A stretch of 64,000 bases of DNA from Aquimarina sp. Aq78. GTDB lineage: Bacteria; Bacteroidota; Bacteroidia; Flavobacteriales; Flavobacteriaceae. Where the stretch lies: positions 62,001 through 126,000 of the forward strand of contig NZ_OMKA01000029.1 of the NCBI RefSeq assembly GCF_900299525.1, written 5' to 3'. Of this stretch, positions 1-64,000 are shown in pieces. Position numbers and translations under genes: made by a program. Each line of letters begins with the position of its first letter. The first letter of the stretch is position 1. The notes beneath the pieces were generated by a model, which saw only the letters and a list, made by a program, of their open reading frames with translations, made no database searches and was not told where the DNA came from.

Positions 1-922
1 CTCTTAACGGGCTTAATTCTGCATTTCTAATATCATGTACTAATTGTATGGACGGTTTTGCATCAATCAACCCAAAACCATTATTATTTAGAATTTCTAT
101 ATAACTTTTGGTGTGTAATTCTGTAAAACCAGAGCTAAATTCAATTTCTTTTCCATCAACCTGGATAGAACGATATGTTCTTTGATTTTTCATTTTAACA
201 GACTCAGGTATATTTTCATAATCTATGGATAGAAACCATCTTACACGTGCTTTTTCTAGTTCTAAATATCCAGAGGCACTATAAAGATCATGTTTGTGCA
301 CAATATTCTCTGTTGCTCCTCCAAATATCCAAAGTAGCATATCAAAAAAGTGAACTCCGATATTGGTTGCCATTCCTCCTGACTTGCCAATTTCTCCTTT
401 CCAGGAGCTATTATACCAACTACCTCTTGAGGTAAGATAGGTAAGGTCTATGTCATATATTTTATCCTTGGGCCCTTCATCAATCATTTTTTTTAGAGCT
501 ACTATACTATGGTGTAATCGCAGTTGTAAAATTGTATTTACTTTCCTCTCACATTCTTTTTCAATTTCAATTAGAGGTTCTATATTCCAGGGATTCAAAA
601 CAAGGGGTTTTTCGCAGATCGCATTGGCTCCTCTGCGAAGTGCCATTCTTATATGCGCATCATGTAAATAATTTGGAGTACAAATACTTACATAATCTAA
701 TATAATTCCTTTTCTTCTTTTAAGTTTTTCGAGATGTCTGTCGAAACGTTCAAATTCTACAAAAAAATCGGCATCTGGGAAATAACTATCCAATACTCCT
801 ACACTATCAAATTTATCTAATGCAGCAAGAAGGTTATTATTTGTTTCTTTAATAGCTTTAAGGTGCTTTGGAGCCACATAACCTGCTGCGCCAATCAATG
901 CAAAGTTTTTTTTCATCATCAT
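1..922 (-). CDS. Gfo/Idh/MocA UDP-sugar 3-dehydrogenase, WlbA/WbpB-like (3' end outside window)
   Basis: About 307 residues are visible; the family is usually 310-320 long, so only the last few are cut off. The N-terminus has a Rossmann start (FALIGAAGYVAP), followed by the CEKPL motif of Gfo/Idh/MocA oxidoreductases and a GGMATNIGVHFFD segment carrying the conserved histidine of the substrate site. Family knowledge: WlbA/WbpB oxidises C3 of UDP-N-acetylglucosaminuronate in the route to diacetamido-uronic acids of O-antigens. The acetyltransferase just upstream is the expected partner. Three consecutive ATG codons (922, 919, 916) compete as starts; the outermost is listed. The substrate assignment is inference from the family and the neighbour. 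Confidence 0.82.
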   Translation of the reverse strand, partial: MMMKKNFALIGAAGYVAPKHLKAIKETNNNLLAALDKFDSVGVLDSYFPDADFFVEFERFDRHLEKLKRRKGIILDYVSICTPNYLHDAHIRMALRRGANAICEKPLVLNPWNIEPLIEIEKECERKVNTILQLRLHHSIVALKKMIDEGPKDKIYDIDLTYLTSRGSWYNSSWKGEIGKSGGMATNIGVHFFDMLLWIFGGATENIVHKHDLYSASGYLELEKARVRWFLSIDYENIPESVKMKNQRTYRSIQVDGKEIEFSSGFTELHTKSYIEILNNNGFGLIDAKPSIQLVHDIRNAELSPLR

Positions 923-991
923 GTCTTTTTTAGTTACACTTTAAGAGATTCAATCACGTATCTGATATTACAGAATGGGGTATAGTAGGAA

Positions 992-1588
992 TTAAAATTC
1001 CTTTTTGACAGGTTGTGTTTTAAAAACTTGTTGATTCTTTAATTCATATATCTCATTGCTTTCGGGGCAGACTGCAATGCCGTCTTTATCAAACTCTAAA
1101 CGATGACCATACTCACTCATCCATCCAATTTGCCTGGCTGGATTTCCTACAACCAGTGCATATGGTTTTATATTTTTGGTTACAACGGCTCCGGCTCCGA
1201 TAAAAGCATATGTGCCAATATCATGACCACAAACTATGGTTGCGTTTGCTCCAATCGTTGCTCCTTCACCTACGTTTGTTTTACTATATAGTCCTCTTCT
1301 ATTCACTCCACTCCTAGGGTTTACAACATTAGTAAATACACACGATGGACCCAGAAATACATCATCTTCACAAACAACACCGGTATATACCGATACGTTA
1401 TTTTGTATTTTTACATTATCACCTATAATAACCTGTGGAGAGATCACTACATTCTGGCCGATATTGCAATGTTTACCTATACTACAGTCAATCATAATAT
1501 GAGAGAAATGCCATATTTTGGTATCGCTACCAATGTTGCATCCATGATCTATTATTGCAGTTTCATGTACATAATAGTTTAGTTTCAT
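992..1588 (-). CDS. UDP-2-acetamido-3-amino-sugar N-acetyltransferase, WlbB/WbpD-like
   Basis: This 198-residue protein is built almost entirely of left-handed beta-helix hexapeptides ([62 protein letters not shown]). It has the FTNVVNPRS insertion typical of WbpD/WlbB trimeric acetyltransferases. Family role: acetyl-CoA-dependent acetylation of the 3-amino group on UDP-2-acetamido-3-amino-glucuronate for surface polysaccharide. It is transcribed ahead of the WlbA-like dehydrogenase with a 69-bp gap. No aminotransferase (WlbC type) is visible in the window; it is probably further along the cluster. Confidence 0.85.
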
Positions 1589-1616
1589 ATATTATATTTA
1601 ATTATATCTCACTTAT

Positions 1617-2189
1617 TTATAACCACATTACAACCGAAATAGAATGTTGTAAATGATTTGCGTTTCCTGGAGTATTGTTATCCATAGAAAATTTTCCTAA
1701 TGTTTGAAAATTAAGCCACATATACACCCCAAGTCTAATGTTTAAACCTAGCCCAATATTTAATGTATTATTAATAACTTCGTTAAAAAAATTTCCTCCC
1801 CATCCACCTATCAAATAACCAGTGTATTCTGCATGTCTTGGATCGTTCCAATAGTTAGATGTATAGTTTTTAACCATCAAGTCAACGGCAAAATAATTGA
1901 TAGTTTCTACACTAAAAACGCTATTTATTTTTTTGCCACTCTGAAATTTATTGATTGATGTTGATAGCTCAATTCCATAATCATAATCAAACCTTTTTTC
2001 TACTGTAATTTTTAATAAGCGTGACAAATTCCAATTATCTTCAATATTGAGTAATTCATCAAAACGACTTCCAGAATTATCTACAACATTTAGCCCCAAA
2101 CCTACAACCCAAGGATCCTCTTCTTGTGCATAAGCAAAAGAAAAATTTATAACAAATAAGACCAGCAACAGAAGTCGTGTCAAAATCAT
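1617..2189 (-). CDS. Secreted or outer-membrane beta-barrel-like protein, function unknown
   Basis: 190 residues. A signal peptide ends near residue 21 (LLLLVLFVINFSFAYAQ then EEDPW). The mature part has alternating hydrophobic/aromatic strands, repeated Gly-rich turns (GLGLNIRLGVYMWLNF) and a C-terminal strand ending in VVMWL, all typical of small outer-membrane barrels of Bacteroidota. It lies 28 bp upstream of the acetyltransferase gene and could share its transcript. No family was recognised, so a link to polysaccharide export is only positional. Confidence 0.6.
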   Translation of the reverse strand: MILTRLLLLVLFVINFSFAYAQEEDPWVVGLGLNVVDNSGSRFDELLNIEDNWNLSRLLKITVEKRFDYDYGIELSTSINKFQSGKKINSVFSVETINYFAVDLMVKNYTSNYWNDPRHAEYTGYLIGGWGGNFFNEVINNTLNIGLGLNIRLGVYMWLNFQTLGKFSMDNNTPGNANHLQHSISVVMWL

Positions 2190-2741
2190 ATTTTATGATC
2201 ACCATATATGTGTTTCTTTCGTTATATTAATCAATTACAGGGGTTACAAATTGACTAATACATTTGATCGGGGTAGATCAATAAAGAATTTTTAATAATT
2301 CTTCTAAAACACTTTTAATTACTCGTGAACTATATAAATTTATTTGACAAATGTGACTAATGAGATATATCATAAACCTTGTAGCTTCTTTTTTTAAGAT
2401 TTATTTAGATATCTTCTATGTAAATTTAGCAGATTTTTTTTTAAGTCAATTACTGTTTTACCGCAAAAATACAACTGCCTATAGCTATTTCATATATTTT
2501 AGACTCATATAAGTTTATGTATCAACTCTTTAAAAATCTATCATCTAATATATGACGACGGCCTTTGTTTTACAATAATAGCAAGAATATGATCAGAAAT
2601 TCATTAGTATTCAACACCTTATTATATTTATTGAATTTATTTTCTTTAACTGAGAAAAGTTAAGAGGAAGATTTGCATCTATATTAGGATAATGCTTATT
2701 ATCATTATTTGTTTAATTTTCAAAATTGACCTTTACAGTTT
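2190..2741. other. 552-bp AT-rich intergenic stretch without recognisable gene
   Basis: The stretch is very AT-rich with frequent stops on both strands. No credible ORF, strong hairpin with T-run, tRNA or exact TAnnTTTG promoter box was found. It separates the polysaccharide genes from the serine hydrolase gene. Confidence 0.5.
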
Positions 2742-3845
2742 TTAAAACAAATCATGTTCTGGCCATTTAGATATCGTTATAACCTCTTTATAAAAAGCAT
2801 TCCTAAATTTATCCTCGACTATATCCGGATGATGATCTGCTCTTTTATTAAATAATACAACAAAACTTAATGTATCGTTATGTCTACTAATAATTCCAGA
2901 TGTGCCTGCCATAGAACCAGTATGGTACCAACTAGAAGAACCAAGATATAAATTATTAAGTAATGAATTTGAGATAATATCTGGTTTAGAGGGGTTTCTA
3001 TCAATTTTGACTATAAAGCGGGCCAGATCTGTTGCAGAAGCAATCCATCCAGCGGGAGAATCCATTCGTGTAATGTTTAAGTCATAAGGATTAAAATTAC
3101 CCTGATAGTATGTCACTTCATTTGGAAATCTATCATTTAAAGTATTCTTCCCAATTTTCATTTTAGAAATTCCGCATGGTTCTAGAATATTTGATTTAAC
3201 GTATGCTTCATAAGAAACTTTTGTAATCTTTTCTATGATTCTTCCTAGTATACTATATCCAAAATTAAGGTAATAATATACTGAACCCGGAGGATTGGCT
3301 AACTTTCTACGTAATACCATATCAGTTATCAACTCATCCAAAGGTTTATTAAAATCCGAAAACATGGGATCATTTGGAGAGTTCTCCCAACCAGATTCAT
3401 GGTTTAAAAGCTGTCTAACAGTAATTAATTCTTTATTAGAATTAGCAGGTGGGGCTCCATAATCGTTTCCTAAAACCCCATCTGGTCCAAAAACTTTCTG
3501 ATCAAGAGATAACAAACCATCTTCAACTAATTTTAGAATAGCAATTGCAGTAATAGGTTTTGATATACTTGCTATTCTATACAGGTCATGGTTAGCTGCT
3601 TTTTTATTAATTATTTTATTAGAATAGCCAAAAGAATTGGCATACACAAGCTTTTCATTTCTAATAACTGCGATACTGGCACCAGGAATATTATATGTAA
3701 CCATTTGATTTTTCACAACGCTATCTAATCCTTCAAAAATTGGATTTGAATTGACAGGTAAATCATCATCTTTTTGGCAGTTAACAAATAATATAAGACT
3801 AATTAATCCTACAATCAATCGAATTGATAATAGTTTGACATTCAT
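2742..3845 (-). CDS. Beta-lactamase-family serine hydrolase lipoprotein
   Basis: 367 residues with a lipoprotein signal (hydrophobic segment then VNC, Cys23, then QKDDD). Class C beta-lactamase/DD-peptidase fold motifs are in order: SxxK at S93-ISK96, YxN at Y192-L-N194 (YYYLNFGYSILG), and a KTG-equivalent HTG (WYHTGSMAGTSG) near residue 312. Family members are D-alanyl-D-alanine carboxypeptidases, esterases or D-aminopeptidases; a true beta-lactamase is less likely given the HTG triad and lipid anchor. Probably periplasmic, attached to a membrane. The gene stands alone with non-coding flanks, and its substrate cannot be deduced. Confidence 0.85.
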   Translation of the reverse strand: MNVKLLSIRLIVGLISLILFVNCQKDDDLPVNSNPIFEGLDSVVKNQMVTYNIPGASIAVIRNEKLVYANSFGYSNKIINKKAANHDLYRIASISKPITAIAILKLVEDGLLSLDQKVFGPDGVLGNDYGAPPANSNKELITVRQLLNHESGWENSPNDPMFSDFNKPLDELITDMVLRRKLANPPGSVYYYLNFGYSILGRIIEKITKVSYEAYVKSNILEPCGISKMKIGKNTLNDRFPNEVTYYQGNFNPYDLNITRMDSPAGWIASATDLARFIVKIDRNPSKPDIISNSLLNNLYLGSSSWYHTGSMAGTSGIISRHNDTLSFVVLFNKRADHHPDIVEDKFRNAFYKEVITISKWPEHDLF

Positions 3846-3974
3846 AGAAGTGTTTTTTTATGCTATGACTTCTATAAATCTAATCATTTATTTCTTAAGT
3901 GTTTTTCAGTAAAAAAGAAGCTGTACAATCAACGAATTATATTCTAATGAAGCATCCTAGAATTCAATTACCGT

Positions 3975-4289
3975 CTAAGCTTCTCCTGTAGGGCCAAAAT
4001 TCATCGGAATAGGTGCTTGTTCATAATCTTTAATTTCTCCATGAGCAGCTTCAAATCGATTTACATTATCACTAAGCGCTTTTAATAATCTTTTGGCATG
4101 CTGCGGAGTTAAAATAATTCTGCTTTTCACCTTACTTTTTGGTCTACCCGGCATAATGTTCACGAAATCAACTACAAATTCTGAAACTGAATGGTTAATA
4201 ATTGCAAGATTACTATAGGTCCCGTCTGCAACATCTTCATCTAGCTCTATATTCAATTGATTTTGTTTCTGATTTTTATTATCTGCCAT
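3975..4289 (-). CDS. DUF3467 family protein
   Basis: 104 residues matching the DUF3467 pattern: an N-terminal LNIELDEDVADGTYSNLAIINHS segment, then FVVDFVNIMPGRPKSKVKSRIILTPQHAKRL and a C-terminal helix. The family is conserved in Bacteroidota and typically sits directly after rpoC, as here, but its biochemical role is not established. No signal peptide or membrane segment, so it is cytoplasmic. A strong terminator lies between rpoC and this gene, so it may have its own promoter or depend on read-through. Confidence 0.8.
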   Translation of the reverse strand: MADNKNQKQNQLNIELDEDVADGTYSNLAIINHSVSEFVVDFVNIMPGRPKSKVKSRIILTPQHAKRLLKALSDNVNRFEAAHGEIKDYEQAPIPMNFGPTGEA

Positions 4290-4319
4290 ATCTAATTTTA
4301 TTTTAGAATCGTTTGATCA

Positions 4320-4347
4320 AAAAAAAGCCTGCCTAAAAAGGCAGGCT
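4320..4347 (-). terminator. Intrinsic terminator after rpoC
   Basis: A perfect 8-bp stem (AGCCTGCC / GGCAGGCT, arms 4326-4333 and 4340-4347) with a 6-nt loop is followed on the minus strand by a run of U. It lies just past the rpoC stop codon and should end the ribosomal protein/RNA polymerase transcript. Confidence 0.9.
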
Positions 4348-4354
4348 ATTTATA

Positions 4355-7300
4355 TTAGTTATAATTAACTTCTTGTCGCTGTTCCATTCGTTCTTCAAAC
4401 TCTTCGTTTGAACCAACAATGATACTTTCATAGTCTCTCATTCCTGTTCCTGCTGGTATTCTATGTCCAACAATCACGTTCTCTTTAAGACCTTCAAGGT
4501 CATCAATTTTACCGCTTACAGCAGCTTCATTTAACACTTTTGTTGTTTCCTGGAATGACGCTGCAGAGATAAAGGACTTAGTTTGTAGCGAAGCTCTTGT
4601 AATACCTTGCAGTATTGGAGTCGCTGTAGCAGGAGAAACATCTCTTGCAGTAACTAGGTTTTTATCATCTCTACGTAAAGCAGAATTTTCATCTCTTAAA
4701 TCACGTGGAGAAATTATCTGTCCTTCTTTAAGGTTTTCACTATCTCCCGAATCTTCAACAACCTTCATTCCGAAGATCTCATCATTTTCTTCGATAAAAT
4801 CAGCTTTATGTACTAATTGATTCTCAAGGAAAATAGTATCTCCCGGATCCTGAATTCTTACTTTACGCATCATTTGACGTACTACTACTTCAAAATGCTT
4901 ATCATTAATTTTCACACCCTGTAATCGATATACTTCTTGTACTTCATTAACCAAATACTGCTGTACTGCAGAAGGGCCTTTGATTTTAAGTATATCTTCT
5001 GGCGTAGTAGATCCATCTGATAATGGCATTCCTGCACGAACATAATCATTTTCCTGAACAAGAATTTGATTAGAAAGTTTTACAAGATACTTTTTAATTT
5101 CTCCTATTCTGGATTCTACGATAATCTCACGATTACCACGTTTGATTTTTCCAAATGATACTACACCATCAATTTCACTAACCACAGCTGGGTTAGAAGG
5201 GTTACGTGCTTCGAATAATTCTGTTACTCTTGGAAGACCTCCTGTAATATCACCTGCTTTGGCAGACTTACGAGGAATCTTAACCAAGATTTTACCTACC
5301 TTAATCTTATCATTATCATCCACCATAAGGTGAGCTCCAACTGGTAAGTTATAAGAACGTAGCACTTCATCTCCTTTTCCTAATACATGTAATGTTGGTA
5401 TCTTTTTCTTATCACGAGATTCAGAAATTACTTTTTCCTGGAAACCAGTTTGTTCATCAATCTCTACTTGATAAGTAATACCTTGTTCAATATTTTCATA
5501 TCGTACTTTACCAGCAAACTCAGAGATAATCACTCCATTATATGGATCCCACTGACAGATTACATGTTCTTCACCTATTTTATCTCCGTCCTGAATAAAT
5601 AATTGAGAACCGTAAGGAATTAAGTTTGTACTTAAGACAATCTTAGTTTTTGGATCAATGATTTTAACTTCTGATGTACGAGAAATTACTACATCGATCT
5701 CATTACCCTCACCATCTTCTCCTTTAACAGTTTTAAGCTCTTCAATTTCAGCTTTACCGGCAAATTTAGATTTTAATTGATTTTCTTCAGAAATGTTACC
5801 TGCAATACCTCCCACGTGGAATGTACGTAATGTAAGCTGTGTACCAGGCTCTCCAATAGATTGAGCAGCTACAACACCAACGGCTTCACCACGCTGTACT
5901 GTTTTTCCAGTGGCAAGGTTACGACCATAACATTTTACACAAATTCCTTTCTTTGCTTCACATGTAAGTGCAGAACGAACTTCTACAGATTCTACAGGAG
6001 AATTCTCAATAATCTTAGCAACTTCATCATTAATTTCTACACCAGCTTCTGCTAATACTTCTTGAGTTAATGGATTAATAACATCCTGCAACGAAGTTCT
6101 TCCTACTATTCTAGCAGCAAGTCCTTCTATGATTTCCTCATTTTTCTTTAACGGGGTTACTTCTACACCTCTAAGCGTACCACAATCCTCTATATTAACA
6201 ATAACATCCTGAGCAACATCAACCAAACGACGTGTAAGATATCCTGCATCCGCAGTTTTAAGAGCGGTATCTGCAAGACCTTTACGAGCACCGTGAGTAG
6301 AAATAAAGTACTCAAGGATAGAAAGTCCTTCTTTAAAGTTAGAAAGAATTGGGTTTTCAATAATTTCTCCACCAGCAGAACTTGCTTTCTTCGGTTTCGC
6401 CATCAATCCACGCATTCCGGTTAACTGACGAATCTGTTCTTTAGATCCCCTTGCACCAGAGTCAAGCATCATATACACCGAATTGAATCCTTGTTGATCT
6501 TCACGAATACGCTTCATAGACAATTCTGTCAACTCAGCATTTGTAGATGTCCAGATATCAATTACCTGATTATAACGCTCATTATTGGTAATAAGACCCA
6601 TATTATAGTTTGCTACAATATTGTCTACCTGTGAATTTGCATCAGCAATCATGGTATGTTTCTCTTTAGGAATAATAATATCTCCTAAACTGAATGATAA
6701 TCCTCCCTGGAATGCAAAATTATATCCTAATGTTTTGATTTCATCTAAGAATTCTGCTGTTTCAGGAACACTTGTTACTTTCAAAATACCTCCGATAATA
6801 TCCCTAAGTGATTTTTTCGTCAATACTTCGTTAATATATCCTGCTTTTTCAGGAACTTTCTCATTAAATAAAACTCTACCTGTAGTAGTTTCTATTATTT
6901 TAGTTACTAGTTCTCCTTCTTCAATATCTTGAGTTCTAACTTTGATATTAGCATTAATATCTAATCTCTTTTCATTATAAGCTATAACTACTTCTTCTGG
7001 AGAGTAGAACGTTAAGTCTTCTCCTTTTATTTCTAATTCTGGAGTAGATCTACGAGACTTAGTCATATAATAAAGACCCAAGACCATATCCTGAGAAGGA
7101 ACTGTTACTGGTGATCCATTAGCAGGGTTAAGAATGTTGTGTGATGCTAACATCAACAACTGAGATTCTAAAATTGCTTCTGGTCCTAATGGTAAGTGCA
7201 CTGCCATTTGATCTCCATCAAAATCGGCATTAAATGCAGTACAAACCAATGGGTGTAACTGTATTGCTTTACCTTCAATAAGTTTAGGCTGAAATGCCTG

Positions 7301-8653
7301 TATACCCAGACGGTGAAGCGTAGGAGCACGGTTTAGTAATACCGGATGTCCTTTTAAGACATTCTCTAAGATATCCCAAACTACAGGCTCTTTTCTATCT
7401 ATAATTTTCTTTGCAGATTTTACTGTCTTTACAATACCACGTTCGATCAGTTTTCTGATTACAAATGGTTTATAAAGTTCTGCAGCCATATTCTTTGGAA
7501 GACCACATTCGAATAATTTCAATTCTGGTCCAACAACAATCACAGAACGTGCTGAATAATCCACACGTTTACCAAGTAAGTTCTGACGGAAACGTCCTTG
7601 CTTACCTTTTAAAGAATCAGATAATGATTTTAACGGTCTGTTAGAATCTGTTTTAACAGCAGAAGCCTTACGTGTATTATCAAATAATGAATCTACAGAC
7701 TCCTGAAGCATACGCTTTTCGTTACGTAAAATAACTTCTGGAGCTTTAATTTCCATCAAACGCTTCAAACGATTATTACGTATAATCACACGACGATACA
7801 AATCATTTAAATCTGAAGTTGCAAAACGACCTCCATCAAGTGGCACCAAAGGACGTAATTCTGGTGGAATTACCGGTACAACTTTTAGAACCATCCATTC
7901 TGGATTGTTTTCTCTATTTTTATTTGCATCACGGAAAGACTCAACAACCTGAAGACGTTTTAATGCTTCTGTTTTACGTTGTTTAGACGTTTCGTTATTT
8001 GCTTTATGTCTTAGTTCATAAGATAGTGCATCAAGATCAATTCTTCTTAAGATCTCGATAAGACACTCTGCTCCCATCTTTGCGATAAACTTATTAGGGT
8101 CTGTATCATCAAGATATAGATTTTCTTGAGGAAGGCTATCTAAAATATTTAAATATTCTTCTTCTGTAAGGAAGTCCATTTTCTGAACAGCTTCACCTTC
8201 TTCGTTTTTGGCAATACCAGGTTGAATTACTACGTAACGTTCGTAGTAAATAATCATATCTAATTTCTTAGATGGAAGTCCTAATAAATATCCTATTTTA
8301 TTTGGTAAAGAACGGAAATACCAGATGTGTGCCACAGGAACAACTAAGTTAATGTGCCCTACTCGGTCTCTACGAACTTTCTTTTCGGTAACTTCTACTC
8401 CACATCGATCACAAACAATACCTTTGTAACGAATTCTTTTATATTTACCACAAGCACATTCAAAGTCCTTTACAGGTCCAAAAATACGCTCACAGAACAA
8501 ACCATCACGCTCGGGTTTGTGAGTACGATAATTGATAGTTTCGGGTTTTAGCACTTCTCCCTGAGATGCCGCTAAAATTGACTCAGGAGATGCTAAACCT
8601 ATAGAGATTTTGTTAAATCTCTTTACTGTATTCTTATCATTATTTCTTGCCAT
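4355..8653 (-). CDS. rpoC: DNA-directed RNA polymerase subunit beta'
   Basis: 1432 residues, the usual length for Bacteroidota. The N-terminal zinc finger has Cys66, Cys68, Cys81 and Cys84. The catalytic NADFDGDQ motif, whose aspartates hold the active-site magnesium, begins at residue 475. The second zinc-binding region ([15 protein letters not shown]) and C-terminal jaw and switch regions are present. It forms the catalytic core with RpoB, alpha and omega. It is downstream of rpoB across a ~98-bp spacer that carries an unusual hairpin repeat. No truncation or frameshift seen. Confidence 0.98.
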
Positions 8654-8708
8654 AATATATGGTTGCTAAAGAATTATTGTAATTTAAAATTGAATAGTTT
8701 TATGTTTC

Positions 8709-8742
8709 ATTCGTACCCTTCGACTTCTCTCAGGGTACGAAT
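8709..8742. repeat. REP-like palindrome in the rpoB-rpoC spacer
   Basis: The arms ATTCGTACCCT and AGGGTACGAAT pair perfectly around a 12-nt centre. The core reads CCCTGAGAGAAGTCGAAGGG on the minus strand. From memory this is close to an extragenic palindrome (CCCTGAGCGAAGTCGAAGGG-like) common in Flavobacteriia. It is transcribed inside the rpoBC mRNA, where it could act as a stability or processing hairpin. Confidence 0.7.
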
Positions 8743-8751
8743 TAGCATTTA

Positions 8752-11700
8752 CTATTCTTCTAATCTGATATCCAGACCCAGACCTTTTAATTCGTGCATT
8801 AATACATTAAAAGATTCTGGTAATCCTGGTTCTGGCATAGGTTCACCTTTAACAATACTTTCGTATGTCTTAGCTCTTCCTATAACATCATCAGATTTTA
8901 CCGTCAATATCTCACGTAAGGTTGCAGAAGCACCATAAGCTTCTAGCGCCCAAACTTCCATCTCTCCAAAACGCTGACCTCCAAATTGAGCCTTACCACC
9001 AAGTGGTTGTTGAGTAATCAACGAGTAAGGACCTATAGAACGTGCATGCATCTTATCATCTACCATGTGACCAAGCTTAAGCATGTAAATCACACCTACA
9101 GTAGCTGGCTGGTGGAAACGATCTCCCGTTCCTCCATCATAAAGATAGGTATGTCCAAATCTTGGAATTCCCGCTTCATCTGTAAATTCATTAATCTGAT
9201 CTAAAGATGCTCCATCAAAAATCGGGGTAGCATATTTTCTACCTAATTTTTGTCCGGCCCATCCTAATACTGTTTCATAAATCTGACCAATGTTCATACG
9301 AGATGGTACCCCAAGTGGATTTAATACGATATCTACTGGTGTTCCATCTTCTAAGAATGGCATATCTTCTTCTCTTACAATACGAGCAACAATACCTTTG
9401 TTACCGTGACGACCTGCCATCTTATCACCTACTTTTAGCTTACGTTTCTTAGCGATATAAACTTTAGCAAGTTTTATAATTCCAGAAGGTAATTCATCTC
9501 CTACAGAGATTGTAAATTTCTCTCTTCGAAGATTACCTTGTAAATCATTTTCTTTAATCTTGTAGTTATGGATAAGATCCGCAACCATACTATTTAAAGC
9601 ATCATCGGTAGTCCATGTTCCTTTAGTAAGGTGAGCATAATCATCAACACTATTAAGCATTTTCTGAGTATACTTTTTACCTTTAGGAAGCACTTCTTCT
9701 CCTAGGTCGTTCATAACTCCCTGAGAAGTTTTACCACCAACGATAGCAAATAATTTGTCTACCAATTCAGATTTTAGTAATTCGAATTTTGTATCGTATG
9801 ATCTTTCTAAAGTCTCAATATCTTCTTTATCCTGAGAACGTTTTCTCTTATCTTTTATAGCACGGGCAAATAATTTTTTATCAATTACCACACCATGTAA
9901 AGAAGGAGAAGCTTTTAAAGAAGCATCTTTAACATCTCCTGCTTTATCTCCAAAGATTGCTCTTAACAGTTTCTCTTCTGGAGTAGGATCACTTTCTCCT
10001 TTCGGAGTAATTTTCCCAATAAGAATATCCCCTGGTTTGATTTCTGCACCAACACGGATCATTCCGTTTTCATCAAGATCTTTAGTAGCTTCTTCTGAAA
10101 CGTTAGGAATATCATTAGTTAATTCTTCATTACCTAATTTAGTATCTCTAACCTCAAGAGAATATTCATCAATATGAATCGAAGTAAAGATATCTTCTCG
10201 TACTACTTTTTCAGAAATCACAATCGCATCCTCAAAGTTATACCCTTTCCAAGGCATAAAGGCTACTTTCATATTTCTACCAAGTGCAAGTTCTCCTTTT
10301 TCTGTAGCGTATCCTTGACATAATACTTGACCTTTTTTAACACGATCGCCAACATTAACGATTGGTTTAAGGTTTATATTAGTACCTTGATTCGTTTTAC
10401 GGAATTTTATTAATTCATATGTTTTAGAATCACTATCAAAGCTTACCATTCTCTGCTCCTCTGTTCTATCGTACTTAATGGTAATCTTTTGTGCATCTAC
10501 ATATTCAACTACTCCTTCTCCTTCAGCATTAATCAATACTCTAGAATCCGAAGCTACCTGACGTTCTAATCCTGTACCTACAATAGGAGCATCAACTCTT
10601 AATAATGGCACTGCCTGGCGCATCATGTTTGATCCCATCAATGCACGGTTTGCATCATCATGTTCTAAGAACGGAATTAAAGATGCAGAAATAGATGCTA
10701 TTTGATTAGGAGCAACATCGGCATAATTTACATTAGTTGGATCAATTACCGGGAAATCACCTTCCATACGAGCAATTACCTTATCTGTAGTAATATTTCC
10801 TTCATCGGTCATAGGAATGTTAGCTTGCGCTATCAATTTCTCCTCTTCCTCTTCTGCACTTAAATATCTATATTCTGCTACATCAACCTTACCATCAGTA
10901 ACTTTACGATATGGAGTTTCTAAGAATCCCATAGAGTTTACTTTAGCAAAAACGGCTAATGATGATATTAAACCAATATTTGGTCCTTCAGGAGTTTCAA
11001 TTGGACACAAACGACCATAATGCGTATAATGTACATCTCGAACCTCAAATCCAGCACGTTCTCTTGATAAACCTCCAGGCCCAAGAGCAGAAAGTCTACG
11101 CTTATGTGTAATCTCTGCTAATGGATTTGTTTGATCCATAAATTGAGATAGCTGATTTGTACCAAAGAACGAATTAATTACAGATGATAAGGTTTTAGCA
11201 TTGATCAAATCAATTGGTGTAAATACCTCGTTATCTCTAACATTCATACGCTCACGGATGGTACGAGCCATACGTGCCAAACCAACACCAAACTGTTGTG
11301 ATAATTGTTCTCCCACTGTTCTAACACGACGGTTAGAAAGGTGATCGATATCATCAATTTCAGCTTTAGAATTAATTAACTCTATTAAGTATTTTATGAT
11401 GGTAATAATATCTTCTTTGGTAAGCACTTGCTTATCCATTGCGATATCAAGTCCCAATTTCTTATTCATTCTATAACGACCTACTTCACCAAGGTTGTAA
11501 CGTTGATCAGAGAAGAATAACTTGTCAATAATACCTCTTGCAGTTTCTTCATCAGGCGGTTCTGCATTACGTAATTGACGGTATATATGTTCTACCGCTT
11601 CTTTTTCAGAGTTGGTAGGATCTTTTTGTAAAGTATTATGGATAATTGCATAATCTCCTTTTTGATTATCTTCTTTATGAAGCAAAATAGTTTTTGCTCC

Positions 11701-12561
11701 AGAATCTATAATCTCGTCAAGGTGATCTTTATCCAAAATAGTATCACGGTCTAAAACGATCTCATTACGCTCAATAGATACAACTTCTCCTGTATCTTCA
11801 TCCACAAAATCTTCATGCCATGTATTCAATACACGAGCTGCTAACTTACGTCCTAAAACTTTTTTCAATCCGGATTTAGAAACTTTTACCTCTTCTGCAA
11901 GGTCAAATATTTCTAAAATATCTTTATCACGTTCAAAACCAATTGCACGGAAAAGCGTAGTTACCGGTAATTTTTTCTTTCTATCGATATAAGCGTACAT
12001 TACACTATTGATATCGGTAGCAAATTCTATCCAAGAACCTTTAAAAGGAATTACTCTTGCAGAATATAATTTAGTTCCATTGGCATGGAATGATTGTCCA
12101 AAGAATACTCCTGGCGAACGGTGTAATTGAGATACGACTACTCGCTCTGCCCCATTAATACAAAAAGTACCGCTGGGTGTCATATAAGGAATTGTACCTA
12201 GGTACACATCCTGAACAATAGTCTCAAAATCTTCGTGTTCTGGATCTGTACAGAATAATTTTAGACGGGCTTTTAAAGGTACACTATAGGTAAGACCTCT
12301 TTCTATACACTCCTGCAGATCATATCTTGGAGGGTCTACAAAGTAATCTAAAAACTCTAGTACAAATTGATTACGAGTATCCGTAATCGGGAAGTTTTCC
12401 ATGAAGGTATTATATAAACCTTCGTTTCCTCTTTCTTCAGATTTTGTTTCTAGTTGAAAGAAATCCTGGAAGGATTTGATCTGAATATCTAGGAAGTCAG
12501 GATAATCAGGTCTATTCTTTACAGAAGAGAAATTCAATCTTTCAGTTTGCGTTGCTAACAT
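8752..12561 (-). CDS. rpoB: DNA-directed RNA polymerase subunit beta
   Basis: 1269 residues from the ATG at 12561. A TTG three bases upstream would add one residue, but ATG is preferred. Clear RpoB regions include the rifampicin-pocket segment ([17 protein letters not shown], then [13 protein letters not shown]), the [19 protein letters not shown] region, [10 protein letters not shown], and the C-terminal clamp-binding part ending [11 protein letters not shown]. The rif pocket keeps the usual Q, D, H, R and S residues, so no resistance substitution is obvious. It is preceded by rplL across a spacer containing a long hairpin. Confidence 0.98.
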
Positions 12562-12633
12562 CAATGGACGGAATTAAATTAAAATTTAAAAAAGGGTGCG
12601 TATTTTACAACTTAATGTTTATATACGCAAAAT

Positions 12634-12676
12634 GGTTTAGACCTCATCAGGCATCATTGCATGATGGGTCTAAACC
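12634..12676 (-). promoter_or_regulatory. Hairpin between rplL and rpoB (candidate attenuator or RNase III site)
   Basis: A 10-bp perfect outer stem (GGTTTAGACC / GGTCTAAACC) encloses an inner CATCAT/ATGATG helix. No U-run follows, so it is not a standard terminator. In E. coli the same intergenic position holds an attenuator and an RNase III cleavage site; a comparable role here is inference. Confidence 0.65.
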
Positions 12677-12698
12677 TATATGTCAATATATGGTAAGC

Positions 12699-13076
12699 TT
12701 ACTTAAGCTCAACCTCAGCTCCAGCCTCTTCTAATTGTGCTTTAAGAGCTTCTGCTTCATCTTTAGATATTCCTTCTTTGATTGCTTTAGGAGCTTCATC
12801 AACTAATCCTTTAGCATCTTTAAGACCAAGACCAGTAAGTTCTTTTACAAGTTTCACAACAGCTAGTTTAGCACCACCTGCAGCCTTAAGGATTACATCA
12901 AATTCTGTTTTTTCTTCAGCAGCATCTCCACCAGCAGCACCACCGCCAGCAGCTACAGCTACTGCAGCAGCAGCAGGTTCGATACCGTATTCTTCTTTTA
13001 ATATATCAGCTAATTCATTAACTTCTTTTACTGTTAAGTTAACTAATTGTTCTGCGAAATCTTTTAAATCTGCCAT
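12699..13076 (-). CDS. rplL: 50S ribosomal protein L7/L12
   Basis: 125 residues. An N-terminal dimerisation domain ([20 protein letters not shown]) is followed by the Ala/Gly-rich hinge near residues 35-52, then the globular C-terminal domain ([36 protein letters not shown]) that recruits elongation factors on the ribosomal stalk. It follows rplJ in the operon. Length and motifs are complete. Confidence 0.97.
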
Positions 13077-13145
13077 TTTCTATCGTTTTAAATAATTTTT
13101 TTTAATTGAAATATAATTGTTAAAAAGTGCGTACACTACTATTAA

Positions 13146-13667
13146 TTATCCTTCTTTTTCGGATAATGTTTTAAGGATACCGGCTATAGTACCACCACTT
13201 GACTTTAATGCTGAAATAACATTCTTAGCAGGTGACTGTAATAGACCAATAATGTCTCCGATAACTTCTTCTTTAGATTTAATATTAACTAAAGCGTCTA
13301 AGTTTTCATCACCAACATATACTGCCTCTTCTATAAATGCTCCTTTTAATACAGGTTTTTCGGATTTCTTACGAAACTCCTTAATAACCTTTGCTGGTGC
13401 ATTACCGGTTTCAGCAAACATAATGGATGTATTACCTTTTAATGTTGTTGGTAATTCTCCAAAATCTTTATCTGAATTCTCCATTGCTTTTGCAAGGAGT
13501 GTGTTCTTAACTACTTTTAATGATACATTAGCTTTAAAACAAGCTCTACGTAAATTTGAAGTTGTTCCTGCATCTAAACCTGAAATATCAGCTAAATAGA
13601 TATTAGTGTTATCAGCTAACTGAGCAGTTAAGTCATCAATTACTAGTGATTTTTCTTCTCTTGTCAT
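13146..13667 (-). CDS. rplJ: 50S ribosomal protein L10
   Basis: 173 residues. The N-terminal rRNA-binding domain (MTREEKSLVIDDLTAQLADN, then FKANVSLKVVKNTLLAKAM) and the C-terminal helix that anchors L7/L12 dimers are recognisable. L10 normally controls its own operon by binding the leader; here only 2 bp separate it from rplA, so any such control would have to use sequence inside or upstream of rplA. This is inference. Confidence 0.96.
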   Translation of the reverse strand: MTREEKSLVIDDLTAQLADNTNIYLADISGLDAGTTSNLRRACFKANVSLKVVKNTLLAKAMENSDKDFGELPTTLKGNTSIMFAETGNAPAKVIKEFRKKSEKPVLKGAFIEEAVYVGDENLDALVNIKSKEEVIGDIIGLLQSPAKNVISALKSSGGTIAGILKTLSEKEG

Positions 13668-13669
13668 AA

Positions 13670-14365
13670 TTACCCAGCATAGTTTTTAGTATCAATCTCT
13701 ACACCAGGACTCATTGTAGAAGATATATATATTGACTTAATATATATTCCTTTTGCAGTCTGTGGTTTCAACTTTACTAATGTTGTTAATAATTCTTTAG
13801 CATTTCCAGCTATTTTATCGGCGTCGAAAGAAGATTTACCTATTGCTGCGTGAACAATACCAGTTTTATCTACTTTAAAATCAATTTTACCAGCCTTTAC
13901 ATCAGAAACTGCTTTTGCAACATCCATAGTTACTGTTCCTGTTTTTGGGTTAGGCATTAATCCACGAGGTCCTAATACTCTACCCAATGGTCCTAATTTA
14001 CCCATAACACTAGGCATAGTGATGATTACATCAACATCTGTCCATCCGCCTTTGATTTTATCAAGATATTCATCAAGACCAACGAAATCAGCGCCAGCTT
14101 CTTTTGCTTCAGCTTCTTTATCTGGTGTTACTAATGCTAATACTTTAACATCTTTTCCTGTTCCGTGAGGTAATGTTACCACACCACGTACCATTTGATT
14201 CGCTTTACGTGGATCTACGTTCAAACGAACAGCAAGATCTACAGAAGCATCAAAATTTACGCTTGTTATTTCTTTTATTAAAGAAGAAGCTTCTTCTACC
14301 GAATATGCTTTGTTGCTATCAACCTTAGCTTTCGCTTCTTTTTGCTTTTTAGTTACTTTTGCCAT
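13670..14365 (-). CDS. rplA: 50S ribosomal protein L1
   Basis: 231 residues with the L1 signature region ([18 protein letters not shown]) and the [17 protein letters not shown]-like segment, here read as [17 protein letters not shown]. It forms the mobile L1 stalk near the E site. It lies between rplK (18-bp gap) and rplJ, so is co-transcribed. Confidence 0.97.
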
Positions 14366-14383
14366 TTTGTAAACGTTTTTGGA

Positions 14384-14821
14384 TTAAAAAGGAGCTTGTC
14401 CTTTTACAGTTACACCCATTGAACGAGCGGTACCAGCAATCATTTTCATAGCAGACTCTACAGTAAATGCATTTAAATCCTGCATTTTATCTTCTGCGAT
14501 TGCACGAACTTGATCCCAAGTAACACTAGCTACTTTTTTACGATTAGGCTCTCCAGAACCTTTTTTCTGTTTTGCTGCTTCCAGTATCTGAACAGCTGCT
14601 GGTGGAGTTTTAATAACAAAGTCAAAAGACTTGTCTGTGTACACATTAATTACAACTGGTAATACTTTACCCGCTTTATCTTGTGTTCTACCATTGAATT
14701 GCTTACAGAATTCCATGATATTTACTCCGGCAGCACCTAAAGCAGGTCCAACTGGTGGGGATGGGTTTGCCGCTCCTCCACGCACTTGTAATTTTACTAC
14801 TTTACCTATCTCTTTTGCCAT
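14384..14821 (-). CDS. rplK: 50S ribosomal protein L11
   Basis: 145 residues. The Pro-rich N-terminal domain ([22 protein letters not shown]) and the C-terminal rRNA-binding domain ([25 protein letters not shown]) are intact. It binds the GTPase-associated centre of 23S rRNA. A 75-bp gap to nusG contains a short AT-rich palindrome. Confidence 0.97.
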
Positions 14822-14896
14822 TTTTCTAATTTTAAATTAGAATTGTTCTATAAGTGGAAGCAAAAGAACAACTCTGGATCTATAATGTAACAATTA

Positions 14897-15451
14897 TTAT
14901 ATTTTTTCTACTTGCATATAACTTAATTCTAATGGTGTTTTTCTTCCGAAAATTTTAACCATTACTTCAAGTTTACGCTTCTCTTCATTTACTTTTTCAA
15001 CAGTACCATTAAATCCATTAAATGGTCCATCGATAACTTTTACTGTTTCTCCTACTGTATAAGGAATCGCAACATTATCAGTTTTAACTGCAAGTTCATC
15101 GACCTTACCTAACATTCTATTAATTTCTGCCTTTCTTAGCGGCACAGGATCTCCTCCTTTTACTTCACCAAGAAAACCTATTACACCATTAATAGATTTA
15201 ATTATATGTGGTATTTCTCCAGAAAGGTTAGCTTCTATCATAACATAACCAGGAAAATACACTCTTTCTTTATTTATTTTTTTTCCATTACGGATTTGCA
15301 CTACTTTTTCTGTAGGAACAAGAATCTGCGAAACATAATCTTCAAGTCCCATATGAGCAATCTCACGCTCAATATAGTCTTTAACTTTATTTTCCTGACC
15401 GCTTACCGCTCTTACCACGTACCATTTCTTCGTATTATCTACTTCAGCCAT
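14897..15451 (-). CDS. nusG: Transcription termination/antitermination factor NusG
   Basis: 184 residues. The NGN domain begins KWYVVRAVSGQENKVKDYIERE and contains the RVYFPGYVMIEANL segment. A C-terminal KOW domain follows (VIDGPFNGFNGTVEKVNEEK). It binds the RNA polymerase clamp and links it to Rho or the ribosome. It starts 9 bp after secE, the classic secE-nusG pair. Confidence 0.96.
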   Translation of the reverse strand: MAEVDNTKKWYVVRAVSGQENKVKDYIEREIAHMGLEDYVSQILVPTEKVVQIRNGKKINKERVYFPGYVMIEANLSGEIPHIIKSINGVIGFLGEVKGGDPVPLRKAEINRMLGKVDELAVKTDNVAIPYTVGETVKVIDGPFNGFNGTVEKVNEEKRKLEVMVKIFGRKTPLELSYMQVEKI

Positions 15452-15460
15452 TTTAACAAT

Positions 15461-15658
15461 TTAAGATTTAACTAAAGAAAAATAATATTCTATCACATTA
15501 CTAAATGCAGTATCTATACCCCATATAACTAGGGAAAAAATAACCGAAAAAACGATTACAATCAAAGTAAGTCTTTGTGCTTCTGCCCAAGGGGTCCAAG
15601 TCACATGATTCTTTAACTCGTTATATGATTCTGCAATGTAATTTACTAGTCCAGCCAT
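15461..15658 (-). CDS. secE: Preprotein translocase subunit SecE
   Basis: 65 residues with the conserved amphipathic N-terminal helix (AESYNELKNHVTWTPWAEAQR) and one transmembrane segment (LIVIVFSVIFSLVIWGIDTAF), the short single-span form found in most bacteria. It is part of the SecYEG channel. It follows tRNA-Trp and precedes nusG. Confidence 0.94.
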   Translation of the reverse strand: MAGLVNYIAESYNELKNHVTWTPWAEAQRLTLIVIVFSVIFSLVIWGIDTAFSNVIEYYFSLVKS

Positions 15659-15760
15659 CTTATTTATTTTTTAAACGAATTAAAACAAATTTTAATTTCG
15701 TTATAAAACTCATTATTACAACAATCGATATCGTACTATAAACAATATTGATTGACTTTG

Positions 15761-15833
15761 CACGGGTTGAGAGACTCGAACTCCCGACACCTGGTTTTGG
15801 AGACCAGTGCTCTACCAACTGAGCTAAACCCGT
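15761..15833 (-). tRNA. tRNA-Trp (CCA)
   Basis: A 73-nt cloverleaf: acceptor arms ACGGGTT/AACCCGT, D-arm GCTCAGTTGGTAGAGC, anticodon loop CTCCAAA with anticodon CCA, and T-arm GTTCGAGTC. The 3' CCA is not encoded. It sits between tuf and secE, the usual place in Bacteroidota. Confidence 0.95.
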
Positions 15834-15843
15834 AACATAAGTC

Positions 15844-15869
15844 AAGGTATTCGTATCAACGAATACCTT
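15844..15869 (-). other. Hairpin between tuf and tRNA-Trp
   Basis: A perfect 10-bp stem (AAGGTATTCG / CGAATACCTT) with a 6-nt loop lies immediately downstream of tuf. No U-run follows, so it is more likely a processing or stability hairpin separating the mRNA from the tRNA than a full terminator. Confidence 0.6.
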
Positions 15870-15891
15870 AACTTTTATATACTATATTGTA

Positions 15892-17079
15892 TTAGTCTAA
15901 AATTTCAGTTACCTGACCGGCACCTACTGTTCTACCACCCTCACGGATTGCAAAACGAAGACCTACATTCATTGCAATAGTCTGAATTAGCTCAACAGTA
16001 ATTGTTAAGTTATCTCCAGGCATTACCATTTCAACTCCATCAGGAAGAGCAATATTTCCTGTTACATCAGTTGTACGTACATAAAACTGAGGACGGTAGT
16101 TATTATGGAATGGAGTGTGACGTCCACCTTCTTCTTTCTTAAGGATATACACCTCAGCTTTGAATTTTTTATGTGGAGTTACAGAACCAGGCTTAGTGAT
16201 TACCATACCACGAGAAATTTGAGTTTTCTCAATTCCTCTTAATAAGATACCAGCATTATCTCCAGCCTCACCTCTATCAAGGATCTGACGGAACATTTCG
16301 ATACCAGTTATAGTAGAAGTAAGCTTTTCAGCTCCCATACCAATAATCTCTACTGGATCTCCTGTATTAGCGATTCCTGTTTCTATACGACCTGTAGCAA
16401 CAGTACCACGACCAGTAATAGAAAATACATCTTCAATCGGCATTAAGAAATCTTTCTCAACATCACGCTTTGGTAACTCGATCCAATCATCTACAGCAGC
16501 CATAAGCTCCATCACAGTATCAACCCATTTTTGTTCTCCATTAAGAGCTCCAAGTGCAGATCCAGAAATTACAGGACCATTATCACCGTCATACTCATAG
16601 AAAGAAAGAAGATCTCTTACTTCCATTTCAACAAGCTCTAATAATTCCTCATCATCAACCATATCCACTTTATTAAGGAATACAACGATTCTAGGAATAC
16701 CTACCTGGCGACCTAAAAGTATATGTTCACGTGTTTGTGGCATAGGACCATCTGTAGCAGCAACTACTAAGATCGCTCCGTCCATTTGAGCAGCACCAGT
16801 AACCATGTTCTTTACATAATCGGCGTGACCTGGACAATCAACGTGTGCATAATGACGATTCTCCGTTTGATACTCAACATGAGATGTATTAATAGTAATA
16901 CCTCTTTCTTTTTCTTCAGGAGCGTTATCGATTTGATCGAAATCTCTTGCTTCAGAAAGACCTGCATCTGCTAATACTTTAGTAATCGCAGCAGTTAAAG
17001 TCGTTTTACCGTGATCAACGTGTCCAATAGTACCAATATTTAAGTGCGGTTTGGAACGATCAAAAGTTTCCTTTGCCAT
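15892..17079 (-). CDS. tuf: Elongation factor Tu
   Basis: 395 residues. All G motifs are present: GHVDHGKT (P-loop), the switch region with [25 protein letters not shown] and SGSALGA. Domains 2 and 3 follow, ending [13 protein letters not shown]. It delivers aminoacyl-tRNA to the ribosome. It is embedded between tRNA genes in the superoperon, and only one tuf copy lies in this window. Confidence 0.98.
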
Positions 17080-17137
17080 AATTAATTTATTTAATCTAAG
17101 TTATATATTAGTGTTCAATTTAAAATTCTGAACCTAG

Positions 17138-17209
17138 AGCCAATGACGAGATTTGAACTCGTGACCTCTTCCTTACCAAGGAAACGCTCTACCCCTGAGC
17201 TACACCGGC
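17138..17209 (-). tRNA. tRNA-Thr (GGT)
   Basis: A 72-nt cloverleaf: acceptor GCCGGTG/CATTGGC with two G-U pairs, D-arm GCTCAGGGGTAGAGC, anticodon loop TTGGTAA with anticodon GGT, and T-arm GAGTTCAAATCTC. No encoded CCA. It lies directly upstream of tuf. Confidence 0.93.
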
Positions 17210-17453
17210 TTTTTACACGAGTATAATGACAAATCAGAGCACTTTCATTAGCATAAGAAAGGAATCCGATCAATCATTACATTTATGTTAAAAATCCAAC
17301 CTTAATTAGTTCATAATTAAGATTTGCTCTATTTTAAAGCTAAAAACCCCAAAAATAAGGCTTCACTCTCTATGCAAGTTTTTCATCCTGCTTTCTTTTA
17401 CCGAACATATAAAATTCAAAGAAAATCATTTATCGGTTAAAGAAAATTCTTAG

Positions 17454-17526
17454 AGCGGGAGACCAGGTTCGAACTGGCGACATTCAGCTTGGAAGGCTGA
17501 CGCTCTACCAACTGAGCTACTCCCGC
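17454..17526 (-). tRNA. tRNA-Gly (TCC)
   Basis: A 73-nt cloverleaf: acceptor GCGGGAG/CTCCCGC, D-arm GCTCAGTTGGTAGAGC, anticodon loop TTCCAAG region with anticodon TCC, and T-arm GTTCGAAC. The 244 bp between it and the next tRNA-Thr is AT-rich and holds only a small CTTAAT/ATTAAG hairpin. Confidence 0.94.
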
Positions 17527-17619
17527 TTTTAGTCCTGAACATAAAGGATCAGAACAGAATTTTATTTTTAACTTCTTAAAAAAAAAGCATCTTTAATCAA
17601 TGCTAATTTTTAAATTATG

Positions 17620-17701
<82 letters not shown>

Positions 17702-17830
17702 AATTAAAAAAATTCAATATTTTAAAATGAACTTATTGAATTTTGAGTGCGCAAAAATAGTCATTTATTTTACAATTCAAAATTCTATTCAAAAAGCTTT
17801 CCTTTTTATTAAAAAAATTAGCTTTTTTAG

Positions 17831-17904
17831 AGCCGATGGAGGGACTCGAACCCACGACCTGCTGATTACAAATCAGCTGCTCTAGCCAGCTGAGCTACAT
17901 CGGC
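17831..17904 (-). tRNA. tRNA-Thr (TGT)
   Basis: A 74-nt cloverleaf: acceptor GCCGATG/CATCGGC, D-arm GCTCAGCTGGCTAGAGC, anticodon stem GCTGA/TCAGC with loop TTTGTAA (anticodon TGT), and T-arm GGGTTCGAGTCCC. It is the first tRNA of the block; a strong promoter lies about 50 bp upstream. Confidence 0.95.
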
Positions 17905-17925
17905 TTTTCACTATGTTTTAGAACA

Positions 17926-17953
17926 TAAAAAAGTCCGCTATTTCTAACGGACT
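17926..17953 (-). terminator. Intrinsic terminator after hpf
   Basis: Stem AGTCCG/CGGACT (17932-17937 with 17948-17953), extended by an inner TTA/TAG pairing, is followed by a U-run on the minus strand. It ends the hpf transcript and overlaps the predicted transcription start of the tRNA-tuf operon. Confidence 0.85.
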
Positions 17954-17954
17954 G

Positions 17955-17984
17955 CAAATGTATAGAATTTATTTCTTTCACAAA
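17955..17984 (-). promoter_or_regulatory. Promoter of the tRNA-tuf-ribosomal protein superoperon
   Basis: On the minus strand TTTG, an 18-nt spacer and TACATTTG exactly match the Bacteroidota -33/-7 consensus (TTTG and TAnnTTTG). The start would fall near 17950, some 45 nt before tRNA-Thr(TGT). The same 18-nt spacing occurs in the rpsU promoter. Confidence 0.75.
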
Positions 17985-18005
17985 ACTATTTTTCAAAAAA
18001 AATAA

Positions 18006-18308
18006 TCAAACATGTGTATTTAATTTTTCTTTACGTTTTCTAAGCTGTCTTTCTAATGAACTAACACACTCATCCACACCTTCTTCGAAAGATTTATTAA
18101 CTTTCTTGATTATAAATTCATCTCCTGGCACACTTAACAAAATCTCTGTAATTTTATTTTCTTTACCACTTGTATTCATAACTTTCAAAAATACATCTGC
18201 GTGAATTATTCGATTAAAATGAGTCTCTAACTTATCTAATTTAGTTTGAGTAAAATCCACTAACTTTTGATCTGCATTAAAATTTACGGACTGCAAGTTC
18301 ACTTTCAT
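18006..18308 (-). CDS. hpf: Ribosome hibernation promoting factor (short HPF/RaiA family)
   Basis: 100 residues, the short-form length. Typical HPF fold: VNLQSVNFNADQKLVDFTQTKLDKLETHF, then the strand with KITEILLSVPGDEFIIKK and a basic C-terminal helix (SSLERQLRKRKEKL). It binds the small subunit at the tRNA/mRNA channel and inactivates ribosomes in stationary phase. It is downstream of the XerC-type gene and could be co-transcribed with it. A strong terminator follows. Confidence 0.9.
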   Translation of the reverse strand: MKVNLQSVNFNADQKLVDFTQTKLDKLETHFNRIIHADVFLKVMNTSGKENKITEILLSVPGDEFIIKKVNKSFEEGVDECVSSLERQLRKRKEKLNTHV

Positions 18309-18379
18309 AGGTTGTTAGTTTTATTAGGTTGAACAAAATTTTAAGCCAAAAAAGATTGATAAAGCTAACAACTCATCTT

Positions 18380-19270
18380 TTATTTTTTATTTCTTGGATG
18401 AGATTGCTTATATACTTTTGTTAACTGAGCTACACTATGATGAGTATATATCTGAGTAGCAGCTAAACTGGAATGTCCAAGCAATTCTTTTACAGCATTT
18501 AGGTTTGCCCCTTCATTTAGCAAATGTGTCGCAAAAGAATGTCTTAAAATATGCGGACTCTTTTTTACTTTAGAAGATGCCTTACTAAAATAACTATTTA
18601 TAATGCGATATACAAGTGTTTCGTAGATTTTAACTCCTTTTTTTGTCAAAAGCAAAAAGGAAGGTTCCTGACTTGTAATCAAATCAGATCTTACGGTCAA
18701 ATACAACCTTAACGTATCACAAACCGACGAAAGAAGCGGCAAATATCTTTCTTTATTACGTTTCCCTAAAACTTTTATTTGCTTCCTATTTATATCTATA
18801 TCAGACAGCTTAAGATCCACTAATTCAATTCTTCTTATCCCTGTAGCATAAAAAAGCTCTACAATCAACCTATCCCTAACACTCTCAAAATCCCGATCAT
18901 CTGTCAAACCTCTCAAAACATCTTCTACTTCTTGTGCAGAAAATGGTATTTGGAGCTTTTTAGGCGCTTTTAAAGCTTGATGTTTTGCCAGAGGGTTCTT
19001 ATCTATTTGTTCTGACTTAAGCAAAAACTTATAATACGTTTTTAGAGAGGATACTTTTCTATTTATCGTTCGATTAGAAATATTATCATTAACAAGACTA
19101 ACAATCCAGGAACGAATCTGAGCATAGTTTGCTTCGGCTATCTCAGAAGTATTATATTCTATCTGATAGAACTCTAAAAAAGATAGTAAATCTGCTTTAT
19201 AAGCCGTTACTGTATGCTTAGAATAATTTTTTTCGTGAAGTAAATATTCTATAAATTCAGAAATAAACAT
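18380..19270 (-). CDS. XerC-type tyrosine recombinase
   Basis: 296 residues from the ATG at 19270. A longer in-frame start at 19291 would lie inside the rpsU terminator loop, so the shorter form is chosen. There is an N-terminal core-binding domain (EYLLHEKNYSKHTVTAYKAD), then catalytic residues in order: Arg in ATGIRRIELVDL, Lys in KVLGKRNKERYLPL, HxxR in PHILRHSFATHLL, His in LLGHSSLAATQIYTH and the final Tyr. Family role: resolving chromosome dimers at dif, or integrase activity. Its position between rpsU and hpf, and the absence of mobile-element features, favour the housekeeping role. Confidence 0.88.
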   Translation of the reverse strand: MFISEFIEYLLHEKNYSKHTVTAYKADLLSFLEFYQIEYNTSEIAEANYAQIRSWIVSLVNDNISNRTINRKVSSLKTYYKFLLKSEQIDKNPLAKHQALKAPKKLQIPFSAQEVEDVLRGLTDDRDFESVRDRLIVELFYATGIRRIELVDLKLSDIDINRKQIKVLGKRNKERYLPLLSSVCDTLRLYLTVRSDLITSQEPSFLLLTKKGVKIYETLVYRIINSYFSKASSKVKKSPHILRHSFATHLLNEGANLNAVKELLGHSSLAATQIYTHHSVAQLTKVYKQSHPRNKK

Positions 19271-19321
19271 AAAAAAACCGTTAGAAAACAAAAGTATAAA
19301 ACTTTTGGCATCCTAACGGTT
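19271..19321 (-). terminator. Terminator after rpsU
   Basis: Arms AACCGTTAG (19313-19321 read on the minus strand) and CTAACGGTT (19276-19284) form a 9-bp stem with a long A/T-rich loop that can itself fold. A U-run follows directly before the ATG of the recombinase gene. Confidence 0.75.
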
Positions 19322-19393
19322 AAAATTTATACTGAAAAACGGCATCTAGCTTCTTACAATAAAGAAACATTATAAAGACAACGTTATTTACTT

Positions 19394-19588
19394 TTAAATT
19401 TCTTCTTGATCTCTTAAGTGTTGAATATATTGCGCTTTTTGAATCTGCGCTCTTCTTTCAACAGAAGGTTTTGAAAACGCTTGGCGTTTACGAAGCTGAC
19501 GCATCGTTCCTGTTCGATCAAATTTTCGCTTAAAACGTTTTAACGCTCTATCTATATTTTCTCCGTCTTTAACTGGTATAATTAACAT
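19394..19588 (-). CDS. rpsU: 30S ribosomal protein S21
   Basis: 64 residues: MLIIPVKDGENIDRALKRFK at the start, then KFDRTGTMRQLRKRQAFSKPS and a basic C-terminus. In Flavobacteriia S21, with S6 and S18, helps hide the anti-Shine-Dalgarno sequence of 16S rRNA. Against the rule of the phylum, this gene has a perfect Shine-Dalgarno sequence, consistent with published autogenous control of rpsU in this class. It is a single-gene unit with its own promoter and terminator. Confidence 0.95.
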   Translation of the reverse strand: MLIIPVKDGENIDRALKRFKRKFDRTGTMRQLRKRQAFSKPSVERRAQIQKAQYIQHLRDQEEI

Positions 19589-19594
19589 AGTGGC

Positions 19595-19602
19595 ACCTCC
19601 TT
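19595..19602 (-). promoter_or_regulatory. Perfect Shine-Dalgarno of rpsU
   Basis: AAGGAGGT on the minus strand lies 6 nt before the rpsU ATG. It is the only strong Shine-Dalgarno I saw in the window and marks rpsU as a special case in a phylum whose ribosomes normally ignore this signal. Confidence 0.9.
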
Positions 19603-19623
19603 TCTTTAGAAATAATTAGTGTG

Positions 19624-19653
19624 CAAAGATAATACAAAACTATTATCCACAAA
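19624..19653 (-). promoter_or_regulatory. rpsU promoter
   Basis: TTTG, an 18-nt spacer and TATCTTTG match the Bacteroidota -33/-7 consensus exactly. Predicted start near 19619, giving a leader of about 30 nt that contains the Shine-Dalgarno sequence. Confidence 0.75.
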
Positions 19654-19676
19654 GTTTTCTTCAATAATATTTAATA

Positions 19677-21068
19677 TTATTTCAAAGACCAAACAGAATA
19701 GCCTTTTGGTGGTGCCTGAATCTTAACCCATTTATCTCCCTGAGTAGTTGGCTCCCATCCCGAATGGCCCGTATAGTCTTTAATTTTATTATTTGACCAA
19801 TTTGTCTGGATCCATCTTTCTTGCCATGAATTTGAATTATTAATATAAACCACTAAACCATTTTTACCACCTCCTCCATTTCTTCTAGCGATATACTCGT
19901 CATTATCTGTCCAAAGATTTGTTGTGTTTCCACCTGCAAGATTGTTATGAATCCAAATTAGATTATTCATTTTATTTTTATCCAACCAATCCTCATAATC
20001 TCTATAAAAAATCGTGGGATATCCTTCATGAGTTAAAATGTATGCATAGGCTAGCATTTTTCCGTTTAAAATTTTCGTGTTTTCCCTTTCAGTATCATGA
20101 TTTGACACAAAAGTTACTGCTCTCATACCATTTCTCTTCCACATCATATCTCCACTTAATTTATTTAAATCATTTCCTTCGAAAGCATCAACCATTCTAT
20201 AAAAACAAGCAAAATCGAAAACATTTGCTTCAGCTTGCTGAGACCACGAATCCAACGTTCCTGCATTCCCATCCCAATATTCTCCTACAGTAAATCCACC
20301 TACTGCATTTTTCCAGTCTTTTACTACCCAAGGTTCGAATCCTTTTACATAATCAAACCTCCAACCATCAAACTTCATTGTATTTTTATAGTATTTGGCT
20401 ACAGAATTTGATCGTTTCCACAACCAATCTTGCACATAACTTTTGTGATGACAAATATCGGCAAAACCTCCAAAAACCCCAGAATCATTATTATGGTAAT
20501 CATTTGGGTGAAAATCATACTGGGTTCTTTCAAATAATCCAGATTGGGGGTTATAGTCTGTATATGTATTAGAGTTAGTAAAAATATTAGCTTCAGAATC
20601 TCCTCCGCTATTATGATTGATTACTATATCAGCAATTACACTTAGGCTATTATTATGTGCAGCAGTAATTAAACTGGTTAATTCTGAGCGCGAACCAAAT
20701 CTGGTTTCGGTAGTCCCCATTTGATTATACTCACCAAAATCATAAAAGTCAAAAGGATCGTACCCCATTGTGGTTGCTCCTCCATGACCTTTACTTACTG
20801 GCGGTAACCAGATTGCATCAATACCTGCATTGCTCCAACTTCCTACTTTTCCTTTTACAACATTCCACCAGGTACCTCCTGCAGGCACATCCCAATAGAA
20901 GGCTTGCATCATTACTCCCGAACCAATTTGTTTTAGTGCTTTTGAAGAGGCTTCTTCTTGCAGATCTACAGCCTCTGGCTCTGCTACGTCTAAAACTTCG
21001 TCTTTACTACAACTTATAAACAAAAACGTTATAGTGAGAAGTCCATAAAAAAATGTTTTGATTTTCAT
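19677..21068 (-). CDS. GH13 alpha-amylase, lipoprotein
   Basis: 463 residues. A lipoprotein signal precedes Cys20 (TFLFISC then SKDE). The catalytic (beta/alpha)8 barrel has the GH13 conserved regions: DIVINH at 147-152, GWRFD with nucleophile Asp239, VGEYW with acid/base Glu263, and SNHD with Asp325. A C-terminal all-beta domain ends GYSVWSLK. It hydrolyses alpha-1,4-glucans at the cell surface or in the periplasm. It resembles the bacterial/plant-archaeal type amylases of about 400-480 residues. A LacI-type operator lies ~70 bp upstream. No sus-like transporter genes are adjacent. Confidence 0.9.
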   Translation of the reverse strand: MKIKTFFYGLLTITFLFISCSKDEVLDVAEPEAVDLQEEASSKALKQIGSGVMMQAFYWDVPAGGTWWNVVKGKVGSWSNAGIDAIWLPPVSKGHGGATTMGYDPFDFYDFGEYNQMGTTETRFGSRSELTSLITAAHNNSLSVIADIVINHNSGGDSEANIFTNSNTYTDYNPQSGLFERTQYDFHPNDYHNNDSGVFGGFADICHHKSYVQDWLWKRSNSVAKYYKNTMKFDGWRFDYVKGFEPWVVKDWKNAVGGFTVGEYWDGNAGTLDSWSQQAEANVFDFACFYRMVDAFEGNDLNKLSGDMMWKRNGMRAVTFVSNHDTERENTKILNGKMLAYAYILTHEGYPTIFYRDYEDWLDKNKMNNLIWIHNNLAGGNTTNLWTDNDEYIARRNGGGGKNGLVVYINNSNSWQERWIQTNWSNNKIKDYTGHSGWEPTTQGDKWVKIQAPPKGYSVWSLK

Positions 21069-21139
21069 AATTAGCTAATATTTGTGTTAAATTTTTATCA
21101 AATTAAGTATTTTATAAAAGCCGAAAACGATTGAAATTT

Positions 21140-21157
21140 CACGCAAACGTTTGCGTG
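21140..21157. promoter_or_regulatory. LacI-family operator-like palindrome upstream of the amylase gene
   Basis: CACGCAAACGTTTGCGTG is an 18-bp perfect palindrome with the CG centre typical of LacI/GalR-family operators. It is placed 72-89 bp upstream of the amylase start. No LacI-family gene lies in this window, so the regulator would be elsewhere. Confidence 0.75.
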
Positions 21158-21230
21158 TTGATAAAACTTTAAACTTCATTATTTTTTACAAGTAAAAAAC
21201 ATCAATCTACATTATATATTCCTAAAACAA

Positions 21231-21262
21231 TAAAAAAACCCCGAGGTTTCCCCCGAGGTTTT
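21231..21262 (-). terminator. Terminator after the acyl-CoA dehydrogenase gene
   Basis: A 12-bp GC-rich stem (minus strand AAAACCTCGGGG / CCTCGGGGTTTT with two wobble pairs) capped by a GAAA loop is followed by a U-run. It is the most stable terminator in the window. Confidence 0.9.
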
Positions 21263-21297
21263 GGTATATAAAATTTTATCTAAAGAATCTATATTAT

Positions 21298-22464
21298 CTA
21301 CGTTGCAGCTTTATATTCTTTTTTATCAATTATAATCTTAGCAATTACTTCTCTTAATATCTCAGAAGTCCCACCTCCTATTGGGCCTAATCGACTATCT
21401 CTAAATAGCCTTGCCATTGGGTACTCTTCCATATATCCATAGCCCCCCAATAGTTGCAGACATTTGTATATTGCTTCATCAGCAATTTTGGTAGAAATTA
21501 ACTTAGACATACTAGCTTCTTTTACCACATATTTTCCATCATTAAGTCGCTTAGCTACAGAATAGTTAAATTCTTTACACATTTCTACCTCACTTGCAAT
21601 ATCTGCAACAGTGTGCCTTAATGCTTGAAATTTATCAATTGTCTTCCCAAAAGCTTCTCGCTCAGACATATATTTTATAACATATTCTAATGCATACTCT
21701 GTTCGTGCATGTGCATTAACTCCCATTATCAACCTTTCTAAAGCAAAATGCTGCATAATATATGAAAACCCTTTGTTTTCTTCTCCCATTAGGTTGTGTG
21801 CAGGAATTTTCACATTATCAAAAGCAATTTCTCCTGTGTCAGAAGCTTTCCATCCTAACTTTTCTAATTTGGTAGCAGAAATTCCTGGAGTATCTCTATC
21901 AATAACAAAGATGCTTATTCCTTTATTTCCTAATTCGGGATTTGTTTTTGCAGCAATAACCATATAATCACTATAAACTCCATTAGTAATAAAAGTTTTA
22001 GATCCATTAATTACATAATGATCTCCTTCTTTTACTGCCGTAGTTCTCATTCCTGCAACATCAGAACCTCCAAAAGGCTCTGTAATACCTAAACATCCTA
22101 TTTTCTCACCAGATATACTGGGTTTTAAGTACATTTCCTTAATTCTATGATCACCTTCTTTGTTTATATGAGTCATCGCTAAATATGCATGTGCCCATAT
22201 AGCAGCAGCAAAACCACCAGAATTAATCTTTTGAAGCTCTTCTAAAAGTATCACAGTATAAAACAGATCGAGATCTAGTCCACCGTATTCTTCTGGATAC
22301 GCAATTCCAAAGTACCCCATTTCACCAAATTTCTCCCAGATAAACCGGTCAATATCTCCAGTTTTTTCCCATTTGTCTATATGTGGTGTTACTTCTTTTT
22401 TCAGAAATTCCCTGAGACTTTGCCTAAATAATTCGTGTTCTTCTGTAAAATACATACTATTCAT
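21298..22464 (-). CDS. Acyl-CoA dehydrogenase
   Basis: 388 residues with the full acyl-CoA dehydrogenase fold: ITEPFGGSDVAGMRTTA (FAD/substrate loop), KTFITNG, and the C-terminal QLLGGYGYMEEYPMARLFRD. The usual catalytic Glu before the GT pair of MCAD-type enzymes is Gly here (PIGGGTSEI). A Glu instead sits in FALERLIMG, about residue 245, as in long-chain and isovaleryl-CoA dehydrogenases. The second Met (codon 4) gives the family's more typical N-terminus, MYFTEEHELFRQ. The gene stands alone with a strong terminator. Exact substrate unknown. Confidence 0.9.
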   Translation of the reverse strand: MNSMYFTEEHELFRQSLREFLKKEVTPHIDKWEKTGDIDRFIWEKFGEMGYFGIAYPEEYGGLDLDLFYTVILLEELQKINSGGFAAAIWAHAYLAMTHINKEGDHRIKEMYLKPSISGEKIGCLGITEPFGGSDVAGMRTTAVKEGDHYVINGSKTFITNGVYSDYMVIAAKTNPELGNKGISIFVIDRDTPGISATKLEKLGWKASDTGEIAFDNVKIPAHNLMGEENKGFSYIMQHFALERLIMGVNAHARTEYALEYVIKYMSEREAFGKTIDKFQALRHTVADIASEVEMCKEFNYSVAKRLNDGKYVVKEASMSKLISTKIADEAIYKCLQLLGGYGYMEEYPMARLFRDSRLGPIGGGTSEILREVIAKIIIDKKEYKAAT

Positions 22465-22612
22465 ATGACAACCTTCGTTTTTTTAGTTAACATATTACTA
22501 CTCATAATGACTGCTTCCTCAATACAATAAAACCTAAATCCATAAAATGGGCTTATGAATCAATTATTATTTTAATGATTTATCAAAATTCGCAGCAATT
22601 TTTTAATGATTC

Positions 22613-23491
22613 TTAATTCAATGTCAAATATAACTTTATTCTATCTATTTTTTTGAGAGAAAAACCCTCAATCTTTCCTAATTCATTAAAGTTTGAAATA
22701 TTCCCATTGTCTTCAATAAATTCTTTAATATCCAACGCCATTTCAAAATCGAAATAAGGTATTTCTACTAATTCATTGACTGATGCAGTATTGATATTTA
22801 TTTTTTTTATCTTTTTAGGAGTTTTAACAGTAAACATGGATAAAATTTTATCTTTCTGATAATCATATAGACCGTGAACATCTTCAAGTTGAATATCAAG
22901 AGTAAAACCTCCCACACTATTTCTATATCTAATTATTCTGTCTGCTACAAAATCAGGCAAACCAACACTTTGTTCAAGTTCTTCACCAGAAACCGTGTTT
23001 AAATCTTTTTTCTGATCATATGATTTAGCAGGAAATTTCTTTTTAGGGTATTTTCTATGTACTGTAGCATTACTCTTTTTTGTCCATTCTGGGAATTTAA
23101 ACAAAGGAGAGATAACTGCAAGAACTGAATCTGAAACTTGGGTTACTTTTTTAAAATCAGCAATAGAATTGATCCATTTATCATCTTTTCTGTATGCATG
23201 AAGCCTATCTAGCTCTCTTGTAGAAAGTCCTAGTACATATCCTTTGTGGTCGGAAATGAAATTTGGATTAAAAGATTGTAGACGATACTCTTTTTTTTGT
23301 TGTTCGGCAATACTCTTAAGGGAGTCTATCTGTTGCTGAAAAGAGGTCAACTCAGCAAAATTATGCTTTGGCGAAGGAGATTTTGGATAAAAATAATATC
23401 CTATAAGTACAACAAATAAAATAATTGATAAAAGAAAAATCCCATTTCGAAAACGTGAATGTATTTCGAAATGGGATTTTTTATAATTCAT
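22613..23491 (-). CDS. ComEA-like helix-hairpin-helix membrane protein
   Basis: 292 residues. One transmembrane segment near residues 18-35 (GIFLLSIILFVVLIGYYFY) is followed by several helix-hairpin-helix repeats: VLGLSTRELDRLHAYRKDDK, LNTVSGEELEQSVGLPDFVAD with IRYRNSVGGF, and ININTASVNELVEIPYFDFE. The family binds DNA non-specifically; ComEA-type proteins act in DNA uptake, but many Bacteroidota homologues are uncharacterised. The coding sequence contains a terminator-like hairpin in codons 4-19, described separately. No alternative start codon exists downstream of it before the membrane segment. Confidence 0.8.
   Translation of the reverse strand: MNYKKSHFEIHSRFRNGIFLLSIILFVVLIGYYFYPKSPSPKHNFAELTSFQQQIDSLKSIAEQQKKEYRLQSFNPNFISDHKGYVLGLSTRELDRLHAYRKDDKWINSIADFKKVTQVSDSVLAVISPLFKFPEWTKKSNATVHRKYPKKKFPAKSYDQKKDLNTVSGEELEQSVGLPDFVADRIIRYRNSVGGFTLDIQLEDVHGLYDYQKDKILSMFTVKTPKKIKKININTASVNELVEIPYFDFEMALDIKEFIEDNGNISNFNELGKIEGFSLKKIDRIKLYLTLN
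23435..23481 (-). promoter_or_regulatory. 18-bp perfect inverted repeat with U-run, inside the start of the HhH gene
   Basis: Arms 23464-23481 and 23435-23452 (minus strand AAAAATCCCATTTCGAAA and its complement) pair perfectly around an 11-nt loop. The second arm ends in five T and is followed by CTTTT. It lies 25 nt past the symporter stop and would terminate that transcript, yet it is inside codons 4-19 of the next gene, so it may act as an attenuator. Confidence 0.8.
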
Positions 23492-23505
23492 AAAGAATAG
23501 CTTTC

Positions 23506-25107
23506 TTAGCTTTTAGATGCTTTTATAGCTTCAAAATATCTTGCAAGTTGTTTTTTAACTACAGGAAATAAGAAGAATAATCCAATCATATTCGGAAACA
23601 CCATTGCAAAAATCATTGCATCAGAGAATGCCCAAATAGAACTCATACTAGCTGCTGCTCCAATTATCACAAAAGTTAAAAACAATAATTTATAAGTTAA
23701 ATCAGCAGCTCTACCTCTACCAAATAAGAATTTCCAAGATTGTAAACCATAGTACGACCACGAAATCATAGTCGACACCGCAAACAATACTACCGCAATA
23801 GTTAAAAACACATTAGAATAAGGTATATATTTTGCAAAGGCCATAGAAGTTATTCCTGCACCTTCATAGGATACTCCATCAATAAAAACTGCTCCAGAAC
23901 CATCACCTCCATACTCAAATGCTCCTCCAAAATTGAAAATAATAATTACTAATGCAGTCATTGTACATATCACTACTGTATCAATAAAAGGTTCTAGCAA
24001 AGCAACAAGCCCTTCACTGGCAGAGTATTTAGTTTTTACTGCAGAATGCGCAATAGATGCCGAACCTGCTCCTGCTTCATTAGAAAATGCAGCTCTTTTA
24101 AAACCAACTAATAAAACTCCAATAATACTTCCTACTCCAATAGCTGTTGGATTAAAAGCTTCGCTAATAATCAAACCAATAGCATCATCTACTAAAGAAA
24201 AATTACCAAAAATTATATATAAACAAGCTAACAAATATAAGATAGCCATAAAAGGAACTACCTTTTCTGTTACCGAAGCGATACGCTTAATTCCTCCAAT
24301 AATAATAATTCCAACAAGAATTGCCAGGACTATTCCAATCCAAAACCCTGCTCCTGTACTTTGAAGATCTAAAAGCTCCTTCAAAACAACGGTAGCCTGA
24401 TTAGATTGTGCCGCATTACCACCACCAAAAGATCCTCCTATACAAAATATAGCAAATACAATTGCTGCAATTTTCCCTAGAACTTTAAATCCTCTTTCTT
24501 TTAATCCTTTACTTAAATAATACATAGGACCTCCATATATAGTACCATCTTCTCCTACATCTCTATATTGAACTCCAAGAGTACATTCTACAAACTTAGT
24601 AGACATTCCTAATAATCCACAGATAATCATCCAAAATGTTGCTCCTGGTCCTCCAAGTGCAATTGCCAAAGCTACCCCAGCAATATTACCGTTACCCACA
24701 GTACCAGAAACTGCTGTTGCCAGTGCTTGAAAATGACTAACTTCTCCTTCCTTAGACTCATCACGTATTGTATCTTTTATATCACCATCTACCGCAGCTG
24801 ATGGATCTCCTAAGCTATGTCCTTCAACATCATCATATTTACCTCGCACCACATTAATGGCTTTTCCAAAATACCTGAAATTAGGAAAACCAAAATACAA
24901 AGTAAAAAACAAGGCACTTAATACTAATAATATAATAACGAATGGAGCACCTTCAAAAACCTCAAAGAAAATTACCGCAGAGAAAAAATCGGATACAGGT
25001 TTAAAACCTTCATCTATTTTCTGATCAAGACCTTTTTCTGTGACCTCTTGTGCGAATGTTAAAAATGGAATGGTAAGTGCTAAAAGTGAAAGAAGAATTC
25101 TCTTCAT
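23506..25107 (-). CDS. Sodium:alanine symporter family (AGCS) transporter
   Basis: 533 residues with about ten or more membrane segments and AGCS hallmarks: ATAVSGTVGNGNIAGVALAIALGGPGA, then FWMIICGLLGMSTKFVECTLG, GGPMYYL, and FSNEAGAGSASIAHSA. It imports alanine or glycine with sodium across the inner membrane. The N-terminus carries a signal-like segment (LLSLLALTIPFLTFAQE), a longer N-terminal extension than in many bacterial members but common in Bacteroidota. It is followed by the hairpin that overlaps the HhH gene. Confidence 0.92.
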   Translation of the reverse strand: MKRILLSLLALTIPFLTFAQEVTEKGLDQKIDEGFKPVSDFFSAVIFFEVFEGAPFVIILLVLSALFFTLYFGFPNFRYFGKAINVVRGKYDDVEGHSLGDPSAAVDGDIKDTIRDESKEGEVSHFQALATAVSGTVGNGNIAGVALAIALGGPGATFWMIICGLLGMSTKFVECTLGVQYRDVGEDGTIYGGPMYYLSKGLKERGFKVLGKIAAIVFAIFCIGGSFGGGNAAQSNQATVVLKELLDLQSTGAGFWIGIVLAILVGIIIIGGIKRIASVTEKVVPFMAILYLLACLYIIFGNFSLVDDAIGLIISEAFNPTAIGVGSIIGVLLVGFKRAAFSNEAGAGSASIAHSAVKTKYSASEGLVALLEPFIDTVVICTMTALVIIIFNFGGAFEYGGDGSGAVFIDGVSYEGAGITSMAFAKYIPYSNVFLTIAVVLFAVSTMISWSYYGLQSWKFLFGRGRAADLTYKLLFLTFVIIGAAASMSSIWAFSDAMIFAMVFPNMIGLFFLFPVVKKQLARYFEAIKASKS

Positions 25108-25206
25108 GATATTGTGAATTAATTGAATTTAATTGTTAAGAAGTGAGCAAGATGGTAAAAAAAACATTTGTTTACAATTTTTTTAGATGTTAAATATTTC
25201 TAACTC

Positions 25207-26223
25207 TCAAATATCGAACTCCTTATTTAAAAGATTAATTTGTTCTGGGCGACCTAAAACTACAATCCTAGAACTTGGTTTTAATAGTGTATTAGCTTCT
25301 GGGTTTACAATATATTCTCCTTCTGGTGATTTGTAACCTATAATAGTGCATCCTGTTCTTGATCTCATATCAATATCCAGGATGGTTCTTTCTATTTTAT
25401 CATCAAACATATCTTCAAAAGAAATTTCTTCAATGTTTATAGATTTTTTACCTACAATAGAAAGGTTATCCAAAAATTCTATTAAATCGGGAACCACTAC
25501 TAATGATGCCATATGATCTCCTCCTATACGATCTGGCATAATAACATTATCTGCTCCTGCTAATCGAATTTTCTTATAAGAAGCATCTTGAGAGGCTCTA
25601 CTAATTATTTTAAGTTCATTATTAATTTGTCTTGCAGAAAGTACAATAAACAGGTTATCTGCATCTTCTGGTAATGTACATATTAAACAAGCAGCTCTCC
25701 TAATACCCGCTTCTGTTAACACTTCATCTTCTGTAGCATTACCTTTTAGAAAAAACAGATTTTCATTTTGATACCTTTCTATTACTGCTTCGTCTTTTTC
25801 GATAATAACAAATGGCTTATTGTATGCTAACAATTTGGCAGCAGCTTGTTTACCATTACGGCCATAACCAATTATAATAATATGATTCTCAATATGATGT
25901 ATCATTTTTTGTGTTTTTCGGTATTGAACTCTTCTAGGGTCATTTTTACTTATAATATACTCTGTTATTACGGATACAGAATATGCAAATATGGCTACAC
26001 TAGTAGAAATAAGAAATACAGTAAATAGCTTTGCACTATCATCCAACGGTGCAACCTCTCCAAAGCCTACAGTAGACAAAGTAATAACTGTCATGTATAA
26101 AGCATCTACCCAGGAATAGTTAGAAAAAAATCGAAACCCCAGTACTCCGATAGCAACTACTATAATTAATAAAATTAATGCAATATATATTTTTGGCACT
26201 CCCCATCTATACATCTTTCTCAT
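25207..26223 (-). CDS. Two-TM potassium channel with RCK (TrkA-N/TrkA-C) domains
   Basis: 338 residues. Two transmembrane helices flank a pore loop with filter TVGFG (VITLSTVGFGEVAP). The RCK Rossmann domain follows (HIIIIGYGRNGKQAAAKLL; LIVCTLPEDADNL-like segment at 160-180), then a TrkA-C domain. It is similar to MthK-type channels. Phe replaces the common Tyr of the TVGYG filter, a variant known in prokaryotic channels. The gene overlaps the upstream PspC gene by 4 bp (ATGA), so translation is coupled. Confidence 0.9.
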   Translation of the reverse strand: MRKMYRWGVPKIYIALILLIIVVAIGVLGFRFFSNYSWVDALYMTVITLSTVGFGEVAPLDDSAKLFTVFLISTSVAIFAYSVSVITEYIISKNDPRRVQYRKTQKMIHHIENHIIIIGYGRNGKQAAAKLLAYNKPFVIIEKDEAVIERYQNENLFFLKGNATEDEVLTEAGIRRAACLICTLPEDADNLFIVLSARQINNELKIISRASQDASYKKIRLAGADNVIMPDRIGGDHMASLVVVPDLIEFLDNLSIVGKKSINIEEISFEDMFDDKIERTILDIDMRSRTGCTIIGYKSPEGEYIVNPEANTLLKPSSRIVVLGRPEQINLLNKEFDI

Positions 26224-26441
26224 AGATCAAATACTGAAGTTCGTTTAGTGTAAACCAAATCTTTTAATTTTAACCAAAATGCCAGGTTAAGGTATATTAC
26301 AAAACCTAAGCCTACAGTAGCAAAGGTTAAATAAATGAAGAACAAACGTACATTTTTAGCACGCATCCCTAACCTATCGGCTAACCTGGAAGAAACATAA
26401 AACCCGTTACGTTCTAAAAATTGTCTTAGATTATAAAGCAT
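26220..26441 (-). CDS. PspC-domain small membrane protein
   Basis: 73 residues. Typical PspC layout: a short basic/hydrophilic N-terminus (GFYVSSRLADRLGMRAKNVR) followed by a transmembrane segment (LFFIYLTFATVGLGFVIYLNLAFWL). PspC proteins are involved in envelope stress responses in other bacteria. The ATGA overlap with the K+ channel gene suggests a joint role, but that is inference. Confidence 0.8.
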   Translation of the reverse strand: MLYNLRQFLERNGFYVSSRLADRLGMRAKNVRLFFIYLTFATVGLGFVIYLNLAFWLKLKDLVYTKRTSVFDL

Positions 26442-26470
26442 GTCGCAAAATAATTATATTATCCTAAATT

Positions 26471-27751
26471 CTATTCACCATTTAATAAATAATTCCCGAT
26501 TGCACATTTTAAACATGCTTTTTGGTCACAGTATGTATTTTTGAGTTGGATCATAGCTTGAGAATGCATTGCATTTTCAATTGGTACTTTTAAGTCCATA
26601 AAATTGCTAATAATGCTGTTTTTTTCAAAAGGTAATTGAGAAATTAATTCAAAAATATCTTCTTCGGAGTTTTGCCCCATACTTCTGGCATAAACAAATT
26701 TTATAGGTATAATCGTATTGATCAACAACAAGTCAATAAATGATTTTGTTAGTTTCTTCTTACTTGTCTTTGATTCTTTTTCAAAAGTATAATGGTTTTG
26801 CCAAAATTCGCTTGTTTCTACATTAAAAAGAGTATAAAAATCATCTATAGTATTACCATTGATCACTTTACTAAAAAGTTGATGGTTTTTAAAATATAAC
26901 ATTGCCAACTGCGCCAATCGTATGGTTGGAAAATTAGGTGGTCTCAACCTAAAAAAATGTAATGGTTCTACTCCATTGGTATTCAATTTAAATTTATTTT
27001 TCAAAAATTGATACTCATTCTTCAGGGTATTGAAATACGGTACTTTTATATCATTCTCTAAGAGACCTGCCTGGCCAAAAAACAAGGCTTCCAATTCTTC
27101 CGGGTGATCTGTACATTTTCTAAGTACGGTAAAATCAATTGAATTCGCCAAACTCAAAAAAGCAACTCCATTTGTTTTCAGGCCAAAATTTTTGGCCAGT
27201 AGTCTAAACAACACAGCTTCCCAATTGTTTGCAGAGTCCTTTAGAAGTTTCAAAATTAAAGTCGATTTCTTTTCTAGTCGCTCTAAGTACAACCTTTCTT
27301 GCCAATTCGACAGCATAAAACCAGAAACTTCTGGAAGTTGCTTGTCACAACCAATCCATTGTTGAGCACTTTTATTAAAGAGTTTTTTATAGCCAATCAT
27401 TAACTCTTCTCTTACATACTCCTTAAGTTGTAATGTGGGTATAATCGAGTTGTTTTTTCTATAAACTTCTATATCATCTTCCCAAACCACATGAAGAATT
27501 ACATTATCATATGCAGGATCATTCTCGTGGTTATGAACATACCAATCACTTGATCTGATATGCACCTCTACATTTCCTGCCCATTTCTGACCTTGGATAA
27601 TGAGTCTTGCATTAAAAAAGTCAGGTCCAGAGTTTTCTATATTATGAGTCCCTACTTGCTGAAGTACAAGCTCCTCATGCCTTGTTGTTTTAAGGTCTAC
27701 AAACTCAAATTTTTTATATTTCCAAAGGTATTGTAAGAAATCCTCAGTCAT
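26471..27751 (-). CDS. DUF2851 family protein
   Basis: 426 residues with the DUF2851 N-terminus (EDFLQYLWKYKKFEF), the GPDFFNARLIIQGQKWAGNVEVHI segment and a C-terminal Cys cluster (CDQKACLKCAIGNYLL). Bacteroidota-specific family of unknown function; the GPDFFNARL and GNVEVH motifs recall nuclease-like folds, but I do not claim activity. It is 29 bp upstream of the PspC gene and probably co-transcribed with it and the channel. Confidence 0.85.
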   Translation of the reverse strand: MTEDFLQYLWKYKKFEFVDLKTTRHEELVLQQVGTHNIENSGPDFFNARLIIQGQKWAGNVEVHIRSSDWYVHNHENDPAYDNVILHVVWEDDIEVYRKNNSIIPTLQLKEYVREELMIGYKKLFNKSAQQWIGCDKQLPEVSGFMLSNWQERLYLERLEKKSTLILKLLKDSANNWEAVLFRLLAKNFGLKTNGVAFLSLANSIDFTVLRKCTDHPEELEALFFGQAGLLENDIKVPYFNTLKNEYQFLKNKFKLNTNGVEPLHFFRLRPPNFPTIRLAQLAMLYFKNHQLFSKVINGNTIDDFYTLFNVETSEFWQNHYTFEKESKTSKKKLTKSFIDLLLINTIIPIKFVYARSMGQNSEEDIFELISQLPFEKNSIISNFMDLKVPIENAMHSQAMIQLKNTYCDQKACLKCAIGNYLLNGE

Positions 27752-27946
27752 ATATTCTATATATTATTTATAATTATCAGACCTACCTGTAAACCAACAG
27801 GTGGTATTAGCTATTATATATTTCGGGTAGGATAGAAAATAAGGAGAATAGCTTTTCTAAAATTTAGATTATGAAAATACTAAAATTTATTAGAATCTTG
27901 TAAGCTCTATCGAATAACATTGACTAATTCTCAAATCAGCATATAA

Positions 27947-28801
27947 ATGACCAATGTTCTAAAGTCTATTTTCATATCTGTTTTCCCTGTAATTGCTCTT
28001 TACTTTGCTATTGACAGTGTTATACATCTTATTAATCATGGAGTATCTTATAGATATATAGGACGATTACTAATTTCGTTTTCTATCGCAACACTTTTCA
28101 TTTTGTTTTTTATAAAACCTGTTGCGCGAACAGATGCCAATCTAAAAAAATACACGCTTCTTATAGCTGTTGGTTTTTTAATTAGCCTACTATTTGGGGG
28201 TGTTATCGAACAAGATTTAAATGGATCTCTGCCAGGAATCGGTTTGTTTTTAGGATGGATATTATATATAAGGTGGTATTCTACTTTTAATAATAGAGAA
28301 CAAAATACGGTTATTAAAGTAGGTAACCGGTTACCAGAACTCGAATTACAGGATCCAGAAAAAAATAGTGTAAACACTTCTAAGTTTATAGGTAGCCCAT
28401 CAATTTTTCTATTCTATCGCGGAAATTGGTGTCCATTATGTATGGCACAAATCAAAGAAATTGCTTTACAATATAAAGAGCTTGAAAAAAGAAATGTAAA
28501 CATAGTTCTTATTAGCCCCCAGCCTCATAAGCACACTAAGTCTCTGGCAAAAAAATTCGGATTAGATTTTAATTATTTGGTTGATCAAGGAAATAAAGTT
28601 GCTAAACAACTACAAATTTTTTCAAAAAATGGTCTTCCTATGGGTTTCCAGACATTAGGATATAATAGTGATACTGTAATGCCAACGGTAATCATAACGG
28701 ATAAAGAAGGAAAAATAATCTTTGCTGATCTCACTAATAATTATAGAGTACGACCAGAACCAGAAATATTTTTAAAAATTCTCGACCAACAAAATTTTTA
28801 A
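27947..28801 (+). CDS. Membrane-anchored peroxiredoxin-like (AhpC/TSA, redoxin) protein
   Basis: 284 residues. Three to four hydrophobic segments fill residues 5-110. A soluble thioredoxin-fold domain follows with GNRLPELELQDPEK, then FYRGNWCPLCMAQIKEIALQY (CPLC redox motif) and VMPTVIITDKEGKIIFADLT. Its soluble part resembles bacterial AhpC/TSA-type peroxiredoxins fused to a membrane domain. Probable role is thiol-dependent peroxide or disulfide chemistry at the inner membrane. It is monocistronic and divergent from the DUF2851 operon. Substrate unknown. Confidence 0.8.
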   Translation: MTNVLKSIFISVFPVIALYFAIDSVIHLINHGVSYRYIGRLLISFSIATLFILFFIKPVARTDANLKKYTLLIAVGFLISLLFGGVIEQDLNGSLPGIGLFLGWILYIRWYSTFNNREQNTVIKVGNRLPELELQDPEKNSVNTSKFIGSPSIFLFYRGNWCPLCMAQIKEIALQYKELEKRNVNIVLISPQPHKHTKSLAKKFGLDFNYLVDQGNKVAKQLQIFSKNGLPMGFQTLGYNSDTVMPTVIITDKEGKIIFADLTNNYRVRPEPEIFLKILDQQNF

Positions 28802-29174
28802 TTTAAAATACTAACATTAGTTAGTACCCCCTAAAAAAAGAAGGTTGAAGTTGCAATAAAGACAAAAAACACAGAACTAACTCCTTTTAAATAGTACGAT
28901 TACTACTTAATATTCTTAAAATCAAGTTAATTCCTTACAAAAATGTACTATTGGTAAGATTTTATGTATTAATGGAAAACTTAACCACAAATTCATTTCT
29001 TTACTTTGCTATGAATTAAAGGGAAAATTAATTCATTCTAAAAATATTAAGATTACAAAACCCTAAGCTAAGTTGAGTTTGTGTTAGGTTATTGATGGTT
29101 GCCATTTTTGGCGACCATCTTTATTTTTATACGTATTCAAAAAAATAAGGAAATCAGAATCCAAGCTTTACGTA
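28802..29174. other. 373-bp intergenic region with a distal terminator
   Basis: No ORF is supported. It lies between the convergent peroxiredoxin-like and AraC genes. Near its end is a strong plus-strand terminator (29094-29128), nearly 300 nt after the last plus-strand stop codon, leaving room for a long 3' UTR or a small RNA. Confidence 0.5.
29094..29128 (+). terminator. Strong plus-strand intrinsic terminator
   Basis: Stem GATGGTTGCC/GGCGACCATC (10 bp, one G-U) with a 6-nt loop, followed by TTTATTTTT. The reverse strand has no U-run in the right place, so it serves plus-strand transcription. Confidence 0.85.
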
Positions 29175-30155
29175 TTACGAATTCATATCAGGGTAAATAT
29201 CAAACTTATTAAAAAATGCTTTTTTAAATTTAGAAGAATTAGAATAATTAAGCGTATCCATTACTTCACGTATTGATAATCCTTCTCCGATAATCATATT
29301 ATAAGAAATCTCTAGTCGTTTATTATTAAAAAATTCTAATGGAGTCTGATTATGAATTTCTTTAAACATATTAAAAAAATTCGTGCGACTCATATGTGCC
29401 ATAGCTGCCAATTGATCAACTCCCACAAAAGGTTCTTTAAGATTATTTTTGAGATAATCACTCACTTTATAAATACTACCAACTTGCCCACAATTGATAT
29501 TAAAAGGATTACTTTCTGTCTCCCATCTTAATACATCTTTCCAAAAAGTTTCTAATAACCGCACACCTCGAGAAAGAAAATAAAGATAGTTCTCTATCTT
29601 GTCAACATCCGGTTGTACAATCTGATCAAAAAGACTTGATTGCTTATAAGAAAGATAAAACTTATTAATATGTTGGTGAGAATAACGAATATAATTATCA
29701 AGCTTTTCTGCCATATCGTTATTCTTTATAAAAAAAGGCTTGGTATATGAGCTTTTTAATATAATCATGGTAGATTTAACTTCTGCTCCTTTTGGAATAA
29801 AGACTTGTTCTCCTTGTCGAGCATCCATACATCTCATATTACCTGGAGTATAGCTATCAGAATATCGACTTATAATTTGATCTTCTTCTAACTGATGATC
29901 TAAAGCATATTTCCTAAAGTGAAGTATAATATCTTTTTCATCGATTGGCCGTCTAACATATTCAATATCTGTATTAGCTTTATAATTGTTTATGATAAGA
30001 AAGACCTCTGGAGATATTTTATAATACAATAAATACCCTTCTCCAATTTCAGGAGGAAAATAAATTTGATCAGTAGAACTACCTGGGCTTAATTGAGATC
30101 TAAAATAGTCACTTAGTTTGTCAATATCAGAAAAATCAAACAAATATTTACACAT
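29175..30155 (-). CDS. AraC-family transcriptional regulator
   Basis: 326 residues. The C-terminal ~100 residues are a double helix-turn-helix of AraC type (VGVDQLAAMAHMSRTNFFNMF and the second HTH LSIREVMDTLNYSNSSKFKKAFF near the end). The N-terminal ~200 residues are of unrecognised type and may sense a ligand. No adjacent target operon is evident. The stop is followed by the convergent terminator region. Confidence 0.88.
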   Translation of the reverse strand: MCKYLFDFSDIDKLSDYFRSQLSPGSSTDQIYFPPEIGEGYLLYYKISPEVFLIINNYKANTDIEYVRRPIDEKDIILHFRKYALDHQLEEDQIISRYSDSYTPGNMRCMDARQGEQVFIPKGAEVKSTMIILKSSYTKPFFIKNNDMAEKLDNYIRYSHQHINKFYLSYKQSSLFDQIVQPDVDKIENYLYFLSRGVRLLETFWKDVLRWETESNPFNINCGQVGSIYKVSDYLKNNLKEPFVGVDQLAAMAHMSRTNFFNMFKEIHNQTPLEFFNNKRLEISYNMIIGEGLSIREVMDTLNYSNSSKFKKAFFNKFDIYPDMNS

Positions 30156-30234
30156 ACTACCATCATTTTACACTTATCTTTTTTAGTCTATGTAGATGTA
30201 TTCCTGGCAACTACAAAAAATAAACAGACATAAA

Positions 30235-30276
30235 AACAACCCCTATATTAGCTTACAAAAAAAGCTAATAGAGGGG
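30235..30276 (-). terminator. Terminator after the cystathionine beta-synthase-like gene
   Basis: A 15-bp stem with one mismatch (arms CCCCTCTATTAGCTT and its near complement at 30240-30254) is followed by GTTGTTTTT on the minus strand. Confidence 0.8.
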
Positions 30277-30301
30277 AGAATTATTATTTAAATATAAGAA
30301 T

Positions 30302-31663
30302 TTATTTTATATGACTAATAACATCATACTTTGTTATGATATGGTGTTTTCCGTTTTCTAACTCAACCAAAACAGCAGAACTTCCATTTTTAATAAGCTT
30401 GGATATCTCATCAAGTGAAGTTTTAGCATTTACAATTGGAAAAGAATCTTTCATAACATCTTTGATTGGTGTACTACCCGTATTTTTATCATCCAAAAAA
30501 GCAGTAAAAAGAGCACTTTCGTCTACAGAACCAACAAATCCGTCACTATCAACTACTGGTATTTGGGAAATTTTAAATTTACGCATACGCTCGATAGCAT
30601 GTGATACCAGTTCTTCTGTTTTAACAGTAACCAAAGGTTTTTCTATATGATTTTTTACTAAATCATCGGCTGTATATACTTCTTCATCCAGAAAACCTCT
30701 TTCTCGCATCCAATCATCATTAAACATTTTCCCTACATATCTGCTACCATGATCGTGAAATAAGACAACAGCAACATCATCTTTGGTAAAATGTTTTTTT
30801 AATTGAAGTAATCCTTTTATAGCTGCTCCTGCACTATTACCCAAAAACATTCCTTCTTCTTTTGCTAGTCTTTGAGTATATACCGCAGCATCTTTATCTG
30901 TTACTTTGGTAAATCCATCGATAACTGAAAAATCTACATTTTTTGGTAAAATATCTTCTCCAATACCTTCTGTGATATAAGAATAAATTTCGTTTTCATC
31001 AAAAATCCCAGTTTCATGGTATTTTTTAAAAACAGAACCATAGGTATCTATTCCCCAGATTTTAATATTTGGATTTTTTTCTTTTAGATATTTCCCTACA
31101 CCAGATATAGTACCTCCGGTACCTACTCCAACAATAAAATGTGTTATTTTACCATCAGTTTGTTTCCAAATTTCAGGACCTGTACTTTCATAGTGTGCTT
31201 GTGCATTCGAAGGGTTATCATACTGGTTAACATACCATGAATTTGGAGTTTCTTCTGCCAATCTCTTAGAAACCGAATAATATGATCTTGGGTCATCTGG
31301 TTCTACATTAGTTGGACAAACCATTACCTTTGCTCCTACTGCTCTAAGGATATCCATTTTTTCCTTAGATTGCTTATCTGCCATTACACAAATCAGTTTA
31401 TACCCCTTTATGATAGCTACTAATGCTAGCCCCATTCCAGTGTTTCCTGATGTCCCTTCTATAATAGTTCCTCCTGGCTGTAATCGACCATCTGCTTCTG
31501 CATCTTCTATCATTTTTAAAGCCATTCGATCCTTTACAGAATTCCCAGGGTTAAAAGTTTCATATTTAGCCAACACTAAAGCATCTACATCTTTCACCAG
31601 TGTATTCAATTGGACTAATGGTGTATTACCAATAGTCTCTAGTATGTTTTTTGCGTATTCCAC
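30302..31663 (-). CDS. PLP-dependent cystathionine beta-synthase/cysteine synthase with CBS domain pair
   Basis: 453 residues. The fold-type II PLP domain has the Schiff-base lysine in NPGNSVKDRMALKMIEDA, the phosphate loop region GTSGNTGMGLA and the GVGTGGTISGVG glycine loop. The C-terminal ~110 residues form two CBS domains (LVSHAIERMRKFKISQIPVVD and SLDEISKLIKNGSSAVLVE). The layout resembles eukaryotic cystathionine beta-synthase without the haem domain. It could make cystathionine or cysteine from serine derivatives. The start codon is GTG. A consensus promoter lies 40-70 bp upstream. Confidence 0.9.
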   Translation of the reverse strand: MEYAKNILETIGNTPLVQLNTLVKDVDALVLAKYETFNPGNSVKDRMALKMIEDAEADGRLQPGGTIIEGTSGNTGMGLALVAIIKGYKLICVMADKQSKEKMDILRAVGAKVMVCPTNVEPDDPRSYYSVSKRLAEETPNSWYVNQYDNPSNAQAHYESTGPEIWKQTDGKITHFIVGVGTGGTISGVGKYLKEKNPNIKIWGIDTYGSVFKKYHETGIFDENEIYSYITEGIGEDILPKNVDFSVIDGFTKVTDKDAAVYTQRLAKEEGMFLGNSAGAAIKGLLQLKKHFTKDDVAVVLFHDHGSRYVGKMFNDDWMRERGFLDEEVYTADDLVKNHIEKPLVTVKTEELVSHAIERMRKFKISQIPVVDSDGFVGSVDESALFTAFLDDKNTGSTPIKDVMKDSFPIVNAKTSLDEISKLIKNGSSAVLVELENGKHHIITKYDVISHIK

Positions 31664-31702
31664 TCGATATAATTTACAACCCCATTGGGTATTTTAACAT
31701 GG

Positions 31703-31733
31703 CAAAGATACGACCTAGATTATCGATTGGCAA
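31703..31733 (-). promoter_or_regulatory. Promoter of the cystathionine beta-synthase-like gene
   Basis: TTG, a 20-nt spacer and TATCTTTG match the Bacteroidota consensus. Predicted start near 31698, a leader of about 35 nt before the GTG start codon. Confidence 0.65.
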
Positions 31734-31754
31734 TTTTTAAGAAAGAATAACAAA

Positions 31755-32996
31755 TCATTGAAAACGGATTGACTTTGTCGGTGATATCTTTGCAATAATA
31801 TATGAAGGGATAAGTAGCATTAACAAACACAATAACATTGTTCCTATATTAAGTAACACAATATATCCTATATCAATATAAACTGGTGCCGTACTTACAT
31901 AATACGTCTCTGGATTAAGCCCTACAACCCCATATTGCTCTTGTATGAGGAGTAAGCCTATACCGATAAGGTTACCCCAAAACAGTCCTATCAAAATCAA
32001 ATATGCAGCATTATAAAGAAATACTTTTCTTATACTCCAATCACTAGTTCCTAAAGCTTTTAAGATCCCAATCATAGGAGTTCTCTCAAGGATTAAAACC
32101 AACAAGGCAGTAATCATATTGATACCGGCAACCAAAATAATAATCCCAATAATCCCAATAATATTGAGATCGAATAGTTTTAACCATTCGAAGATTGTGG
32201 CATATTTTAATGAAATTGTCTGGCTATCCAAGGTAGAAGGAATATTTTCATAAATTTCCTGCCCTTTTTTATCAATTTGATCAAAATCATCTATAAAAAC
32301 TTCAAAATTACCAACCTCATCTGGTTTCCATTTATTCATTTTTATCACATGTCTGATGTCTGCAAAAAGAAAAGTTTCATCAAACTCTAAAAACCCTGAA
32401 TTATAAATCCCCACAATCTCAAAAGCTCTAATAAAAGTTTTTGAGTTTGAAGCTGTGTTCTTTTTCAAAAAATATGTGATTACTTTATCTCCAATACTAA
32501 ACCCTAAACGATTTGCAATATGTGAAGACAACAGAATTTCTTCATTAAGCTCCCCTGTAAAATCGGGTATTTTTCCTTCTACAAGATATTCTTTAAAAGA
32601 ATCCCAATTGTAATCTTTACCTACTCCTTTAACCACCACACCATCAAAATCAGATGCTGTGCGTATAAGTCCCATTTTGGTTGCTACACCTTGCATATGA
32701 ACAATTCCTTCAACTTCAGAAAACTCTGGATAGAAGTTTTGATCAGAGGATATAGGTATAAGAGATTCTACACTACTGTTATTATCAAAGCTAGAAATTA
32801 ATACATGTCCATTAAATGCAGCAACTTTTTCTCTTATTTTGCGTTGTAGTCCTACACCAGTAGCAACCGTAATTAGCATCATGACCATACCAATAGCAAT
32901 AGCAAAAATTGCAATTTTTATAATTGGAGTCGAAATGCTACTTTTATGTTCCTTACCTTTGATGAGGCGTTTGGCAATAAAATACTCGAAATTCAA
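31755..32996 (-). CDS. FtsX/LolE-like ABC transporter permease
   Basis: 413 residues: an N-terminal transmembrane helix (IIKIAIFAIAIGMVMMLITVATGVGL), a large periplasmic MacB-PCD-like domain (residues ~60-270), and three C-terminal helices typical of FtsX-type permeases (ILVAGINMITALLVLILERTPMIGILKALG). It is similar to LolC/LolE lipoprotein-release permeases. No ATPase gene is adjacent. The start codon must be TTG at 32996: the frame is closed by TAG three codons upstream, and MNFEYFIAKRLI is the family's usual N-terminus. The opposite-strand gene starts only 8 bp away. Confidence 0.88.
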   Translation of the reverse strand: MNFEYFIAKRLIKGKEHKSSISTPIIKIAIFAIAIGMVMMLITVATGVGLQRKIREKVAAFNGHVLISSFDNNSSVESLIPISSDQNFYPEFSEVEGIVHMQGVATKMGLIRTASDFDGVVVKGVGKDYNWDSFKEYLVEGKIPDFTGELNEEILLSSHIANRLGFSIGDKVITYFLKKNTASNSKTFIRAFEIVGIYNSGFLEFDETFLFADIRHVIKMNKWKPDEVGNFEVFIDDFDQIDKKGQEIYENIPSTLDSQTISLKYATIFEWLKLFDLNIIGIIGIIILVAGINMITALLVLILERTPMIGILKALGTSDWSIRKVFLYNAAYLILIGLFWGNLIGIGLLLIQEQYGVVGLNPETYYVSTAPVYIDIGYIVLLNIGTMLLCLLMLLIPSYIIAKISPTKSIRFQ

Positions 32997-33004
32997 GCTT
33001 AACT

Positions 33005-34285
33005 ATGGTTTTTGTTAGAAATGCATTCAAAAATACATTTTTATTCCTTTTCATAATTTTTATTTCTTGTGTAAGTGGAATAAAAACAACTTTACCCCCT
33101 TCTTCTCTAAAAATTGAAAACTCGATATCTGCGGCATATATTGCTCAAGATACTACAAAAATTCAAGAATCTATAGTAGTTGGGGCCAATCTTACGGATG
33201 ATTATATTCCGATTTTAGAAAATAAAAAAGTAGCTATCGTAGGAAATCAAACTTCTGTTATTTTTAAAGATAGCACTACTAGTCAAAACTATGTACATCT
33301 TGTTGATTCTTTATTGTCTAGAAATATTAAAATTCAGAAAGTTTTTGCCCCAGAGCATGGTTTTAGAGGTAAGGCAGATGCTGGAGAATTAGTAGCTGAT
33401 AGTAAGGATATTAAAACTGGGCTTCCTATTTTTTCTCTACACGGAAAAAACAAAAAACCATCTAAAGAAGCTTTATCTAATATCGATATCGTTGTTTTTG
33501 ACATTCAGGATGTAGGAGTTCGCTTTTACACCTATATTTCGACATTACATTATGTAATGCAGGCATGTGCAGAAAATAACATTCCAATTTTGATACTAGA
33601 TCGCCCTAACCCAAATGCACATTACATTGATGGGCCTACCTTAGAATCTGAGCATTCAAGTTTTTTAGGGGTACATCCAATACCATTAGTTCATGGTATG
33701 ACTATTGGTGAATATGCAAAAATGGTAAATGGCGAAGGTTGGCTGGGAAAAGATTTAACCTGTGAGATCAATATTATTCCTGTTAAAAACTACACTCATA
33801 CTGCTTCATATAGTTTACCAATACGACCTTCACCCAATTTACCTAATGATAAAGCTATCAATTTATATCCTAGCCTTGGTTTTTTTGAAGGCACAACCAT
33901 AAATGCAGGTCGTGGTACCGAAACACAGTTTCAAATTTATGGTTCTCCCGACCTGGTTATAGAAAAATATGATTATGCATATATTCCCAGGCCAAATTTT
34001 GGTTCTAAATACCCTAAACATAGAGGAGAAGTATGTTATGGAAAAGATTTAAGAAAAAATGAGGCATTAGATTCTATAAATCTAGAATGGTTAATTAATG
34101 CTTATAAGCATACCAAAATCAAAGAAAAGTTTTTTAACACCAAATCATTCACTATTCACGCGGGAACAAAAAAATTACAACAACAAATTGAACAAGGTCT
34201 TTCTTTTCGAGAAATTAAAAATACATGGACAGAAGATCTTGAAAAATTTAAGGTTAAAAGAGCGCAGTATCTCATCTATCAATAG
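33005..34285 (+). CDS. DUF1343/NamZ-type exo-beta-N-acetylmuramidase lipoprotein
   Basis: 426 residues. A lipoprotein signal ends at FIISC (Cys22). The DUF1343 domain covers the rest, with VFAPEHGFRG, the VFDIQDVGVRFYTYISTLHYVM segment, ILDRPNP and the GRGTETQFQIYGSPDL motif. The B. subtilis member NamZ (GH171) removes terminal N-acetylmuramic acid from peptidoglycan fragments; this homologue is expected in the periplasm, recycling or degrading cell wall. It is divergent from the permease gene with overlapping promoter space. Confidence 0.85.
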   Translation: MVFVRNAFKNTFLFLFIIFISCVSGIKTTLPPSSLKIENSISAAYIAQDTTKIQESIVVGANLTDDYIPILENKKVAIVGNQTSVIFKDSTTSQNYVHLVDSLLSRNIKIQKVFAPEHGFRGKADAGELVADSKDIKTGLPIFSLHGKNKKPSKEALSNIDIVVFDIQDVGVRFYTYISTLHYVMQACAENNIPILILDRPNPNAHYIDGPTLESEHSSFLGVHPIPLVHGMTIGEYAKMVNGEGWLGKDLTCEINIIPVKNYTHTASYSLPIRPSPNLPNDKAINLYPSLGFFEGTTINAGRGTETQFQIYGSPDLVIEKYDYAYIPRPNFGSKYPKHRGEVCYGKDLRKNEALDSINLEWLINAYKHTKIKEKFFNTKSFTIHAGTKKLQQQIEQGLSFREIKNTWTEDLEKFKVKRAQYLIYQ

Positions 34286-34306
34286 CATTAATTAACTCTA
34301 AAAAAC

Positions 34307-34320
34307 CCCTATTTTCAGGG
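34307..34320. promoter_or_regulatory. Inverted repeat CCCT-ATTTTC-AGGG upstream of the kinase gene
   Basis: CCCTATTTTCAGGG shares 13 of 14 bases with the element at 43771-43784 upstream of the type IX operon. It is centred about 41 bp before the predicted start of the kinase transcript, a position typical of activator sites. Confidence 0.55.
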
Positions 34321-34343
34321 ATGTCAGTATACAGAAGAATTGA

Positions 34344-34351
34344 TACATTTG
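34344..34351 (+). promoter_or_regulatory. -7 box of the two-component operon
   Basis: TACATTTG exactly fits TAnnTTTG and ends 3 nt before the ATG at 34355. No TTTG/TTG lies at the right spacing upstream, so the promoter may need an activator and the mRNA would be nearly leaderless. Confidence 0.5.
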
Positions 34352-34354
34352 TAT

Positions 34355-36505
34355 ATGTTAAAATTATTACATCTATCAATTGTGTATGGTATATTCATCC
34401 TACCTTTTATCCTGGGAGCACAGGTAGATAAGAGTAGTACTCCATTTATTCCTGAAAAAGAAAGAAGGATAATTAAAGAAATTCAGCTTTTGGTCAATAC
34501 TCATGGCAAAGAAGAAGAGGCTTATAAAAAAGTTCACCATCAATTCAAGACAAAAGCATTAAAAAGCGGACAATTTAAGGCTGATTTAAACTTGATTCTA
34601 ACCTCTTATTTTAAAAAGAAAGCTTTAATTGATTCATCTTTCTATTATGCAAAAAGGGTATTGACAATTAAACATTTCAAAAATGACACCATAAAAAAGG
34701 AGATTTATGGCTTAACCTATAACATGTTAGGAATACTAAATTCTAAAATAGGCCTTGAAGAAAAATCCAAAAAATGGCATTTAAAAGGAATTAACATTTC
34801 GCAAAAATACAATGACAGACGTATCTATTATATTAATTCTTTTGGTCTGGCAAATGCTTATCTATCAGCAAAAGAGTATGATAACTCATTAAATCTTTAT
34901 AAACAATGTCTAGAATATACAGAAGTTCCAGAAATGGTCTATGGAAGCTATGTCAATATGGCTAATATATATGGTTATTTGGAGAACTATGAAGCAACTA
35001 TTCAATATCTAACAAAGGCACGTGAAATCTGTGAAAAATCCCAAAGTAATCGTTGTATTAGTATTATTTCAAACAATATAGGAATTACCTATCGAAAACA
35101 GGGTAACATGGATCAGGCCTTGATAATGTTTGATGAGGCATTAGAAATTGCAGTCACCCATCAATATCCTGAAATAGAAATCACTGGATATCTAGAAAAA
35201 GGTCTTGTACTAAACCATCTAAAAAAACATGAAGAAGCTGAGAAGATTATTCTTTTAGCTTTAAACAAGTCAAAAAAACTTGGATTTTTAAATAATCAAA
35301 AAAACATCTATTATAGACTAAAAGAGATATCAATTTCTCAAAATAATTATAAGAAAGCACTTTCTTATGCCGAAAAATTCTATGAGCTTACAGATTCTAT
35401 TCATTTTTTAGAGAATGATAAAGAAATTAATGAATTAGAAGTAAGGTATCAAACCCTTCAAAAAGAAAAAGAAATAAAAGTCCTACAGGTCGAAAATGCA
35501 AATCGAGAATTAGATTTAAGGAATCAAGAAGAAGCTCTCAAAAATCTTAGATTACAACAAGAGATTGAAAAAAGAGAAACTCAGAACAAGATTTTATCAT
35601 TTCAGAATGCTTCAGAAAAAAAACTTAATGAGATTACATTACTAAAAAAAGATCAAGAGATTCAAGAATCTAAATTAGCCAGACAAAAAAGTATTAAAAA
35701 TAGTATCTTGTACTCTTTTTTGATTCTTCTTATCCCAGTTATTGGTTTATTATTTACATACTATCAAAAACTTCAGACTCAGAGTGAATTAAATAAAAAA
35801 CAGGAAGAAATAAGTGAGCAAAAAATTTCTTCTTTAATTAAAGATCAAGAGTTAAAACTAATTAAAGCATCTATTAAAGGTCAGGATAAAGAAAGAAAAC
35901 GTATTGCGCTAGAGCTACACGATAGCATTGGTGGTAATCTTGCTGCTATAAAATTACAACTAAATAACACTGTGCTTAATGGAAATAAGAAAACAATAAT
36001 AACTATTAACAATCAATTAGATGACACTTATGAGCAGGTACGTAATTTATCGCATAACTTAATCCCTAAAAAATTTAGTGAAAATAACTTTTGTGATGTA
36101 CTTGAAGAGTATTTTAATAATATTGGCGGTACGACTAGTCTAAACACTTCTTTTGTAGCATACCCAAGAACAGAAATTGATGTTCTAGACGAAACTTTAC
36201 AGATCGAAATTTTTAAAATTATTCAGGAACTTATTACCAACACTATTAAACACGCTAAAGCTACTTCTATAGAACTTCAATTAAATCTGGTAGAAAATAT
36301 AATAAATGTACTATTCGAAGATAATGGTATTGGTTTTAACGCAAAAAACAAGGCTACAGGACTTGGGTTTGAGAATATAAAAAATCGATTAAAAAAAGTA
36401 TCTGGTACTTTTCATATCGATTCCAGAATTAATCGTGGTACCATTATAGATATAGAAGTCCTGGCATTAACATCAATTAAAGATAAAGTGAGCTACAATC
36501 ACTAA
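34355..36505 (+). CDS. TPR-containing sensor histidine kinase (HisKA_3/NarL-type partner)
   Basis: 716 residues from the ATG at 34355; an upstream TTG at 34340 is less likely. A signal peptide (MLKLLHLSIVYGIFILPF, then LGAQ) is followed by about 300 residues of TPR repeats, a coiled coil rich in Gln/Glu/Lys (residues ~330-440), one transmembrane helix (SILYSFLILLIPVIGLLFTYY), then a HisKA_3 dimerisation domain with the phosphorylated His522 in IALELHDSIGG and a HATPase_c domain (NTIKHAKA, DNGIGF, GLGFENIKNRLKK). The periplasmic TPR part probably senses a protein or envelope signal. It forms a pair with the response regulator 87 bp downstream. Confidence 0.9.
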   Translation: MLKLLHLSIVYGIFILPFILGAQVDKSSTPFIPEKERRIIKEIQLLVNTHGKEEEAYKKVHHQFKTKALKSGQFKADLNLILTSYFKKKALIDSSFYYAKRVLTIKHFKNDTIKKEIYGLTYNMLGILNSKIGLEEKSKKWHLKGINISQKYNDRRIYYINSFGLANAYLSAKEYDNSLNLYKQCLEYTEVPEMVYGSYVNMANIYGYLENYEATIQYLTKAREICEKSQSNRCISIISNNIGITYRKQGNMDQALIMFDEALEIAVTHQYPEIEITGYLEKGLVLNHLKKHEEAEKIILLALNKSKKLGFLNNQKNIYYRLKEISISQNNYKKALSYAEKFYELTDSIHFLENDKEINELEVRYQTLQKEKEIKVLQVENANRELDLRNQEEALKNLRLQQEIEKRETQNKILSFQNASEKKLNEITLLKKDQEIQESKLARQKSIKNSILYSFLILLIPVIGLLFTYYQKLQTQSELNKKQEEISEQKISSLIKDQELKLIKASIKGQDKERKRIALELHDSIGGNLAAIKLQLNNTVLNGNKKTIITINNQLDDTYEQVRNLSHNLIPKKFSENNFCDVLEEYFNNIGGTTSLNTSFVAYPRTEIDVLDETLQIEIFKIIQELITNTIKHAKATSIELQLNLVENIINVLFEDNGIGFNAKNKATGLGFENIKNRLKKVSGTFHIDSRINRGTIIDIEVLALTSIKDKVSYNH

Positions 36506-36592
36506 ATCAATCCTAGTCTATCTAATGATAAACAGGATTAGAATTGTGCATAGTAAATTTTATCTAAACCTAATTATAAAAATAATAAACCA

Positions 36593-37237
36593 ATGAAATA
36601 TAATTTAATCATAGCAGATGACCATAAAATGTTTTTGGATGGTTTACTAAGCATTCTTAACTCAGAAAAAGAATATAATATTTTATTAACTGCCAAAGAC
36701 GGTAAACATATTGCAAAATACCTGGAAATTAATCCCGATGAAAAAATAGATCTTATTATTACAGATATTTCTATGCCTGAGTTAGATGGTATTTCTCTAA
36801 ATAAGATTATAAAAGAAAGAAAGAAAAGCATACGAACCTTGGTAGTTAGTATGCATAATGATGCTGACATGATTGATAATCTTATTGAACATGATGTAGA
36901 TGGGTATGTGCCTAAAAATGCTGAAAAAGAAGAACTTTTAAAAGCTATAAAGACTATACTTAAGGGAGAGAAGTACTTTTCAAAAGAAATAAAAGACATT
37001 TATTTAGAAAATAAATTTGCCAAAAAGAAGAAGGAAGATATTAAACTTACACAAAGAGAGATTGATGTTATTACACTTATTGCGCAAGAGTACACCACAC
37101 AAGAGATCGCCGATCAATTGTTTTTGAGTAAACATACCATCGAAAGTTATAGAAAAAATCTAATTGCTAAACTTAATGTTAGAAATCTGGCTGGATTGAC
37201 TAAGTATGCTTTAAAAATGAAGTATATAAAATCTTGA
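36593..37237 (+). CDS. NarL/LuxR-family response regulator
   Basis: 214 residues. The receiver domain has Asp9-Asp10, phosphoacceptor Asp58 (IITDISMPELDG) and Lys in VPKNAEKEE. The C-terminal LuxR HTH is LTQREIDVITLIAQEYTTQEI with recognition helix LSKHTIESYRKNLIAKL. Cognate partner of the upstream TPR kinase. Targets are unknown; the 14-bp inverted repeats upstream of the kinase gene and of the type IX operon are candidates. Confidence 0.93.
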   Translation: MKYNLIIADDHKMFLDGLLSILNSEKEYNILLTAKDGKHIAKYLEINPDEKIDLIITDISMPELDGISLNKIIKERKKSIRTLVVSMHNDADMIDNLIEHDVDGYVPKNAEKEELLKAIKTILKGEKYFSKEIKDIYLENKFAKKKKEDIKLTQREIDVITLIAQEYTTQEIADQLFLSKHTIESYRKNLIAKLNVRNLAGLTKYALKMKYIKS

Positions 37238-37289
37238 TAAAAACATATTGATAGACTAATCAATTCGCTATTGAATCTTAGTCTGATTA

Positions 37290-38216
37290 TTATCGTTTAT
37301 TACTAAACCCATCACCTAAGCGGTAGCTTAGTATAATACCATGTGTATTATTAATAGGAGTATCTCTTAGTGTTTGATTGTAATTATATAATAATCGTAA
37401 GTGATTAGAAATATAAAACCCTGCAAGAAAATTTATCGAGGAACTCGTTCTGTATCCAGCACCAATTTCAATTTTATTTTTGTAGTTCACTGTCGTATTA
37501 ATATCTACCTGAATTGGTGCTCCAGAAACATATTTAGCCAAAACGCTGGGCGTTATTAATACTTCTTCAAAGCGTGTCGCAAAAAAACGATATCCTGTAT
37601 ACGCATAATATGGATTCTCTAAATTAATATTGTCTTCAGAAGACAAAGAATCTCCTAATAAATTAGGTGCAGAAACACCAATATAAATATGCTCTCTATT
37701 ATACAAAACACCTACCCCCAAAGTAGGGATAACAGTATTGATATTATTTGCAAAATTAGGATCATTCTGAATGCCTAATTCTAATAGATTTTCATTATAA
37801 ATCATTGCGCCTCCGGTAATTCCAAAAGATAATACGTTAGGGTTATAAGACCACCATCGTGCCTGGTTATAATTGTGGTCAAAAACTATTTTATAGGCAT
37901 ATGCCCCAAACAAGCTTGTAGTTGTAGTTACTCCTACCTGATCACTATACACTCCTGCTCCTAATCCCATATTTTTAGAGCGTAATGGCGAATTCACTGT
38001 TAACCCAATATTTCTGGGACTACCATCCAATTGATTTAAATATCCTCTATTTGTGAGGGTAATATCAGAATCGGGGTAGAAACCGGCATGTGCTGGATTA
38101 ATAACTACTGTATTGTAATTATAATTTGCAAAGACCGGAGTTTGTTGCCCAAATATTGGGCATAAAAATCCTTTAGATAGTATTGCAACTATCAATAATA
38201 TATATACTTTTTTCAT
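37290..38216 (-). CDS. PorP/SprF family type IX secretion outer-membrane protein
   Basis: 308 residues. A signal peptide (ILLIVAILSKGFLCPIFGQ) leads to PVFANYNYNTVVINPAHAGFYPD, the typical PorP/SprF start, then a beta-barrel with repeated amphipathic strands ending HGIILSYRLGDGF. SprF-type proteins are needed for secretion or anchoring of the adhesin encoded next to them. It begins 3 bp after the large type B sorting-domain gene, a standard pairing. Confidence 0.92.
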   Translation of the reverse strand: MKKVYILLIVAILSKGFLCPIFGQQTPVFANYNYNTVVINPAHAGFYPDSDITLTNRGYLNQLDGSPRNIGLTVNSPLRSKNMGLGAGVYSDQVGVTTTTSLFGAYAYKIVFDHNYNQARWWSYNPNVLSFGITGGAMIYNENLLELGIQNDPNFANNINTVIPTLGVGVLYNREHIYIGVSAPNLLGDSLSSEDNINLENPYYAYTGYRFFATRFEEVLITPSVLAKYVSGAPIQVDINTTVNYKNKIEIGAGYRTSSSINFLAGFYISNHLRLLYNYNQTLRDTPINNTHGIILSYRLGDGFSNKR

Positions 38217-38219
38217 AAA

Positions 38220-41200
38220 TTAACGCTTTAATACAAGGAAACCGGTTTGCTTTTTTAAGTTATGTGAACCTTCTATTTTGATATTAAAGAAATATGTCCC
38301 CTCGGGTAATTTATCTCCTCCCAAACTTCTCTTTCGATTAGCAATTCCTCTAAAAACTCTTGATGTATTATTATATCCTTCAACTTCAAAAACTATATCT
38401 CCCCATCGATTATATATCGATACTTTATTGTCAGGATAATTTTCAATGTTATAAATCTCCCAATATTCATTGATTCCATCACCATCTGGTGAAAAACCAT
38501 ATCGTGTTTGATCTTCTTCTTGTGCTTCTACATAAACTGTGACTGTATCTTCTTCAATACATCCTAGATCACTTGTAAAAAGAACAGTATAGGTTGTCGT
38601 CTGATTTGGGTTTGCTACAGGATTAGCAATATTAGTATTAGTAAGACCTGTTGAAGGTGTCCAAACAAATGTTCCATTATCCGAAGCGGTAGCATTTAAC
38701 TGTACTTCCTGTCCTTGTATAATTTCTTCATCTTCTCCTGCTTCTATAGTACATATTACAAGGTTGTCATTATCCGTAATAACAACATCTTGCATTGTAG
38801 TCGTTCCTAGGATAATACCCGTAGATGGATTACTAATCGTTAGTGTAGCTGTCTCTGTACCTTCTACAAGAGCATCATCTAGAACCATAAAAGTTACTGC
38901 ACCTGTAGTCATACCATCAGGAATTGTAATCGTACTATTACTTAAGATAAAATCTGAAGGTGTAATTCCTGCTCCTGTGGTAACAAGATCAATAGTTTGA
39001 GCGCCTACAACAGCTATCGAAGAAGTGGCGGTGACCGTTATTACTGTACCTACAGCTTCTGTACCTGTATTTGCTGAAACTGAAAGGTTCACTGTAGGGA
39101 TAGGTGCTGAATCATTATCCGTAATAACAACATCTTGCGTTGTAGTTGTTCCTAAGGTAATACCTGTGGATGGATTGCTAATCGTTAGTGTAGCCGTCTC
39201 TGTACCTTCTACAAGAGCATCATCGACAATTGTAAAAGTTACTGTAGCTATGGTCATCCCATCAGGAATAGTAATAGTCGTATTACTTAAGGTAAAATCT
39301 GAAGCAGTAATTCCTACTCCTGTGGTAGCAAGATCAATAGTTTGAGCACCTACTACAGCTCCCGAAGAAGTAGCTGTAACTGTTATTACTGTCCCTGCAG
39401 CTTCTGTACCTGTATTTGCTGAAACTGAAAGATTTACTGTAGGGATAGGTGCTGAATCATTATCCGTAATAACAACATCTTGCGTTGTAGTTGTTCCTAA
39501 GGTAATACCTGTGGATGGATTGCTAATCGTTAATGTTGCCGTTTCTGTACCTTCTACAACAGTATCATCAACAATAGTAAAAGTTACTGTAGCTGTAGTC
39601 ATCCCATCAGGAATAGTAATCGTACTATTACTTAAGGCAAAATCTGAAGCAGTAATTCCTGCTCCTGCGGCAGCAATATCAATAGTTTGAGCACCTACTA
39701 CAGCTCCCGAAGAAGTAGCTGTAACTGTTATTACTGTCCCTGCAGCTTCTGTACCTGTATTTGCTGAAACTGAAAGATTCACTGTAGGGATAGGTGCTGA
39801 ATCATTATCCGTAATAACAACATCTTGCGTTGTAGTTGTTCCTAAGGTAATACCTGTGGATGGATTGCTAATCGTTAATGTTGCCGTTTCTGTACCTTCT
39901 ACAACAGTATCATCAACAATAGTAAAAGTTACTGTAGCTGTAGTCATCCCATCAGGAATAGTAATCGTACTATTACTTAAGGCAAAATCTGAGGGTGTAA
40001 TTCCTGCTCCTGCGGCAGCAATATCAATAGTTTGAGCTCCTACAACAGCTATCGAAGAAGTAGCTGTAACTGTTACTACTGTCCCTGCAGTTTCCGTACC
40101 TGTATTTGTTGAAACAGAAAGATTTACTATAGGAGTAAGAGTAGGAGTTCTTACTTCAAAACTACACTGAGTTTCTTTCCCACTATTATCGGTTACCGTC
40201 ATGGTAACTGTTGTATCTGCAGTAAATGGGGTTCCCGCAACAGGGTCTTGAGTAATCTCTAGATTGGTATCACAATCATCGGTAGCATCAACATCACCCG
40301 TATAATCAGGTAACGGAGATCCTGAACTTAGTGTTTGATTACCAGGACAAATAGTAATATTTGGTGGATCAATGTCGGGAATGTCTTGACCAAAAATAAC
40401 AAATATGGTTGGAGCAGGAGCATCTATATCAAAACGAAATGTTACATCATTTGTTCCTATTATAATATCATCTATGTCGTCGTTATTCACATCACCAGCA
40501 TGGCTTACCGAAATATTTCTTCTGCTTCCTAAATCTAATCTAATAGGCAATACTGAAACCGAAGGAGAAGTTAATGTTATTGTAGATTCCCAATTGTTTT
40601 TTCCATAAAGCAAAGAAACTGAATTTCTTTGGCTTAAGATAGCATCATCTATGCCATCATTATTAAAATCTCCGGCATATTCACAATTTGTTATTGAACT
40701 TCCATCAAAAGAAAACCCATTAGTCCCATCTAAAAGTGCGAGATCTACAACAGCAGGGAATCCAACACTTCCAAATAGCACGTATTGACCACTAAAAGTC
40801 ATATCATTGAAGCTGTCTCCATTTATATCTCCTATGCTTCCTACTAATCCTGACAATCTTTCAGAACTGTGTTCAACAGCAAAACCGTTAGTTCCATCTA
40901 AACTCGAAACATTTAGTGTTACTGGGAAAGGGCTATCACTTCCAAATACAACAAATTTTCTATCCTTTCTCCCTCCAATAATAACATCATTTATATTATC
41001 GCCATTTACATCTCCCAAGCCAGAAACATGATAACCTATTTTACCTGCTGTTACGTTATCTCCTACAATAGTAAAGCCATTAAGTCCATTTATCTCATTT
41101 ACTCGAATGACTGGAGGAAATGCAGATCTGGTACCATAAAGAATATGACACTTCCCTGTTAAGGCACTACCACTTCCTGAACCTTCTAGCAAAGCTATGT

Positions 41201-43682
41201 CATCGATGTTATCCCCATTAAAATCTCCTATATTGTCCAGGGCATAACCAGGTCTTTCAAAAGGGTCAACTCCAATAATGGTAAAACCGTTATTTCCATC
41301 TAAAGTAGAAATTAAAAACTCTCTTAAAAAACCTGATCTTCTACCAAAAATGATGTATGTATACCCTAACTCTGATCCCAAAGCCGTTTTTCTAAATGGA
41401 TCACTCACCATAATATCATCGACACCATCTCCATTTACATCTCCCGCACTACTCACCGAAGCACCCGTAGCAGGTTGGCTTGTAAATGGTGTGTCATTCC
41501 TAATTATAAAACCATTAGTACCATCTAAAAGAGCTAAATCAATATTTGGAGGAAAACCAGAACTTGTTCCAAATACTACATATGCAGAACCATCCATTGT
41601 CATTCTCTCATTATTATAGGGACCATCAAAAGCTGTATCTGTACCCGTCGCTCCAATAATAAAATCTTGTATTCCATCACCATTTACATCTCCTGCAGTA
41701 TCTACATCTAGGTTTTCTCCACCACCAGCTCGTCCCATTGCCATTTCCCCATATACTACAATACCATTATTCCCATTAAGATCACTAACTGGAAAAGAAG
41801 CTGTATTACACTCTATAGTAGATGTTGTTGTTTTAATAGTTACCAAAAAATTACAGGAATTTGTATTTCCTGATTTATCAGTCACAAAGACAGTAACATT
41901 GGTATCACTGGTTATTATGGTTCCCTGAGGTGGGTTTTGAGTAAAGGTAAGTTCTCCTTGGTAAGTACAATTATCGTTGGTGTCAATCAGAAACGAAACA
42001 TAATTTGGTAATACCGAATTAGAATATAATTCTTGATTTGAAGGACAACTTATTGTTGGAAGTTCGGTATCTATAAGATCAAAAGTTTCTCCATAAAAAA
42101 CATAGGCTCTTCCGTTAGTAGTTGCACTAGTATACCTCCGAATTGCTCCAACAACAAAATCTGAGGCGCCATCATCATTAAAATCTCCTAAAGTACTTAC
42201 TGAATAACCAAAACGCTGTCTACTAAACCGAGTATCTTCAAAAACCTGATAACCAATGACTCCATCTATATCATCTGCCTCTATTACCCCTGAATGAGAG
42301 TTTGAACCAAAAAGAATGTATGCTCCTCCTTGATGACCGGCTCCTCCACCTGTTGCAGAAACTATAATATCGGTAATTCCATCATTATTTACATCATTCA
42401 ATCCATCTACAGCATAACCTAAATTGTTATAACCAGAACCAATAAAGGGTTCATATCCTTCATCACCTCTAATAGTTACACTGTTTGTGTTATTTAAATC
42501 TGAAATTCTAAACGAAGATGGAAATACATTTTTTCCATACACAACATAGGCTTCTCCAATATCTCTAAGAGTATTAACATCTTTTCTAGGAGCACCTGCT
42601 ATAAAATCTTTAACTCCATCATTATTGAAGTCCTCTGCTGTACTCACTGAAAAACCTAAAGCTGCACCTTCTTCTTCTCCCAGAATAGAAAATCCATTAC
42701 TTCCATTTAGTGAAGACAAGTCAATCGAAGCAGAGAAACCAATATTATTTCCATAAATAACACATATTCTACCCGCATCTCGAGTTCCTCCCTCATCATA
42801 TCTTGGGAAACCTAAGATAATATCATCAAATCCATCACCATTGATATCTCCAGCATCACTTACTTTAGTTTCATAACCCGAATCATTTTGTGTTAAACCT
42901 TCTAATACAAAGCCATTCATTCCATTTAATACCGAAACACTCATATTATTAATAGATGAATTTCCAAAAATTACGTAGGAACGTCCAGAATTTCTAAATC
43001 CACCATCATACAAAGGTGCGTTAATTACTACATCATCCTTTCCATCATCATTAATATCTCCAGCGTAACTAACAGAATTACCAAATTGAGTTGCAGTCAC
43101 ATCAGATTCTATAATAATTCCATTAGTTCCATTAATATTAGATTCGAGATATAATGGTAAAAACCCAGAGTTAGTTCCATAAATAATGATAGCCTTTCCT
43201 AAACCTGTAGAAGAAATGACTCCTATTATGATATCATCAAATCCGTCATCGTTAAAATCTCCAGCTCTACTTACTGATCTACCCAATCGATCGTTCTGAT
43301 TTGTTCCTCTTATTACAAAACCATTAGTGCCGTCCAGAGTTGTTAAATCAAAAGAAGTAAGAGATATACCTGATTCTCCAAATATGACATAAGCTTCACC
43401 TACATCTTCTACAACACCATCAACAAATGGGGCTCCTATAATAATATCAGCAATACCATCCCTATTTAAATCCCCTGCATCTTTTACTGAATAACCTAAA
43501 TCATCTTGTGAATTTAAGCCTTCAATTACCAAACCATTAGCACCATCTAAAATAGATATTGGTACGTCTGGACATCCCTGTCCATAGGACATAAAAACAC
43601 TCCCCAATACCATTAAATATAAGGTAAACATCTTTACACTAAACTCTAATTTTCCTGTAAACTGAATCATACTATTTCTCAT
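38220..43682 (-). CDS. Giant type IX-secreted adhesin: FG-GAP, HYR, Calx-beta repeats, type B sorting domain
   Basis: 1820 residues. After a signal peptide (VLGSVFMSYGQG) come about eight FG-GAP repeats with calcium-type DxNxDGxxD motifs (DLNRDGIADIIIGAP), an HYR domain (PTISCPSNQELYS), about seven more FG-GAP repeats, a second HYR domain (ITICPGNQTLSSG), four nearly identical Calx-beta domains of 115 residues, an Ig/PKD-like domain, and a C-terminal type B sorting domain (GFSPDGDGINEYWEI, SIYNRWGDIVFE, ending VLKR). It should be exported by the type IX system, probably as a surface adhesin, with the PorP/SprF partner just downstream. A second Met at codon 5 is an alternative start. Confidence 0.92.
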   Translation of the reverse strand: MRNSMIQFTGKLEFSVKMFTLYLMVLGSVFMSYGQGCPDVPISILDGANGLVIEGLNSQDDLGYSVKDAGDLNRDGIADIIIGAPFVDGVVEDVGEAYVIFGESGISLTSFDLTTLDGTNGFVIRGTNQNDRLGRSVSRAGDFNDDGFDDIIIGVISSTGLGKAIIIYGTNSGFLPLYLESNINGTNGIIIESDVTATQFGNSVSYAGDINDDGKDDVVINAPLYDGGFRNSGRSYVIFGNSSINNMSVSVLNGMNGFVLEGLTQNDSGYETKVSDAGDINGDGFDDIILGFPRYDEGGTRDAGRICVIYGNNIGFSASIDLSSLNGSNGFSILGEEEGAALGFSVSTAEDFNNDGVKDFIAGAPRKDVNTLRDIGEAYVVYGKNVFPSSFRISDLNNTNSVTIRGDEGYEPFIGSGYNNLGYAVDGLNDVNNDGITDIIVSATGGGAGHQGGAYILFGSNSHSGVIEADDIDGVIGYQVFEDTRFSRQRFGYSVSTLGDFNDDGASDFVVGAIRRYTSATTNGRAYVFYGETFDLIDTELPTISCPSNQELYSNSVLPNYVSFLIDTNDNCTYQGELTFTQNPPQGTIITSDTNVTVFVTDKSGNTNSCNFLVTIKTTTSTIECNTASFPVSDLNGNNGIVVYGEMAMGRAGGGENLDVDTAGDVNGDGIQDFIIGATGTDTAFDGPYNNERMTMDGSAYVVFGTSSGFPPNIDLALLDGTNGFIIRNDTPFTSQPATGASVSSAGDVNGDGVDDIMVSDPFRKTALGSELGYTYIIFGRRSGFLREFLISTLDGNNGFTIIGVDPFERPGYALDNIGDFNGDNIDDIALLEGSGSGSALTGKCHILYGTRSAFPPVIRVNEINGLNGFTIVGDNVTAGKIGYHVSGLGDVNGDNINDVIIGGRKDRKFVVFGSDSPFPVTLNVSSLDGTNGFAVEHSSERLSGLVGSIGDINGDSFNDMTFSGQYVLFGSVGFPAVVDLALLDGTNGFSFDGSSITNCEYAGDFNNDGIDDAILSQRNSVSLLYGKNNWESTITLTSPSVSVLPIRLDLGSRRNISVSHAGDVNNDDIDDIIIGTNDVTFRFDIDAPAPTIFVIFGQDIPDIDPPNITICPGNQTLSSGSPLPDYTGDVDATDDCDTNLEITQDPVAGTPFTADTTVTMTVTDNSGKETQCSFEVRTPTLTPIVNLSVSTNTGTETAGTVVTVTATSSIAVVGAQTIDIAAAGAGITPSDFALSNSTITIPDGMTTATVTFTIVDDTVVEGTETATLTISNPSTGITLGTTTTQDVVITDNDSAPIPTVNLSVSANTGTEAAGTVITVTATSSGAVVGAQTIDIAAAGAGITASDFALSNSTITIPDGMTTATVTFTIVDDTVVEGTETATLTISNPSTGITLGTTTTQDVVITDNDSAPIPTVNLSVSANTGTEAAGTVITVTATSSGAVVGAQTIDLATTGVGITASDFTLSNTTITIPDGMTIATVTFTIVDDALVEGTETATLTISNPSTGITLGTTTTQDVVITDNDSAPIPTVNLSVSANTGTEAVGTVITVTATSSIAVVGAQTIDLVTTGAGITPSDFILSNSTITIPDGMTTGAVTFMVLDDALVEGTETATLTISNPSTGIILGTTTMQDVVITDNDNLVICTIEAGEDEEIIQGQEVQLNATASDNGTFVWTPSTGLTNTNIANPVANPNQTTTYTVLFTSDLGCIEEDTVTVYVEAQEEDQTRYGFSPDGDGINEYWEIYNIENYPDNKVSIYNRWGDIVFEVEGYNNTSRVFRGIANRKRSLGGDKLPEGTYFFNIKIEGSHNLKKQTGFLVLKR
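38761..40135. repeat. Tandem 345-bp coding repeats (four Calx-beta domains)
   Basis: Identical marker sequence (ACTGTAGGGATAGGTGCTGA) recurs at 39091, 39436 (after the shared prefix) and 39781, a constant 345-bp or 115-residue period. The middle units are nearly identical in DNA, which indicates recent expansion or gene conversion and possible copy-number variation. Confidence 0.9.
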
Positions 43683-43770
43683 CCTTAAAAAAAAATGTTT
43701 ATGACAAAACTATATTTTCCATTAGGATTAATACTCACTATAAGTAGGGTTTTACCATATGCAAATACCC

Positions 43771-43784
43771 CCCTGTTTTCAGGG
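43771..43784. promoter_or_regulatory. Inverted repeat CCCTG-TTTT-CAGGG upstream of the type IX adhesin operon
   Basis: CCCTGTTTTCAGGG lies 89 bp before the adhesin start, in the divergent region with the 43948 gene. It differs at one base from the element before the kinase operon (34307-34320). A minus-strand TAGTTTTG box at 43705-43712 could be the adhesin -7 box. Confidence 0.55.
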
Positions 43785-43827
43785 TGCATATTTTCACCAG
43801 AAAAGGTGTATTTCTCAGCAATTGTAT

Positions 43828-43841
43828 CTCTCATCTTTGTA
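43828..43841 (+). promoter_or_regulatory. Locus-wide upstream element, copy 1 (CTCTCATCTTTGTA)
   Basis: Located 107-120 bp before the ATG at 43948. CATCTTTG resembles the TAnnTTTG -7 box with one mismatch. The following ~50 bp are also similar to the region before the paralogous gene at 50408. Confidence 0.5.
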
Positions 43842-43947
43842 CTGTGCTTTTTGGTCTTCAAAACATGTATCAAAAAAATAGATATAAGAAGTCATTTATA
43901 AAATCACAAAAAGAAAAATAAATACTAACCCTTTAAAACTAAAAATT

Positions 43948-44367
43948 ATGATTTGGGGAATCACATTAATTCTATTAAGTATTATAGCAGTACCATCATT
44001 ATTGCTATCTAAAAAACCAAACGCGAAAGAACTTTTAGAAAAAATCGAACCGTATCAAGGTTGGATCGGACTTGTATTTTGTTTCTGGGGAATATGGGGA
44101 ATCATTTCTTCAATCCTTGGTATAGGCTGGCTTGCAACATTCCCTATTCGATGGGTAACCTTTTTGGCAGGAAATATTGTTTCGGCAGTACTAGGATTCA
44201 TGTTAGGTTTTGGTATGATTAATAAACTTGTACTATCTAAAAATGAAGCGGCCAAAGAGAAAGCCAACCAACTAAGAGCAAAATTAGCTCCAAAACAAGG
44301 TAAACTAGGAATCCTTGGTTTAATTGTAGGTGCTGCAATGATCGTATTATCATTTTTGCCTTACTAA
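43948..44367 (+). CDS. Small multi-spanning membrane protein, paralogue of 50408-50845
   Basis: 139 residues with about four hydrophobic segments: residues 1-20 ([20 protein letters not shown]), ~38-58 ([20 protein letters not shown]), ~63-92, and the C-terminal [21 protein letters not shown] basic cytoplasmic loop ([20 protein letters not shown]) separates the last two. Not a family I recognise. It is first in a plus-strand gene run that includes zinc-ribbon, SIMPL-like, LipL32-like and SPFH genes. A paralogue 6 kb downstream shares sequence and upstream region, so one arose by duplication. Confidence 0.75.
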
Positions 44368-44448
44368 CATTAACACCTCTATAAAACTTGTTTTTATAGT
44401 ACTTACAACAGTAACAACTGCCATTTAGCAGAAAAAATCCAAAACATC

Positions 44449-44793
44449 ATGATCATATTTGGAACAGGTTCTTCAACTATTCATCCCACAAAATTAGAAG
44501 GAGGAAATTGCCCATATTGTAATACAGAAAACAATATGTGGATACAAGGATATGGAAAATATATTCATGTGTTTTGGATACCGTTCTTTCCTATCGGGAA
44601 AAAAGTATACACGGTTTGCGGTCATTGTAAGGGAGCTTTTGAAGAAAAAGAACTTCAGAGTCAGCAATTGATACAGAGTTTTAAAGATTTTAAAAACAAT
44701 CAAATAAAAACTCCATGGTATCACTATACAGGACTTACGATTCTGGTTGTGTTCATCGCATTACTTACTGTACTGCCTTATTTGGTAAAATAG
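44449..44793 (+). CDS. Zinc-ribbon membrane protein
   Basis: 114 residues. An N-terminal zinc ribbon of the form CPYC near residues 23-26 and CGHC near residues 59-62 (YTVCGHCKGAFEEKEL) is followed by one C-terminal transmembrane helix (YTGLTILVVFIALLTVLPYLV). The segment between (YIHVFWIPFFPIGKKVY) is typical of zinc-ribbon membrane proteins of this kind. Probably inner-membrane with the ribbon in the cytoplasm. Function unknown; 31 bp from the next gene. Confidence 0.75.
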   Translation: MIIFGTGSSTIHPTKLEGGNCPYCNTENNMWIQGYGKYIHVFWIPFFPIGKKVYTVCGHCKGAFEEKELQSQQLIQSFKDFKNNQIKTPWYHYTGLTILVVFIALLTVLPYLVK

Positions 44794-44823
44794 AAACAAC
44801 GTAAAATCATATAACTTTTTAAA

Positions 44824-45435
44824 ATGAAAAAACTCGTTTTTATAATGCTCCTAACGTTTGCATCATCTATTTCGCAAGAAAATAGTGAGACTCTAACTAT
44901 TGTAGGAGAAGCGAATAAGAAGATAGAAGTTAACAACTATTATCTTACAATCTCGCTAAAACAACTCGTTGCAAATGGATATCAGCAACTCGAACCCAAA
45001 AGTTTATCACAGGTTAAACAATTATACAGTGATAAGTTAAAGACTATAGGAGTTGATTTTAGCAAGTTTCAAAAGAATGTTCTCTATCAATTGTATGCAT
45101 CTTACTCAGAAGTAAATGATATTTCATATTACAATTATGCAACAACTTCTGAAGAAGAAGTGATCAAAATCACCAAACAGAGGATGAATGGTTTGACAAT
45201 TATGCAAGTCGAAGCAGTAGCCAAAGAAAAAAACAATACAGAATGGGCTGCTTTAACACTCACTGCAATTGAAGATGCAAAAGTGAAAGCCAAAAAAACT
45301 GCTGATCATCTCAATAAAAAATTGGGGGATATCATAAAGATCGAAAATTCTGATTCCAGAACGCAATACATAAATATGCATAAACCAGAAGAAATTCAAA
45401 AACATCTTGTAAAAGTAACTTTTACACTAGAATAA
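44824..45435 (+). CDS. Secreted SIMPL/DUF541-like protein
   Basis: 203 residues with a short signal peptide (KKLVFIMLLTFASSIS). The mature part starts with a TLTIVGEANKKIEV strand, and the C-terminal half has the helix-turn AIEDAKVKAKKTADHLNKKLGDIIKIE, as in SIMPL (DUF541) periplasmic proteins. Assignment rests on this pattern only. No enzymatic role is known for the family. Periplasmic or outer-membrane location is likely. Spacing of 30-45 bp to neighbours fits an operon. Confidence 0.6.
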   Translation: MKKLVFIMLLTFASSISQENSETLTIVGEANKKIEVNNYYLTISLKQLVANGYQQLEPKSLSQVKQLYSDKLKTIGVDFSKFQKNVLYQLYASYSEVNDISYYNYATTSEEEVIKITKQRMNGLTIMQVEAVAKEKNNTEWAALTLTAIEDAKVKAKKTADHLNKKLGDIIKIENSDSRTQYINMHKPEEIQKHLVKVTFTLE

Positions 45436-45480
45436 TAACGGTGTATATCAATAAATAAATTAACACATAAAATCAAAAAA

Positions 45481-46164
45481 ATGAAAACAAAAATTTTAAT
45501 CTTAGCAGTTATCCTCGCTTTTGGAAGCAATCTAAATGTCCAAGCTCAAAAATTAAAAAAGTTTGGTAGTTCTATCGAAAAAAAGATAGGTCCAAAAACC
45601 ATAAAAGTACCTTATACAGATGTTGTATCTTATATGGGATATGCTGCATCTGGTAATGAAGATGAAGTAAAAGACGGTAAGAAATTCTATTACATTTATG
45701 TATGGATTCCTGCTGTTGCTCCAGAAATTGGTGTAAGAATGATGTCTCCTGTGGGGAAAACCAAAATCAAAAAAGCAACACAATCAGCAGCATATACAGA
45801 AAATGCAAAATCAACTGATTATTTTGACACCTATATTACTTTAGAGCGTTCAGATATTGTTAGTAAGGATAATATTAATGAAGGTGCGGTAAAAAGCGCT
45901 AATTGGGTTACTCTAGAACGTAACGATGATAGCAGCGAAATGCCAAAGCAACCAAGCGGAAGCAGCTATAACTCTCTATTAAGATATAAAAGCGAAGCAA
46001 GTGATCCTCTTAAAGCACTAACTGTTGGACTATATCGTATCGGTTTTACAACATACAAAACTGGTGAGGTAAAAGGTACTTTCCTAGCAGAAGTTGCAGC
46101 TCCTATCAAATTACCTGGAGTAGTAATGGCAAAAACTATCGAAGACTTGAAAAAGGGACTATAA
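45481..46164 (+). CDS. LipL32-family secreted protein (copy 1)
   Basis: 227 residues. A signal peptide ends near residue 22 (ILAFGSNLNVQAQ); there is no cysteine and so no lipid anchor, unlike Leptospira LipL32. Family-specific blocks are VPYTDVVSYMGYA, YYIYVWIPAVAPEIGVRMMSP, YNSLLRYK and GLYRIGFTTYKTGEVKGTF. The residues matching the LipL32 calcium site (recalled as Asp132, Thr133, Asp164, Asp165, Tyr178) are present as Asp116, Thr117, Asp149, Asp150 and Tyr163 with nearly the same spacing. Leptospira LipL32 binds host matrix; the role here is unknown. A close paralogue is at 56164-56844. Confidence 0.85.
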   Translation: MKTKILILAVILAFGSNLNVQAQKLKKFGSSIEKKIGPKTIKVPYTDVVSYMGYAASGNEDEVKDGKKFYYIYVWIPAVAPEIGVRMMSPVGKTKIKKATQSAAYTENAKSTDYFDTYITLERSDIVSKDNINEGAVKSANWVTLERNDDSSEMPKQPSGSSYNSLLRYKSEASDPLKALTVGLYRIGFTTYKTGEVKGTFLAEVAAPIKLPGVVMAKTIEDLKKGL

Positions 46165-46191
46165 AACGTAAATTGGAATAGTAGCACCTAC

Positions 46192-46234
46192 GGTTATTCC
46201 TATGCTTTTTGGTTCAAAAAACATAGGAATAACC
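46192..46234 (+). terminator. Hairpin after LipL32 copy 1
   Basis: A 13-bp perfect stem (GGTTATTCCTATG / CATAGGAATAACC) is followed by TCTTTT. It resembles the hairpin after LipL32 copy 2, suggesting the gene was duplicated with its downstream flank. It may only partly stop transcription into the zinc-ribbon gene at 46274. Confidence 0.75.
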
Positions 46235-46273
46235 TCTTTTCGAATGTCTTTTCTCTAAACCACCAATTTTAAG

Positions 46274-46480
46274 ATGCAAGAAAACGACGATAAACAAAAT
46301 TCTAAAGAAGAAAAAAAAAATCTTCTCGATGATATCCTGGCCAATGCACTCTCTTCTACAAAAAAATATGAAGAAACAAATGCAGGTCTCGAAACCAAAC
46401 GATGTAAAAGCTGCGGAGCAGCAAGACCCGAAGACACAGATCTTAAATACTGTGATTTCTGTGGAGACCAATTTTACTAA
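46274..46480 (+). CDS. Small zinc-ribbon protein
   Basis: 68 residues. A charged, Lys/Glu-rich N-terminal half is followed by a C-terminal zinc ribbon (CKSCGAARPEDTDLKYCDFCG). No signal peptide or membrane segment, so cytoplasmic. It lies 22 bp before the next zinc-ribbon gene. Real-gene support comes from the intact ribbon and operon spacing; its function is unknown. Confidence 0.7.
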   Translation: MQENDDKQNSKEEKKNLLDDILANALSSTKKYEETNAGLETKRCKSCGAARPEDTDLKYCDFCGDQFY

Positions 46481-46502
46481 AAAATAATAATCTTTTAGAA
46501 AT

Positions 46503-47267
46503 ATGTCAATTAATGAAACACAAAATAGATGGGATGGCTTCCTTAAAAAAATCAAAGATCGATTCGAGGAGATATTAGAAAAAACAGAAGCTGTATTGCC
46601 CTTATTATTTGAAGCGACTGATTTTGAAACCACTACATTTCACAATGCCTGGCAAGGAATTTATTCTCAAGCCAATGAACTTATCTGGAAAATAGATAGT
46701 ACATGGGAAGATAAAGTCGAAGAAGCTTTTGAAGATGCAGGAGCAGAATTTGGTTCTAAAAAATTTATACAAGAAAGAGATAAAGGGTATCTAACAAAAT
46801 TTGAACTTGAACAAAAACTAAAATCATACGAAGTGAAAATTTTTGCAGATGCTGCAAAAAAATTACTAAAAGAAGTAAAAGACACTTTATCCAAAGATTT
46901 TTGTTGTACCCAATGTCAAGCTAAACTCCCGGTAAAAGATAATTTTTTCAGATCCTATTACAGTACTTGTGAATATTGTCAGACTGTAAACACATTCGAG
47001 CCAGGAACTAAAGCCAGAAACATCGAACATTTTGCTATTCATGCTCTTGGAGAAGAGGCTGCTTTAGAACACTATCTGCATTATGAAGAACTTAAGTTTC
47101 AAAATTATGTACAAGATTCAGAAACGTATGGTACCGAGGAATTAGCAACTCTATATCAAAAATATGTAGAAACCTACTTAAAGAAAAGAATCGAAATCAT
47201 ACCAGATTATAAAGATAGGTACGAAAAAGATCTCAAAGCTAAAACTGCATTCTTAACTAACTATTAG
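46503..47267 (+). CDS. Helical protein with central zinc ribbon, unknown function
   Basis: 254 residues. The N-terminal ~135 residues are acidic and largely helical, followed by a zinc ribbon (CCTQCQAKLPVKD with a second pair CEYCQ) and a helical C-terminal part. No membrane segment. I do not recognise the family. It precedes the SPFH-SHOCT gene by 20 bp; in Bacillus the SPFH protein YdjI also sits with a zinc-ribbon protein, so a partnership is plausible by analogy. Confidence 0.7.
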   Translation: MSINETQNRWDGFLKKIKDRFEEILEKTEAVLPLLFEATDFETTTFHNAWQGIYSQANELIWKIDSTWEDKVEEAFEDAGAEFGSKKFIQERDKGYLTKFELEQKLKSYEVKIFADAAKKLLKEVKDTLSKDFCCTQCQAKLPVKDNFFRSYYSTCEYCQTVNTFEPGTKARNIEHFAIHALGEEAALEHYLHYEELKFQNYVQDSETYGTEELATLYQKYVETYLKKRIEIIPDYKDRYEKDLKAKTAFLTNY

Positions 47268-47287
47268 TAATCCTAAAAAAAAAAAAT

Positions 47288-48328
47288 ATGTCAAATTCAT
47301 TTAGAAGTCAACTACGTTCGGTAATCGAATGGCAAAACCCGAAACCCGAAACTCTTTTTGAAAAATGGACAGAAAACGGGGACGAAATTAAAAATGCTTC
47401 AAAATTAATCGTAGGGCCTGGACAAGGATGTCTTTTTGTATACGAGGGCAAAGTAGAAGGCGTTTTTGAAGAAGAAGGGCTTTACGATCTTAAAACAGGC
47501 AATATTCCTTTTTGGACGACCATCAAAAATATCATGTATACCTTTGAGTCTGCTCATAAAGTGGGAATCTTCTTCTACAGAAAAGCAGAAATGCAAAATA
47601 TACGCTGGGGAACCCCTTCTCCTATCACCTATAAAGATCCTGTTTATAATTTTCCTGTAGGATTAGGTGCTTTTGGTAATTTTTCTTTCAAAATAACGAA
47701 ACCAGTCGATTTTTTCACCAATGTTATTGCAGGTGACGACTACTATCCTGTAAAAGCGATACAAAAAGTTATTTTATCCAGAATTACTCAACCTATCAGT
47801 GATTTCCTTGCCAACGCTTCATTTAGTTATGTAGAAATTGATAAACATCGTAATGAAATCGCATCATTCTCTCAGAATTCGAGTGCACAAATCTTCGATG
47901 AATTAGGTTTTGAACTACTTGATTTCAGGATAGAAGGAACCAGTTTTGATGAAGAAACCAAAACAAGAATTGGTCGAATTGCAGATATGAGTGCCGAAGC
48001 CCAGGCAATGAAAGAACTTGGTGTAAGTTACCAGGATTACCAGCAACTTGAGGCATTAAAAAATATGGCAAAAAATGAAGGTGGTGGTAATATCGGTATG
48101 CAAATGGGGGCTGGATTAGGAATGGGTCAAATGCTCGGAAATATGATGAATAATCAAGGGCAGCAATCCACACCTCAACAAAATACTCCTCCTCCTCAAC
48201 CTGAATCTCAACCCCAAAACGATGACCCAGTACAAAAATTAGAAAAACTTAAGAAAATATTTGATGCTGGCCTAATCGACGAACAGGAATACAAACTGAA
48301 GAAACAGGAAATATTATCTCAATTCTAA
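47288..48328 (+). CDS. SPFH-domain protein with C-terminal SHOCT (YdjI/virion-core-like)
   Basis: 346 residues. The N-terminal SPFH-like region of the YdjI type starts with LRSVIEWQNPKPETLFEKW and includes the VGPGQGCLFVYEGKVEGVFEEEG and YFYRKAEMQNIRWGTP-like segments. A Gly/Met-rich linker (GGGNIGMQMGAGLGMGQML) and a Pro/Gln-rich stretch lead to a SHOCT tail (LEKLKKIFDAGLIDEQEYKLKKQEIL). SPFH proteins form membrane-associated scaffolds. There is no N-terminal membrane anchor, so it may be recruited by the zinc-ribbon membrane proteins of the same locus. Confidence 0.8.
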   Translation: MSNSFRSQLRSVIEWQNPKPETLFEKWTENGDEIKNASKLIVGPGQGCLFVYEGKVEGVFEEEGLYDLKTGNIPFWTTIKNIMYTFESAHKVGIFFYRKAEMQNIRWGTPSPITYKDPVYNFPVGLGAFGNFSFKITKPVDFFTNVIAGDDYYPVKAIQKVILSRITQPISDFLANASFSYVEIDKHRNEIASFSQNSSAQIFDELGFELLDFRIEGTSFDEETKTRIGRIADMSAEAQAMKELGVSYQDYQQLEALKNMAKNEGGGNIGMQMGAGLGMGQMLGNMMNNQGQQSTPQQNTPPPQPESQPQNDDPVQKLEKLKKIFDAGLIDEQEYKLKKQEILSQF

Positions 48329-48360
48329 AAACAAAAATCAATCTTTAAAAATTATACATT

Positions 48361-49431
48361 ATGAGTACAGTTAATGAATTATATCAAGACGTTTCAGGAA
48401 AGCAAAAAGACGAATATAGACAATATCTAATGACCCTAGATCGTATGGATTGGCATAGTTATGATTACACAACATGGCCATGTGCAGATCTTTCTTTTCA
48501 GGATCTTGAAGATGATGAAGATTATGATGTTTGGCCATTTAAACCAAACTTAAATGAACCACATTGGGTGGATCTTAATAACCAATTTAAGTCGGGTATC
48601 AGAAGATATGGATATGTAAATAAACTCGAAATGCCAGAGCAAGTTCGTGAGCTTTCTCATGATGATGCTACCAATATCCTTAATGATATCAAAAACCTTA
48701 AAGATAGTGACCTTTCAGAATTTAATGATCAGATTCATGAATATGGATTCTCTGATGAAGACCACTTTTTATGGGGAATAGCATTACTAGATTCTGCTGA
48801 AGAAAAAGCATACGACGATGCTGACAACTTTTTAAAAGAACAAAAAGCTAAACTGGATGCCCAGATGGATGCTCATGTAGAAGCAGCAGAAGCTGGTGGA
48901 TTATTAGATCCTATTAATGGCATTGATATGGAAACCTGGGCCGCTGCTAATGCAAAAATAGCTGGAGGTATGGGCTTAGAAGAAGTACTTAAAATTGTAG
49001 GAACAGAAAAACCAATCTGGGATGAAGTATCTGCAGAATGGACCGCAAGAATGTCTCAGGATACAACTTTTGCGATTTCTAAGGTATATGGTGATGCTTT
49101 TATGAATTCGAACATTGGCAAATTTGCAGATGCAGGAACCGATCAAGAATCTGAAACTGGTTCTCCTGCCGGAAATAGTGATATTTATGAAGATTTCGAA
49201 CTTTATATTAAAGTTATGTGTCATCAAAATATGGGAGCGGCGCAAGGAAAAGATGCAGCTTCAATCTTGCAAGAATACGGACTTACAGTTACCGATTGGA
49301 GTTCTGTAGGTATGCATTGGACTCCAAAAATGGCTACAGATACTCGTATGGCATTAAAAATGGGAGAATTAATGGAAAAATACAATGCAGAATTTGCTTC
49401 GGAAAAAGCAGGAGACGATATCGATTTTTAA
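48361..49431 (+). CDS. Acidic Trp-rich protein with an internal repeat, unknown function
   Basis: 356 residues, acidic, no signal peptide. Two related ~65-residue units occupy the second half: one around residues 188-250 (WDEVSAEWTARMSQDTTFA) and one around 273-340 (WSSVGMHWTPKMATDTRMA), sharing WxxVxxxWTx(R/K)MxxDTxxA. The N-terminal half is rich in Trp, Tyr and Asp (MDWHSYDYTTWPCADL). No family recognised. It is 32 bp after the SPFH gene and ends before a terminator-like hairpin. Confidence 0.65.
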   Translation: MSTVNELYQDVSGKQKDEYRQYLMTLDRMDWHSYDYTTWPCADLSFQDLEDDEDYDVWPFKPNLNEPHWVDLNNQFKSGIRRYGYVNKLEMPEQVRELSHDDATNILNDIKNLKDSDLSEFNDQIHEYGFSDEDHFLWGIALLDSAEEKAYDDADNFLKEQKAKLDAQMDAHVEAAEAGGLLDPINGIDMETWAAANAKIAGGMGLEEVLKIVGTEKPIWDEVSAEWTARMSQDTTFAISKVYGDAFMNSNIGKFADAGTDQESETGSPAGNSDIYEDFELYIKVMCHQNMGAAQGKDAASILQEYGLTVTDWSSVGMHWTPKMATDTRMALKMGELMEKYNAEFASEKAGDDIDF

Positions 49432-49450
49432 AAGAAATAGAGTTTTATGT

Positions 49451-49525
49451 AAGATGGCCTGAGATTCATCTGCAACCCAATTACACTACATTGCAAATCT
49501 GATGAAATCAGGTCATCTTGTTTTT
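49451..49525 (+). terminator. Long imperfect hairpin with T-run
   Basis: Arms beginning AAGATGGCCTGAGATTCATC and ending GATGAAATCAGGTCATCTT pair over about 25 positions with a few mismatches, followed by GTTTTT. It probably ends the transcript that begins before 43948. Confidence 0.65.
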
Positions 49526-49542
49526 AAAAACAAAAAATAATC

Positions 49543-50271
49543 ATGGAAAATAATATCAAACAATTCGGAATACATATTAAGAGTAAAGATAGTTATCTGG
49601 CATTTGTAACGATTAACAATACCAGCTTTCCAGAGTTTAGACATCTTAACAAGGTTCCATCTGTACTAAGAGAAAATGATCAAATAGAGATTATTGTATA
49701 TCTTCAAAATTTTGAAAGTGGATATCTGGTAGCTCAAGCGAGAAAACTAGCTTTGGGAGGGTTTAATGAAGATATAAATTTCAATATAGAGCCTTTAGAA
49801 AAAGAAAACATGTATAAGCTTACTACCGATAAGACAATACCCGATGGTAGTTTTTTATTTATTTCTACAGGGTGGAATGAAATCTTAACTGTTTTTCTTG
49901 GAGATAGTGAACAAGAAGCCATCGCTTTCTTTTCTGATACTAATTTAAGGCCAGCATATGCTGCTGTTCCTGATCTTGAAGAAACTATTAAAGCTTTTCC
50001 AAATTCTCAGAAATTAATAGACTTATTACCAGGATGGAAAGAAATTAAACAATTAGAACGGCAAGAATTAGAATATAAATATGTTGAAGAAGCATGGCAA
50101 AAATATCAGGAAACCGAAAAAATTTCACTAAAAATACGGTACCTTAAAGATATGCAAATGGCACTTAATGGTTTCCTTGTTAATCATCCCCAAAGTAATA
50201 AATCTGAAGAATGCAGAGAAAGACAAATCGAAATTGACACCAAGCTTCCTGAATTGGAAAAAATGATATAA
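49543..50271 (+). CDS. Unrecognised protein of the LipL32/SPFH locus
   Basis: 242 residues, no signal peptide or membrane helix. The N-terminal ~150 residues are beta-rich (FGIHIKSKDSYLAFVTINN, DQIEIIVYLQNFESGYLVAQ). The C-terminal ~90 residues are charged and helical, likely a coiled coil (YVEEAWQKYQETEKISLKIRY). No known domain recognised. It lies after the 49.45-kb terminator and before the second membrane-protein paralogue. Confidence 0.6.
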   Translation: MENNIKQFGIHIKSKDSYLAFVTINNTSFPEFRHLNKVPSVLRENDQIEIIVYLQNFESGYLVAQARKLALGGFNEDINFNIEPLEKENMYKLTTDKTIPDGSFLFISTGWNEILTVFLGDSEQEAIAFFSDTNLRPAYAAVPDLEETIKAFPNSQKLIDLLPGWKEIKQLERQELEYKYVEEAWQKYQETEKISLKIRYLKDMQMALNGFLVNHPQSNKSEECRERQIEIDTKLPELEKMI

Positions 50272-50328
50272 TACCAAAATAATTTATAAAAGATAGTTTT
50301 TTTAAAAGTATACCCTCAAAACCTATAC

Positions 50329-50342
50329 CTCTCATCTTTGTA
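50329..50342 (+). promoter_or_regulatory. Locus-wide upstream element, copy 2 (CTCTCATCTTTGTA)
   Basis: Identical over 14 bases to copy 1 at 43828 and followed by similar sequence (ACTGTGnnTTTT and a CTTCAAAACA tract). It starts about 79 bp before the ATG at 50408. Confidence 0.55.
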
Positions 50343-50407
50343 CTGTGAGTTTTAGACTTCAAAACAGGGATCAAAAAATAAGTACTAACACTTTAAAACT
50401 AAAAACC

Positions 50408-50845
50408 ATGATTTTTGGAATCACATTAATTTTATTAAGTATTATAGTAGCAGCACCATCATTATTACTATCAAAAAAACCAGAGGTAAAAGAATTTTTA
50501 GAAAAAATCGAACCGTTGCCAAGCTTGATCAGATTTATGATCGGACTTATATTCTGTTTCTGGGGTGTATGGGGAGTCATTTCGGCAATTTTAAATATAG
50601 AATGGATAACAACATTTCCTATCCGGTGGATCACCTTATTAGTTGGGAATATTATGGAAGCTGTATTAGGTTTCATGTTAGTTTTCCGTTCAATTAACAA
50701 GTTTTTCGTATTTAAAAATGGAGCTACAAAAGAAAAAGCAAATCAATTAAGAGAAAAGTCAGCATCAAAACAACGTAAGTTAGGAGTTTTAGGAATCATT
50801 ATTGGCTGCTTGCAGATTGTAGCCTCTTTCTTATTCTATATGTAG
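50408..50845 (+). CDS. Small multi-spanning membrane protein, paralogue of 43948-44367
   Basis: 145 residues from the ATG at 50408. A GTG at 50345 opens the same frame but lies inside the duplicated upstream region and is not credible. The hydrophobic profile matches the paralogue ([42 protein letters not shown]-terminal LGVLGIIIGCLQIVASFLFY). It is probably single-gene under its own copy of the upstream element. Confidence 0.75.
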   Translation: MIFGITLILLSIIVAAPSLLLSKKPEVKEFLEKIEPLPSLIRFMIGLIFCFWGVWGVISAILNIEWITTFPIRWITLLVGNIMEAVLGFMLVFRSINKFFVFKNGATKEKANQLREKSASKQRKLGVLGIIIGCLQIVASFLFYM

Positions 50846-50998
50846 TAAGAACATAGAAATAAAGAACAAGTAAATCCTGTTTTACAACCAACAAAATCAA
50901 ACTATTTTGTTAAAATTGAGAACAATTTTATAATCAATTCAATACGTATCAACAGCAACATAATCACATATAAATAAGACATTTAGTTCTAATAATAA

Positions 50999-51013
50999 AC
51001 GCTCATATTTTGC
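50999..51013 (+). promoter_or_regulatory. Locus-wide upstream element, copy 3 (CGCTCATATTTTGCA)
   Basis: A variant with one extra T, about 50-60 bp before the giant gene. The downstream stretch ATTATAAATTATCACAGCACTAATCTATAG is closely similar (shown here only by description) to that following copy 4 at 56061. Confidence 0.5.
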
Positions 51014-51061
51014 AACTAGATTATAAATTATCACAGCACTAATCTATAGAAAAAAAACGTT

Positions 51062-54000
51062 ATGCAATTAAACATCACTACATTCATCCAAAAACAACTT
51101 AAAGAAATTATAGATCAAGCTGTTGCTTCAGGAAAAATTAATCCAGAAGAGCTACGAATGATTATCATTTCGCCCAATAAGACTTTTGATGTACTTAAAG
51201 TAACCTATAACAATGCCTGGGACGAGTATTATTATGGATCTGAATACGATGATGCATCGGATATTGGTACAATTTCAATATCCGAATGGTTAGATATTGC
51301 AGATACGGCTTTTGAGAAAAGAAAAGAATTAGATACTTCTTTTATTGATCAGGCAACTGAGCAGAAAAAAAAATATACAAAGATAAAGCCTGCGCTTACT
51401 TTTGACCATATATCCGACCAATTATATAAAAGTTATTTAATATGCTTGCGTGAAGAATTGATTTTACAAATTGAAAATGCGATAAAAAAAGTAGCTACTT
51501 CTTATACTCAAAAAGATTTCAAACATGTTGTTGGTTTTGTCACACATAAACTAACTTTTAAACAGGACGATAATGTAAGAATACTGGCTTTTAATCAACT
51601 TAATGGTTCTGGTCCGTTTTATAATGTGATGCTTGCGTTGCCTCAGTCAAAATTAACCTATCCATATCTAAAGTTTTATGACACTGGTTTTTATTTATTT
51701 TATCCCAAAAGCAATATATACGAAGGCTCTCAAGAAGAAAGCAATATATACACCTATGACATCAAAAATATCGAGTATGGCTTTATACAATCCAAACATA
51801 GGGAAAAAGCTATTTTTAGATTAACCGATGAATTCGAAGATTGGAAACTAGATGGAGGCCATATCGAAGAAGAAGAAGGTGATTTACCAGAAGAAGCTTT
51901 TTTTAGTGCTTTTAATAAATTCATGGCACAGTTTCCAAATAAAATAATAGACCCTTTGAAGGTTCCAGATCCTATCAATAACGAAGCTGATTTCACAAAA
52001 TGGCTAAACACTATACAGGAACATAATCTGGATATCTCATATAAAGCAGAAGAAAAGCTTTATAATTATGGTGAAGAAGCTTTCAGAAAAACACTAAAAC
52101 TCTTACCTGATACCAATAAAAACTATTCGGATCTTCAAAAATTCTTAACCGCCAGGTTATTTTCTGAAGGACGATATGAAGAATCAACAGCAATTCTTAA
52201 ATCTATAAAGCAATTATCAGATCATTATAAAGTACATCTGCTAGAAAACTTATATTTCTTGAATCGCAAAGAAGAATTTGATGAGTGTTATGTTTCAATT
52301 GAAAGCAAAAGCGCCAAAAAAGATGCATTATTGCCAAAGTGGTTATTTGATATCAGACTATATCAAGATCAGAAAGGTGAACTTAATAGACTAAAAGATG
52401 AACTCATTTCTTTTATGTCAGAAAACAAAGGATATACCTCAGCAGCTAGAGCAGCAATAGCATTAACCAAATTATATACAATTCTTGGAGAAAAAGATAA
52501 TGCTTTATATTGCTTTCAGAGAATTTCCTTCTCTGGTAATACTCACACATTATTTAAAAAAGAGTTTGCCGATTCTCCTTATATGTTTCAAGTATATGAT
52601 GATTATTTAGCAAAAGAAAAAGAGAAAGAAGATTTTAAATCCAAAGTAAAAGTATCTTCGCTTATTATTCCCGAAACCGATAAACAAGAAATAGAAAAAG
52701 TACCTTATGAAGATTGTTATTATCTATCTCATAAAATCGAAGATGTTGATTTAAGTTGGGCTGTGCCTATTAGCAAGAAACAATTCATCGCTGTAAATGA
52801 TGATAAAGAACTTTTTATAGGTGAAATTACAGATTCTTATGAGATCGTAAAACATACTATCATTCAGTTAGACAAGGAAAAAAGCTATCACTATTCTTAT
52901 CATAACGAAGTAGTATATGTCTCAGTCTATAATGAGGGAATAGTAAGATACCAAATCCAGGGAAATTCTATTACCCCTATAGAGGATAGTATTAGAAATA
53001 TTGAAAAAATGCCGAAATATGGTAATCTCAATATTTCTCATGGCCACTTGTATGTTTGTAATAATGAATACCTTGAAATCTTTGATCTTTCTAATCCGGA
53101 TGCCAATCCGATTTCTTCAGATGTATTTATAGAAAGCGGATATAGCCTTCATATTAACGATGATCTTCTGGTTGTTGGTGCCGGTGCTGGCTTGGTTCTT
53201 TTACTGGATATTCAGGATAAAAGCAATCCAACTTATTTATCTAGTATTATAGAAGATAAGACACCCGGAGATATGCATATAGAGTTTTTTGAGCACTATA
53301 TGGTTACTCGATCTGTAATAGATATAAGTAATCCTGCTGATCCGAAATTTGTCTGTCATAACTGGGACGACCTTGCTCCTATTTATTATTTTTCAGAAAA
53401 ACCTGATATCCCATTATGTAGTACCGGTAACGAGTTTCTATTTACTACGCTATCTAAAGAAGACAACGGTAAGATTACACTTGTAAATTGGTTAGAAAGT
53501 TTAAACAAAGAAAATTTATATTACGAACGATTAACCAGTAATATAGCAACGATGTATGATGGAGATACTGTTATCGGTTTTACTCCATATGATATCTGCA
53601 TTTTAGAAAAAGATAAAAACCTTGCTCAACAGAAACAAGAATTTGATATTCAGGATATATTAGAAAAGATGGCTATTGAGTGTTTTGAACATTTGGTAGA
53701 AAATCATCCCGATTTCAGTATCGGAAAAGTAGTTATGGAGCACAAACCAGATTATGGAGTAATATCACTTTCTTTTCAGGAATGCTCAAGTCCTGCGGTA
53801 GTATCTAGTTTTTATGAGGAATCTCAACTCCCCATGGTTTATTCTAATTTTAGCATTTATCCATATTTCTCAGATACTCTAGGTATGAATTTTGATCCCC
53901 AGATCATGAAAATGAACTATGATCTTAATAGTATCATAGATAAAATCATCTCGTATGATAGTTTTAATACAATGACTGCAAAACATGTTTCGATACTTAT

Positions 54001-55885
54001 AAATAATGAATCCCGATACTTAGAATTCGCTGATCACGACTGGAATCCTTATCGTGAAATCAGTTCATCACAAGATCCTGAAACTGCCGAAGGCATTATA
54101 CTTAGTGGTAATGACAACCTTATCAAACAGTTAGAAAATAGAATGATTACCGAAGAAGGTGTTTTTGAAGAGTTGATACATATACTTAATCTGAAAAACC
54201 CAGAAGATGAAATTAGAAATACTTCTGGTTCTTTAAAAAATGGAAAAGCTATTTCTAGCAGTTCGACAAAAATCAAACCATCATATATTCAGGGGCCGGT
54301 TTTTGGACCAAAACAAGAAAACGATGATTCTAAAGATCTTAGAAAATTAAAAAACCAAGTACTTCGAATCATTGCTTCTCATCCTGACCGAAAAATTGTT
54401 AGAAGTATCATATTTAATGGAGCAAAATATAGTATCGCAAAACCTGTCTTAGAAAAAACACCAAATGTTCCCAATATAAAAGAAGGATATGTATCGATTC
54501 TTGTAAATAACGGATATGGTCTATGGGACGAATTTTCTGAAGATCCTGAGATCAAAGCATTTTTATTAGATATTTTAGATACTTTAAATGATGAATCTCT
54601 AATGGCTAAATTGGCTTATAGATATAAAATATATTCTCATAAATCTATCCACAATCATATCAAAAAATTATTAACTGATACATATGACGTTCTTGACTAT
54701 TATAATTACATCGGTGATGAACACAGAAATATAATTAATATTTCCAAACTTCCTTTGGCAGTTATAAGATCATTTGAAAAGGAGTTATTAGAAATTTTTG
54801 AGCAATTTGAATCTGATACAGATAAAGGGCAAAATCATCGTATAAAAAATATGATCGTACCTATATGTGATATGCTTATCAGGTTAGGCCACGAAAAATT
54901 TCCAGAGGAATTGATTTCTAGAGCAAATTCAAGTAAAAGATATAATGAAGAATACGATGACGATCTTTTTGGAGATGATGATTATGAAAACGAAGAAACA
55001 TTCTTATTACAATTATATCGAAAACAACAGGTTAAACACATACTACAAAGTTTTGAATCTGAAGAAGAAAAACCTATTTGGGATAACACTATAGAACCTG
55101 AGCCTTATAAAAAATCATGGTATACTACTATAGATGTATTATTTGAACAAGGAGAACACATCTATGGGGAAGATTTTAAGAATATGTTCATCCAAAAACT
55201 ATCTAATAACATATCCAAAGATGAAAATTATGATCACGACAGGCTATTAGCTTTTAACTTCATTCATTACACCTATAAGCATATCCAGAAAAGGCCAGAA
55301 CTGGCAAGCATAGCAGAAATCATTGTTGAGGCTATCACTCAAAACAAAGACAAATTCTCTGAAGAAATTGACTTATACAAAATCAAGGAAAAAAGTAAGT
55401 TTGCATTACTTCAGGCTGCCTGGAATGATTTAAAAAATAAAGATCTAGAATTGGCAGAACAAAAAGGGGATGCCATTCTAAAAATAGATCCAGAATTTGG
55501 TCAGGCTTATTTTCTAAAAGCACGCTTGCTTTGGTTAAAAAAAGGAATTCCCGCATATCTCGAAAAACAAGAGGAGTATATCAAAAAGGCTTCTCATGAT
55601 GCAGTAACACTTGCACGGTTATACAATCTAACCGGTTGTGCATTAGATGTAGAGAAACGCTATGAAGAAGCATTACCTTATTTTAAAAATGCCGCATTAA
55701 CCGCAACCAATGAGCCCATGTATCTTGCTAATATCGCAGAGATATATTATAAACTTAAAAATCCAAAAGAAGCGTTAAACTATGTACAAAAAGCTAAGCA
55801 AAGTGGGCATTCTTCAGAAATGATGGATGAAATCTCTACCAATAAAGGAATAATCAATGATGTTGAAGATGGCGATAACACTTAA
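51062..55885 (+). CDS. 1607-residue cytoplasmic propeller/TPR protein, unknown function
   Basis: No signal peptide or transmembrane segment. The N-terminal ~330 residues are unrecognised. Around 340-530 are helical TPR-like repeats. Residues ~540-870 look like a beta-propeller with LVIVD-type repeats (YSLHINDDLLVVGAGAGLVL, LDIQDKSNPTYLSSI). Residues ~880-1250 are unrecognised, with an acidic patch near 1293-1312 (YNEEYDDDLFGDDDYENEE). The C-terminal ~130 residues are clear TPRs (LYNLTGCALDVEKRYEEALPYF, ANIAEIYYKLKNPKEALNYV). The architecture suggests a scaffold. Surrounded by LipL32-like and membrane-protein genes with shared upstream elements. Confidence 0.75.
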   Translation: MQLNITTFIQKQLKEIIDQAVASGKINPEELRMIIISPNKTFDVLKVTYNNAWDEYYYGSEYDDASDIGTISISEWLDIADTAFEKRKELDTSFIDQATEQKKKYTKIKPALTFDHISDQLYKSYLICLREELILQIENAIKKVATSYTQKDFKHVVGFVTHKLTFKQDDNVRILAFNQLNGSGPFYNVMLALPQSKLTYPYLKFYDTGFYLFYPKSNIYEGSQEESNIYTYDIKNIEYGFIQSKHREKAIFRLTDEFEDWKLDGGHIEEEEGDLPEEAFFSAFNKFMAQFPNKIIDPLKVPDPINNEADFTKWLNTIQEHNLDISYKAEEKLYNYGEEAFRKTLKLLPDTNKNYSDLQKFLTARLFSEGRYEESTAILKSIKQLSDHYKVHLLENLYFLNRKEEFDECYVSIESKSAKKDALLPKWLFDIRLYQDQKGELNRLKDELISFMSENKGYTSAARAAIALTKLYTILGEKDNALYCFQRISFSGNTHTLFKKEFADSPYMFQVYDDYLAKEKEKEDFKSKVKVSSLIIPETDKQEIEKVPYEDCYYLSHKIEDVDLSWAVPISKKQFIAVNDDKELFIGEITDSYEIVKHTIIQLDKEKSYHYSYHNEVVYVSVYNEGIVRYQIQGNSITPIEDSIRNIEKMPKYGNLNISHGHLYVCNNEYLEIFDLSNPDANPISSDVFIESGYSLHINDDLLVVGAGAGLVLLLDIQDKSNPTYLSSIIEDKTPGDMHIEFFEHYMVTRSVIDISNPADPKFVCHNWDDLAPIYYFSEKPDIPLCSTGNEFLFTTLSKEDNGKITLVNWLESLNKENLYYERLTSNIATMYDGDTVIGFTPYDICILEKDKNLAQQKQEFDIQDILEKMAIECFEHLVENHPDFSIGKVVMEHKPDYGVISLSFQECSSPAVVSSFYEESQLPMVYSNFSIYPYFSDTLGMNFDPQIMKMNYDLNSIIDKIISYDSFNTMTAKHVSILINNESRYLEFADHDWNPYREISSSQDPETAEGIILSGNDNLIKQLENRMITEEGVFEELIHILNLKNPEDEIRNTSGSLKNGKAISSSSTKIKPSYIQGPVFGPKQENDDSKDLRKLKNQVLRIIASHPDRKIVRSIIFNGAKYSIAKPVLEKTPNVPNIKEGYVSILVNNGYGLWDEFSEDPEIKAFLLDILDTLNDESLMAKLAYRYKIYSHKSIHNHIKKLLTDTYDVLDYYNYIGDEHRNIINISKLPLAVIRSFEKELLEIFEQFESDTDKGQNHRIKNMIVPICDMLIRLGHEKFPEELISRANSSKRYNEEYDDDLFGDDDYENEETFLLQLYRKQQVKHILQSFESEEEKPIWDNTIEPEPYKKSWYTTIDVLFEQGEHIYGEDFKNMFIQKLSNNISKDENYDHDRLLAFNFIHYTYKHIQKRPELASIAEIIVEAITQNKDKFSEEIDLYKIKEKSKFALLQAAWNDLKNKDLELAEQKGDAILKIDPEFGQAYFLKARLLWLKKGIPAYLEKQEEYIKKASHDAVTLARLYNLTGCALDVEKRYEEALPYFKNAALTATNEPMYLANIAEIYYKLKNPKEALNYVQKAKQSGHSSEMMDEISTNKGIINDVEDGDNT

Positions 55886-56060
55886 TTGTTGTAAAAAATT
55901 AACAAATCATTAACACACAAATCTACAAAAAGGAACTTACTATACTAGTAGGGATTAGAATTGGAGTAAAATACTAGTTGAATACTAAAGAAAATGTAAT
56001 GCAAAACAATTACTGTTTCAAACTAATTGTATCATCTTTTATATTCTATTCTAATTATAA

Positions 56061-56075
56061 ACTCTCATATTTGTA
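56061..56075 (+). promoter_or_regulatory. Locus-wide upstream element, copy 4 (ACTCTCATATTTGTA)
   Basis: About 90-100 bp before the LipL32 copy 2 start. CATATTTG differs from TAnnTTTG at one base. The 50 bp that follow resemble those upstream of the giant gene. Confidence 0.55.
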
Positions 56076-56163
56076 ATTAAATTGATAATCATAGATTATC
56101 ATAACACTAACCTATAGTGATAAGAAGTGTGTGTATTTATCACTAAAATCAAATCAATTATTT

Positions 56164-56844
56164 ATGAAAACAAAAATTTTAATTTTACTAAGCATATTTG
56201 CTTTAGGAACTTCTATTGATGCTCAAGCACAAAAACTAAAGAAATTTGGTGGTTTAACAGAAAAAAAGATAGGCCCAAAAACTATTAAAGTGCCTTATAC
56301 AGATGTTGTAACATATCTTGGATATGCTGCGCCAGGTAATGAAGATGAAGTAAAAGATGGTAAGAAATTTTATTATATATATGTTTGGGTTCCTGCTGTA
56401 GCTCCAGAGCTTGGTATAAGAATGATGTCTCCCGTAGGTAAAAACAAAATAAAAGGAGCTACTCAATCTGCAGGATATACAGAAAATGCTGGATCTAGTG
56501 ACTTTTTTGACACCTACATTACTTTAGAACGTTCTGATATCATAAGTAAGGATAAAATTACTGGAGAAGCTGTAAAAGGTGCAAATTGGACTGTTTTAGA
56601 ACGTAATGATGATAGCAGCGAAATGCCTAAACAGCCAAGCGGAAGTAGTTACAATTCGCTATTAAGATATAAAAGTGAAGTTGGAGATCCTCTTAAAGCA
56701 TTAACTGCTGGATTATACCGTATCGGTTTCACAACATACAAAACTGGTGAGGTAAAAGGTACTTTCATAGCTCAGGTTGCTGCTCCTATTAAATTACCAG
56801 GAGTTGTAATGGCCAAAACTATCGAAGAGTTAAAAAAAGGATAA
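56164..56844 (+). CDS. LipL32-family secreted protein (copy 2)
   Basis: 226 residues from the ATG at 56164, which gives a clean signal peptide (MKTKILILLSIFALGTSIDA); an upstream in-frame ATG at 56131 would put 11 residues ahead of it and is rejected. About four fifths of residues match copy 1, including YYIYVWVPAVAPELGIRMMSP, FDTYITLERSD, NDDSSEM, YNSLLRYK and GLYRIGFTTYKTGEVKGTF. The LipL32 calcium-site residues are all kept, and there is no lipobox. It is monocistronic with the locus element upstream and a long bidirectional terminator downstream. Confidence 0.85.
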   Translation: MKTKILILLSIFALGTSIDAQAQKLKKFGGLTEKKIGPKTIKVPYTDVVTYLGYAAPGNEDEVKDGKKFYYIYVWVPAVAPELGIRMMSPVGKNKIKGATQSAGYTENAGSSDFFDTYITLERSDIISKDKITGEAVKGANWTVLERNDDSSEMPKQPSGSSYNSLLRYKSEVGDPLKALTAGLYRIGFTTYKTGEVKGTFIAQVAAPIKLPGVVMAKTIEELKKG

Positions 56845-56881
56845 TAGTATATACAACCTAATTTAATACACACACCAACGG

Positions 56882-56920
56882 TTATTCCCATATATTTCTT
56901 AAAAGAATATATGGGAATAA
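56882..56920. terminator. Bidirectional terminator after LipL32 copy 2
   Basis: A long stem (TTATTCCCATATAT / ATATATGGGAATAA, 14 bp plus an inner TTCTT/AAGAA helix) is followed by TTGTTTTA. In the presumed ancestral order it would serve both LipL32 copy 2 and the convergent ykgJ gene. Confidence 0.85.
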
Positions 56921-56937
56921 TTGTTTTATATATATGC

Positions 56938-57030
56938 CTATAAAGGCATTTTAGACTTCATTTTTTCTACAATAGTATAAGCTGCTGGGCAAATTGCTAC
57001 ATTTTTCAACGTTAAATTAGATATCTGTTG
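56938..57030 (-). pseudogene. 3' fragment of a second ykgJ allele (last 30 codons)
   Basis: Read on the minus strand, the fragment encodes the same final 30 residues as the intact gene at 58793-59287 (QQISNLTLKNVAICPAAYTI, then the rest to KMPL and a stop). All five nucleotide differences are synonymous (CTA/TTA, TGT/TGC, CCT/CCA, AAA/AAG, TTG/TTA). The 5' part is missing, so the fragment cannot be expressed as a protein. Confidence 0.85.
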
Positions 57031-57081
57031 CTTTGTCATCTTTTTTTATAATGTCATAGATTCAAGTAATAAAACATTAAA

Positions 57082-57123
57082 CATTGTCCTGATTCTTTGA
57101 CAATTCAAAAAATCAGGACAATG
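57082..57123. repeat. 13-bp perfect inverted repeat upstream of the LRR gene
   Basis: CATTGTCCTGATT and AATCAGGACAATG are separated by 16 nt. It lies between direct repeat copy 1 and the LRR gene. A weak U-rich stretch follows on the minus strand only. Could be a terminator of the incoming segment or an operator. Confidence 0.6.
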
Positions 57124-57200
57124 AAACATCAGTAATATCTAATTTCACAAAAAATAACCTTACTCCTTTTACCAAAATTAACATTGTTGAAATATAAAAA

Positions 57201-58631
57201 ATGAAAAAAATAAAATATAGTATGATCATGATCATGACTATCGCTATGATCGCATGCTCTAATGACGATGACACCCCAGAAACATCCATAATAACCACTA
57301 TTACCGTAAAAAACTTTGAAGTCGCTATCGATGAAAACCCAACCATAGGACAAGAAATAGGAACCATAGATGCTTCTACCAATCAGAGAACGCTATCCTA
57401 TAACCTTAAAGCAGAAAATCCTGAAGGAGCCATCTCTATAGATGCAAAAACAGGAAAAATTACGGTTAAAGACCACATACTTTTTGATTATGAAACCAGA
57501 ACAAAAATTACTGCCACTCTACTTATAAAAAATGGGAGTGTTAGTAAAGAAGCCAACATAATCATAAACTTAAAAGACGTTAGTGAAACAATCATTACCG
57601 TAAAAGACTTTGAAGTCACTATCGATGAAAACCCAACCATAGGACAAGAAATAGGAACCATAGATGCCTCTACCAATCAGGGAACACTATCCTATAGCCT
57701 TAAAACAGAAAATCCTGAAGGAGCTATCTCTATAGATGCAAAAACAGGAAAAATTACGGTTAAAGACCACACCCCTTTTGATTATGAAACCAGAACAAAA
57801 ATTACTGCCACTCTACTTATAAAAAACGGGGACATTAGTAAAGAAAACAGCATAACTATAAACTTAAAAAATATTGGTACTGAAAACATCGCTTTTGCTG
57901 ATGCAAATTTTAAAAAAGCCCTTATAGAACATACAAATCCCATAGATACTAATACCGATGGGGAAATCTCTGAAGATGAAGCCAACGTTGTAAAAGAACT
58001 AAGGATAGATAGTAAAAGTATCACTGATCTTTCAGGAATTGAATATTTCACCGAATTAACTCATCTGTGGTGCAGAAACAATCAACTCACTACATTGGAT
58101 GTAAGTAAAAACACCAAATTAACTAATCTGTATTGCAACAACAATCAAATCACTACATTAGATATAAGTAAAAATACCGAATTAACTTATCTGTGGTGTA
58201 GCATCAATCAACTCACTGCATTGGATGTAAGTAAAAATACCGAATTAATTTTTCTGTCTTTCGACAACAATCAACTTACTGCATTGGATGTAAGTAAAAA
58301 CACCAAATTAACTTACCTGTATTGTAACAGAAATCAACTCACTGCACTGGATGTAAGTAAAAATATCAAATTAATTGAGCTGTCGTGCAACCATAATCAA
58401 CTCACTGCACTGGATGTAAGTAAAAACACCAAATTAATTGAGCTGTTGTGCAACCACAATCAACTTACCGCACTAAATATGAAAAACGGGAACAACGATA
58501 AGTTTTCATGGGTAGAATTACAATCTAACACTGCTTTATCCTGTATACAGGTAGATGATCCTGATGCTACCTATTTAACAGGATGGTATAAAGACAATAC
58601 CGCTTCATATTCTAGTGATTGTACACCTTAA
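57201..58631 (+). CDS. Cadherin-repeat and leucine-rich-repeat lipoprotein
   Basis: 476 residues. A lipoprotein signal ends at IAC (Cys19), then SNDDDTPE. Two 98-residue cadherin-like units follow that are over 90% identical in DNA (VAIDENPTIGQEIGTIDAST and its copy). An EF-hand-like DTNTDGEISEDEA segment comes next, then about seven 21-residue leucine-rich repeats (LDVSKNTKLTYLYCNRNQLTA), and a Cys-containing cap (LSCIQVDDPDATYLTGWYKD). Likely a surface-exposed binding protein. No type IX sorting domain. The gene is bracketed by ~186-bp direct repeats, a sign of insertion. Confidence 0.85.
   Translation: MKKIKYSMIMIMTIAMIACSNDDDTPETSIITTITVKNFEVAIDENPTIGQEIGTIDASTNQRTLSYNLKAENPEGAISIDAKTGKITVKDHILFDYETRTKITATLLIKNGSVSKEANIIINLKDVSETIITVKDFEVTIDENPTIGQEIGTIDASTNQGTLSYSLKTENPEGAISIDAKTGKITVKDHTPFDYETRTKITATLLIKNGDISKENSITINLKNIGTENIAFADANFKKALIEHTNPIDTNTDGEISEDEANVVKELRIDSKSITDLSGIEYFTELTHLWCRNNQLTTLDVSKNTKLTNLYCNNNQITTLDISKNTELTYLWCSINQLTALDVSKNTELIFLSFDNNQLTALDVSKNTKLTYLYCNRNQLTALDVSKNIKLIELSCNHNQLTALDVSKNTKLIELLCNHNQLTALNMKNGNNDKFSWVELQSNTALSCIQVDDPDATYLTGWYKDNTASYSSDCTP
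57295..58490 (+). repeat. Coding repeats: two 294-bp cadherin units and about seven 63-bp LRR units
   Basis: The cadherin units start at 57301 and 57595 (period 294 bp). The LRR units between ~58075 and 58490 repeat every 63 bp with the core CTCACTGCATTGGATGTAAG. High DNA identity suggests recent expansion. Confidence 0.85.
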
Positions 58632-58700
58632 AAAAGTAATTAATATTATTAAAATATTACTAGTATCCGAAAGTTAATTTCAAACCTTTAAAAAAGAATG

Positions 58701-58885
58701 ATAGTATATACAACCTAATTTAATACACACACCAACGGTTATTCCCATATGTTTCTTAAAAGAATGTATGGGAATAATTGTTTTATATATGTCTACAAAG
58801 GCATTTTAGATTTCATTTTTTCTACAATAGTATAAGCTGCAGGACAAATTGCTACATTTTTCAACGTTAGATTAGATATCTGTTG
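58701..58885. repeat. Direct repeat, copy 2 (185 bp)
   Basis: The partner of 56844-57030, including the hairpin at 58739-58777 and the 3' end of the intact ykgJ gene. Inside the hairpin the stem differences to copy 1 are taken up by G-U pairs, so the structure is kept. Confidence 0.9.
58739..58777 (-). terminator. Terminator hairpin between the LRR gene and ykgJ
   Basis: TTATTCCCAT... pairs with ...GTATGGGAATAA, including two G-U pairs. It is A/T-rich on both sides and can serve both convergent genes. Confidence 0.75.
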
Positions 58886-59287
58886 AAACTTTTTACGATC
58901 CGTATGAGGGTACTCCCTACATGCCTTTGGTCTTACCTCATAAATCGCACAGTAATTATCGGTCCCAAGAAAAGTACATGGTGTTTGTTGTAATATCAAA
59001 TCTCCATCCTCGTCTGTTCGTAGGTATTGTTCTTCAAACTGTCTGGGTTTTATTTTTAAAAACTTCGCAATACGCTCTACATCTTTATCTGTAAATAATG
59101 GACCAGTTGTTTTACAACAATTCGCACATTCTAAACAATCTGTGTTACTAAACTCTTCATCATGTAACTCCTGCATGATATGATCCAGTTTTTTAGGCGG
59201 TCTTTTTTTAAGTTTAGCAAAGAACTTTTTGTTCTCGTTATGTTTATCTTTGGCCAGTTTTGGTAATTGGTCTATGAATTCTTGCAT
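58793..59287 (-). CDS. YkgJ-family cysteine cluster protein
   Basis: 164 residues from the ATG at 59287. A longer frame to 59335 is rejected because the promoter box would lie inside it. Cysteine motifs typical of the family: CLECANCCKTTGPLFTDKD, then CTFLGTDNYCAIYEVRPKACREYPH, and a final AICPAA. The family probably binds zinc or an iron-sulfur centre; its function is unknown. Its final 30 codons also exist as a fragment at 56938-57030. Confidence 0.85.
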   Translation of the reverse strand: MQEFIDQLPKLAKDKHNENKKFFAKLKKRPPKKLDHIMQELHDEEFSNTDCLECANCCKTTGPLFTDKDVERIAKFLKIKPRQFEEQYLRTDEDGDLILQQTPCTFLGTDNYCAIYEVRPKACREYPHTDRKKFQQISNLTLKNVAICPAAYTIVEKMKSKMPL

Positions 59288-59291
59288 ACTG

Positions 59292-59325
59292 CAAAAGTAA
59301 GACTTTTGAGAGTTCTGATTACCAA
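59292..59325 (-). promoter_or_regulatory. ykgJ promoter
   Basis: TTG, a 23-nt spacer and TACTTTTG (59292-59299) fit the Bacteroidota consensus. The -7 box ends 4 nt before the ATG at 59287, implying a leaderless or very short leader mRNA. Confidence 0.55.
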
Positions 59326-59424
59326 TTACTAACATATTCAGTTTTAATAAAGACCAATTAAAATCTTTAAAAATATTTTAATCCAATACCTAAAAACGTT
59401 TCCCATAATCATAAACCGCACCTC

Positions 59425-60135
59425 ATGAATACAGATATCTTCGGAAAAGCCATCAAAGATTTTTACAATAAAGAATACACAGAAGATATTGTTGTACAGG
59501 CAAATGATTTTGATGATGATCATATCCCCATCCCTTACCTGTTTAGAGCGTATGCCGAAATGCCAGGAATAGAACAAAAAGCATTAGAGCTTTCATACGG
59601 AAAAGTACTAGATGTAGGTTGTGGTGCCGGAAGCCATAGTTTGTTTCTTCAAAATGATCAAAAGCTAGACATAAAAGCTATAGATATATCTGAGGGTGCT
59701 ATCGAGGTTTGTAAAAAAAGAGGGATACATCATGCCATGGTACAAGATATTTATGATCATAATAATGCCACATACGATACCATACTATTGTTAATGAATG
59801 GCAGTGGTATCATTGGTACTTTAGATCATATTGATCGGTTTTTTACTCATATTAAAACACTTATCGCACCGGGAGGGCAAATTTTAATGGATTCATCAGA
59901 CATTTCTTACCTTTTTCAAGATGAAGATGGAGGCTTTTGGGTAGATGCCTCTGCCGGATATTATGGAGAAATGCAATATAAATTAAAATATAAAAAACAA
60001 GAATCAGAATGGTTTGATTGGTTATACATTGATTATAACACACTTCAAAATGCAGCTAATACCAATGGTTTTCTATCAGAATTAATAGTTGAAGGAGAAA
60101 ATAATGATTACCTGGCCAGATTTACTTTAGCATAA
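59425..60135 (+). CDS. Class I SAM-dependent methyltransferase
   Basis: 236 residues with motif I LDVGCGAGSHSLFL, motif II-like IKAIDISEGAIEVCKKRGI, and a TILLLMNGSGIIGTLDHIDRF post-motif. The N-terminal ~50 residues are acidic. It is a Rossmann methyltransferase of unknown substrate (small molecule or protein). It is divergent from ykgJ across a ~137-bp promoter region. The following 166 bp to the next gene hold nothing recognisable. Confidence 0.88.
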   Translation: MNTDIFGKAIKDFYNKEYTEDIVVQANDFDDDHIPIPYLFRAYAEMPGIEQKALELSYGKVLDVGCGAGSHSLFLQNDQKLDIKAIDISEGAIEVCKKRGIHHAMVQDIYDHNNATYDTILLLMNGSGIIGTLDHIDRFFTHIKTLIAPGGQILMDSSDISYLFQDEDGGFWVDASAGYYGEMQYKLKYKKQESEWFDWLYIDYNTLQNAANTNGFLSELIVEGENNDYLARFTLA

Positions 60136-60301
60136 TAATTCTACTTTGACAAGGTATAGAAGCCCTAAGTGAAAATCCCATAGCCTGAGCTTTTTTTTGT
60201 AAAGCGCAAGGAATTGCAACGACAGCGAGATGAAGCGTTGGTAAAAACCCTTGTGGTCACATCCAAATACTCAACAAGTGAAATTTGTCGCACTCCATTA
60301 T

Positions 60302-61969
60302 TTAGATAATCGTTTTTCGGGTTCTAAAATGATTATATGGATCTTTGGAATAGGTTTCTTTTATTTCTTTTAAACGTTCGTAACTTTTATCAAAATAAGT
60401 TTTAGTTGGGATTGAACTATCTTTAAAGCTTATAAAAGCCCCTGAAGTATTAGGAATATCAAAATCTCTACTGGTTTCTATCCAATCTAATGAACGATTT
60501 GTTCTATCATACACAAAGTTATCTTGAAATTCTTCCTTCTCCTCTTTTTTCATATTCCACCAGCATTGATATTGTATAGTATATAGTTTGTCCTTATAAG
60601 GAAAAGCACTATCCGTATTTTCTGCATTTTTCATATAATAATCTCCAACAATAGCTCCTAAAGTCACATAAGTAAATAATCCCAACTTTCTGTTACCATC
60701 TAAAATAAGATTAGAAAATAAACTCTCGAACAAGGCTTTGTAGCCATTTTTACCTTGAGCATCTAATCCATCAGTATTGACTAATCTTGATGTGATTTTA
60801 TGAGGAGCAGGCATATCATAATCTGGTTGTAAAGGAGCTCCTTCTCTAAGCAACCCTAATTTATTTAAAACTTTGTTGTGTGATTCCCGGTCCCAGTTCC
60901 CCATTAAATGGGAACCATATTGGTTTTTATGTGCATAATCTGCTCCAGTTGCAGGTTCTATGGTAAGAGTATAAGGCGAAACTTTTTCTTTAAGATATTT
61001 ATCTATAAACTTACATAAGCTATTCTCATCTCCTTCCCAATACCCATAAAAAACACAATTATTATATACTGTGTTGATATTTACAGGTTCTCCTGTATCC
61101 CATGGTCTCCCATTTATTTTCAAGTTAGTTCCAATAAGGTTTGAAGTATTTGGTGACTCGATTAACTCTTCCCATTTTTGCAATATTCTAATTGTTGGTA
61201 CTTCTTCTTTTAATGTATCTGGTTCCTTATCTTCATAACAATTCCATTCTACCTCAAAACGATGTAGTACAGCAGGTAAAATAAAGGTTTGTATACGTAA
61301 TTCTGTTATGATACCATAGCTCATACCTCCACCTCCTCTAAGTGCCCATAGTAATTCAGGCACAGAACCATTTTTTACATCCAGCTTTTGTAGGGTTCCA
61401 TCACCCAATAGAATATTGGCCCCAACCAGATGTTCACAGCACATTCCCATTTTACGGGTCCATGGGCCCCAGCCACCTCCCATAGTAAAGCCAGCGATTC
61501 CTACAGTGGCACAAGTACCATGCGGAATCATCACATCTTGTTCTGCTAGCTTAGAAGTAAGCGTTTGAAAGCGAATACCTGGGCCTATACTGGCAATCTT
61601 GGTAATCGGATCAATAGTTAACGAAGCCATTTTTGAAACATCAATCAATACCACATTTGTCCCCGTACATTCTCCCTCATGATCATGTCCCCCAGCACGA
61701 ACTCGAATTGGTAATTTGTTACCTATAGCTGCTTTATACGTAATTACTACATCAGATTCGTTTTCGCAATACACGATAACAAAAGGATTGTATTGAAGTC
61801 TTCTATTAAAAATTTGACTATTCTTATTATGTTTATACACGTTATCTAATTCTCCCCAATTGGTAGATATTGTTATGTTTGATGGAAGATGACTATTCAG
61901 TTCTTTTAAAAATGCATCAATATTGTCTTTCAGTAGTTCTGAAACTGTGTGTAAAGGTTCTTGTATCAT
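60302..61969 (-). CDS. FAD-linked oxidase of the berberine bridge enzyme type
   Basis: 555 residues. The FAD-binding PCMH domain has His95 in RAGGHDHEGE and Cys153 in HGTCATVGIAG, the pair that links FAD bicovalently in this family, then FTMGGGWGPWTRKMG. The C-terminal BBE motif region includes YDRTNRSLDWIETSRDFD and a final YSKDPYNHFR. Such enzymes oxidise sugars, alkaloids or other small molecules with O2. Its ATG overlaps the lodB-like stop codon by one base (TGATG), so translation is coupled to the quinoprotein operon. Confidence 0.88.
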   Translation of the reverse strand: MIQEPLHTVSELLKDNIDAFLKELNSHLPSNITISTNWGELDNVYKHNKNSQIFNRRLQYNPFVIVYCENESDVVITYKAAIGNKLPIRVRAGGHDHEGECTGTNVVLIDVSKMASLTIDPITKIASIGPGIRFQTLTSKLAEQDVMIPHGTCATVGIAGFTMGGGWGPWTRKMGMCCEHLVGANILLGDGTLQKLDVKNGSVPELLWALRGGGGMSYGIITELRIQTFILPAVLHRFEVEWNCYEDKEPDTLKEEVPTIRILQKWEELIESPNTSNLIGTNLKINGRPWDTGEPVNINTVYNNCVFYGYWEGDENSLCKFIDKYLKEKVSPYTLTIEPATGADYAHKNQYGSHLMGNWDRESHNKVLNKLGLLREGAPLQPDYDMPAPHKITSRLVNTDGLDAQGKNGYKALFESLFSNLILDGNRKLGLFTYVTLGAIVGDYYMKNAENTDSAFPYKDKLYTIQYQCWWNMKKEEKEEFQDNFVYDRTNRSLDWIETSRDFDIPNTSGAFISFKDSSIPTKTYFDKSYERLKEIKETYSKDPYNHFRTRKTII

Positions 61970-63111
61970 CAGTATGATTTTATTTTTGATTTTATAGTAT
62001 CACTCATCAATCTTTGTTGCCAAAATTCGGTTTCTTTCCAGCGTTGTTCTGTTGTATAAAATTGATTTTTAGTCTGTTGGTAATCTTTATAAATAGCATT
62101 GATATTGTGTTGATAATCTAACCTATACGTATCGTCCCTGCTATTTTCAAAATCAATGATCGTTTTGGAAGCGTGACAAGCTGAACTGAGGGCAAATCCA
62201 ATTCCCATAGAAGAAATGGGATCAAAAGACGCTATGGCATCACCTACGGCGATATAATTTTTTATCGGAGTAATATCTATCAATTTTGAAAAAGCATTCC
62301 GTACCCAGGGCGATTGATATGAAACCCCCTGTTTTACTTTATTTTTGATATATCTAGTATTTAAAAGTAATTGATTAAATTGATGTGTTTTCTGAAGTTG
62401 TTTTTCCTTTGCAATTCCTGCATCTGTAAATAGTGTTAGTCCTATTTTGTCATTGGGTAAGGTAGCACAGTACCACCAACCTTCTTCTACTGTTTCCAAT
62501 AACACTTCTTGCGCAGGCACTTTTCCTTTTTCAAAAGTTATAAAAGTCCCTATTGCTACTAATTCATCACTTTTTAGCGGTTTTAATCCCAAATTTCTGG
62601 ACACAGCATTTTGCCGTCCTGTAGCATCAACCAAAAAGTTTGCCTTTACCAAAATATCACCTTTGGTTTTATGCTTAAGTTCAATCGTCCAGTCTCCTTC
62701 TTTGGTTTGCTTAAAGTCAATACATCTGGTTCTGGGTAAAATGCTTGCTCCTCTTTGATCAGCTCGTTCCAATAATAACAAATCAAAAGCTTTCCTATCC
62801 AGTTGTATACTATCCTCTTCTGTGCTTGAAATAGAATGTCTCGAGGACAGGTTAGCACTCCCCCAGGCAGCTACATGGTTATAACCATATATAAAACTGT
62901 TTGTTTCAAAATCTGTTCGGTAGATATTCATATAAGCAAGTAAGTCAAATATCGCCGGACTTACCTGTTCTCCTACCCTTAAAGTGTCTAAATCACTTTG
63001 TTCAACGATCATTACCTTAAGATCTGAATATTTTAATACACTTAATGCAGTGGAAGCCCCTGCTGGGCCTCCACCTACAATAAGTACATCTGTTTTAAAA
63101 TGATATGCCAT
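61969..63111 (-). CDS. LodB-like flavoprotein (CTQ-maturation FAD oxidoreductase)
   Basis: 380 residues from the ATG at 63111, placed one base after the preceding stop. A longer start at 63150 would overlap the LodA-like gene by 38 nt. An N-terminal FAD-binding motif (VLIVGGGPAGASTALSVL), the QVSPAIFDLLAYM segment and a GDAIASFDPISSMGIGFAL segment place it in the tryptophan-halogenase-like flavoprotein superfamily. LodB proteins of this group are required to build the cysteine tryptophylquinone cofactor of LodA/GoxA oxidases. The adjacent LodA-like gene makes this role likely. Confidence 0.82.
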   Translation of the reverse strand: MAYHFKTDVLIVGGGPAGASTALSVLKYSDLKVMIVEQSDLDTLRVGEQVSPAIFDLLAYMNIYRTDFETNSFIYGYNHVAAWGSANLSSRHSISSTEEDSIQLDRKAFDLLLLERADQRGASILPRTRCIDFKQTKEGDWTIELKHKTKGDILVKANFLVDATGRQNAVSRNLGLKPLKSDELVAIGTFITFEKGKVPAQEVLLETVEEGWWYCATLPNDKIGLTLFTDAGIAKEKQLQKTHQFNQLLLNTRYIKNKVKQGVSYQSPWVRNAFSKLIDITPIKNYIAVGDAIASFDPISSMGIGFALSSACHASKTIIDFENSRDDTYRLDYQHNINAIYKDYQQTKNQFYTTEQRWKETEFWQQRLMSDTIKSKIKSY

Positions 63112-63112
63112 T

Positions 63113-64000
63113 TTACCTTCTGCTTCTTGTTCCAGATCTAGGCATTTCAAGCCCTTCTGGTGCTATTTCAATTTTATTAAACACGACCATTTCTAAGTGC
63201 TCTATCAATAGTTTTGCCTTATTGCTTTTCTTCTTTATTGCATGCTTATTCTGCTCAATAAAAAATACAGGTATAGTGGTGTCATTATCAGCATCATTTC
63301 CAGTGATCTCTCCTACGGGCACTTCTTTATAAGAGAATTGTTCATTATTTCTTTCGGTCTCTACAATGTATGGATATCCTGGAGTTGCCCCATTTTTATC
63401 TCTGATAAACCCAAGTGCATACCAATACTCAACCATTTGTACAAAACTGTTGATACCACGGGCATAATTGACCTGTTGTCCAGCAGGCAAGTGTGTTTGT
63501 CCTTGTCCCTTATCTGTAAATTCACCTACGATCACATCCCAAGGGCTTTGTGGCGGCCACCAATATGTATAGTAAGTAGGTGGTAACGGAACATTAGTCC
63601 CATTGCTAAGTGTTACTTTATTAATTGAGGGTACGGTAAAATTGATATGCTGAACTGTACATTGAAAAAAGTCGGCTTGCCATGGACATGCCATTCTTTT
63701 GGTTAAATCTCCTGGTTCACATCCACCGCCCTCACTCTCATCTCTAGAAGGGTTCAATCCATGTTGCGCATAATAATCTTCATTTTCATACTGTTTGATT
63801 ACATACGGTGCCTCATAAATTACATCATTTTGCATACTCCATGTAACTTCAATACCAGGACACATCGGTAACCCTACACAGTTTCCTACTCCTACCGTAT
63901 CCATTGGATTGATAGGATATGCTTGTGGAGTTTCATTATTAACAAATTTTCCTTCTGCCCATTGTTCTAATAAAAACAATTGGGTTTCATTTAATGCCAT
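63113..64000 (-). CDS. LodA/GoxA-family CTQ quinoprotein amino-acid oxidase (5' end outside window)
   Basis: The C-terminal 295 residues are visible; full-length family members have about 650-750, so the true start is beyond the window end and the Met at the edge is internal. Family features: FLLEQWAEGKFVNN, the NCVGLPMCPGIEVTW segment with the candidate CTQ cysteine (fragment Cys41, less likely Cys47), and MACPWQADFFQC with the candidate CTQ tryptophan (fragment Trp107). The Cys41-Trp107 spacing of 66 is close to the 65 recalled for Marinomonas LodA. LodA oxidises lysine epsilon-amines and GoxA glycine, both releasing H2O2. The substrate here is undetermined. Followed directly by the lodB-like gene. 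Confidence 0.85.
   Translation of the reverse strand: MALNETQLFLLEQWAEGKFVNNETPQAYPINPMDTVGVGNCVGLPMCPGIEVTWSMQNDVIYEAPYVIKQYENEDYYAQHGLNPSRDESEGGGCEPGDLTKRMACPWQADFFQCTVQHINFTVPSINKVTLSNGTNVPLPPTYYTYWWPPQSPWDVIVGEFTDKGQGQTHLPAGQQVNYARGINSFVQMVEYWYALGFIRDKNGATPGYPYIVETERNNEQFSYKEVPVGEITGNDADNDTTIPVFFIEQNKHAIKKKSNKAKLLIEHLEMVVFNKIEIAPEGLEMPRSGTRSRR

Follow-up and report, generated by a model that had tools for sequence, protein, structure and literature searches.

A LipL32-family protein without a lipid-anchor cysteine in Aquimarina sp. Aq78 and the genes recurring beside it in Bacteroidota

The whole stretch of DNA that was analysed, referred to here as the window, comprises 64,000 nt of contig NZ_OMKA01000029.1 of Aquimarina sp. 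Aq78 (62,001-126,000), and coordinates are window-local. Two LipL32-family genes, copy A and copy B, are located in the window together with the following genes and features:

34340..36505, + strand: TPR sensor histidine kinase (HisKA_3, HATPase_c), part of the recurring neighbourhood
36593..37237, + strand: response regulator (Response_reg and GerE/LuxR), part of the recurring neighbourhood
37290-38216, - strand: PorP/SprF-type protein, between the kinase/regulator and 4TM genes
38220-43682, - strand: FG-GAP/Calx-beta protein with a CHU_C type IX secretion signal
43948..44367, + strand: 4TM protein, 139 aa, four-helix, a membrane protein by eye
44449..44793, + strand: zinc-ribbon protein (PF17032, 32.7 bits against a cut-off of 28.9)
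44824..45435, + strand: SIMPL (DUF541)-like protein, signal peptide by eye, Pfam score 22.6 bits, below the cut-off of 25.2
45481..46164, + strand: LipL32-family protein copy A, ATG start, 227 aa, signal peptide about 1-22 followed by the mature Lipl32 domain
46192..46234, + strand: terminator-like hairpin 27 nt downstream of copy A, -22.5 kcal/mol, shuffle z -8.3
50411..50845, + strand: second 4TM copy, 69% identical, upstream of LipL32 copy B
56164..56844, + strand: LipL32-family protein copy B, 226 aa, with the conserved MKTKILI start
56878..56924, + strand: similar hairpin after copy B, -22.9 kcal/mol, its 5' arm sharing CGGTTATTCC with the first

The product of copy A had been predicted to be a LipL32 homologue, and a Pfam profile search bore this out. 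PF12103 (Lipl32) matched residues 39-216 over its whole length (1-179 of 179) with 274 bits (cut-off 25; E 6.2e-82), and both LipL32-like sequence blocks on which the prediction drew are present in the translation of 45481-46164. No further Pfam family was matched at E <= 0.01, nor was a CHU_C or type IX sorting domain. A phmmer search of PDB sequences returned three distinct sequences, those of the LipL32 structures 2zz8, 3frl and 2wfk (E ~5e-29). The AlphaFold2 model, computed from 45 family sequences, had a mean pLDDT of 82.7, and its 8 Foldseek matches at E <= 0.001 were all LipL32 (best 4.4e-16). In VIA-align, 190 residues were superposed on 2zz8 with Z 18.0 and rmsd 3.5; the LipL32 crystal structures scored Z 17.6-18.0, against Z 9.3 for the next-best fold, a calpain C2-like domain. 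These results confirm that copy A is a LipL32-family jelly-roll protein, and the Pfam score, the PDB sequence matches and the fold Z rule out chance or artefact as the origin of the match. The nearest relative among the matches listed, from Aquimarina macrocephali (L048, on a contig of the congeneric genome G423), has a single substitution relative to copy A over 227 residues.

Copy A shares with LipL32 of L. interrogans (2zz8) the jelly-roll, the five calcium ligands and 40% identity over the common core (78 of 193 columns). Unlike the Leptospira protein, it lacks the lipid-anchor cysteine. Ten alignment columns that separate the last calcium ligand from the GLYR block in Leptospira are also missing from it, and where Leptospira has the acidic loop LDDDDDGDD, copy A has the less acidic LERNDDSSE. 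It also differs from LipL32 proper in its score with NF038394, the NCBIfam equivalog for LipL32 as major surface lipoprotein, which was 114.5 bits and thus under the cut-off of 300.

The original prediction was headed by a LipL32 homologue in a flavobacterium. This headline is not new: Gardiner et al. 2014 (PMC4080168) already list LipL32 orthologues in Pseudoalteromonas tunicata, Cellulophaga, Formosa and Ulvibacter, so that relatives in Bacteroidota had been published. Copy A belongs to the same family as these orthologues; Cellulophaga and Formosa are relatives of this host, and their members were recovered among the best 80 of 226 relatives. These best 80 yielded 76 loci in the genome-contig scan, all Bacteroidota by title and ranging from Flavobacteriaceae to Reichenbachiella, Fulvivirga, Labilibaculum and Aureispira. 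LipL32 was found in 35 of 52 congeneric genomes, 16 of 397 Flavobacteriaceae genomes and 1 of 395 genomes of the phylum sample, the last being the window's own. A plasmid or phage setting was rejected, as tblastn gave no match in the plasmid (72,556 records) and phage (50,697 records) collections; in viral contigs, 12 pattern matches for LipL32 relatives were obtained and none was confirmed. Separately, a further LipL32 gene of Aquimarina algiphila is located near the end of a same-strand run (L115, 443-10367), whose proteins we take by eye to be Nudix, PRPP synthetase, macro domain, KptA and NAMPT proteins, presumably of NAD/ADP-ribose salvage.

Copy B, which the original prediction had missed, lies 10 kb downstream of copy A and is 83% identical to it (188 of 227 alignment columns); its listed GTG start, at 56131, precedes the conserved MKTKILI start by 11 codons. 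In the tree, copy B fell in a starred group of 11 rows (96/96), one of which belongs to another genus; copy A was placed apart from copy B, in a less well supported group of 10 rows (92/63). Two further loci (L007 and L054) each have one LipL32 copy in the group of A and one in the group of B, indicating that the duplication is common to several Aquimarina species. The phylogeny proposed earlier was informative within Bacteroidota and silent on transfer between phyla, since its rows are Bacteroidota plus one Leptospira sequence on a branch of more than 6 changes per column. Between the second 4TM copy and copy B, a 1607-aa protein (51062-55885) has weak beta-propeller and C-terminal TPR matches.

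The calcium ligands of Leptospira LipL32 are Asp132, Thr133, Asp164, Asp165 and Tyr178 according to the excerpts of PMC5566480, and these align with D116, T117, D149, D150 and Y163 of copy A. All five are kept, as had been claimed, with spacings of 33 and 13 in copy A against 32 and 13 in Leptospira. The five were retained in 104 of 105 Bacteroidota rows (103 distinct sequences), the exception being a divergent copy in genome G436 that has the first ligand only. The 105 rows omit a truncated copy (L117) and the divergent copy of genome G404; the latter was missed by the motif used and, by eye, has also lost most of the calcium site. From the ligand residues we infer calcium binding by copy A. 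The ligand loop 150-155 has a pLDDT below 50, so that a formed calcium site is not visible in the model itself.

The two divergent genes (L124, 8120-8806, in G404; L125, 8308-8991, in G436) belong to congeneric genomes and encode strongly diverged LipL32 proteins with 47 and 50% identity to copy A, and both are located 3' of kinase/regulator and zinc-ribbon genes. Their loss of most calcium ligands constitutes a natural experiment on the calcium site.

Leptospira LipL32 is lipidated at Cys20 (PMC5566480, excerpts). Copy A contains no cysteine anywhere, as originally stated, and none of the 105 Bacteroidota rows has one past residue 26, indicating that the loss of the anchor is general here and broader than first claimed. 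The cysteines of the 26 rows that have any are all early, inside the signal peptide; over 99 distinct sequences, none is found beyond residue 16. Alanine occupies position 22 in 104 of 105 rows and glutamine position 23 in all 105, as would be expected for signal peptidase I cleavage at A|Q, and by eye copy A starts with a standard Sec signal peptide carrying a site for signal peptidase I. The protein had been described as secreted rather than lipidated. The absence of an anchor and the Sec signal agree with this description; the secreted part of it is opposed by the lack of a matched type IX sorting domain. With no such domain in copy A, periplasmic retention would be the more economical reading, a location suggested by these sequence facts and by general knowledge of Bacteroidota export. 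It would fit the subsurface position that Pinne and Haake 2013 (PMC3544172, excerpts) report for LipL32 in Leptospira.

The gaps between the 4TM, zinc-ribbon, SIMPL-like and copy A genes are 81, 30 and 45 bp. The best hairpin within 160 nt 3' of the gene had a median of -20.3 kcal/mol for 88 LipL32 genes, compared with -10.3 kcal/mol for 242 genes whose next gene is on the same strand and -13.8 kcal/mol for 99 genes whose next gene is on the other strand. These strong hairpins suggest that LipL32 ends its unit, and they are consistent with strong expression. The LipL32 hairpin was found by folding and comparison with controls and was absent from the list of a separate terminator scan. In codon adaptation, the two LipL32 copies ranked moderately high, 38th and 17th of 140 genes, and the 4TM and SIMPL genes 96th and 140th of 140; as a sign of strong LipL32 expression these ranks count weakly, and a few ORFs of the reference set are probably not ribosomal. 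A Bacteroidota-type promoter pattern occurred 6 times in the window against 3.7 expected and never near copy A, and sigma-70-type matches within 43680-46500 numbered 9 against 11.3 in shuffles.

The window copy of the 4TM protein matched no Pfam family at E <= 0.01, and 44 of its relatives gave three weak matches, each in one member only. No solved structure was matched by Foldseek at E <= 0.001. The best VIA row, a designed helical protein with Z 10.5, is within the range of common helical arrangements, and the protein was therefore not assigned to a fold. At 22% identity, a 132-aa neighbour of LipL32 in Reichenbachiella (L108) is a possible distant relative of the 4TM protein. A defence-system reading of the neighbours was rejected, as seven of the proteins gave nothing at E <= 0.01 against PADLOC. 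Among the matches listed by a literature search on SIMPL proteins in flavobacterial kinase operons, no paper carried the words "SIMPL domain".

Four partners of LipL32 recur: the TPR histidine kinase, the LuxR-type regulator, the 4TM protein and the SIMPL-type protein. With one locus taken per contig or genome, 70 of the 76 loci were counted (L062, L064, L066, L090, L112 and L115 were left out). In this set, from the best 80 of 226 relatives, the 4TM gene was the most frequent LipL32 neighbour among the window's genes, occurring within 6 kb on 52 of the 70 contigs, which represent 19 of 27 lineage groups; the response regulator was present in 31 of 70 contigs and 18 of 27 groups. The 18 contigs without a 4TM gene within 6 kb include some short ones, and none of the scored partner genes was present at the Labilibaculum, Aureispira and Bacteroidales loci. 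Strands were counted over 96 loci (L048-L143), in which some genomes appear twice. A 4TM gene of at least 40% identity was found in 63 of these, on the strand of LipL32 in all 63 and upstream of it in 60. The kinase was on the opposite strand in 9 of 52 loci and the regulator in 6 of 47, indicating that these two are not always on one transcript with LipL32.

The order kinase, regulator, 4TM, SIMPL-like, LipL32 was found in Formosa (2 of 2 loci), Algibacter (2 of 2), Winogradskyella (4 of 7) and Flavobacterium sp. 28A. In Flavivirga (L093) the order is 4TM, LipL32, kinase, regulator, and at the Cyclobacteriaceae locus (L102) LipL32 is followed by the 4TM gene, with a divergent kinase pair. In Fulvivirga (L123) the kinase pair is divergent from an FG-GAP protein, PorP and LipL32, and a 4TM gene lies at a distance of 6.8 kb from LipL32; the PorP/SprF and FG-GAP pair there resembles that of the window, as judged from Pfam matches and sequence similarity. 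Gene order thus varies between lineages and the partner set stays together.

Other arrangements were observed as well. In Zhouia (L121, 6150-10669) and in genome G465 (L139, 8339-12417), the gene before LipL32 encodes a 188-aa protein, which in L121 had no Pfam match. Before it comes a TPR protein resembling the kinases described here and, in L121, a regulator that is LytTR-like by eye, so that this role may be filled by another type of regulator. A cassette (46274-49431) separating the two LipL32 copies of the window encodes a 68-aa zinc-ribbon-like protein, a 254-aa protein, an SPFH/Band_7_1 protein with a weak SHOCT tail and a DUF6620 protein. Its SPFH gene was found within 6 kb of LipL32 in 19 of 70 contigs (from the best 80 of 226 relatives).

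On the computed family, fold, ligand residues, absence of cysteine, neighbourhood and hairpin, we read copy A, with a probability of about 0.5, as a soluble envelope protein of the periplasm that is stabilised by calcium and controlled by a two-component system, the location and function being the interpretive part. The protein would be exported by Sec, cut by signal peptidase I and most likely retained in the periplasm, where bound calcium would stabilise its fold. Its gene would be transcribed as the last of a short operon (4TM, zinc ribbon, SIMPL-like, LipL32) closed by a strong terminator. The neighbouring TPR histidine kinase and LuxR-type regulator would control it, and its role would probably be in cell-envelope upkeep. 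The partner genes suggest work inside the cell envelope and not as a surface lipoprotein.

The excerpts of PMC3544172 describe LipL32 as the most abundant protein of pathogenic Leptospira and its primary function as still largely unknown. The best-surviving alternative, which we regard as rather unlikely, is that copy A is a surface adhesin for biological surfaces like PtlL32 of P. tunicata and crosses the outer membrane by an unknown route. Deletion of LipL32 in P. tunicata lowered attachment to matrix 10-fold and reduced attachment to Ulva (PMC4080168, excerpts), which speaks for adhesion and against the envelope reading, and a type IX-secreted FG-GAP protein and a PorP/SprF protein adjoin LipL32 both in the window and in Fulvivirga. 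However, copy A has neither a lipid anchor nor a matched CHU_C or other sorting domain, and in Leptospira the protein is reported as subsurface and its mutant as equally adherent to matrix (PMC3544172, excerpts). Elsewhere, LipL32 is listed under cell adhesion in PMC7857515 and mentioned once, in a reference title, in PMC4914501; passages of PMC2536512, PMC12153261 and PMC3493377 were covered as well.

It is less probable still that the neighbourhood is incidental, with a stand-alone LipL32 gene inserted beside an unrelated older operon and sharing position only. The set does occur without LipL32. Of 397 Flavobacteriaceae genomes, 43 carry the 4TM gene and only 16 carry LipL32, indicating that the 4TM gene does not need LipL32. 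From the Flavobacteriaceae 4TM list we chose 20 stretches, each centred on a 4TM gene that is not near LipL32. The kinase and regulator were present in 10 of them, 7 from genomes in which LipL32 was not found, and in 5 of these 7 (L153, L160, L161, L162 and L164) a SIMPL-like gene was called beside the 4TM gene. In other lineages, among the best 80 of 226 relatives, LipL32 occurs without the set. Against an incidental neighbourhood, the association outlasts changes of gene order, extends over Flavobacteriaceae and Cytophagales-type lineages, and keeps the 4TM gene on the LipL32 strand without exception. Co-occurrence also exceeded expectation: 11 of the 397 genomes have both genes against 1.7 expected (Fisher p 2e-8, a test that ignores kinship). 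A hand tally of the 52 congeneric genomes gave 31 with LipL32 and 4TM (one of these, G404, with a 35-residue 4TM match only), 4 with LipL32 only, 1 with 4TM only and 16 with neither.

Eight of the 20 stretches show the 4TM gene in different surroundings, and a SIMPL-like gene was called in 7 of these; in the 5 of the 8 whose neighbour was viewed, it looks like what we take to be a DnaG primase. The remaining two were L170, in which most of the SPFH cassette stands beside the 4TM gene, and L171, which carries a third 4TM copy of the window's own genome (G000:C15:13959-14369, 79% identical, no LipL32 nearby) and, for kinase and regulator, nothing closer than remote matches of 24 and 36% identity.

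Release of LipL32 into the medium to act outside the cell is the least probable alternative. The cleavable-looking signal peptide and the absence of an anchor speak for it; against it, no type IX sorting domain was matched in copy A.

Because the kinase-regulator-4TM-SIMPL set was found without LipL32, LipL32 looks like an optional last member, and the partner set seems to predate the inclusion of LipL32, or at least not to depend on it. Bacteroidota LipL32 may, tentatively and at less than even odds, be the soluble periplasmic output of an older two-component/4TM/SIMPL envelope-response operon that acquired it in some lineages.

The general loss of the anchor and the partner set are the points not found in the literature searched. 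In the open-licence LipL32 literature available in part, there were no statements on missing lipidation or recurring partner genes in Bacteroidota LipL32. Words beginning with lipobox, signal, cysteine, lipid or operon are absent from the main text of PMC4080168, and in its excerpts no discussion of tandem copies or neighbouring genes was found. The partner genes are a useful lead: a harmless marine relative with recurring partners provides a genetic handle on LipL32 function, in the form of a regulator and candidate interaction proteins. The absence of an anchor from every Bacteroidota row examined separates the function of the fold from lipid-borne effects. If LipL32 is indeed such an operon output, lipidation and the adhesin/antigen story of Leptospira would be later or side developments, and the basic job of the family would lie inside the envelope.
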